In this document: positions 1-33,897 of the stretch, in pieces | How the letters are laid out: each line of letters starts with the position of its first letter | Numbering within the stretch: the first letter of the stretch is position 1 | Assembly (NCBI GenBank): GCA_945869475.1 | Contig: CAMBOV010000020.1 | Coordinates: 1-33,897, forward strand | Direction of reading: 5' to 3' | Source: Singulisphaera sp. GP187 | GTDB lineage: Bacteria; Planctomycetota; Phycisphaerae; Phycisphaerales; SM1A02 | Length of the DNA stretch: 33,897 nt | Position numbers and translations under genes: made by a program | Notes under the pieces: generated by a model | Databases searched by the model: none | What the model was told of the DNA's origin: nothing | Seen by the model: only the letters and a program-made list of their open reading frames with translations

Positions 1-102
1 GAGCACTTCACCAGCAGCTGCGGATGGCTTCTCGCGGTCGGTGACAAACGCAACATTTGGCGCGACGGGAGTTCCACGTTTGGTGATGACGATGGCTTTC
101 AT
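1..102 (-). CDS. MDR-family (zinc/quinone) oxidoreductase, N-terminus only
   Basis: The minus strand starts at ATG 102 and runs off the window edge after 34 residues, beginning MKAIVITKRGTPVAP. This resembles the first beta strands of medium-chain dehydrogenase/reductase proteins (alcohol dehydrogenase or quinone oxidoreductase type), which often start MKAIVI and reach a GEVLV segment near residue 30. The visible piece ends GEVL. The cofactor-binding domain and any zinc ligands lie outside the window, so subfamily and substrate cannot be judged. A TATAGA box sits 8 bases upstream with no Shine-Dalgarno, so the message is probably leaderless. It is divergent from the DUF1573 gene, and the two start codons are only about 23 bases apart. 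Confidence 0.6.
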   Translation of the reverse strand, partial: MKAIVITKRGTPVAPNVAFVTDREKPSAAAGEVL

Positions 103-110
103 GGTGCGTC

Positions 111-116
111 TCTATA
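111..116 (-). promoter_or_regulatory. -10 box of the MDR gene
   Basis: TATAGA read on the minus strand, 8 bases before ATG 102. It overlaps by four bases the -10 box of the divergent DUF1573 gene. No -35 element is evident. Confidence 0.5.
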
Positions 117-118
117 GT
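113..118 (+). promoter_or_regulatory. -10 box of the DUF1573 gene
   Basis: TATAGT, 7 bases before ATG 126 and only 1 base before the alternative ATG 120. This spacing favours 126 as the start of a leaderless message. Confidence 0.5.
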
Positions 119-125
119 AATGCTC

Positions 126-1193
126 ATGCACCTTCGCCCTCTTGCACTCGTGTTGTTCGTTCTCGCGACTTGCGCGTGTGAGCCAGTGACCCCCGCGACG
201 GTCATCGCCGACCCCCCGTCGATCTCACTTGGATTCCTCGAGCCGCGCGCATCGGTGACTCGCACGTTTCGGCTCGTCAACACCGGCAGCACGCCTGTGA
301 CGATCGTCTCTGCAACTCCAACGTGCACCTGTACGACGCTCGAGGCTGCCGGAAAGGTCATCCCGGCTCAAGGAAGTGTCGAGATCCCAGTCACAATGAA
401 GGTCTCCGCCTCAACAGGAGTCAAGAGTGCTTCGGTGTCATTCGTATTGTCAGGTGGATCGCCTCCTGTGACCGTCGTGATGAGCGGCGAGATCGCGTAC
501 GCCGTGCGCGCAACGACCATGGATAAGAGCAACAACGCGCGCGTGCCGTACATCAACGCATTTCAAGATCCTGCGGCTCCAGTTGGCAGCGTCGTGCCTC
601 CTCTCGATGGCACGGTCACAATTGCATCGATCGATCAACTGCCATTCACGATTCAGTCGGTGATGAATGCGCCTCCGACGTTTGTTGGATTCGATCCGGC
701 GCGAGAGCGTGCGCGAAACTCATACGAAGTGCGTTACGACTTTTCGAAAGTGCCCTGTGATCAGGTGCCACCCTACCTCATGATCGCGACGGACCATCCA
801 AAGGCCCCGGTCATTGACATGCGCGTGCGCCACCTGTGCACGAAAATCGCGCCGCAGATTCCATTCGCTGAGTACCGGGCGAACCTCGGGGCTATGACGG
901 TCGGCGTTGCACTGCCCTTTGAGTTCGAACTCAAACATTCTGCAGGATGGCACGTCATTGAGACGGTCTCGAGAGACCCACGCATCACCGTGAAGTACCT
1001 CTCGCAACAGTCTGACAAAGAGACGTCGATGATCTCGCTTGTGGCCGTTGCGAGCGACGCTGCGCATGGAGTCGTGCTCGCGCCGGTGACAATGACCGCG
1101 ACGGGTCCAGATGGCGCGAAGCGGTCGAGTGATTTCTGGGTCTACTGCGTTGTGGCGACTCGAGCAGCGGACTCTCAAAAACTCGGATCGTAA
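126..1193 (+). CDS. DUF1573 domain-containing putative lipoprotein
   Basis: A 355-residue exported protein. The N-terminus MHLRPLALVLFVLATCAC is a hydrophobic signal with Cys at 16 and 18, so a lipoprotein is likely, although the lipobox is imperfect. Around residues 30-120 the segment FRLVNTGSTPVTI followed by PTCTCTT is characteristic of DUF1573, an immunoglobulin-like beta-sandwich domain common in secreted proteins of Bacteroidetes and planctomycetes. The remaining 230 residues look like further beta-rich repeats without a recognisable catalytic motif. Its molecular role is unknown; members are assumed to be envelope or surface proteins. The start at 126 was chosen because TATAGT lies 7 bases upstream; ATG 120 would add two residues. 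The stop overlaps the convergent malic enzyme stop by 19 bases. Confidence 0.8.
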   Translation: MHLRPLALVLFVLATCACEPVTPATVIADPPSISLGFLEPRASVTRTFRLVNTGSTPVTIVSATPTCTCTTLEAAGKVIPAQGSVEIPVTMKVSASTGVKSASVSFVLSGGSPPVTVVMSGEIAYAVRATTMDKSNNARVPYINAFQDPAAPVGSVVPPLDGTVTIASIDQLPFTIQSVMNAPPTFVGFDPARERARNSYEVRYDFSKVPCDQVPPYLMIATDHPKAPVIDMRVRHLCTKIAPQIPFAEYRANLGAMTVGVALPFEFELKHSAGWHVIETVSRDPRITVKYLSQQSDKETSMISLVAVASDAAHGVVLAPVTMTATGPDGAKRSSDFWVYCVVATRAADSQKLGS

Positions 1194-2845
1194 ACCTTGC
1201 TGCGCACAAACTGATCGATGTCGCCCGGTTGCGGCACGCGTGCAAGCTTGTTCTCGAAAATGAACCGCGCAACAGCGATGGCAACCTCGATGCTCGTCTC
1301 GAGAATCGATGAGATCGGCGGATAGATGAGCCCAACGGAGAGATCTTGTTCGGTGGTCTGCGAGGCAAGCGACTCGGCGGCACGCAAGAACATCGCGTCG
1401 GTGACACGGCTCGCCTGCGTCGCGTAGATCGCCATCCCAACCGCTGGATAGATGTAGACGTTGTTTCCCTGACCGGGCACAAAGAGTTTGCCGCCGTAGT
1501 GCAGCGGAGCGAATGGACTGCCACTGGCGACAATCGCGCGACCCTCGGACCAACGAATTGCCTCGTCCGCGGTGCACTCTGACTTCGACGTCGGATTCGA
1601 AAGCGGAAAGATGATCGGTCGTGTGTTCAGTCGTGCCATCGTTCGCACGACTCGCTCATTGAACGCGTGCGCGACCGTCGAGACTCCAATGAGTGCCGTT
1701 GGACGCACAGTTTCAACGATGTCGGCAAGATCGAGAAGTGGCGAGTCGACCCCCGCGCGAGCGCTCGGTGGAATCGTGAGATGCGAGATGTCATGTGCGT
1801 ATCGCTGCAGGTAATCGGGAAGGTTGGGCATCTTTGCGTGCACCATTCCGCGCGAATTCACGAACCAGCACTTGCGGATCGCATCGGCCTCGCAGTAGCC
1901 ATCCGACATGAGTTGTGTGACGAAGAGATCTGCGATTCCAACGCCGGCGCTGCCCGCTCCCATGAAGAGCAAGATCTGTTCACGCATCGGCTTCTGCACG
2001 ATGCGACAGGCGCCAAAGAGACCCGCGACCGCAACGGATGCCGTGCCTTGGATGTCGTCGTTGAAGCAGCAGACGTTGTCTCGATACCGGCGAAGCAGCG
2101 GCGTGGCGTGTTTGTTTGTGAAGTCCTCAAACTGGATGCAGCAGTGTGGGAAGACTTCTTGCACGGCATCGACGAACTCGTCGACGAACGCGAAGTACTC
2201 ATCTCCGGAGATGCGTGGCATCTTGAGCCCGGGATAGAGCGGGTCGGCGAGAAAGGATGCGTTGTTCGTGCCAACGTCGAGAACAATTGGAAGTGTCACT
2301 TCGGGAGGGACTCCAGCGCATCCTGTGTAGAGCGCGAGCTTTCCAACTGGGATTCCCATTCCGCAGACGCCCTGATCACCGAGCCCCAAGATGCGTTCGC
2401 CATCGGTCACGACGATGATGCGCACCTCCTTGATTGGCCAATTGCGAAGCACATTCGCGAGCGTGCCCTTGCGCTTGATTGAGAGGTACATGCCCTTGGG
2501 TCGACGCAGAATGTGTCCAAACTTCTGGCACGCTTCGCCGACGGTCGGCGTGTAGACAATTGGCATATACCGTTCGAAATCACTGCGCAGCAAGGCGTAG
2601 AAGAGTCGCTCCTGCCGATCCTGGAGTGCCGAGAGATATTGATACTTCGCGAGGTCTGATCCTTGAGCGTCGAACTGAAGTCGCGCTCGATCGAGCTGAA
2701 TCTCGAGCGGCTCAATTCCGTCGGGGAGCAACCCGACGAGTCCAAGTTGTTCGCGCTGTTCTTCAGTGAACGCGCCACCGAGATTCAGTCGTGCGTCTGT
2801 GAGTGTTCGAACCGCGGTGGATGCTTCGCTGCGTGCTTGTGCCAT
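1175..2845 (-). CDS. maeA: NAD-dependent malic enzyme
   Basis: Oxidative decarboxylation of malate to pyruvate and CO2 with reduction of NAD(P), in the cytoplasm. The 556-residue length matches the large malic enzyme family (about 540-580). Visible motifs: YTPTVGEACQKF near residues 98-109 with the catalytic Tyr; GIPVGKLALYTGCAGV with the catalytic Lys near 169; FEDF near 239-242 and FNDDIQGTA near 261-269, which supply the metal-binding Glu/Asp; the Rossmann signature GAGSAG near 297-302; and PLSNPTSKSE near the C-terminus. The NAD rather than NADP preference is inferred from overall similarity to the MaeA type. An in-frame TTG at 2878 would add 11 residues, but ATG 2845 has a TACTCT box 7 bases upstream. 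It is divergent from the SprT-like gene. Confidence 0.95.
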   Translation of the reverse strand: MAQARSEASTAVRTLTDARLNLGGAFTEEQREQLGLVGLLPDGIEPLEIQLDRARLQFDAQGSDLAKYQYLSALQDRQERLFYALLRSDFERYMPIVYTPTVGEACQKFGHILRRPKGMYLSIKRKGTLANVLRNWPIKEVRIIVVTDGERILGLGDQGVCGMGIPVGKLALYTGCAGVPPEVTLPIVLDVGTNNASFLADPLYPGLKMPRISGDEYFAFVDEFVDAVQEVFPHCCIQFEDFTNKHATPLLRRYRDNVCCFNDDIQGTASVAVAGLFGACRIVQKPMREQILLFMGAGSAGVGIADLFVTQLMSDGYCEADAIRKCWFVNSRGMVHAKMPNLPDYLQRYAHDISHLTIPPSARAGVDSPLLDLADIVETVRPTALIGVSTVAHAFNERVVRTMARLNTRPIIFPLSNPTSKSECTADEAIRWSEGRAIVASGSPFAPLHYGGKLFVPGQGNNVYIYPAVGMAIYATQASRVTDAMFLRAAESLASQTTEQDLSVGLIYPPISSILETSIEVAIAVARFIFENKLARVPQPGDIDQFVRSKVYDPSF

Positions 2846-2852
2846 TTCGAAG

Positions 2853-2858
2853 AGAGTA
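2853..2858 (-). promoter_or_regulatory. -10 box of the malic enzyme gene
   Basis: TACTCT on the minus strand, 7 bases before ATG 2845, without a Shine-Dalgarno. It helps decide the start against the upstream TTG at 2878. Confidence 0.45.
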
Positions 2859-2890
2859 GGTTCTGCGCAGAATTGCAAGAGTCGGAGGGC

Positions 2891-2896
2891 TAGACT
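2891..2896 (+). promoter_or_regulatory. -10 box of the SprT-like gene
   Basis: TAGACT, 6 bases before ATG 2903; no Shine-Dalgarno and no good -35. Confidence 0.45.
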
Positions 2897-2902
2897 CAGC
2901 CC

Positions 2903-3562
2903 ATGTCGCGCGCAGCTGCCCGCACCCCTCTCTCGCCAGCGTGGCCCGATGAACTTTCAATTGAGTTGCGCGACGCCGTGCGCGGTTGGTGCATTCTCTG
3001 GGGCGTCGAGAAACTCGACTCAGAAGTCACCGTCGCAGTCAGCCGCCGACTGACGACAAGCCTCGGCCGCGCTCACTACCAGCGCAAACTCGTGACGTTG
3101 CAGGCGACCTTGCTCGACCCGACTGCGAGCGAATTGCTGCGCGAGGTTCTTTGCCACGAACTCGCGCATCTCGCGGCGTACGAATTGCATGGCCGAGCGA
3201 TCCGCCCCCATGGTCGGGAGTGGAAGGCACTGCTTGTGAGTGCGGGCTATCACCCCAATGTCACCTACCGAGCTGAGAATTTGCCGGCGTGCTTTGGCGA
3301 GCGCACGCCGCGGCGGCGAAAGCGCACCACACGCAAGCGTCGATCACTTCATCACATTGCCCATGCGCTGCTCGTGAATCGCAGCGTCTTGCTCGCGACC
3401 GACGATTCGAAGGGCCTGGGAATAGCTGATGCCAGCGCGGTACCAGTTGCTCTGCTTGGAAAACTGTGGAGCGATATCCACCGGTACTTCCATCGCACGA
3501 AAGGCGCGGTCATGCAAGGTCACGTTCGCGCGCGCGTCGTTGTTCAACGCGAGAATCGCTGA
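2903..3562 (+). CDS. SprT-like zinc metalloprotease-family protein
   Basis: A 219-residue protein with the SprT-like signature: CHELAHLAAYELHG gives an HExxH-type zinc site (HELAH, residues 85-89), and PHGREWKALL supplies the third histidine near 103, as in the SprT/Spartan family. The Cys-rich zinc ribbon found at the C-terminus of many SprT proteins is absent; instead residues 134-147 are a basic Arg/Lys run. The last 73 codons (3344-3562) lie antisense to the end of the convergent transglutaminase-like gene, so the tail may be non-conserved read-through to the first available stop. The substrate is unknown; bacterial SprT proteins are little studied, and relatives in eukaryotes cut DNA-crosslinked proteins. 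Confidence 0.8.
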   Translation: MSRAAARTPLSPAWPDELSIELRDAVRGWCILWGVEKLDSEVTVAVSRRLTTSLGRAHYQRKLVTLQATLLDPTASELLREVLCHELAHLAAYELHGRAIRPHGREWKALLVSAGYHPNVTYRAENLPACFGERTPRRRKRTTRKRRSLHHIAHALLVNRSVLLATDDSKGLGIADASAVPVALLGKLWSDIHRYFHRTKGAVMQGHVRARVVVQRENR

Positions 3563-5344
3563 CGCTTCGAGCAGTGCGACGATCGCAAAGGGGCCATCGT
3601 TTGGATAGCGATCGAGAATCATCTCGTAGCACCGTCCAGAACCTGCGAGGTTGCCTTGTGCCTTGTAGAGCGAAGCCTGTTGAAGCAAGATCTGCCCCGC
3701 AAGATCGCCTCGATCTTGAAAAATCGCGAGCGCGCCGTCGAGCGCTTCTTGGCGCTTGGCGATGTCGGTGATCGAGTGAATCATCGGTGCGATCGTCCGC
3801 CACGCAAACTCTGGATAGTCATCACCGCACATTTGCAAGACGTCTGCCGACCAGATCTCTTTCTGCTCGGTTGTCATTCCCCCCGTCGCTGCGGCGCGTC
3901 CGACGAGTTCCCAAGCACGCGTGTCAGTCAAGCACGCGTGCACCGCGATGCGTACGAGCGCAAGAGCTTGATCGACTGCCTCGGGCGAGACTTTTGTTGG
4001 CGGGGGCGTTGTCGGCGTGGTCGTTGTCGGCGGGGTCGTTGCGACTGGAGTGAGTAACTTCTCGGCGGCGATACGAAGCGCAGTTGCTGCGGTGCGATCT
4101 GCGAGTGGCTCAAGTCCATACTCGACCAACATCGGCATCTGCGTATTGGAGAGTTGCTGTCCACTCTGCGGATCGCGGATGAATCCTTCAACGCTCTGGT
4201 AGCCGCCGAAGCGGCCTACTTCGTCCCACTGGGGTCGACGGCCTGCCTTGCGCACGAAGCCAATCCACGCGTGCGAGAGCACGCCATCGGTGGCCGTTGA
4301 ATAGACGCAGGGAACTCCAATCGACTTGCCCACGGTCGTCGCGAAGTACGCCTGATCGGCGCAGATTCCACCGTACCGCAGGATGTTTGGAAGATTCCAC
4401 CCGGCAACGTTGACCTTCTTGGGGGATCCCTTCTCGAGATTGTCGAAATCGTATGCGACCTCGTCGTAGAGCTCGCCCACCGATGCGTGGCCTGCGTAGG
4501 TGCGCAACGCCCATGCCATTTCGTCGGCCGTCGCCGCGATGTCGACGACATAGAGCAGCAATTCGGGAGCGATGCCTCGCACGCCGAAACTCAACTTTCG
4601 CTCGGCAGAGACGAAGTGATCAAACGTGACGAGTGGTCCAGCACTCTGTGCGAGATTCTCATTGACCTGCATCAAGACCGGTGCGTCATGCACGACGGCG
4701 ATCGCAGCGGCGAGTTCGGGAAAGCTTTCGAGCGCCTCGCTGCGCTGGGCCATCAACATGCGCGCGAGTCGATCAACCTTCGCGGCGTCTTCATCTTGCA
4801 AATCGACGAGCATTGAGAGTGTCCGCGCAAACTTCGGATGCGCGAGATACTCCTGCGCGAGTGCGCTGCGCTCACCCTCGGGCGCTGCCGCGATCAGTCG
4901 AGACAACTGCCAGGTCGCGGCACTCTTCGCGAGTACGTCGAGTTTTTCTTTCCGCGCCGGCGACAGCCCCTGACGCTTCGCTGCTCGCGTTGTTGAGCGT
5001 TTCGCGGGCTTCGCATCTTTCTCTGGTGGAGAAATCTTCGGCTGCCACGCGAGCAGAAACTCTTGTGTTCCTTGATCGATTGCAGTCGAGCAGTGACCGC
5101 TCACCGCGAGTGCATCGGCACCTCCCATCGCAATCGAGTTGATCGCCGTCTCGCCCACCTCACCGAAGAGACGTTGAAACTCGCCGACGAGCGGTGCGCC
5201 CCCGGTGGCGGGTTTTGCTTTCGATGCGTTCTGATGCGTCGCGGTCTGGTTCGCGGCGGATGCGCTCGCACACACCGTTGCGACAAACAGGATGAACGCA
5301 CTGCCCAAAGATGTGGCGACGAGTGAGCGCACATGCTCACTCAC
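3344..5344 (-). CDS. Secreted transglutaminase-like protein with TPR-like C-terminus
   Basis: A 666-residue exported protein. The start is GTG 5344, forming a GTGA overlap with the stop of the upstream lipoprotein gene; it places a signal peptide (hydrophobic SLGSAFILFVATV, then ASASA) at the N-terminus. An alternative GTG lies at 5332. Residues 130-320 are mainly helical. The segment GGICADQAYFATTVGKSIGV (Cys 328) followed by SHAWIGF (His 358) matches the Cys-His core of the transglutaminase-like/cysteine protease fold. A Pro-Thr-rich linker (about 432-451) precedes a helical, TPR-like C-terminal third. Whether it is a protease, a cross-linking enzyme or inactive cannot be told. It is a distant paralogue of the protein at 31360-32631. 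Its 3' end overlaps the convergent SprT-like gene by 219 bases. Confidence 0.75.
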   Translation of the reverse strand: MSEHVRSLVATSLGSAFILFVATVCASASAANQTATHQNASKAKPATGGAPLVGEFQRLFGEVGETAINSIAMGGADALAVSGHCSTAIDQGTQEFLLAWQPKISPPEKDAKPAKRSTTRAAKRQGLSPARKEKLDVLAKSAATWQLSRLIAAAPEGERSALAQEYLAHPKFARTLSMLVDLQDEDAAKVDRLARMLMAQRSEALESFPELAAAIAVVHDAPVLMQVNENLAQSAGPLVTFDHFVSAERKLSFGVRGIAPELLLYVVDIAATADEMAWALRTYAGHASVGELYDEVAYDFDNLEKGSPKKVNVAGWNLPNILRYGGICADQAYFATTVGKSIGVPCVYSTATDGVLSHAWIGFVRKAGRRPQWDEVGRFGGYQSVEGFIRDPQSGQQLSNTQMPMLVEYGLEPLADRTAATALRIAAEKLLTPVATTPPTTTTPTTPPPTKVSPEAVDQALALVRIAVHACLTDTRAWELVGRAAATGGMTTEQKEIWSADVLQMCGDDYPEFAWRTIAPMIHSITDIAKRQEALDGALAIFQDRGDLAGQILLQQASLYKAQGNLAGSGRCYEMILDRYPNDGPFAIVALLEASAILALNNDARANVTLHDRAFRAMEVPVDIAPQFSKQSNWYRAGISYSQALRIVGREQDAAIHEQRMGNVMK

Positions 5345-5709
5345 TTGCTCGCTCGATTCCAGAGTTGATCCATAAGCGCGCGACGCTCGACACAAGTGTC
5401 GGCAGGCTCGGACGCGACGAGTGTCGATGCATCGACCGTCCACGTGTATTCGCCCGGCTCTTGCGGACAGTGCGCAACGCCGATTTGGTAGCGCATCGTG
5501 ATGCGCTCCTGCACGAACGAACAACGACCGACCAGCGTGGTGCCATCCTTGAGTTCGATGACGAAAATTCCAGTATCGGTCATTTCAAGGATCGCGCCAT
5601 CCTTTGAACCCTCCCACCTTCCAACCGCCAGCGCCGGAACCATTGGCAGGGGCAACGTTTTGCACGCGCAGATGAACAGAAGTGCCGCCGCTGCGAAAAA
5701 TTTTCGCAC
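5341..5709 (-). CDS. Small putative lipoprotein, lipocalin-like
   Basis: A 122-residue protein if GTG 5709 is used; this places RKFFAAAALLFICACK as a lipoprotein-type signal with Cys 16 as the likely lipidated residue. The reading frame stays open to ATG 5823, which would add 38 residues that do not look like a signal; a TACACT box 8 bases before that ATG is the argument for the longer form. The mature part (VGRWEG, IFVIELKDGTTLVGRC, then CVERRALMDQLW) alternates short beta strands and may be a small beta barrel. No family was recognised with confidence. Its stop overlaps the GTG of the transglutaminase-like gene (GTGA), so the two are probably translated together and may act together in the envelope. 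Confidence 0.6.
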   Translation of the reverse strand: MRKFFAAAALLFICACKTLPLPMVPALAVGRWEGSKDGAILEMTDTGIFVIELKDGTTLVGRCSFVQERITMRYQIGVAHCPQEPGEYTWTVDASTLVASEPADTCVERRALMDQLWNRASK

Positions 5710-5889
5710 TCGGTGGGCAGTTATCTGCCGCGGCGACTGCTCGCCGGCGAACCCTTCAGTTGTTTGTCTTTCAACGACTTGCGTCGCGCGGCGAGCACGG
5801 GTGCACATCAAAGGGCGAACCATATGGTCGCAGTGTAGAGGGGTATTTTGGAAGCATCGCTTGCACCTGGGGGATTGAATTGGACCTTT

Positions 5890-5988
5890 TATCTAAGACC
5901 ATCGGAGCGGAGAGGTTTCGCAACAAACCCGAAGGCATGCATGGCGGATCGGTTCACCTCAGCGGGAACCGATCCGCCAGCATTTTTT
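5890..5988 (+). ncRNA. Candidate small RNA ending in a strong terminator
   Basis: No convincing gene lies between the two minus-strand genes here, yet the plus strand carries a small hairpin (GGTTT 5914-5918 / AAACC 5925-5929) followed by a 14-bp perfect terminator stem and six T. The run of T is only on the plus strand, so something must be transcribed in that direction, antisense to the flanking genes. The 5' end is uncertain: possible -10 sequences are TTTTAT at 5887 and TATTTT at 5844. No known RNA family was recognised. Confidence 0.4.
5942..5988 (+). terminator. Rho-independent terminator
   Basis: Perfect stem GGCGGATCGGTTC (5943-5955) / GAACCGATCCGCC (5966-5978), extended by a T-A pair at 5942/5979, with a 10-base loop and T at 5983-5988. 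On the minus strand no T-run follows the stem. Confidence 0.8.
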
Positions 5989-5998
5989 GCCACCCACA

Positions 5999-6556
5999 TC
6001 ACCTCGTCGAGGCGCGTGCTGGCTTGGGAAGACCTTTGTCGCGATCGCTTTTGGGGGTCACGGCTGCGATCGAATATCCATGCTCTTCAAGAAACTGCGC
6101 GCGCTCAGTGGGTGACGCGTAGTGCTGCTGAAAGAGTTCACGCTCGCGCGCTCCCCCACCGCCGATCAAGTCAATGAACTCGTGCACGCCCGCATCGGCG
6201 GGAAGGTCGCGCACGGGCTCGACCAAAATGTGCTCGAGAAGCCGCACGTACAGCTCGCGATCGGTCAGATGGTTGGTGTGCACAAGAAAAATTCCAAGTT
6301 CGCCCAGCGCCGTCGTGACGTGCGCGAGCGACTCGGTCACGTCGTGGTCGCTGAGCAGGAAGGCGCAGAGCGGATGAACGCCTGCCTCCTGAAGTTGCGT
6401 GAGATTCGTCGTCATCGGAGCGTGTTCGAAGTCGTAGATCAGCGTCCAATAGAGTCGATCTTCACACCCGCCGTTCGCGACCGCCTCGGCGATGAGTTGG
6501 TCGATTGCTCGGGTGCGAAATTGTCGTTTGTTTTCCTGAATGTCAGTAAGTTTCAT
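5999..6556 (-). CDS. Hypothetical protein, 185 aa
   Basis: Not recognised. The protein is acidic to neutral and soluble-looking, has no signal peptide or membrane segment, and has a basic, disordered-looking tail (PKSDRDKGLPKPARASTR). Notable stretches are DRLYWTLIYDFEHAPMTTN and HTNHLTDRELYVRLLEHIL. A predominantly alpha-helical fold is suggested. The start at ATG 6556 is supported by AAAGGAA about 6 bases upstream, one of only two clear Shine-Dalgarno sequences in the window. It lies downstream of the beta-mannosidase gene on the same strand with a 102-base gap and may or may not be part of that transcript. The coding call rests on the long clean frame, the ribosome site and plausible composition. 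Confidence 0.65.
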   Translation of the reverse strand: MKLTDIQENKRQFRTRAIDQLIAEAVANGGCEDRLYWTLIYDFEHAPMTTNLTQLQEAGVHPLCAFLLSDHDVTESLAHVTTALGELGIFLVHTNHLTDRELYVRLLEHILVEPVRDLPADAGVHEFIDLIGGGGARERELFQQHYASPTERAQFLEEHGYSIAAVTPKSDRDKGLPKPARASTR

Positions 6557-6658
6557 CGGTGGTTCCTTTGCGGATCGGAATGACCCTCGCGAAACCTATG
6601 AGCGCGCCGATGGCGCTCTGCCAAAGCCTCCCTTTTTTCTTGAGACCCACGCGGCGCG

Positions 6659-9220
6659 TCACACTGTGGCGATGCGCCGTCCCGCTGCGAAGAGTTCGAT
6701 CGCGCACGGATTACCGCGCCACGTGACCTCGACGCGCTGCTCGCCACCCGTTGGAATCGAGAACAACATCGGTTCGACTGAGAGCCAGTCACCCAAAGGG
6801 CTCACAATCCCATCGACCAGTGGCGTCGTCGCAGTGACGCTCAACGTCGCAACGAACACATCACCCCGCCTCGCGGGAGCACTCACCCACGTGACTTCCG
6901 CGCGTGGAGTCACGGGCGATCCATTGGTGGATCGCATCTCGCGTTCGTGCACCGACGCGTACCAGGCCGTTGCAAGTGGGTCACTTCGAATCTCAGTGGG
7001 CGCTTCAACAAAGAGCACGGTCGTCGCATCAGGGATGAACTCTGCAGGCACCGTGAGAATGCGCGCAGCAGACCAGGGTTCGACCGTGAATCCCTCTTCG
7101 AAGAGGCGGCGATGCGACGGTTGCATCGCAGAACCCTCGGCGACGTGCGTGCAGATCTCGAGCGCGAGGCGACTCTTCCACGCTCGTGGGGTGTCGTTCA
7201 CTGCCTCGACGACGAGCTGTGAATCGCGCGGATGGATCGTGAGCATCCGCGGCGCGCACGCAGCTCGCACCGCGTGCCACGCTGGTTTCGCGCGACCCTG
7301 CGCATCAACCAATGACCACGAGTGACCCGTCCACGCATCATTCATTTGCCAGACCAGCGCGCCCGAGCAGTGGGGACGGTTCGCGCGAAGCCACGTGTAT
7401 GCGATGCGCATCGCCTTCGCTTGCACCGACTGCGCTTGCGCGATCCACGTTGCGAAGTCTTGCGCTGCGGCGAAGCGATCGCTCAAGAGTTGACCGTACT
7501 GTCCATCGTCACCGCTCGAGGCTCGTTGTCGCGAGACGATTCGCGCGCATCCCTCAGCGGCCGTGAGCGACGCGAGTTCGCGCGCATCTTCGCCCAGCGC
7601 ATGCGCGATCGTCTGCAACGCGGGTGGTGACTGATGTCCAAACTCACTTGCGAATCGCGGCGTCACTGAGCGCAGTCCCTCAACTTTCGCGTCGGCGTCC
7701 CATGTGTGACGATCTCCTCGCATCTCGTCATTGGGATGCAACTCGAGCGAACCCGACCATGGACTCTCGCACCAATAGGGACGTGTCGGATCGATCGCCG
7801 CGCAGAGTCGCGGAAGAAGTTCGAGCCAGTAGTGACGTCCCCACGGCTGCCCGGCGACGAGTCGATCACGAAATCCCCATGAAGACCAGGCAAGAATGTC
7901 TTCGTTGCCACCACACCAGAGCGCGACCGATGGGTGCGAGGCGAGTCGCGCGAGTTGAAAACGCGCTTCACGCTCGATCAATGCTGGAAATGGATCGTTC
8001 TCGGGATAGGTCGCGCACGCGAAGGCGAAGTCCTGCCAGACCAGCAGCCCAAGCTCGTCACACCGCGAGTAAAAGAAGTCTGACTCATACCCGCCACCAC
8101 CCCACACACGAAGCATCACGAAGTTCGCCTCGCACGCTTGCATCAGTCGGTCGAGCACCTTTGACTCGGTTGCGTCCATCCGATTGAGTCCCTCGGGAAT
8201 CCAATTCGCACCCGCACACCAGATCAACTGATCATTCACTCGGATCGCAAATCGCGTTCCGTCGATCTCGGGTGTGGTGTCGAGTGCGACCGAGCGAAGG
8301 CCGATGCGTCCACTCCAGCGCGCACTGGTCACTGAGCGCACTGAGAGCTCGACCGTGACTCGGTGTAGTTGCTGTGCACCGTATCCACGCGGCCACCACC
8401 GCTGCGGATTTGGAATCTCAACAACGCAGTGCGCCGTTCCGGTGCGTGCCACCGAGGCGACGGCAGTGAAGAGCCGTCCATCGGGCGATTCGATTTCAAT
8501 CTGTGCCTCGCACTTCGTCGCGTCGCCATCGCACACGGTGTCGACAAACACTTCGACGCACGCAGCACTCGGCGTGCAGCGAGTCACGAGAGGGCGAACC
8601 GCTGCGATGCGCGATCCGGTCCACGCATACAAGAAGACGAGGTCGACGATGCCGCTCGACGGAGCGCGCGGCCCCCAATCCCACCCGAAATCGCACGCGG
8701 GTTTTCGCATGAAGACGTAGGGAGCCCAGTCGCCGTTGACTGGACGCGATCCAAGTTCGCGCTCAATGCGCTCGATTTCAGCGAGCGGCGCGGCGCAGCG
8801 CACCTCGAGGTTGAATTCATGATCGACTGCGCGTGCTGCGACGCGCGCGCGCAGGTCGATTCGGTGCGGATGAAAGTGATTCGCAACGGCGAGCACCAAC
8901 TCGCCATCCATGAAGACCTCCGCCACAGTATCGATCGATTGAAAGACCAGATCGAGATGCGCGTGCCCACGCAATTCTGCCGAGACTCGAAAGGATCGCC
9001 GCCACGAGAACGCCGCTCGCCCAACCCAGAGTTGCGCCGCCTCTCCGTGTGCGGCGTCGACCGTTGGAATCACTCCCGCACGCTGCAGATCAAGGTGCGC
9101 GCAACCTGGAACATGCGCCGCGAAAGTGCGCCCATCCGGTGCGGTCATTGTCCACCCGTCGCCGCAGAGACTCTCTTCAATGGGGCGCATCGGTGAACGC
9201 TCAGCGCGTCGGCGACTCAT
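6659..9220 (-). CDS. Beta-mannosidase, glycoside hydrolase family 2
   Basis: Removes terminal beta-mannose from mannan- or glycan-derived oligosaccharides. The 853-residue length fits GH2 mannosidases. In order: N-terminal jelly roll (about 15-190) with MRKPACDFGWDWGP, a beta-mannosidase hallmark; immunoglobulin-like domain (about 195-315); TIM barrel (about 325-640) with LRVWGGGGYESDFFYSRCDE; acid/base Glu 440 in WCGGNED; nucleophile Glu 526 in ASEFGHQSPP; and a C-terminal beta domain. No signal peptide is obvious, so it is probably cytoplasmic, acting on sugars brought in by the symporter encoded just upstream. The start at 9220 overlaps that gene by 20 bases; ATG 9190 (residue 11) is an alternative and neither has a Shine-Dalgarno. 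Confidence 0.92.
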   Translation of the reverse strand: MSRRRAERSPMRPIEESLCGDGWTMTAPDGRTFAAHVPGCAHLDLQRAGVIPTVDAAHGEAAQLWVGRAAFSWRRSFRVSAELRGHAHLDLVFQSIDTVAEVFMDGELVLAVANHFHPHRIDLRARVAARAVDHEFNLEVRCAAPLAEIERIERELGSRPVNGDWAPYVFMRKPACDFGWDWGPRAPSSGIVDLVFLYAWTGSRIAAVRPLVTRCTPSAACVEVFVDTVCDGDATKCEAQIEIESPDGRLFTAVASVARTGTAHCVVEIPNPQRWWPRGYGAQQLHRVTVELSVRSVTSARWSGRIGLRSVALDTTPEIDGTRFAIRVNDQLIWCAGANWIPEGLNRMDATESKVLDRLMQACEANFVMLRVWGGGGYESDFFYSRCDELGLLVWQDFAFACATYPENDPFPALIEREARFQLARLASHPSVALWCGGNEDILAWSSWGFRDRLVAGQPWGRHYWLELLPRLCAAIDPTRPYWCESPWSGSLELHPNDEMRGDRHTWDADAKVEGLRSVTPRFASEFGHQSPPALQTIAHALGEDARELASLTAAEGCARIVSRQRASSGDDGQYGQLLSDRFAAAQDFATWIAQAQSVQAKAMRIAYTWLRANRPHCSGALVWQMNDAWTGHSWSLVDAQGRAKPAWHAVRAACAPRMLTIHPRDSQLVVEAVNDTPRAWKSRLALEICTHVAEGSAMQPSHRRLFEEGFTVEPWSAARILTVPAEFIPDATTVLFVEAPTEIRSDPLATAWYASVHEREMRSTNGSPVTPRAEVTWVSAPARRGDVFVATLSVTATTPLVDGIVSPLGDWLSVEPMLFSIPTGGEQRVEVTWRGNPCAIELFAAGRRIATV

Positions 9221-11234
9221 CGGCGTTCACGCCATCGATGACTCGACCATCGTCGCGCACATCAACGCTGCGCGCACGAAGAACGCGCACCATTCGGATG
9301 ACGTCACGAATGCCGCCCGATGTGAACCAGACAACAACGACAACGCTCGTGCCCAGAATCAACCACGTCCACCAGAACCACCAGGTGCTCCACGAGGCAG
9401 GCGTGATCGGGTCAGCGCATGATTTTCGCCAGAGGGCGTAGATCGTTCCGACCACAAAGAGCAGTGTGAAGAAGAGCGGCCACGCGAGTGTCACAAGTGT
9501 GACCGCGCGATCGGTGCCCTTGAATTGGCTGTCCATTCCGAGTTTTTCGAGGAATGTTGTTGGTGCGGCATCGATCGATGCATCGCCTTCAACCCGCCAG
9601 CGACCACGGTTGAGCATTCGATTGAGATCGAAATCGGTGCGCGGTCCCAAAAGACTCACGCCGATGTACATCGCGCTCGCGCTGATCATCGAGATGAAAC
9701 CCATCACTTGGCCGGTGACATTCTCGCGCAGAGAAATTGCCGCGCCACACAATTGCGCCTGCATTCCAAGAGCGTCGACTTCGCTGAGCCACCGATCAAG
9801 AGGCAGTTGATGTACGAGCACGCCACCCGCCGCGAGCAGCATTCCAGTCACCATTGCCGCCCATGCACCCTGCGTCGAACCACGCGTCCAGTAGAGCCCC
9901 CCGATGATTGCAGCGCCCGCGCCCGCAACAAAGATGCTCGCGGTGAGCGCGGCGAACATCGCGATGTACTGCGTCGGTTCATAAAGCATCGAAAAGGTGA
10001 ATGCGAAGAGTGCGACTCCGAGCGCGGCAAGTTTCAGCAAGAACGTGTGCACTTTCGGATCGAAAGGCTTCTTTCGAAAGGGCAGGATCACATCCTGAAT
10101 GAAGATCGACCCCCACGAGTGCAGATAGGCCTCGTCGGTCGAGACGGCCGCTCCCAACATCGCTGCGATGAAGAGTCCCAAGATTCCCGTGGGAAGCATC
10201 ACTGCCATCGCGAGCGGCGTGCGCAACTCAGATCGAAGCGCGTCATTCGTCACCTGATCGAGCGCCGCATGCACGGGCGCTGCAGCTTCGGCGTACTCGG
10301 GCTGCGTCAAAAAGGCGCGCACCGCGAGAGGAATGATGATCGTGATGAGCATCAACACGCGGTAGCGCCATCCATTGAGAATCTGCGCCATGCGCGCCTC
10401 GTGAGCATTGAGTGGTGCGGCGTTGTAACCCTGGTCGCCCTGCCACGCGCGCGCGGCATAGAAGAGCACGAATGCCGAGATCGCCCAATAGAAAATATCG
10501 AAGTTCTTTTCGCGGGCCAACCCAAATGGATCGACAAACGATGTGCCCTCGGGCATCGCGAGCATCGCTCGTTCAAGGACTGGCCACGGAAACTGCGCCA
10601 TCAACCAGAAGCAGATGAAGACGAAGGTTCCAAAGCAGAAGACTCCCTGCAAGAAGTCGGTCAGGATGATCGAGACCATTCCGCCTGCGAACACCATGAA
10701 TATGCCTAGCGCGAGCAGGCAGACCATCACGATCGGAAAGACTGCGATCGACTCTCCCGCGAGCATGAATCGTTCGGGCATTCCGCAGAGTGCCATGAAG
10801 AAGCGTGCGGTCACTCCGGGAAAGATTCCATAGTTGATGATGCCCGAGACGAACGCGACGCCTCCCGACATCACTCGAAAGCGCTTCGAATAGCGCAATT
10901 CGAAGAACTGCGCGAGCGTCATCGCGCGCGTTTCACGAAATCGATAGATCACCCATCCAGTTATTGCAAGAAGAATCAGGGATGGCCCCTCGAAGTATCC
11001 CCACCAAATCTGCGTGAAACCCACGTCGTATCCGAGTTGAAAATACCACACGAGCGTGATCACCCCGACCTGTGCCATGTTGTAGGCAACAGTCACGAGA
11101 TACCTGCCGGCGCAACGATCCGCGGTGAGAAAGCCCGAGACGCCGCGCGAAAGCGAGTTTGCGAGGATCGCCGTCGCGATCAACACGCCGACGAATGCGA
11201 TCACAATTGACCAGTCGAGCGTTGACGGCGTCAT
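9201..11234 (-). CDS. Sodium:solute symporter (SSS family)
   Basis: A 677-residue integral membrane protein with about 13-14 hydrophobic segments. It begins TLDWSIVIAFVGVLIATAIL and shows the family-like pattern of SGFLTADRCAGRYLVTVAYN followed by MTLAQFFELRYSKRFR. SSS transporters couple uptake of sugars, amino acids or vitamins to sodium entry. Its 3' end overlaps the beta-mannosidase start, so a mannoside or mannose-containing oligosaccharide is the inferred substrate; the sequence itself does not show specificity. The gene is longer than the common 500-residue transporters, with an extra soluble stretch and two further membrane segments near the C-terminus. The start ATG 11234 has TAGTCT 8 bases upstream. 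Confidence 0.9.
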   Translation of the reverse strand: MTPSTLDWSIVIAFVGVLIATAILANSLSRGVSGFLTADRCAGRYLVTVAYNMAQVGVITLVWYFQLGYDVGFTQIWWGYFEGPSLILLAITGWVIYRFRETRAMTLAQFFELRYSKRFRVMSGGVAFVSGIINYGIFPGVTARFFMALCGMPERFMLAGESIAVFPIVMVCLLALGIFMVFAGGMVSIILTDFLQGVFCFGTFVFICFWLMAQFPWPVLERAMLAMPEGTSFVDPFGLAREKNFDIFYWAISAFVLFYAARAWQGDQGYNAAPLNAHEARMAQILNGWRYRVLMLITIIIPLAVRAFLTQPEYAEAAAPVHAALDQVTNDALRSELRTPLAMAVMLPTGILGLFIAAMLGAAVSTDEAYLHSWGSIFIQDVILPFRKKPFDPKVHTFLLKLAALGVALFAFTFSMLYEPTQYIAMFAALTASIFVAGAGAAIIGGLYWTRGSTQGAWAAMVTGMLLAAGGVLVHQLPLDRWLSEVDALGMQAQLCGAAISLRENVTGQVMGFISMISASAMYIGVSLLGPRTDFDLNRMLNRGRWRVEGDASIDAAPTTFLEKLGMDSQFKGTDRAVTLVTLAWPLFFTLLFVVGTIYALWRKSCADPITPASWSTWWFWWTWLILGTSVVVVVWFTSGGIRDVIRMVRVLRARSVDVRDDGRVIDGVNADESPTR

Positions 11235-11242
11235 CGATACGA

Positions 11243-11248
11243 AGACTA
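11243..11248 (-). promoter_or_regulatory. -10 box of the symporter/mannosidase operon
   Basis: TAGTCT on the minus strand, 8 bases before ATG 11234; no Shine-Dalgarno. Confidence 0.4.
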
Positions 11249-11292
11249 GTGGTTCGCGCGTCGATCGACGGCGCCGAGTTCGCGTGATCCCC

Positions 11293-11298
11293 TACTCT
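11293..11298 (+). promoter_or_regulatory. -10 box of the redoxin/xylulokinase operon
   Basis: TACTCT, 7 bases before ATG 11306; no Shine-Dalgarno. Confidence 0.45.
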
Positions 11299-11305
11299 TG
11301 ATCCC

Positions 11306-11926
11306 ATGAGATCGCTTTGCTCTGTCGCACTCACACTCTGCTGCGCGCTCGCTGCGGCGACTGGTTGCAAAGCGCCGACGATCATCGCTCCACCGCCGCC
11401 TGGATCGATCTTCGACGCATCGACACTTCCACAACTCGATCTCGATGGACGACCACTCGTCAGCGGCCGCCTCGCAACGGTCTACTATTTTGCAGGACCC
11501 GAGTGCCCAATCGCGCGCTCGTACGCGCCTGAAGTTTCGCGACTCTCGCAGCGTGATGAACTGCGCGGAATCGCATGGGTGATGGTCTTCTCTGAGGTGG
11601 GCATGACCAAAGCACTCGTGCAGAATTTTCAGCGCGACTACGCGCTTGCGATCCCATCGCTTATCGACTCGTCGCAGCATTTCGCGTGTGCGATGGGAGC
11701 GCAGGTGATTCCGTCGGTGGTGGTGGTGGACGCACGCGGCACGCTGCTCTACCGAGGTCGCATTGACAATCGCTACCAAGCACTCGGGCTCTCCTATGGA
11801 CCGCCCACCGAACGCGACCTCGCGGCTGTCGTCGATGCGATCGCGAGTGGATCACCTCTCGCACCCGCGCAGACTGCAGCAATTGGATGCCTCTTGTCGC
11901 CGTGCACGACTTTCGCACAACCATGA
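11306..11926 (+). CDS. Redoxin-domain lipoprotein (thioredoxin fold)
   Basis: A 206-residue lipoprotein: the signal MRSLCSVALTLCCALAAATGC ends in a good lipobox (ATGC, Cys 21). Residues 45-180 form an AhpC/TSA-redoxin-like domain with a single cysteine in GPECPIARSYAPE (Cys 67) rather than a CxxC pair, and the cis-proline region GAQVIPSVVVVDARGTLLYR (Pro 136). This resembles the redoxin domains seen in planctomycete exported proteins with a CPIA motif and a conserved late cysteine (here GCLLS, Cys 195), so the partner thiol may be that late Cys. The role is probably thiol redox at the outer face of the membrane. The stop overlaps the xylulokinase ATG by ATGA. Confidence 0.8.
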   Translation: MRSLCSVALTLCCALAAATGCKAPTIIAPPPPGSIFDASTLPQLDLDGRPLVSGRLATVYYFAGPECPIARSYAPEVSRLSQRDELRGIAWVMVFSEVGMTKALVQNFQRDYALAIPSLIDSSQHFACAMGAQVIPSVVVVDARGTLLYRGRIDNRYQALGLSYGPPTERDLAAVVDAIASGSPLAPAQTAAIGCLLSPCTTFAQP

Positions 11927-13455
11927 CGCGAGCACCACTTTGCATTGGTCTCGACGTCGGCACGAGTTCGCTCAAGGCGGTCGCGGTCGACGCGCATGCC
12001 GTGGTCGTGGCGAGCGCAGTGGTTGAGTATCCGTATGAAACTCCCCAGCCTGGATGGGCGCAGACTGATCCTGAAGTTTGGTGGAACGCCACGTGCGCAG
12101 CGTTGAGGCAACTCCTTCGCGAACCTGCCGTCGCAGGCGCGCCGATCGAATCAATCGGGCTTAGTGGGCAGATGCATGGACTCGTGCTCGTCGACAGCGA
12201 TGGCGCGCCAACGGGTCCCGCGCTGATGTGGAACGATCAACGCACCGATGCCGTCTGCGCGCGCGCAGAGCGCGAGATCACCGCAGAGCGCATCTGGCAA
12301 CTCACCGGCAATCGACTTTTGCCTGGATTTACTGCACCAAAGTTGCTCTGGTTGCGCGAGCATGAGCCCGATCGCGTGCGTCGCGCACGCACGCTGATGC
12401 TTCCAAAGGACTTCGTTCGCCTACGACTCACTGGCGCGTTCCACACCGATGTCTCAGACGCTTCGGGCACGCTGCTCTTCGATTGCGCGAACCGACGGTG
12501 GTCGAGCGAGATGTGCGAGGCTCTTGCGATCAAGTGCGATCTGCTTCCAGAGGTTTTCGAGTCGATCGCCGCCAGTTCGCATCTTCACGCGGCAGGCGCC
12601 GCCGCCACTGGACTTCCACATGGCACCCCCGTCGTTGCAGGCGCTGGCGATCAAGCGGCGCAAGCTGTTGGCACAGGAATCGTCGATGAAGGATGCGTCG
12701 CCTGCACCGTTGGAACTAGCGGCGTGATCTTTGCCACGACCAATGGATGGCGCCCCACTGCGCGCGGAACATTGCACGCCTTCTGTCATGCGATCCCGAA
12801 TCGCTGGCACTTGATGGGAGTGACGCTCTCTGCGGGTGGCAGTCTGCGTTGGTGGCGCGACACGATGTGCGCCGATCTCGTCGCGCGAGCCCGCGCAGAA
12901 AACGTCGATGCATATGACCTCATGCTCGCCGAGGCGGCGTGCGCTCCTGCAGGATGCGAAGGCGCGATCTTCTTGCCCTACCTCTCTGGCGAGCGCACTC
13001 CGCACGCCGATCCCTTCGCGCGCGGCGTTTTTCTGGGCATTTCGACGCGCACGACCCGCGGCCATCTCACCCGCGCGATCATCGAAGGTGTCACCTGTTC
13101 TCTCGCGCAGGTTATGAATCTCGTGCGCGAGAGCGGCGCGACGACCCAGCACGTGCGCCTCTCAGGAGGTGGATCGCACAGCCCACTCTGGCGACAACTC
13201 CTCACAAACGCGCTGGGCGTTCCATCGGCGACGGTGGCTCAACCGCATGGTGCGGCGTATGGCGCCGCACTTCTTGCTGGCGTCGGAAGTTCAGTGTGGC
13301 CATCCATTGACGCAGCGACTGCGACGATCACTGAATCGAATCAGTGCTCGGTCGAGAGTGCATCAAACGAGTTCGCCGCGATCGCCGCGCGATATGCCGA
13401 TGCCTATGAGTCGCTCGCTCCGTGGTTTCGCCGCGGCGCCGCGCAGAGCGTCTAG
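11923..13455 (+). CDS. xylB: Xylulokinase
   Basis: Phosphorylates D-xylulose to xylulose 5-phosphate. The 510-residue length matches the FGGY kinase family. Visible motifs: phosphate-binding GLDVGTSSLK (residues 9-18), the xylulokinase-specific GLSGQMHGLV (about 79-88), MWNDQRT, DVSDASGTLLFD, GAGDQAAQAVGTG with the catalytic Asp near 243, and LSGGGSHSPLWRQ near the C-terminus. ATG 11923 was chosen because it forms an ATGA overlap with the redoxin stop and puts the kinase motif at the expected distance; an ATG at 11887 would add 12 unlikely residues. The product feeds transketolase, encoded 10 kb away. No xylose isomerase gene is in the window. Confidence 0.95.
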   Translation: MTRAPLCIGLDVGTSSLKAVAVDAHAVVVASAVVEYPYETPQPGWAQTDPEVWWNATCAALRQLLREPAVAGAPIESIGLSGQMHGLVLVDSDGAPTGPALMWNDQRTDAVCARAEREITAERIWQLTGNRLLPGFTAPKLLWLREHEPDRVRRARTLMLPKDFVRLRLTGAFHTDVSDASGTLLFDCANRRWSSEMCEALAIKCDLLPEVFESIAASSHLHAAGAAATGLPHGTPVVAGAGDQAAQAVGTGIVDEGCVACTVGTSGVIFATTNGWRPTARGTLHAFCHAIPNRWHLMGVTLSAGGSLRWWRDTMCADLVARARAENVDAYDLMLAEAACAPAGCEGAIFLPYLSGERTPHADPFARGVFLGISTRTTRGHLTRAIIEGVTCSLAQVMNLVRESGATTQHVRLSGGGSHSPLWRQLLTNALGVPSATVAQPHGAAYGAALLAGVGSSVWPSIDAATATITESNQCSVESASNEFAAIAARYADAYESLAPWFRRGAAQSV

Positions 13456-13458
13456 CAT
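13453..13458 (+). promoter_or_regulatory. -10 box of the small membrane protein gene
   Basis: TAGCAT, 6 bases before GTG 13465. Its first three bases are the xylB stop codon. Confidence 0.35.
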
Positions 13459-13464
13459 TCGGCT

Positions 13465-13689
13465 GTGCTCCACGCGCTCTCACTGTTCATCTTCGTCGTC
13501 AGCATGATTGCTGTTGGAATCGTCGTCTGGAAGGTGACGAAGTTTCAAGAGTCACGCGATTCAAAGTTTCAGGCGCGGCTCGATGCGGATGATGTTCGCG
13601 CGCGACTCGGGCGCGAGGCGAAGGCGCAGCAGTTCAACGAACCGATCGATTCGAAGTCATCCCCCACCGACCCGACCCCATCGCCTTAG
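13465..13689 (+). CDS. Small single-pass membrane protein
   Basis: 74 residues starting at GTG: MLHALSLFIFVVSMIAVGIVVW is one membrane span, followed by a charged stretch (KVTKFQESRDSKFQARLDADDVRARLG) that could form a short coiled coil, and a Ser/Pro-rich tail. No family was recognised. It follows xylB by 9 bases and may be co-transcribed, but it also has its own TAGCAT box. Its stop overlaps the convergent amidase stop by 4 bases. Confidence 0.6.
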   Translation: MLHALSLFIFVVSMIAVGIVVWKVTKFQESRDSKFQARLDADDVRARLGREAKAQQFNEPIDSKSSPTDPTPSP

Positions 13690-14432
13690 GCGATCGCTCG
13701 GCGAATCCCGCTCATTTTCGACTGTAGATTTCGACCAGGGCAGGCAGTCTTGGCGCTCGCCCACTCTTGGTGAGAGAGCACCGACGAAGCCTTCACCTTG
13801 TACTTCGCGCGACAGACGCGCAGATGACGGTCAAGCGCGGCGAGTTGCGCCATACTGGGACTCTGCTGATCGAAGTTGCCCACGCACAGAATCCCGAGAT
13901 TGCCTTCGTTCTGATCCTTGACGTGAGCCCCCTGATAACGCAGATCGCGACCCTCCCAGACGCGTCCCGATCGGTCGATCACGAAGTGGTAACCAATGTC
14001 GGCCCATCCCTTGCCTCGATGTCCATTGCGAATCAACTCAATGCGCGAAGCGCACGATGAAAAGTCTGTCGCCGAGAATGGAGACATGCCGTCGTGGTGA
14101 ATGGTGATCCACTTGACCGGCAGCATCGGATCGATGTTTCCCACTTGCGGGGTGGCCTTCGTCCATGAACTGCGCGGAATCACTCCAGCGAGCGTCGGCG
14201 TCGGTGGCGGCACTTTGATCGGCGCAACAACAGCCGGCGGGGCAAGCAACGATCCATCTGGCCAGATCGGACTCGGCAGCCGCGCACTCTTCGATCCCGC
14301 AGTTGCACACCCGGCAAAGAGTCCAAGTCCAAGCATCAAGATGCTTCGGCGACCCACGGTTGATGCGACTTCCGTCATCGCAATTGAGGGTGTTGGAGTT
14401 GGCGAGTTGGGATCCAAATTTGGTTCGTCCAA
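13686..14432 (-). CDS. PGRP/N-acetylmuramoyl-L-alanine amidase lipoprotein
   Basis: Cleaves the bond between muramic acid and the stem peptide of peptidoglycan, or binds it, in the periplasm. The signal GRRSILMLGLGLFAGC has a twin arginine and a lipobox (AGC). After a Pro-rich linker, residues 85-245 form an amidase_2 / peptidoglycan-recognition domain: ITIHHDG gives the first zinc His, GYHFVIDRSGRVWEGRD is the conserved core, a His occurs in QGAHV, and LSHQEWASAKTACPGR contains the second zinc His and the zinc Cys. The frame opens with TTG 14432; ATG 14378 (residue 19) would give a shorter signal and is equally possible. Planctomycetes do contain peptidoglycan, so this is a reasonable housekeeping role. 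Confidence 0.85.
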   Translation of the reverse strand: MDEPNLDPNSPTPTPSIAMTEVASTVGRRSILMLGLGLFAGCATAGSKSARLPSPIWPDGSLLAPPAVVAPIKVPPPTPTLAGVIPRSSWTKATPQVGNIDPMLPVKWITIHHDGMSPFSATDFSSCASRIELIRNGHRGKGWADIGYHFVIDRSGRVWEGRDLRYQGAHVKDQNEGNLGILCVGNFDQQSPSMAQLAALDRHLRVCRAKYKVKASSVLSHQEWASAKTACPGRNLQSKMSGIRRAIA

Positions 14433-14501
14433 GAGTTCTGACTATCGACCCAAAACAACGCAGGGCTTCAATTTACGCCACCGCCGCGGGCGCGGTTCAG
14501 G

Positions 14502-14507
14502 TAGATT
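14502..14507 (+). promoter_or_regulatory. Possible gyrB -10 box
   Basis: TAGATT, 27 bases before ATG 14535. gyrB would thus have a short leader, unlike most genes here. A GAGG lies about 20 bases before the ATG, too far for a normal Shine-Dalgarno. Confidence 0.3.
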
Positions 14508-14534
14508 CACGAGGTTCTGCTTTCGCCAATAATC

Positions 14535-17060
14535 ATGAGCATTCCAACCGAATCTGAGAGCCGCTACACCGCCGAGGACATCCAAGTTCTTGAGGGTTTG
14601 GAGGCCATTCGCAAGCGCCCGGGCATGTACGTCGGCGGAACGGGCCTCAGCGCCCTCCACCACCTCGTCTACGAGTGCGTCGACAACTCAATCGACGAAA
14701 CGATGGCGGGATTCGCCACGCAAGTTCTCGTGCGGCTCGGAGTTGATGGATCGTGCACCGTCGTCGATGACGGTCGAGGCATGCCCGTCGATCCGATGAA
14801 GAGTGAGAATCCAAAGATCGATGGACGCCCCGCCGTCGAAGTCATCCTCACTGAACTTCACGCGGGCGGAAAGTTCGATAACAACGCCTACAAAGTCTCG
14901 GGTGGACTGCACGGCGTCGGCGTGAAGTGTGTGAACGCGCTCAGCGCTTGGACCGAAGTCGAAGTGCACAAGGATGGCAAGTCCTACGGCATCTCGTTTG
15001 AACGCGGCGTGCTCGTGAAGCCACTGCACCAAATCAAAGAGTCGGGTGTCGCTGGATCAGGAACGCGCATGACGTTCTTGCCCGACCCGGAAATTTTTCC
15101 TGACACGCAGTTTCGCGCTGAATTGCTCGAGTCGCGTCTTCGCGAATTGTCGTATCTGAATCCCGGCGTCTCGATTCGTTTCGTCGATGAGCATGTTGGC
15201 GCAGATGGCAAACAGCGCGACATCACTTTTCGCGACCTCGATGGCATCGCCGGGTACGTGCGATGGCTCAACGAGGCGAAGGTTGTTCAGAGTTCGTGCA
15301 TCTCAGTCACGCGCGAAGATGAACAAAGAGGATTGCGCTGCGATATCGCACTTCAGTACACCGACGCCACGGCTGAGAATCTCTTGGCGTTCGGCAACAA
15401 CATTCGCAATCCCGACGGCGGAACGCACGTGCAGGGCTTCAAGAGTTCGCTCACGCGCGTCATCAACGGCTACGCCAAGCGCGAAGGCATCCTCAAAGAT
15501 CTCGTTCCCAGCGGCGATGACCTGCGCGAAGGGCTCACCGTCGTGATCAGCGTGAAACTGCCCAATCCGCAGTTCAACAATCAGACCAAAGAGAAACTCC
15601 TCAACGAAGAGATCGAGAGTTACGTCGGCAGTGCACTCAGTGAAGAGCTGACCGCATGGCTCGACAAGAATCCTCGTGAGGCGAAGCTGATCTGCCAGCG
15701 CGCGATTCTCGCGGCTGAAGCACGTGAAGCTGCTCGCAAGGCGCGCGAACTCATCAAGCGCAAGGGTGCACTCGGTGACAGCGCCCTGCCGCAGAAACTC
15801 TCAGACTGTTCGAGCGACGATGTCGAATCGACTGAGATCTTTATCGTCGAGGGCGACAGCGCAGGTGGCAGCGCCAAGGGTGGACGCGATCACGTTCATC
15901 AAGCGATTCTTCCGCTGCGTGGAAAACTTCTCAACGTCGAAAAGTGTCGACTCGACAAGGTGCTCGCCTTCGAAGAAATCCAAACGCTGATTCAAGCGTT
16001 GCAATGCGGTATCGGCGCTGACCTCGACCCCGCGAAGTTGCGCTACGGTCGAGTCATCATCATGACGGACGCCGATGTCGACGGTAGTCACATCCGCACG
16101 CTGCTGTTGACTTTCCTCTTTCGGCAGATGTTCGAACTCGTGCGACAGGGTCGCATCTACATCGCGCAACCGCCGCTCTATCAGGTCATCCGCGGCAAAG
16201 TCTCGAAGTACGTTCTCAACGACCGGCAGATGAACGAGACGCTCGCTGAACTCGCGCTCAAACACGCTGTGTTTGTCGTTCGCGATGAGCAGGGCAAGAC
16301 GATTCGCACCCTCGAGGGCGACACGCTCAAGAAGGCGCTTCGATTGCTTCACCGGCTCGACGATCTTTCGAGCGTCGTGATGCGCCGAGGCATCCCATTC
16401 CAGAAACTGCTCGAGTCACGCGCGAGTGATCCCGATGGGCTCAATCGGCTTCCAACCCACCACGTTGTCTGGGGTGGAGGCGACGTGCTCGCGTGGAGCG
16501 AAGAGGCGGCCCACGCAGCAGTCACAGAGCGCGGGATGATCCTCGATGATCTTGCTGCGCCGGTTGTCCCTGTGAACGGCGAGAGCGCCTCAGCGCGCGT
16601 CGTGATCGCGGCGCTGCGTCAGATGCACGAAACCAATGAGATGCAGCGCATCTTCACGCAACTGCTTGAGTTCGGCATCGACATCGCTGACTACAGCTTG
16701 GTGCAAGAAGAATCGGTGACGGGCGAAAAACTTCCATCAAAGTATGGATGGCAACTGCAGTCTGAGAGGGGCGAGACGACTCTCATCGAGACGAGTAATG
16801 TCGGCGGCATCTTGAAGACTCTGCACGATTGCGGCCGTCGCGGCATCGAAATCAAACGCTTCAAGGGTCTGGGAGAAATGGAACCGATCCAACTCTGGGA
16901 GACAACGATGGATCCCGCCCGCCGCACGCTGCTGCGCGTCACGATTGAGACCGCCGCAGAAGCGAGTAAACTTTTCACCGTGCTCATGGGCGAGGACGTC
17001 GAACAGCGTCGCGCTTACATCGAGAAGTACGCGCTCGAAGTCAAGAATCTCGACGTGTGA
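14535..17060 (+). CDS. gyrB: DNA gyrase subunit B
   Basis: ATPase and metal-binding subunit of gyrase, which introduces negative supercoils. The 841 residues are in order: GHKL ATPase ([46 protein letters not shown]), transducer with QTKEKL lysine, Toprim ([15 protein letters not shown], then [17 protein letters not shown]), and the C-terminal RFKGLGEM followed by [11 protein letters not shown]. Between PPLYQV and RFKGLGEM there are over 200 residues, roughly 100 more than in short Gram-positive GyrB, so an insertion like that of Gram-negative enzymes is present. gyrA, dnaA and recF are not adjacent. The stop overlaps queC by 20 bases on the opposite strand. Confidence 0.97.
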
Positions 17061-17766
17061 GTGGTTCGACGGCATATCGCACTGGATCGACCTGCCCCGC
17101 GTGCGCGAACCCGCGTGCGCGCAATATGCATGCATCGCATCGACCGCACGCTTCGCCCGTGACTGTGGGGTCGTAGCAACTCATCGTCATCGAAAAGTCC
17201 ACGTGCAGTGACGCGCCCAACTGCACGATCTCGCGCTTCGAGAGTGCGATAAGCGGCGTGTGAATCTTGAACGCGCTCTCGCCCCGCGCGGCACCTTCGA
17301 CGCCAACACGCGTCGCAAGATTCGCCACTGTTTGAAAGGCCTCGATGAACTCGGGTCGACAATCGGGATACCCCGAGTAGTCCACGGCGTTGACGCCAAG
17401 CGCGATGTCGTTTGCCCCTCTCGCTTCTGCGAGCGCGAGCGCATACGACAGGAAGAGTGTGTTGCGTGCAGGAACGTAGGTGATCGGAATGATTCCGCCC
17501 GCGCACTCGCCGGTGCCATCCTTCGGTACTGCGATGTCAGCTGTCAACGCGCTGGCTCCCACGGCGCGCAAATCAAGCGTCTGCACGAGGTGTTCGACCA
17601 CACCAAACGTCGCTGCGACACGCCGCGCACACTCGAGCTCGCAACGGTGACGCTGCCCATAATCGAAACTCAGCGCGATGCACTCGAATCCCTCGCGCTT
17701 CATGCACGCGAGCACGACGGCCGAATCCATCCCACCTGAAAGAAGTACGACCGCGTGCTGTCTCAT
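17041..17766 (-). CDS. queC: 7-cyano-7-deazaguanine synthase (QueC)
   Basis: ATP-dependent conversion of 7-carboxy-7-deazaguanine to preQ0 in the queuosine pathway. The 241 residues show the PP-loop SGGMDSA (10-16), [17 protein letters not shown] (about 94-103), [17 protein letters not shown], and the zinc site with Cys 197, 207, 210 and 213 in CYDP...CGRCDAC. ATG 17766 starts exactly at the conserved [16 protein letters not shown] and has TATTCT 8 bases upstream; a longer open frame to 17958 reads through the neighbouring gene and is not used. No other queuosine genes (queD, queE, queF) are in the window. It is divergent from the threonine aldolase gene, with 40 bases between the starts. Confidence 0.95.
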
Positions 17767-17774
17767 CGCTCTGA

Positions 17775-17780
17775 AGAATA
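17775..17780 (-). promoter_or_regulatory. -10 box of queC
   Basis: TATTCT on the minus strand, 8 bases before ATG 17766. Confidence 0.45.
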
Positions 17781-17793
17781 GAGCAATCGCCAC

Positions 17794-17799
17794 TAGGAT
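17794..17799 (+). promoter_or_regulatory. -10 box of the threonine aldolase operon
   Basis: TAGGAT, 7 bases before ATG 17807; no Shine-Dalgarno. Confidence 0.45.
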
Positions 17800-17806
17800 C
17801 GATCGA

Positions 17807-18892
17807 ATGCCCGCGATCGATCTCCGCAGCGACACAGTCACGCAGCCAACTCCCGCGATGCGCGCTGCAATGATGGCTGCGCAACTCGGTGACGATGTTC
17901 TTGGTGATGATTCTGCAGTGACCGCTCTCGAGGTCAAGATCGCCACGTTGCTCGGCAAAGAGGCTGGGCTTTTCGTTCCCAGCGGAACGATGGCAAATCA
18001 GCTCGCGATCCGCTGCCACTGCGAAGGGGGCGACGAGATCATCGCGCACGGCGAGAGCCACATCATTCATTATGAAACGGGCGCCCCCGCTGCCATTTCG
18101 GGATGCATGATCCGACCACTCGATGGACCGCGCGGCCTCTTCGACGCCGCATCACTCACCGCGGCCGTGCGCAATCGCGATATTCACTCTCCCTACTCGC
18201 GTCTTCTGGTCGTTGAGAACACACACAATCGCGGTGGCGGATCGGTCTGGCCTCTCGCGCAGTTTCGTGAAGTGAGTGCAGCCGCCCGTGAATATCAACT
18301 CGCGGTGCACATCGACGGCGCTCGCCTCTTCAACGCCTGCGCTACGGCCGGCTACTCGCCACACGAATTCGTCGCCTCTGCCGACACCGTCAGCGTCTGT
18401 TTCTCGAAGGGCCTGGGCGCCCCAGTTGGAAGCGCACTCGTGGGACCTCAACCCCTCATCGACCGCGCGCGACGATTTCGAAAGATGCTCGGCGGCGGCA
18501 TGCGTCAAAGCGGATTCCTCGCGTCCGCGGCGATCTACGCGCTCGACCACCACGTCGAGCGGCTCTCGCAGGATCACACTCGCGCGCGCGCCCTCGCGCA
18601 GCGCATCTCAACGATCGCTGGGCTTACCGTGAATCCGCCGCTCGCGCAGATCGAGTCGAATATGGTCTTCTTCGATGTCGCGCAGCACCTCGGCGATGCG
18701 CGAACGTTCTGCGCGCGCCTTCACTCACACGCGGTGCAGATGATCCCCATGGGAGCGCGGCGCGTTCGCGCAGTGATGCACCTCGATGTGCCTGAAGATG
18801 TTGTTGAACGGGCGACCGCGGCGCTTGTCTCTACGACCGCGGCGCTTGTCTCTACGACCGCGGCGGACGCGACCTCCAAAGCCGCGACATGA
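17807..18892 (+). CDS. ltaE: Low-specificity threonine aldolase
   Basis: PLP enzyme splitting L-threonine or allo-threonine into glycine and acetaldehyde. The 361 residues begin [18 protein letters not shown], the classic family start. Further marks are [18 protein letters not shown], the His in [29 protein letters not shown] (Asp 170, Arg 173) and the PLP lysine in [12 protein letters not shown] (Lys 201). The C-terminus contains two perfect copies of the 7-residue unit TAALVST from a 21-base tandem duplication, which makes the tail longer than needed for the fold. It is the first gene of a three-gene operon joined by ATGA overlaps. Confidence 0.93.
18814..18865 (+). repeat. 21-base perfect tandem duplication inside ltaE
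   Basis: Copies at 18814-18834 and 18835-18855 are identical, followed by 10 bases of a third (18856-18865). The repeat keeps the reading frame and encodes repeated TAALVST. Confidence 0.95.
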
Positions 18893-19560
18893 GTGCACTC
18901 GGCGCGATTTTCGACCTTGATGGAACGCTCGTCGACTCGTGCGCCTCTCACGAACAGGCGTGGATCGCACTGGGCGAATCGATCGGCATCCCAGTCTCGC
19001 GCGAGTTTTTCTTTCGCTCGTTCGGTCGGCCCAACACTCCCATTCTCAAGGCGCTCTTCAACGAGGCAGGTCGACCTGACCCTGCGCCCGCTCTCATCGA
19101 TGCACTTGCGCTCAAGAAGGAAGAACTCTTTCGCTCGTTCGTCACCGGCGCATTTCCAGTGATGCCAGGCACCCAACCGCTGCTCACTGCCCTGCACAAC
19201 AGTGGATGGCTCCTCGCCATCGGATCGAGCGCCCCTGTACTCAACGTGCAGTTCATGCTCGCGGGCATCGCCTCAACGACTCCATTCGCTGCAGTTGTCA
19301 CGGGCGATTGCGTTGCGCATGGCAAGCCCCATCCTGATGTCTTTCTTGAGGCCGCGGCGCGACTCGCGCTTGCGCCAACCTCGTGCGTGGTGATCGAAGA
19401 TGCCGCACCCGGCGTCGAAGCAGCGCGCCGCGCAGGAATGAAGTGCGTGGCACTCTGTTCTGCAGGACACACCCACGCAGAACTTACCGACGCCGACCTC
19501 ATCATTGACCATCTTGACGAACTCACACCCTCTCGACTCCAATCGCTGATCTACCAATGA
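18889..19560 (+). CDS. HAD-superfamily hydrolase, phosphoglycolate/beta-phosphoglucomutase type
   Basis: A 223-residue haloacid dehalogenase-fold phosphatase or phosphomutase. Motif I is FDLDGTLVDS (nucleophile Asp 9, acid/base Asp 11), motif II is GSSAPV (Ser near 113), motif III Lys 146 is in HGKPHPDVF, and motif IV is IEDAAPGVEAARRAG (Glu 170/Asp 171). A helical C1 cap lies at about 18-90. The GSSA and GKPHPD pattern fits the beta-phosphoglucomutase-like subgroup, but the substrate is not determined. The start overlaps the ltaE stop (ATGA) and the stop overlaps the next gene (ATGA), so the three are translated from one message. Confidence 0.88.
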   Translation: MSALGAIFDLDGTLVDSCASHEQAWIALGESIGIPVSREFFFRSFGRPNTPILKALFNEAGRPDPAPALIDALALKKEELFRSFVTGAFPVMPGTQPLLTALHNSGWLLAIGSSAPVLNVQFMLAGIASTTPFAAVVTGDCVAHGKPHPDVFLEAAARLALAPTSCVVIEDAAPGVEAARRAGMKCVALCSAGHTHAELTDADLIIDHLDELTPSRLQSLIYQ

Positions 19561-20684
19561 ACGACCCACGCTTTGCGACGCTCGCGTCGACCATCGTCAA
19601 TCACTCCTGCCAGCTCAAGCCAGGCGAGAACATCCTGATCGAAGCCTTCGACATTCCAATCGAGATGGTGATTGCAGTCGTCGACGCAACGATCAAGGCG
19701 GGCGGAAATCCACATGTCGAACTTCGATCGACGCAGGTGTTGCGTTCGTTGCAAGCTGGCATGACCGAGAGCGGAATCAAAGCGTGGGCCGCATGCGACC
19801 TGCACCGAATGACGCAGATGCAGGCCTACGTTGCGCTTCGAGGATCGAACAACGCAAGTGAGATGGCTGGCATCGGCGACTCACAGGTCAAAGTCTTTGG
19901 CGCGCACTACCAGAGGCCCGTGCATCTCGAGCAGCGCGTCAAGAAGACCAAGTGGGTTGTGCTTCGATGGCCAACACCGAGCATGGCGCAACTCGCCAAG
20001 TCATCGACCGCTGACTTTGAGGATTATTTCTTTCGCGTCTGCTGCGTCGATTACGCAGCGATTGACCGCGCCGTGCAACCACTCGTCGCGCGCATGCTCA
20101 AGGCTGACCGCGTACACATCGTCGGTCCGGGTCCCACCGACTTGCGCTTCTCAATCAAGAACGTTGGCGTCGTCCCTTGCTCGGGCGAGATGAACATTCC
20201 CGATGGCGAGTGCTTTTCGGCGCCGATCCGCGAGAGCGTCGAAGGCATCCTTCAATACAACACAGCGACGCTCTATCAAGGAAACATTTTCAGCAACATT
20301 CGATTCGAGTTTCAGAAAGGTCGCATCGTCAAAGCGACGTGCGATGGTGATGAGACAAAGCTCAATTCGATCCTCGACACCGATGATGGCGCGCGGTACA
20401 TCGGCGAATTCAGCCTTGGATTCAACCCTGCAATCTTGACACCGATGCTGGACACCCTCTTCGACGAGAAGATTGCGGGCAGTTTTCACTTCACTCCGGG
20501 ACAGTGCTACGACGAGGCTCCCAACGGTAACGCGAGCCAGATTCACTGGGACATCGTCTGCATCCAACGCCCCGAATATGGTGGTGGCACCGTCTCATTC
20601 GATGGGGAGATCATCCGCCGCGATGGACTCTTCGTCGTCGATGACCTCACAGGACTCAACCCCGACAGGTTGGGCGCGACGTGA
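19557..20684 (+). CDS. Peptidase M29 (aminopeptidase T/S type)
   Basis: A cytoplasmic metallo-aminopeptidase of 375 residues. Metal-ligand candidates occur in the order and roughly the spacing known for M29: Glu 218 in GEMNIPDGECFSAP, Glu 284 in GEFSLGFNP, His 311 in GSFHFTPGQCY with Tyr 318, and His 330/Asp 332 in SQIHWD. The gap between the last Tyr and the HxD pair is shorter than in the thermophilic enzymes. Its start overlaps the HAD gene stop. The shared operon with threonine aldolase suggests amino acid or peptide turnover, an inference from context only. Confidence 0.9.
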   Translation: MNDPRFATLASTIVNHSCQLKPGENILIEAFDIPIEMVIAVVDATIKAGGNPHVELRSTQVLRSLQAGMTESGIKAWAACDLHRMTQMQAYVALRGSNNASEMAGIGDSQVKVFGAHYQRPVHLEQRVKKTKWVVLRWPTPSMAQLAKSSTADFEDYFFRVCCVDYAAIDRAVQPLVARMLKADRVHIVGPGPTDLRFSIKNVGVVPCSGEMNIPDGECFSAPIRESVEGILQYNTATLYQGNIFSNIRFEFQKGRIVKATCDGDETKLNSILDTDDGARYIGEFSLGFNPAILTPMLDTLFDEKIAGSFHFTPGQCYDEAPNGNASQIHWDIVCIQRPEYGGGTVSFDGEIIRRDGLFVVDDLTGLNPDRLGAT

Positions 20685-20694
20685 GTGTTGGTTG

Positions 20695-20718
20695 GAGTGC
20701 GAGCTCGAGTGCGAGCTA
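20695..20718 (+). repeat. 12-base tandem duplication in a promoter spacer
   Basis: Two copies of gagtgcgagct(c/a) at 20695-20706 and 20707-20718 differ in the last base. The second runs into the -10 box of the following gene. Confidence 0.8.
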
Positions 20719-20722
20719 GACT
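20717..20722 (+). promoter_or_regulatory. -10 box of the small lipoprotein gene
   Basis: TAGACT, 6 bases before GTG 20729, the same box and spacing as at the SprT-like gene. Confidence 0.45.
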
Positions 20723-20728
20723 GTTGGC

Positions 20729-21094
20729 GTGAAGAACTCCATCGTTGCTCGTCGTCGTTTGACAACCGCTCTTCTCGCAGGTTTCGTCTCTGGTCTCGCG
20801 CTCATCGCGTGCGAACAAAGCGTCGACCGCGGACAGTCGAAGCGACCGCCAAAGCCCGCCGCAGAAAAACCCGCGCAGCAATCATTCGACACGGTGCCGG
20901 TGGGCGGCAGTCAATCGACGCTCGGAAAAGCGCGCGACTCTGCCGTGCACCTTCGCGACAAGATGCAAGCACGCGATGCCGAAATCGGCAAGATGGCTGA
21001 TGACATTTTCAAGACGACACCCTCGCCTTCAGCGCCGACGACACCGACGTCGCCGACGACACCTCAGTCGGTGCCCGCGCCAACGACTCCGTGA
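20729..21094 (+). CDS. Small lipoprotein with Pro/Thr-rich tail
   Basis: 121 residues starting at GTG. The signal RRRLTTALLAGFVSGLALIAC ends in lipobox LIAC. The mature protein is charged (a stretch DSAVHLRDKMQARDAEIGKM could be a short helix) and ends in a low-complexity Pro/Thr/Ser tail. No family was recognised; it may be a cell-wall-spanning anchor or spacer. It lies 44 bases after the M29 gene but has its own promoter-like box. The stop is 3 bases from the convergent FKBP stop. Confidence 0.65.
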   Translation: MKNSIVARRRLTTALLAGFVSGLALIACEQSVDRGQSKRPPKPAAEKPAQQSFDTVPVGGSQSTLGKARDSAVHLRDKMQARDAEIGKMADDIFKTTPSPSAPTTPTSPTTPQSVPAPTTP

Positions 21095-21097
21095 CTC

Positions 21098-22006
21098 TTA
21101 CTTGGGGGCAACAGGTGCAGCTGACGGTGCATCTGGCGCCGTGTCTGGATCGCTGACGATCTTCAACAATTCAACGTCAAAGATGAGCGTTGCCTTCGCT
21201 GGGATCACTGGCGCGCGACCATTGGGGCCGTAGGCGAGTGTGTATGGAATGATCAGTTTGCGCTTGCCGCCAACGTGCATCGATCCGACTCCTACGGTCC
21301 ATCCTTTGATCACATTCGAAAGCGGGAACGACGCGGGTGCGCCGCGATCGACTGACGAATCGAACTTCGTGCCATCGACGAGGTAGCCGGTGTAGTGCAC
21401 TTCAACGACAGCGCCGGGACAGGATGGTGCGGGACCCGTTCCCACGACCATGTCGATGTACTTCAGTCCGTCCTCTTGAGTCACCATCTCGCCGTCGGCG
21501 TCAACGCCTGGCAGTTGACCGCGCGCGGTCGCAGAGACGATCGAGCCATCGGTTGCATTGACATTGACGGTGTGAATCTTTCCACCAGCGAAGAGCACAA
21601 CAACATAAGCGGGTGGCGTCGCGCCAAAGTCACCAGTCACGCTTTGAATCGTCCCGTCGACGTTCGCCGTCGCCTTGGCGAGTGCTTCGAGCAGCGAGAC
21701 TTTGATGTGGGTCACAGCGCCGGTCATTCCATTCACGAGCACACGCTGAGGTGCGCCGTTCACTGCACAAATCACCTCGTAGGTCACCGTGTCACCCTCG
21801 GCCGTGGCCGATGCAGCAAGCACGCTTCCACCTGAAGCAGCAGTGGCGAGTTCGATCGCCTTGGGCATCGTCACCGCGGCCGCTGAGAGCTTCTGCGCTC
21901 CTTCACTTGGATCGGGTGGCAGTGTTTCGTAATCCGCTTGTGGAGCTTGAGCTGTGACCATGGTTGAAAGCGCGAGTGTGCTGAGAAGGGTTGTGATGAA
22001 ATTCAT
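21098..22006 (-). CDS. Secreted FKBP-type peptidyl-prolyl isomerase with PepSY-like repeats
   Basis: 302 residues with a signal peptide (LLSTLALSTMVTAQA). Residues about 45-102 and 105-162 are two PepSY-like units, each a helix then strands, ending NGMTGAVTHI and NATDGSIVSA. Residues 178-283 are a complete FKBP domain: the residues matching FKBP12 binding-pocket positions are present (Tyr 205, Phe 215, Asp 216, Phe 227, Val 232/Ile 233, Trp 236, Tyr 259, Phe 276), so prolyl isomerase activity is likely. It acts outside the cytoplasm, probably in folding of exported proteins. The combination of PepSY with FKBP is uncommon. A short Ala/Pro tail follows. The start has TACTCT 7 bases upstream. 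Confidence 0.9.
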   Translation of the reverse strand: MNFITTLLSTLALSTMVTAQAPQADYETLPPDPSEGAQKLSAAAVTMPKAIELATAASGGSVLAASATAEGDTVTYEVICAVNGAPQRVLVNGMTGAVTHIKVSLLEALAKATANVDGTIQSVTGDFGATPPAYVVVLFAGGKIHTVNVNATDGSIVSATARGQLPGVDADGEMVTQEDGLKYIDMVVGTGPAPSCPGAVVEVHYTGYLVDGTKFDSSVDRGAPASFPLSNVIKGWTVGVGSMHVGGKRKLIIPYTLAYGPNGRAPVIPAKATLIFDVELLKIVSDPDTAPDAPSAAPVAPK

Positions 22007-22013
22007 GCGTGCG

Positions 22014-22019
22014 AGAGTA
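22014..22019 (-). promoter_or_regulatory. -10 box of the FKBP gene
   Basis: TACTCT on the minus strand, 7 bases before ATG 22006. It lies within the 22-base gap after the rpiB stop, so rpiB and the FKBP gene need not share a transcript. Confidence 0.45.
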
Positions 22020-22028
22020 CAGGAATCG

Positions 22029-22484
22029 TCAGGACCGGCTGTACCGCGCCTCGATCGCCTTGACCTTTGCGAGGCGACGCTCGTGACGCGGCTCGTGCGT
22101 GTAGTTCGCGTTCAGATACGCACGAACCATATCTTGTGCGAGGGCGCCGCCAACGATGCGCCCTCCAAGCACGAGCACATTCATCGCGTCGTGTTCGACT
22201 CCCTGATGGGATGAGTAGTAGTCCTCGCAGTTGCCTGCGCGAATGCCAGGGATCTTGTTCGCCGCCACACTCGCACCGATCCCCGAGCCGCACAAGAGAA
22301 TCCCCCGCTCCGCCCGCCCGCTGAGAATCTCTGCCGCGATCTTCTCTGCGAAATCTGGATAGTCACACGACTCGGTCGAGTCGGTTCCGAGATCGACGAC
22401 CGTGAATCCGAGACTCCTTACGAAGACGACGAGTTCCTGCTTGAGCGTGAAGCCTGCATGATCCGACGCGAGTGCGACGATCAT
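22029..22484 (-). CDS. rpiB: Ribose-5-phosphate isomerase B
   Basis: Interconverts ribose 5-phosphate and ribulose 5-phosphate. The 151-residue length matches RpiB. Marks are ASDHAGFTLK (Asp 8/His 9), the catalytic Cys 65 in LLCGSGIGASVAANKIPGIR, and the His 98 region EHDAMNVLVLGGRIVG, a known variant of the HNDANVL motif. The start ATG 22484 overlaps the transketolase stop (ATGA), which makes the longer open frame to 22646 unnecessary. Being coupled to transketolase, it completes two steps of the non-oxidative pentose phosphate pathway. Confidence 0.94.
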   Translation of the reverse strand: MIVALASDHAGFTLKQELVVFVRSLGFTVVDLGTDSTESCDYPDFAEKIAAEILSGRAERGILLCGSGIGASVAANKIPGIRAGNCEDYYSSHQGVEHDAMNVLVLGGRIVGGALAQDMVRAYLNANYTHEPRHERRLAKVKAIEARYSRS

Positions 22485-24625
22485 CGGCCAGCGCTGGCTT
22501 TCACACGAGCAAGCACCGCACGCGCCTTGTCGGCGACGACGGATGTCTCGAATCCAAAGTGCTTGTTTAACACTGAAAGTGGCGCCGATGCGCCGAAGGT
22601 CGTCATGCCGATGGCGAGGCCGTCGAGTCCGACGTATCGCTCCCAACCAAAGGTCGAGAGTGCTTCAACCGAGACGCGCGCTCGCACGGATGGCGGAAGC
22701 ACACTGTCGCGGTAGGTCTGATCCTGTTCATTGAAGAGTTCGCAACACGGCATACTCACCGTGCGAACTTTGATCCCTTCTTTCGCGAGCAGTTCGTGCA
22801 CAGTCAGGCAGAGAGTGACTTCGCTTCCAGTCCCGATGAGAATCAACTCAGGAGCGGCATCCGCCGCATCGGCCAAGATGTATGCGCCGCGTGCAACGCC
22901 AGACGCCGCGCCGAACTTCGTGCGATCGACGGTCGGCAAATCTTGACGCGAGAGCGCCATCACCGTCACGTGATGCGTCATCGGCATGATTGTGCGCCAA
23001 CATTCGGTGACCTCGTTCGCATCCGCTGGACGAAAGACCATGATCTGCGGCATCGCGCGCAGCGCCGCGAGTTGTTCAATCGGCTGATGGGTCGGACCAT
23101 CCTCACCAACTCCGATCGAATCGTGGGTGAAGATGTACGTCACTGGAAGATCCATGATCGCTGAGAGTCGAATCGATCCCTTCATGTAGTCGCTGAAAAT
23201 CAAGAAGCCAGAGCCGTAGGGATGCAGCTTGCTCAATGCGAGACCATTGCAGATCGCGCCCATCGCGTGCTCGCGAATTCCAAAGTGCAGATTTCGTCCG
23301 CCTGGCGTCGCCGCCTGGAATGATCCAGCGCCGTCGAATGTCATGAGTGTCTTGGTGCTCGGCGCGAGATCGGCTGATCCACCAATCATCCATGGCACCC
23401 GCTTCGCCACTGCGTTGAGCACTTTTCCACCCGAGATCCGCGTTGCCATTCCCTTGGCATCCGCTGGAAAGACCGGAAGATCTGCGGCCCAATCGGCTGG
23501 CAACGTGCGCGACTCCATGTCACGAACCTCCTGCGCTTCCTTTGGAAAGGCCTTGGTGTAGCCGTCGAAGAGTGCGTTCCATTCGTTGGTCAACGCACTG
23601 CCGCGTGCGCCGATGCCCGCCGAGAAATGCTCCATCACTCCATCTGGAACGAAGAACTTCGGCTCCTCTGGCCACCGGTAAAACTTCTTCGTGCCCGCGA
23701 TCTCGACATCACCCAGTGGCTCACCGTGCGCCGAACTCGTGTCTTCTTTCGTTGGAGCTCCCCACCCAATCTTGCTGTCAACAATGATCAGCGTTGGACG
23801 GTCACTCGTCGCTGCCGCTGCTGCATAGGCGCGGCGCAAGAGATCAACGTCGTTCGCGTCCGAGACGCGCAAGACATTCCATCCATATCCCAAGAAGCGC
23901 GTGCCAACGTCATCGCTGTACGCGAGCGTCGTGTGACCCTCGATTGTGATGCGATTGTTGTCGTAGATCCAGCAGAGATTCGAGAGCTTCTGGTGGCCTG
24001 CGAGGCTCGCAGCTTCGCCAGAAATTCCCTCCATCATGCAGCCGTCCCCGCAGATCGACCAGACGCGATAGTTGAAGATGTCAAAGCCAGGTCGGTTGTA
24101 TCGCGCCGCGAGCCAGCGCTGCGCCATCGCCATTCCAACGCTCGTCGCAAGCCCTTGACCCAATGGACCCGTCGTCGTCTCGATGCCGCTCGTCCAGTGA
24201 TATTCCGGATGCCCTGGGCAGCGGGTGTTGAGTTGGCGAAAGCCTTTGATGTCATCGAGTGTGACGCTGACTTTGCCCGTGGGCTTGTAGTCCGCCGTCA
24301 CTGCCTGCGTTCGCGTCAGATAGAGCAGCGAATAGAGCAACATGGAAGAGTGTCCATTGCTCAACACGAAGCGGTCGCGTCCAGGGCAGAGTGGATTGGC
24401 AGGATCGAATCGCAGCGTCTCTTGCCAGAGCGTGTACGCAACGGGAGCGAGCGCCATCGGAGTTCCAGGGTGGCCAGACTTTGCCGCTTGCACAGCATCC
24501 ATCGACAGCGTGCGAATCGTGTTGATACAGAGCCCATCGATGCGCGCGATATCGCCGGGCACTCCACTGACGGGCGCGTCCTGAGTGATTGCTGCGGATG
24601 GGTTTTGTGTGGTCGCTGTTGTCAT
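22481..24625 (-). CDS. tkt: Transketolase
   Basis: Thiamine-diphosphate enzyme moving two-carbon units between sugar phosphates. The 714 residues carry SGHPGTPMALAP, NGHSSMLLY, GPLGQGLATSVGMA, the ThDP motif GDGCMMEGISGEAA ending in NN, DSKIGWG, the catalytic Glu in HFGIREHAMGAICNG, HDSIGVGEDGPTHQP and GTGSEV. The start at ATG 24625 has GGAGA 5 bases upstream, one of two clear Shine-Dalgarno sequences here; the frame stays open to 24670 but without support. It overlaps rpiB by 4 bases. It uses the xylulose 5-phosphate made by the xylulokinase at 11923. Confidence 0.97.
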   Translation of the reverse strand: MTTATTQNPSAAITQDAPVSGVPGDIARIDGLCINTIRTLSMDAVQAAKSGHPGTPMALAPVAYTLWQETLRFDPANPLCPGRDRFVLSNGHSSMLLYSLLYLTRTQAVTADYKPTGKVSVTLDDIKGFRQLNTRCPGHPEYHWTSGIETTTGPLGQGLATSVGMAMAQRWLAARYNRPGFDIFNYRVWSICGDGCMMEGISGEAASLAGHQKLSNLCWIYDNNRITIEGHTTLAYSDDVGTRFLGYGWNVLRVSDANDVDLLRRAYAAAAATSDRPTLIIVDSKIGWGAPTKEDTSSAHGEPLGDVEIAGTKKFYRWPEEPKFFVPDGVMEHFSAGIGARGSALTNEWNALFDGYTKAFPKEAQEVRDMESRTLPADWAADLPVFPADAKGMATRISGGKVLNAVAKRVPWMIGGSADLAPSTKTLMTFDGAGSFQAATPGGRNLHFGIREHAMGAICNGLALSKLHPYGSGFLIFSDYMKGSIRLSAIMDLPVTYIFTHDSIGVGEDGPTHQPIEQLAALRAMPQIMVFRPADANEVTECWRTIMPMTHHVTVMALSRQDLPTVDRTKFGAASGVARGAYILADAADAAPELILIGTGSEVTLCLTVHELLAKEGIKVRTVSMPCCELFNEQDQTYRDSVLPPSVRARVSVEALSTFGWERYVGLDGLAIGMTTFGASAPLSVLNKHFGFETSVVADKARAVLARVKASAGR

Positions 24626-24669
24626 CGTTTCTCCAGAAAAAGTGCCGACATCGGATGCTGATCGGAGCA

Positions 24670-24675
24670 TACCCT
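24670..24675 (+). promoter_or_regulatory. -10 box of the secreted 204-aa protein gene
   Basis: TACCCT, 7 bases before ATG 24683; supports ATG 24683 over GTG 24677 as start. Confidence 0.35.
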
Positions 24676-24682
24676 TGTGATC

Positions 24683-25297
24683 ATGATGACCAACTCACGT
24701 TCGTTTCTTGTCGTGATCGCATCGGGTGTGATCGCGCTCTCGCTCACGGCCACGCGTGCTCTCGCACAGGATTCCACGACTTCATTCGATGGACCGCCCA
24801 CGCAAGTCGATGAGAACGCTGTGCCTGCTGGGATCGGCTTCAATCAACCCGGAGGCGAACTTAGTTCAACCGCACTCGAGCAGGCAGCGATTGGAAATCC
24901 AACCGTGCACTATCACTACTACGGCGCGCCACAACCGAAGTCGGTCGCGCCCAATGCGCCAGATGCAGCGGTCGCTCCGGCCACGCAACCTGCGCCACCA
25001 CAGACAACAACACCGCCGGGGTACGCACCGAACACCTACATCGCACCGATCACGATGTCACAGAACACCTCGTGGCATCTCTACACAGGGAACATCGGCG
25101 GACCGGTTGGCCGCAACTTTGGCAATGGTGCAAATGTCGGCAGCACAAACTTTCACATGCCTAACTTTCAAATGCGCAGTGGAATGTCTGGATACATCCC
25201 ATCGATCGACAATGTTGCGTACGGCAGTGGCGCGTTCGTTGGCGATTGGGATCCCTATGCCCATGGTGGAACGGGAACGATCCAAGGCTTCGACTGA
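24683..25297 (+). CDS. Secreted protein of unknown function
   Basis: 204 residues with a clear signal peptide ending ATRALAQ. The mature protein is rich in Gly, Asn, Pro and Thr, with PTVHYHYYGAPQPK, a Pro/Ala/Thr linker (about 85-115), and a Gly/Asn-rich C-terminal part (GNIGGPVGRNFGNGANVG, then NFHMPNFQMRSGM). It has no enzyme motif and was not recognised; a surface or structural role is possible. The stop lies inside the first copy of a 19-base tandem repeat. It is divergent from transketolase. Confidence 0.65.
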   Translation: MMTNSRSFLVVIASGVIALSLTATRALAQDSTTSFDGPPTQVDENAVPAGIGFNQPGGELSSTALEQAAIGNPTVHYHYYGAPQPKSVAPNAPDAAVAPATQPAPPQTTTPPGYAPNTYIAPITMSQNTSWHLYTGNIGGPVGRNFGNGANVGSTNFHMPNFQMRSGMSGYIPSIDNVAYGSGAFVGDWDPYAHGGTGTIQGFD

Positions 25298-25333
25298 GCG
25301 CCTTCGCTTCGACTGAGCGCCTTCGCTTCGACT
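25289..25333 (+). repeat. 19-base perfect tandem duplication over a stop codon
   Basis: Copies at 25289-25307 and 25308-25326 are identical, followed by 7 bases of a third. The stop TGA of the 204-aa protein is in copy one. The rest of the gap to 25523 holds only the terminator below and the 3' untranslated part of the next minus-strand gene. Confidence 0.95.
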
Positions 25334-25363
25334 AATTGTTCAGCGGTGCGCCCGCGCCGAGAT

Positions 25364-25412
25364 AAAAAAGGCGTTGGGAGGGCTACCCCACGAAGGAGCC
25401 CGCCCGAACGCC
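25364..25412 (-). terminator. Rho-independent terminator of the isomerase-like gene
   Basis: On the minus strand, GGCGTT (25412-25407) and GGGCT (25401-25397) pair with AGCCC (25384-25380) and AACGCC (25375-25370), followed by TTTTTT at 25369-25364. It ends the transcript about 110 bases after the stop at 25524. Confidence 0.75.
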
Positions 25413-25523
25413 CATGTGTTCGCAGTGCGATTCTCCCTCCGAACTCAAACTACTTCGACTTCGCGCCGATGCAAGAAAATGTGTTGCGATATCGAACTTT
25501 GCGCCTTTCGCTCGACTGGCTTG

Positions 25524-26396
25524 TCACGCGCAGATCTCGACGGCCGCCGCGAGTGACTTCATCGGATCGTTTCGAGGGATGAACTCCTGCGCGAGGTAGC
25601 CGGTGTATCCCAACTCTTTCAGCGCACGGCAAATCGCAGGGTAATTCAGCTCTTGCGTCTGGTCGATCTCGGCGCGACCTGGCACGCCACCCGTATGAAA
25701 GTGCGCGATCGCCCAGTAGTTCTCGCTGATGGTGTGGATGACATCCCCCTCCATCACTTGCATGTGATAGATGTCATAGAGCAATCGAAAACGATCGCTC
25801 TCAGTTTGCTTCACGAGTTCTGCTCCCCACGCCGTGTGGTCGCACTGATAGTCGCGGTGATCGACTTTGCTGTTGAGCAGTTCCATGATGATCGTGACTC
25901 CAGCCGCCTTCGCGAGCGGCGTGATGCGCTTCAATCCGATCGCGCAATTCTTCAATCCCTCCGCATCGCTCAGCCCGGCGCGGTTGCCTGAGAACACGAT
26001 CATGTTCGCAATCCCAGCCGCCTGAATCTTCGGCAAGAGTTCCTCGGTGCGTTTCACAATTGCATCGTGATTTTCAACTCGGTTCAGACCCGTGCTGATG
26101 GTCGTTGGACCATTTGCGACCGCACAGGTGAGTCCATGCGCCTGCACGATCTTCCACTGCGCCTCACTTAAGAGTTCGATCGATTCGATGCCCATTGCCT
26201 TCGCGCTCTTGGTCAGCTCAGCCAAGTCCATCGAGCTGTAACACCACTGACAGACTGAGTGGCGATACTGCCGCGCTGCGCCCGCGCCTGTCGATCCGAC
26301 GCTTGTGTGTGGTGCGTACGCACTTAGGACGCTCGGAGCAACCGCCGAAGCGGCCACCCCCATTGGAACAGTCTGGAGAAACACTCGTCGGTGCAT
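25524..26396 (-). CDS. Tat-exported hydroxypyruvate isomerase-like TIM-barrel protein
   Basis: 290 residues starting MHRRVFLQTVPMGVAASAVAP, a twin-arginine signal (RRVFL). The mature part is a xylose-isomerase-like TIM barrel with metal-site candidates in IMELLNSKVDHRDYQCDH, LLYDIYHMQ, HFHTGGVPGRAE and LAQEFIPR, closest in style to hydroxypyruvate isomerase (Hyi). Export is unusual for that enzyme but common among planctomycete members of the sugar isomerase/epimerase superfamily, so the true substrate may be an extracytoplasmic sugar. ATG 26396 was chosen because it starts the Tat signal and has TATGCT 6 bases upstream. It is divergent from the PQQ-type dehydrogenase gene. Confidence 0.87.
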   Translation of the reverse strand: MHRRVFLQTVPMGVAASAVAPSVLSAYAPHTSVGSTGAGAARQYRHSVCQWCYSSMDLAELTKSAKAMGIESIELLSEAQWKIVQAHGLTCAVANGPTTISTGLNRVENHDAIVKRTEELLPKIQAAGIANMIVFSGNRAGLSDAEGLKNCAIGLKRITPLAKAAGVTIIMELLNSKVDHRDYQCDHTAWGAELVKQTESDRFRLLYDIYHMQVMEGDVIHTISENYWAIAHFHTGGVPGRAEIDQTQELNYPAICRALKELGYTGYLAQEFIPRNDPMKSLAAAVEICA

Positions 26397-26402
26397 AAAG
26401 TC

Positions 26403-26408
26403 AGCATA
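26403..26408 (-). promoter_or_regulatory. -10 box of the isomerase-like gene
   Basis: TATGCT on the minus strand, 6 bases before ATG 26396. Confidence 0.45.
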
Positions 26409-26435
26409 GGGATTTGCGATTCTGCTGCAAAGGAG

Positions 26436-26441
26436 TATGTT
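26436..26441 (+). promoter_or_regulatory. -10 box of the 914-aa dehydrogenase gene
   Basis: TATGTT, 9 bases before ATG 26451. An AAAGGAG overlaps it upstream, but at about 14 bases from the ATG it is too far to act as a normal Shine-Dalgarno. Confidence 0.35.
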
Positions 26442-26450
26442 TCGAGATCC

Positions 26451-29195
26451 ATGCGACACCCACGATTGCGCACGTGCTTGGTGAGAGCGATTGGATCCCT
26501 CTTGATGATCGCTTCCCAGAGCGCAACAGCAACTCCTCCCGCGGGATTCGTGGTCGACTCAATCGGCGGCACCTGGAGTGAGGTCGTCGGAGCGACCAAC
26601 CTTCCCGACGGACGGCTCCTCGGGTGGGAACGCGGAGGTCGCATCTACATGATGAGCGCAAACGGCACGCGCATTCCAGAACCCGTCCTCGACATTCATG
26701 ATGAGGTCGGCGCATGGCGCGACTTCGGACTTCTCGGGCTCGCCGTCGATCCAGAGTTTCCTGCTCGGCCCTACATCTACTTGCTCTACGTCGTTGATCG
26801 ACACCACCTTCGTCAGTGGGGCACGGGTAACTACAACGCGAACACTGACGAATACTTCGCCGCCACGATCGGCCGGCTCACGCGATACACGCTCGATGCC
26901 GCCACGAACTACACCAAAGCACTCACCGCGTCGCGCCTGGTTCTTCTGGGCGAGTCTGCATCAACTGGACTTCCCATCTGCCACCAATCGCATTCGGTTG
27001 GATCGCTCCTGTTCGGCACCGACCAGACGTTGCTGGTTTCGATGGGTGACTCGGCGAGTTACAACCAAGTCGATCTCGGCGGTCAGGTCTCCGACGGCTA
27101 CATCACACAGGCACTCGCCGATGGCATCCTCAAGAGCAAAGAAAACGTCGGCGCCTTTCGAGCGCAACTCGTCGACTCGCACTGCGGAAAGATTCTGCGC
27201 ATCGATCCTGACACCGGCGATGGAATCGCGAGCAATCCATTCTTCGACGCAACGGCTCCGCGCGCGCCTCGCAGTCGCGTCTTTGCACTTGGACTTCGCA
27301 ATCCATATCGCTGCACACTCTGGCCAGAGACTGGCAGCCACGATCCTGCCGATGCAAACCCCGGAGTGATCTCGACCGGCGATGTTGGATGGACCACGTG
27401 GGAAGAGATGTCGATCATCGACGGACCTGGCAAGAATCTTGGATGGCCACTCTTTGAAGGGATCGATCATCAATCGAGCTACGCCGTGGCGAATGTGGCG
27501 AACCAAGATGTGCCCAACCCCGATGCAGGCGGCACATGCACGCAGCCATTTATGTACTTCCGAGATCTCCTGCGGCAAGCGACGAATTCGACAGCGCCGC
27601 AATTCTTTCGACCCTGCGCCGTCGCGCAAGCCGAGGATGCCGTCGCAAACAATGCGCCAGTCGTCTCGGCGGATGGTGGATTCACCGGCGCCGGATACCG
27701 CGACATCGGCTCAGGCACGACTCCATACATCGAGTGGACGATCATGGTTCCGGCAACTGGCTCCTATCAGATCGCATTTCGTTACGCGAACATCGGACCT
27801 GGCGATCGACCACAAACCATTCTCGTGGATGGCGTCGTCGCGCAGTCGGTGCTCTCATTTCCATCGACCGATGCGTGGAGTTCATGGCGCGTCAGCAGCA
27901 CGGCAGCACTCTCGCTCACCGCGGGCAGCCGAACGATTCGCATGCGACCTTCATCGTCAGGTGGACCCAACATCGATTGCATGTGGCTCTCGCAAGCGTC
28001 GAGCGTCCCGACACTTCCTGCGTCGATTGCGACCTTCACGCACACGAGACCAGCGATTGATTGGCAACACGGATCAAACGCGCGCACGCCAGGATTCTCG
28101 GCCAACGGCGCATCGAATGCAGTCGTCGTCGGCAGTGCAGGTGGATCGACCGGCGCAACATTTGGCGGCAACTGCGCGGTGGCGGGTCCGCAAGTGCACT
28201 TCAAGTCGTGGCCTGCAGCGTGGCACGCACGACAATTCATCGCAGATTACGGCGGCGGATGGATTCGCTCTGTGGCGTTCGACTCCTCGAACCGCGTGGT
28301 TGATGTCGCGACATTCGACGCTGGTCTTACCGATCTCGTTGGCGTCTTTGCTGATCCAGTGAATGAGGCGATCTATGCGCCACGATTCAATGGTGCACTC
28401 TTGCGCTATCGCTGGCTCCCTGGTGGATCGCAATCACCGACCGCGCGCATGACCGCGACCCCGCAGTGGGGACCAAGCCCCCTCGCCGTGCAGTTGAACG
28501 CGACGACGTCGAGCGACCCCGAGAATTCTCCGCTCACCTATCGCTGGCAATTTGGGGATGGCACTGCCGATGCAACCACCGCAATCGCCGCGCACACGTT
28601 CACCGCTCCAACATCGGCTCCCGCGGGTTTCACAGTGACGCTCACCGTCACAGACCTCGGCGGCGCGAGCGATTCAACAACGATCGTCATCGGTCCAAAC
28701 AATTCGCCACCGACCGTCGACATCACAAGCCTTTTCAACGGCCAGTTCTATCCGCTCGATCAAACCACCATCTTTCCGCTTCTCGCAACTGTGACTGATG
28801 CGCAGCACACAACAGCGCAGATCATGTGCAGATGGCAGACGACTCTGCATCACAACACGCACATTCATCCAGAACCGGCTGACCCCAGTTGTATCGCGCA
28901 GGCAACGATCTCTGCGCTTGGATGCGGAAGCGAGACATACTTCTACGACATCCTCTTCACCGCGACTGATGCGGCGGGGCTCTCTGCTGCAGAGCGGGTT
29001 TATCTCTATCCCGACTGCAACGGAAGTCTGCAGTGCCCAAGCGATCTCGATCACAATCAACTCGTCGACGGGGGCGATCTCTCAACGATGCTCGCCAACT
29101 GGAATGGATCAGGCGTCGGCGATCTCAACTCTGACGGCATCGTCGATGGCGGCGATCTCGCGACGATGCTCGCCGCGTGGGGCGTGTGCCCGTAA
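26451..29195 (+). CDS. Secreted PQQ-type sugar dehydrogenase with CBM-like, PKD and dockerin-like domains
   Basis: 914 residues with a signal peptide (CLVRAIGSLLMIASQSATA). Residues about 35-390 and 520-660 form a soluble glucose/sorbosone dehydrogenase-type beta propeller: LLGLAVDPEF, HQSHSVGSLLFG, LRIDPDTGDG, ALGLRNPYRC and GDVGWTTWEEM. Between them, at about 393-520, sits a carbohydrate-binding-like module (YIEWTIMVPATGSYQIAFRY, then RTIRMRPSSSGGPNIDCMWL). A PKD domain follows (about 661-747, YRWQFGDGTADAT), then an Ig-like stretch, then two EF-hand/dockerin-like repeats (about 862-914: DLDHNQLVDGGDL and DLNSDGIVDGGDL). The likely role is oxidation of polysaccharide-bound sugars at the cell surface; PQQ dependence is inferred from the family. 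Confidence 0.88.
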   Translation: MRHPRLRTCLVRAIGSLLMIASQSATATPPAGFVVDSIGGTWSEVVGATNLPDGRLLGWERGGRIYMMSANGTRIPEPVLDIHDEVGAWRDFGLLGLAVDPEFPARPYIYLLYVVDRHHLRQWGTGNYNANTDEYFAATIGRLTRYTLDAATNYTKALTASRLVLLGESASTGLPICHQSHSVGSLLFGTDQTLLVSMGDSASYNQVDLGGQVSDGYITQALADGILKSKENVGAFRAQLVDSHCGKILRIDPDTGDGIASNPFFDATAPRAPRSRVFALGLRNPYRCTLWPETGSHDPADANPGVISTGDVGWTTWEEMSIIDGPGKNLGWPLFEGIDHQSSYAVANVANQDVPNPDAGGTCTQPFMYFRDLLRQATNSTAPQFFRPCAVAQAEDAVANNAPVVSADGGFTGAGYRDIGSGTTPYIEWTIMVPATGSYQIAFRYANIGPGDRPQTILVDGVVAQSVLSFPSTDAWSSWRVSSTAALSLTAGSRTIRMRPSSSGGPNIDCMWLSQASSVPTLPASIATFTHTRPAIDWQHGSNARTPGFSANGASNAVVVGSAGGSTGATFGGNCAVAGPQVHFKSWPAAWHARQFIADYGGGWIRSVAFDSSNRVVDVATFDAGLTDLVGVFADPVNEAIYAPRFNGALLRYRWLPGGSQSPTARMTATPQWGPSPLAVQLNATTSSDPENSPLTYRWQFGDGTADATTAIAAHTFTAPTSAPAGFTVTLTVTDLGGASDSTTIVIGPNNSPPTVDITSLFNGQFYPLDQTTIFPLLATVTDAQHTTAQIMCRWQTTLHHNTHIHPEPADPSCIAQATISALGCGSETYFYDILFTATDAAGLSAAERVYLYPDCNGSLQCPSDLDHNQLVDGGDLSTMLANWNGSGVGDLNSDGIVDGGDLATMLAAWGVCP

Positions 29196-29219
29196 CCACG
29201 CGACGAGACTCACTCGACC

Positions 29220-29750
29220 ATGCGACGAAAAATAGTAATCATCATCTTGCTCGTGACCGCATGCATCTTGGCAGTGCCACTTGTTGCGATGCAGTTCACC
29301 GACGAAGTCGACTGGAGCGTGGGCGACTTCATCGCTGCAGGCATACTGCTCGCAGGCAGCGGCCTCATGATCGAGTTTGTCGCGAGCCGCTCTGGCAACA
29401 CCACATACAAGCTCGGCGTTGTCCTGGGTGTCGTGACGGGACTCTTCCTGATTTGGATCAACCTTGCCGTGGGCATCATTGGCAGTGAGGACAACCCTGC
29501 GAATCTGATGTACACGACCGTGATCTTGATTGGCATCGTCGGAACCACGACATCGGGATTCCAAGCGCGCGGAATGTCCCACGCGCTCTTCGCGACCGCG
29601 ATCGCTCAACTTCTCGTTCCCATGATCGCGTTCATCATCATGCGTCCAGAGGTCGACGAGGGTCTCTTCAAGGTCGTTGTGTTGAACACGAACATCGCAG
29701 TGCTCTTCGCGGGCTCGGGATTGCTGTTCAGGCGCGCCAGCCTCGCGTGA
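29220..29750 (+). CDS. Membrane protein, 176 aa, unknown function
   Basis: Five hydrophobic segments are visible: residues about 4-24, 37-57, 65-88 (LGVVLGVVTGLFLIWINLAV), 96-113 and 123-140, with a further one near 150-168. The segment GIIGSEDNPANLMY between spans is polar and looks conserved-loop-like. No signal peptide or known family was assigned. It begins 24 bases after the stop of the large dehydrogenase on the same strand, so co-transcription is likely. The 134 bases between its stop and the next, convergent gene contain no convincing gene or terminator. Confidence 0.75.
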   Translation: MRRKIVIIILLVTACILAVPLVAMQFTDEVDWSVGDFIAAGILLAGSGLMIEFVASRSGNTTYKLGVVLGVVTGLFLIWINLAVGIIGSEDNPANLMYTTVILIGIVGTTTSGFQARGMSHALFATAIAQLLVPMIAFIIMRPEVDEGLFKVVVLNTNIAVLFAGSGLLFRRASLA

Positions 29751-29884
29751 CCCACCGCGACGGTTCGATTGTCATGCTCGGACCACTGCAGCCGGCGCAA
29801 GAGCGACGCTCAATCCGCGTCGATAAAATCGAGCACCACGCGCGCGCGATCCACCATCGATGCCACAATGCCAAGACCCTCTGC

Positions 29885-31261
29885 TCAACCCCAATCTGCA
29901 AGCAGAATCGCCATGTCCGCAGCATCTGTGCGGCCGTCGAAGTTCAGGTCCGTCGCGCCCCGTTCGTTCCACGCCGCGAGCACCATCGCCAAATCCGCAG
30001 CGTTCACGATGCCGTTGTTGTCAACGTCTGCGATGCGAGTCTCACAACTGTTTGGGATCCCATCTCCATCGCCATCTGGCGGCAAAGGATTCGATGTGAT
30101 CTTGCGCACCGTTCCATTCAAGTGATTGACGACATACAACTCTCCGCGCGCATCTTCTCCGATGCTCACGATGCCACTGATCGGCGCAAGTTGCGTGGTG
30201 ATGTCGGTGACGACGGGCGATCCTGTCGCGAGATTCATCCTCCACGCCTTGTTGTTCTGATAGTCGGCGTAGAGATACTGGCCAACAAGCGCGGGCACCG
30301 CGCAGCCGCGATAGACGCTGCCCCCCGTGATGCAGAGCCCAACGGAGTGCGTGTAGTCGTAGAGTGGAGCCTTCAACGACGTTGAGGGGCATGAGCAATT
30401 CGAATTCGAAGTACAGAGCGTTCCTTCGACGCAGTTCCATCCAAAGTTCTGCGTCGCATCAGTAAGTGGATCGAGCACGTCGATCTCTTCGCGTGCCGTC
30501 CCGCCAACATCACCGATCCACAACTTCCCAGTCGCACGATCGATCGAACATCGAAATGGATTGCGAAGTCCGCGCGCGAAAATCGCGTCGTCGGTTGCAA
30601 CTCCGCCCGCATACGGATTCCCCGCAGGAATGTGATAGTTCGCCTCGGCATCCGCAGGAAAGTCATCTCCGTCGATGTCGATGCGCAGAACCTTTCCCCA
30701 CAGACTCGACAGGCTCTGACTTCGCGTGCCACCTGCTGGATCACCGGTGTAACCACCATCGCCCAGCGGCAAATACAGAAGCCCGTCAGCACCAAAGAGC
30801 GGCGAACCACCAAGGTGATATCCCTGCGTTGATGGCGTCGCGAGTTTGAACATCACACGGCGACTCGTCGCGTCAGCGATGTCTGGGTTCGCCGCACTTC
30901 GCGTGTACTCAACGAGCCAGACCGTGATCGCCGCGGTCGCACCAGTTGTGTGAAAGAGAAAGAAGCGACCGTTGGCCGCATAATTGGGATGAAAGGCGAT
31001 CCCCAACAGCCCGCTGTATGTCTGCTCTGGCACCACTGTGTCGATGTTCAGAAATGCGGTCGACTGCAAGACACCATTCTTGATCAGCTTGACGATCCCC
31101 CGCTGTTCGATGACGAACAAACGTGCATCATCCCCCGGTGCAAACGCCACCTGCATCGGCTTGGTGAGGCCGGTCGCAACGCTTGTCGTCACGAGCGTCT
31201 GCGCGTGCACCGCAGCACCGAGTGAGAGCGCTCCAAGGATGGCGAGGATTCGTGGCATCAT
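29885..31261 (-). CDS. Secreted PQQ-type sugar dehydrogenase with dockerin-like tail
   Basis: 458 residues. The signal MMPRILAILGALSLGAAVHAQ is followed by a six-bladed propeller of the glucose/sorbosone dehydrogenase family (about 25-390): LFVIEQRGIVKLI, SGLLGIAFHPNYAANGRFF, GYHLGGSPLFGADGLLYLP with a His at the position of the family's catalytic His, LRIDIDGDDFP, FARGLRNPFRCS with the conserved Arg, and GDVGGTAREEIDVL. The C-terminus has a calcium-type GDGDGIPNSCE segment and two dockerin-like repeats (DVDNNGIVNAADL and DLNFDGRTDAADM). It is a paralogue of the protein at 26451 but without CBM and PKD modules. Start 31261 was chosen because CATACT lies 6 bases upstream; ATG 31258 is adjacent. 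Confidence 0.9.
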   Translation of the reverse strand: MMPRILAILGALSLGAAVHAQTLVTTSVATGLTKPMQVAFAPGDDARLFVIEQRGIVKLIKNGVLQSTAFLNIDTVVPEQTYSGLLGIAFHPNYAANGRFFLFHTTGATAAITVWLVEYTRSAANPDIADATSRRVMFKLATPSTQGYHLGGSPLFGADGLLYLPLGDGGYTGDPAGGTRSQSLSSLWGKVLRIDIDGDDFPADAEANYHIPAGNPYAGGVATDDAIFARGLRNPFRCSIDRATGKLWIGDVGGTAREEIDVLDPLTDATQNFGWNCVEGTLCTSNSNCSCPSTSLKAPLYDYTHSVGLCITGGSVYRGCAVPALVGQYLYADYQNNKAWRMNLATGSPVVTDITTQLAPISGIVSIGEDARGELYVVNHLNGTVRKITSNPLPPDGDGDGIPNSCETRIADVDNNGIVNAADLAMVLAAWNERGATDLNFDGRTDAADMAILLADWG

Positions 31262-31267
31262 CAGTGA

Positions 31268-31273
31268 AGTATG
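31268..31273 (-). promoter_or_regulatory. -10 box of the second dehydrogenase gene
   Basis: CATACT on the minus strand, 6 bases before ATG 31261. Confidence 0.4.
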
Positions 31274-31359
31274 CACCCAAAATGCCAATTCGCCAAACGG
31301 CTTGTGCGAGAAAACAAAACGAGGTGAATGAGAGACCCAAAGCGAGCCCCTCCCATCGC

Positions 31360-32631
31360 CTATCTGGATGGCGCCGCCACGAGCGGTGCTATCAGCAAGT
31401 CTCGCGCAAGCGCACACTTCGCAAACGCGCTTGTCACAGCAGCCGCGAGCGACTCGCACTCGGCGGGGGTTCCACTCGCCTTCACAGCTGTCACGCAATC
31501 GTGCCACGCTGCGTAGTTCATCGGCGATTCATCGCACGCTCGTTCGAGCACCTTCGTGCGCGCGGCGAGTGGCGCAAGTTTCGCAGCTGCCCGAAGATTT
31601 TCGCTGCGAACAAATCCGCCGCGATCGGATTGCGCCGCCTGCATCAGCAGCACACACCACGCGCCGCGGCCCCAGGGCATCGTGATCCCGTCGTGGCACG
31701 TTGATAAATCCATTCCACTCACATCATTGTTGAGCACCCACTCGTGCGGATTCTTCTGCCACAAAAACGCGCAGTGACCTGGTTGCCCCACCGGCATCGC
31801 CGGAACACCAAATGCTTGACTCATCGATGTGCCAAAACGTGAGATCGCTCCGCAGACGCCGCCGTACTCGAGCATGATGGCCATCGTCATGGGCTTGTTG
31901 TCGTAGAACTCTTTCCCTCGCTGCACGCTGACTCCGTTGGAATTCACATCTGCATACTTCACCATGTGCGCGCCCTCACCGACCTTGTCGCGCATTCGAA
32001 GTTCGGTCTTGATGTTCGCGCGTGCCCACTCAAGTTCGCTGTCGGTCGACCAACTGCCCACCACATACCTCAACTCCCACACAGAGAGATCGCGAAAGGT
32101 CGCGAACAACACGCCTGCCTTGTCCCACTGCACGAATGCCGCGTGCCGCGCAATCGGATCGATCGACTTGCCGTCCGCCATCGCGGCGACGGGTTGCGCG
32201 AAGCTCAGAGCAGTCGCAAGTGCGATGCGAAGCGAGAGACCATCCTTTGCCTGCTTTTCCTGTTCGATGATCTTGCTGAGCACGGCAAGCGCGCTCGACC
32301 ACGATCCGCCCGCTGGATCGCCTGACGTCACGAAGAGTTCAAGCGCAACTTTGTCCTTCAAGAGCCACGCGAGCGTCGCCGAAGTTTCTGGATCCGCCCG
32401 CCCCGACTCGCCGAGATCGCAGAGCAATCGCCATTGCATCACTGCCAGTGCGCCCGGCGGTGACTTCGCATAACTCACGATCGACTTCGGTGGACCCTTC
32501 GAGAACCGCGCCATGAGGGCTTCGGTGCGAACTGCGAAAGCGTCGCTGCCGGCGTCGTCGGCTGCGAGAGCCGAGTGCAAGGATCCAATAAGAAGGAGCC
32601 CCAACCCACACACGAGCAGTTTCAAGCGCAT
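31360..32631 (-). CDS. Secreted transglutaminase-like protein (second copy)
   Basis: 423 residues with a signal peptide (LLVCGLGLLLIGSLHSALA). A helical N-terminal region (about 25-240) leads to EYGGVCGAISRFGTSMSQAF (Cys 260), then GQPGHCAFLW (His 286) and HEWVLNND (possible third residue, Asp 303), the Cys-His-Asp arrangement of transglutaminase-like enzymes. The spacing and surrounding pattern (ELRYVV before, YGG-C, GVP, then H-A/C-F/W) match the 666-aa protein at 3344-5344, so the two are distant paralogues; this one lacks the Pro/Thr linker and the long TPR-like part. Activity and substrate are unknown. The start has TACACT 5 bases upstream. Confidence 0.75.
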   Translation of the reverse strand: MRLKLLVCGLGLLLIGSLHSALAADDAGSDAFAVRTEALMARFSKGPPKSIVSYAKSPPGALAVMQWRLLCDLGESGRADPETSATLAWLLKDKVALELFVTSGDPAGGSWSSALAVLSKIIEQEKQAKDGLSLRIALATALSFAQPVAAMADGKSIDPIARHAAFVQWDKAGVLFATFRDLSVWELRYVVGSWSTDSELEWARANIKTELRMRDKVGEGAHMVKYADVNSNGVSVQRGKEFYDNKPMTMAIMLEYGGVCGAISRFGTSMSQAFGVPAMPVGQPGHCAFLWQKNPHEWVLNNDVSGMDLSTCHDGITMPWGRGAWCVLLMQAAQSDRGGFVRSENLRAAAKLAPLAARTKVLERACDESPMNYAAWHDCVTAVKASGTPAECESLAAAVTSAFAKCALARDLLIAPLVAAPSR

Positions 32632-32636
32632 AATCG

Positions 32637-32642
32637 AGTGTA
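32637..32642 (-). promoter_or_regulatory. -10 box of the second transglutaminase-like gene
   Basis: TACACT on the minus strand, 5 bases before ATG 32631. Confidence 0.4.
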
Positions 32643-32683
32643 AGGAGCGCCCGAAGCATCCTTCTATCCAAAAAATCCACTCT

Positions 32684-32717
32684 CCCACTTGACACTTGTG
32701 GGTTTGTGGGGAATACT
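32684..32717 (+). promoter_or_regulatory. Promoter and possible operator of the toxin-antitoxin operon
   Basis: TTGACA (32689-32694), a 17-base spacer and AATACT (32712-32717) form the best promoter in the window. Start of transcription at about 32724 would coincide with the antitoxin ATG. An inverted repeat CCCAC (32684-32688) / GTGGG (32698-32702) brackets the -35, with another GTGGGG at 32706, a plausible site for autorepression by the antitoxin. Confidence 0.75.
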
Positions 32718-32723
32718 CTTGGC

Positions 32724-33029
32724 ATGACTCGACTGAACTCCGCCACCAAACAGACTGACTCGAAGGGACGAATCACCCTCGGCGAGGCATTCGCCAACCG
32801 GACGATGATCGTGACCAAGGACGGGGACGACATCGTGCTTCGGCTCGCACGGGTCATCCCCCAGCGAGAGGCGTGGTTATACGAGAGCGAAAGGGCGCTC
32901 TCGGCCGTCCGACGCGGAGTTGGAGATGCACGAACACGCAAGTACGCGAAGAATCCGCCCGATCTGAACGCAGCGTCGAAGTTGGCGAACCAACTGCAGG
33001 ACGATGAGTCGCAGCTCGATGCTCGGTGA
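32724..33029 (+). CDS. AbrB/MazE-like antitoxin
   Basis: 101 residues. The N-terminal part (QTDSKGRITLGEAFANR, with SKGRITL at 13-19) resembles the swapped-hairpin AbrB/SpoVT DNA-binding domain, which in antitoxins binds the operon's own promoter. The C-terminal half is charged and probably disordered until it binds the toxin. ATG 32724 lies 6 bases after the -10 box, so the message probably has no leader; an upstream ATG at 32706 lies inside the promoter and is rejected. The stop overlaps the toxin GTG (GTGA). Confidence 0.75.
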   Translation: MTRLNSATKQTDSKGRITLGEAFANRTMIVTKDGDDIVLRLARVIPQREAWLYESERALSAVRRGVGDARTRKYAKNPPDLNAASKLANQLQDDESQLDAR

Positions 33030-33388
33030 CCAAATCGATGGCATTCAAACCCGTCTGGACTGATCAGGCCGCGACAACTTTTCGCAAGTGTCAGGCTGCT
33101 GCGACAACATCGCTCGAAAATCGCCTGCGAAAAAAGCGGGCGAAGGCATCGAAAGCCGAGGGACTCTTCAAGCAGATTGAAAAGTGCGTCAGGCTCTTGC
33201 TCGAGAATCCAAAGCATCCTGGACTCCACACCCACGCATACGACTCAATCGAAAGCCCCTACGAAGGCAACGATCGAGTCTTCGAGGCGTACGTTCAGAA
33301 TCGTTCCCCAAGTGCCTACCGACTCTTCTGGTGCTACGGTCCGCAGCCTGGTGAAATCACCATCATCGCACTCACTGCGCATCCGTGA
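33026..33388 (+). CDS. RelE/ParE-like toxin
   Basis: 120 residues beginning at GTG 33026, which overlaps the antitoxin stop. The pattern WTDQAATTFRK near the start, KQIEKCVRLLLENPKHPGLHTH in the middle, and FEAYVQNRSPSAYRLFWCYG followed by GEITIIALTAHP at the end fits the RelE/ParE superfamily fold (two helices, then a beta sheet). RelE members cleave mRNA at the ribosome and ParE members poison gyrase; which applies here cannot be decided. Small size, basic N-terminal half and position behind an AbrB-like gene support a type II toxin. Confidence 0.75.
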   Translation: MTKSMAFKPVWTDQAATTFRKCQAAATTSLENRLRKKRAKASKAEGLFKQIEKCVRLLLENPKHPGLHTHAYDSIESPYEGNDRVFEAYVQNRSPSAYRLFWCYGPQPGEITIIALTAHP

Positions 33389-33477
33389 TGAGACACTCCC
33401 ATACGCTCCAGACACTCTTGGCAAACAGGAGTCTCAAGATAACCAACGCCCGCTCGAGAGCACTCACAAAAACGTGC

Positions 33478-33513
33478 AAAAAAAGAACCAGACGCCCTGT
33501 GGAGGGCGTCTGG
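33478..33513 (-). terminator. Rho-independent terminator of the 16S rRNA transcript
   Basis: An 11-bp perfect stem (CCAGACGCCCT 33488-33498 / AGGGCGTCTGG 33503-33513, loop gtgg) is followed on the minus strand by TTC and seven T (33484-33478). It lies about 150 bases beyond the 16S 3' end. The plus-strand side has no T-run. The 33389-33660 stretch otherwise holds no gene, tRNA or 23S start; a small CTAAT/ATTAG hairpin (33642-33659) abuts the rRNA end. Confidence 0.85.
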
Positions 33514-33655
33514 CTAAAAAAAGTAGTTGGATTTTGCCGTTCTGAACCGTTTCCGATTCAGTTCTTACCGTTGGGTTTAACCCCATTGGTAAACGAGACT
33601 GTGTTGACGAATTCGCTCCGAAGATCGCTCTTCAGATGCGTCTAATAATATTCCA

Positions 33656-33897
<242 letters not shown>

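Follow-up and report, generated by a model that had tools for sequence, protein, structure and literature searches.

Which transcript, if any, would end at a long plus-strand terminator that lies between two minus-strand genes? This is the question raised by positions 5840 to 5990 of the window, as we call the whole stretch of 33,897 nucleotides analysed here. The nearest plus-strand gene upstream (SprT-like) ends at 3562, as the first-pass annotation rightly said when it proposed a stand-alone plus-strand small RNA of 100-140 bases at this place, with an antisense transcript as the alternative. Our analysis argues for the former, and we consider it very probable from comparative sequence data that positions 5895-5988 constitute an independent small RNA gene. 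Plus-strand transcription of this segment would give rise to an RNA of around 93 nt, in which a two-part hairpin at the 5′ side (P1/P2), with an unpaired A/C-rich strand, is followed by a long intrinsic-terminator hairpin whose loop has 10 nt (Table 1). A gene of its own, of ~93 nt, is favoured because the terminator is unique in the window, the RNA is conserved across this genus of uncultured freshwater planctomycetes, the fold covaries, G-U cells far exceed A-C cells on this strand and a promoter pattern precedes all 18 copies, which moreover have a common 5′ end.

Table 1. Predicted features of the small RNA locus and its surroundings (window coordinates).
Feature	Position	Strand	Basis
Divergent upstream gene, probable lipoprotein	5341-5823	-	LFICAC lipobox by eye; start codon uncertain
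AGTGTAGAG element (minus-strand reading CTCTACACT)	5832-5840		AGTGTAG retained in 12/18 genus copies, alignment read by eye
Putative -35 element TTGCAC	5861-5866	+	TTG in 18/18 genus copies
Putative -10 element GACCTT (form nAnnnT)	5883-5888	+	A at position 2 and T at position 6 in 18/18 genus copies
Putative small RNA gene, ~93-94 nt	5895-5988	+	Identity profile and covariance-model match 5895-5988; first base likely 5895 or 5896
Stem P1, CC.UCGG (5899-5905) with CCGA.GG (5929-5935)	5899-5935	+	95.4% of cells paired
Stem P2 inside P1, GCGGA with UUCGC	5907-5921	+	95.6% of cells paired; minimum-energy fold of the window RNA
Terminator hairpin with outer AUGC/GCAU extension, loop ACCUCAGCGG at 5956-5965	5937-5983	+	Covariation and unique 14-bp core
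T6 run, predicted intrinsic terminator	5983-5988	+	Sequence
Convergent neighbour gene, 185 aa	5999-6556	-	In 17/18 same-genus genomes, convergent with the RNA in each

The terminator itself is as first described, with a perfect 14-bp stem formed by TGGCGGATCGGTTC (5942-5955) and GAACCGATCCGCCA (5966-5979) around the loop ACCTCAGCGG (5956-5965), and with the T6 run beginning three bases past the stem on the plus strand. When both strands of the 33,897 bases were scanned for perfect stems of at least 12 bp followed by a T run, this was the single site found (listed twice by the scan, with a loop of either 10 or 12 bases), and 100 dinucleotide shuffles of the window yielded none. A looser consensus scan of positions 1-20000 recovered 19 terminator-like sites versus 17.7 expected, and therefore only the long stem is informative. 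Within the genus, a run of at least five Ts occurs near the 3′ end in 16 of the 18 copies, and the loop ACCUCAGCGG is identical in 13 of them. As a palindromic stem can serve both strands, and the one in the window sits directly past the stop of the minus-strand neighbour, the hairpin could simply end that gene or be a boundary element, with no separate RNA made. We regard such a reading as very improbable: the T run is restricted to the plus side, the hairpin is far from the neighbour gene in some genomes, the promoter pattern lies upstream of the RNA in every copy, and it is P1/P2, ahead of the terminator, that are most conserved (83.8% versus 75.4% identity).

A BLAST search with positions 5824-5998 as query against 60 relatives and the own genome matched 17 of the 18 same-genus genomes with E values no higher than 6.1e-7; in the 42 genomes of other genera nothing scored better than E 0.03. 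The window's named relatives are Phycisphaerales MAGs from deep Lake Baikal together with one filed under Singulisphaera. The same-genus exception, G017, is an 83% complete genome where the neighbour gene was not found either, and its covariance-model hits are weak (E 0.033 and 0.46). Once loci on the minus strand are reoriented, the alignment of the 18 copies (the own one among them) extends from an invariant AG at 5896-5897 down to the T run. Each of these 18 RNA-bearing genomes holds one full model match, accompanied in nine of them by opposite-strand echoes of the palindrome. Mean pairwise identity among the copies is 78.0% within the RNA, compared with 54.3% for the promoter stretch, 39.4% upstream and 31.8% downstream, so that conservation climbs at the predicted RNA start and drops past the T run. 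In this regard, the stand-alone RNA of the first-pass annotation is supported but its size has to be reduced to ~93 nt, as given by conservation, and its interval of 5844-5988 was too wide, since the conserved RNA covers 5895-5988 and positions 5861-5888 resemble its promoter. Plus-strand ORFs cross the RNA stretch, and in one genome of another genus (G023, of g6) the RNA precedes a plus-strand reading frame, which might suggest that the stretch codes for a small protein or forms the leader of a plus-strand gene downstream. However, the 18 copies share no start codon, their aligned RNA lengths (94 to 99) differ by single bases and the gene downstream of the RNA is convergent within the genus, so we give this coding or leader explanation hardly any credit.

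The TTG of the proposed promoter is found at 34 or 35 nt upstream of the aligned RNA start in the 18 copies. Between the TTG hexamer and the nAnnnT hexamer, 14 copies have a spacer of 16 nt and the other four one of 17; the distance of 6 nt from hexamer to start was preset in the script, and the A and the T are what was tested. The first position of the hexamer is mostly G, which makes for a weak match to TATAAT, and the GACCTT promoter was not listed by a consensus promoter scan. From this TTG/nAnnnT arrangement, which is the layout of sigma-70-type promoters, we infer that the intergenic gene has a promoter of its own, a reading made by sequence only. Further upstream, CTCTACACT is a possible -10 element of the divergent lipoprotein gene. 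A CAA-n-GACTTGCG stretch at 5772-5783, around 80 nt upstream of the -35 element of the RNA, is also retained in several genus copies and may be either coding or regulatory.

The fold of the RNA was examined by counting covariation in the 18 genus copies over a structure of 31 pairs taken from the window's own fold (554 cells). In this count, 95.3% of the cells are paired compared with a mean of 86.2% in shuffles, 14 of the 31 pairs are changed on both sides compared with 7.5 (51 cells versus 14.0), and the covariation score reaches 0.304 compared with 0.139. None of 500 shuffles was as high on any of the five covariation measures, a figure that is not to be taken as a probability because the shuffles do not preserve relatedness. 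The true register also exceeds all six slid registers, which reach a maximum of 53.4% paired, in a comparison that favours the unslid register as the structure was drawn from the window's own fold. Moreover, RNAalifold recovered from the same alignment the same three helices, that is, P2 inside P1 and the long terminator hairpin, with double changes in 10 of 26 pairs. Compensatory changes thus occur, and nearly all of their signal comes from the terminator helix, where 13 of 20 pairs show a double change in one or more sequences. P1 varies little, with no pair changed on both sides, and P2 shows one pair with a double change and one G-U pair kept in the 18 copies; being nearly invariant, both stems are therefore supported by pairing and by single-genome folds. 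In the latter, the window RNA has a z of -6.4 and nine representatives range from -2.8 to -6.4, two of them (G003 and G005) with a minimum-energy fold that lacks P1/P2 as drawn. Over the 18 copies, G-U cells amount to 48 versus just two A-C cells, which indicates an RNA read from the plus strand. As for the two stems pointed out in the first-pass annotation, the one of the terminator is conserved in relatives and covaries, but the small GGTTT/AAACC hairpin (5914-5929) is present in the letters of the window and is not conserved: both of its outer pairs are each broken in 11 of 18 copies, no pair is changed on both sides, and P1/P2 (5899-5935) are found instead.

The genes at either side of the RNA offer little annotation, as neither matches a Pfam or NCBIfam family at E 0.01, and the predicted structure of the 185-aa neighbour protein (mean pLDDT of 53.8) was too poor for a structure search. 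A divergent lipoprotein-like gene lies beside the RNA, with a tblastn match, in all 18 genus loci, and the convergent neighbour gene occurs in 104 of the 181 family genomes, 86 of these 104 being outside the genus. RNA and neighbour converge in the 18 genus genomes that carry both (own included) as well as in genera g62, g16, g2 and g55, and only 10 bp separate in the window the T run from the neighbour's stop codon. Such a layout could reflect an action in cis. The RNA would then act either on the neighbour, through an antisense 3′ end or transcriptional interference, or else on the divergent lipoprotein gene. With the stretch before the latter, taken as a fixed leader and not a mapped one, predicted pairing has a mean z of -0.85; 13 of the 18 genomes show a favourable lean and four of them reach -1.9 or lower, which is not decisive. 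Yet in some members of the genus several hundred bp lie between the RNA and the aligned portion of the neighbour gene, predicted pairing with the start region of this gene stays at the level of shuffles (mean z -0.26 over 18 genomes, with G004 alone at -3.6), and the candidates of g6 and g18 have RNA and neighbour on the same strand. A place so stable with an orientation so variable argues against action through overlap, and we consider a cis role quite unlikely. For the same reasons the antisense transcript initially entertained is disfavoured: the RNA may lie as close as 10 bp to the convergent gene or as far as several hundred bp from it, and in g6 (and in g18, if these are homologues) the RNA is on the neighbour gene's own strand.

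Two observations concern the leader of the neighbour gene. An TCATTCCGATCCGCA-GGA-like motif occurs there at 6557-6583, with variants before the same gene in G018, G014, G007 and G015, and shows no covariation with the RNA. The leader in the window also contains a 9-nt match, CCGATCCGC, which was discarded as a pairing site, given that in our reading motif and RNA stem do not change jointly across genomes.

How far the RNA extends beyond the genus was approached with the covariance model R1 in 181 genomes of the family, 162 of them outside the genus, where six genomes gave hits at E 0.01 or better (G204, G033, G019, G137, G023 and G133). The surroundings of the neighbour gene were then considered for 60 of the 86 non-genus genomes carrying it, some of these stretches being truncated by contig ends. 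Eleven of the 60 loci contained a model hit at E 0.0015 or better, distributed among g62 (one), g16 (two), g2 (two), g55 (three), g6 (two) and g18 (one); three further g18 loci (E 0.03-0.05) look similar by eye, and the remaining ones had no hit or weaker hits taken as chance. Family-genome hits that do not lie beside the neighbour gene (for example G154 with 23.0 bits, G172 with 22.6, G156 with 22.0, G017 with 21.2 and G065 with 20.6) show which bit scores, up to 23.0, chance or distant copies can reach. Nine of the 11 loci score above 23.0 bits, and the other two are G023 (22.9, or 27.1 in the family-wide run) and G152 (22.0). By this yardstick, we regard five genera as reasonably secure and g18 as tentative, and since equal-scoring hits occur away from the neighbour gene, the weakest homologues depend on their position. 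Being found beside the same gene makes homology likely though not proven, and weaker homologues of the RNA thus likely accompany this gene in five other genera, perhaps six.

The minimum-energy folds of the 14 non-genus RNAs all include a terminator-like hairpin and, in our reading, 12 of them a P1-like hairpin, whereas a clear T run is missing in six (G200, G152, G142, G133, G126 and G023). Most of these RNAs outside g18 have in common a GCGGAG-like P2 strand. Across the 14, the loop resembles GAGGG or GAGGU, apart from g62, where it is GCUCAGCGG, and the 5′ end of some of these RNAs may be longer. Among 400 genomes of the order, drawn evenly, the sole hit at E 0.01 or below outside the family was one of 66 nt in G407 (E 0.004), which we took as chance. 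Searches of more than 40 genomes were run with strict filters that lose weak matches, so that no hit in them does not equal absence. Regarding the wider alignments, those made by the model (A4 and A6) contain opposite-strand echoes of the palindrome, and those made with MAFFT appear, by reading, to misalign P1 between genera.

Does the RNA correspond to any known family? At gathering score, no Rfam 15 model matches the interval, and with permissive limits just two chance-level microRNA matches appeared, the best one at E 2.1 and on the other strand. The 6S RNA is likewise a conserved stand-alone RNA, but RF00013 matched neither the locus nor the own genome (the model matched just 5 of 14 control genomes), and the 6S RNA of this genome may be either absent or too diverged for the model. 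Furthermore, the 6S model spans 187 positions and the RNA described here is half that length, with its two ends unpaired and an intrinsic terminator at the 3′ end. The SRP RNA was discarded as well, as RF00169 does not match the locus and the SRP RNA of the own genome is on contig C11 (55.3 bits). The window holds another RNA gene at its end, a 16S rRNA (33660-33897, minus strand) that runs off the contig.

Some described RNAs invite comparison. According to PMC6234868, AbcR1 is a trans-encoded sRNA with an anti-Shine-Dalgarno part, and PmaR of Agrobacterium has a C-rich loop; compared by these descriptions, the likeness lies in a short RNA with an exposed loop, with ACCUC in 13 of 18 genus loops, and the differences are that ACCUC is lost outside the genus and that Hfq was not found in 31 genomes. 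The Rhodopirellula-1 motif (Weinberg et al. 2010, PMC2864571) is likewise a candidate structured RNA of Planctomycetes, and also of Proteobacteria, listed there without an Rfam number. Within the terms searched and among the matches listed, no description of this RNA was found in the open-access literature. By Rfam and the open literature, it would be a new RNA family of a known kind.

As regards function, we think it likely from the sequence features above that the gene has some role in trans. CsrB/RsmY-type RNAs, for example, titrate CsrA, and the RNA resembles them in being small, structured and part of a CsrA-bearing lineage, the CsrA model having matched 59 of 61 genomes, with one low-scoring copy (55.5 bits) in the own genome. 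In contrast to the CsrB/RsmY type, its GGA motifs are neither enriched nor conserved: the 18 genus RNAs contain 39 of them versus 35.7 in shuffles, three have none at all, and in each of the 14 outside RNAs the GGA count is reached by at least 14% of shuffles. A protein-titrating RNA such as a CsrA sponge is, in consequence, highly unlikely. On CsrA itself we observed that 33 of the 42 other-genus relatives have at least two matches, usually one strong-scoring and one divergent (the copy of the own genome, G000, is at C18:20592-20756), and that the single representatives of g2, g6 and g18 that were searched, like the own genome and 17 of the 18 others of its genus, show a divergent copy only.

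A mechanism of trans pairing is what we tentatively put forward, with more doubt than confidence. The exposed parts of the RNA, namely the loop ACCUCAGCGG, with its ACCUC, and the CAACAAAC strand, would pair with mRNAs in trans, and this would proceed without the help of Hfq or ProQ. Neither protein was detected in 31 genomes (own, 18 same-genus and 12 of other families) with models that matched, respectively, 5 and 1 of 14 control genomes, which makes pairing independent of both our best guess; a guess, in turn, that derives from the anatomy of the RNA and from the lack of better-supported alternatives. The ACCUC of the loop resembles the 16S anti-Shine-Dalgarno. The complement of this putative seed is, however, not enriched before ATG codons: over 19 genomes, CGCTGAGGT-N2-10-ATG occurs 76 times (in four genomes not at all) versus 43 for the reversed and 153 for a rearranged seed, a weak test since base composition and codon use differ between the patterns. 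Among 30 of the 76 sites that were read, two recur in two genomes each (G012/G011 and G014/G006), preceding short frames of 16 aa and of 58 and 22 aa that we do not regard as gene starts. Among the listed matches, the same 17 letters are also seen in G014, G003 and G015, where the copy of G015 precedes a frame of 17 aa, and the same 20 letters in G010 and G008. With a loop identical in only 13 of 18 copies and ACCUC lost outside the genus, one seed shared by all is unlikely.

A more daring interpretation would see here a new RNA family that occurs in six or more genera of the planctomycete family f1 and acts without Hfq and ProQ, with the terminator loop as pairing seed and with a loop switched between Shine-Dalgarno-like and anti-Shine-Dalgarno-like forms among lineages. 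The former type would be the GAGGG/GAGGU loops of the other genera except g62, and the latter the ACCUCAGCGG loop of 13 of 18 genus copies. We hold this whole scenario to be unlikely; if true, the RNA changed its target class and yet kept its scaffold and its genomic place.

Few sRNAs are annotated in this part of the bacterial tree: the Rfam-based Table 1 of a 2022 review counts 8 distinct annotated sRNAs in the PVC group versus 345 in Proteobacteria (PMC9029176). The RNA presented here would exemplify RNA regulation in bacteria whose genomes, as searched, yielded neither Hfq nor ProQ. Its full conserved transcription unit, its fixed position in the genome and the covariance model built for it allow a direct search in metatranscriptomes.
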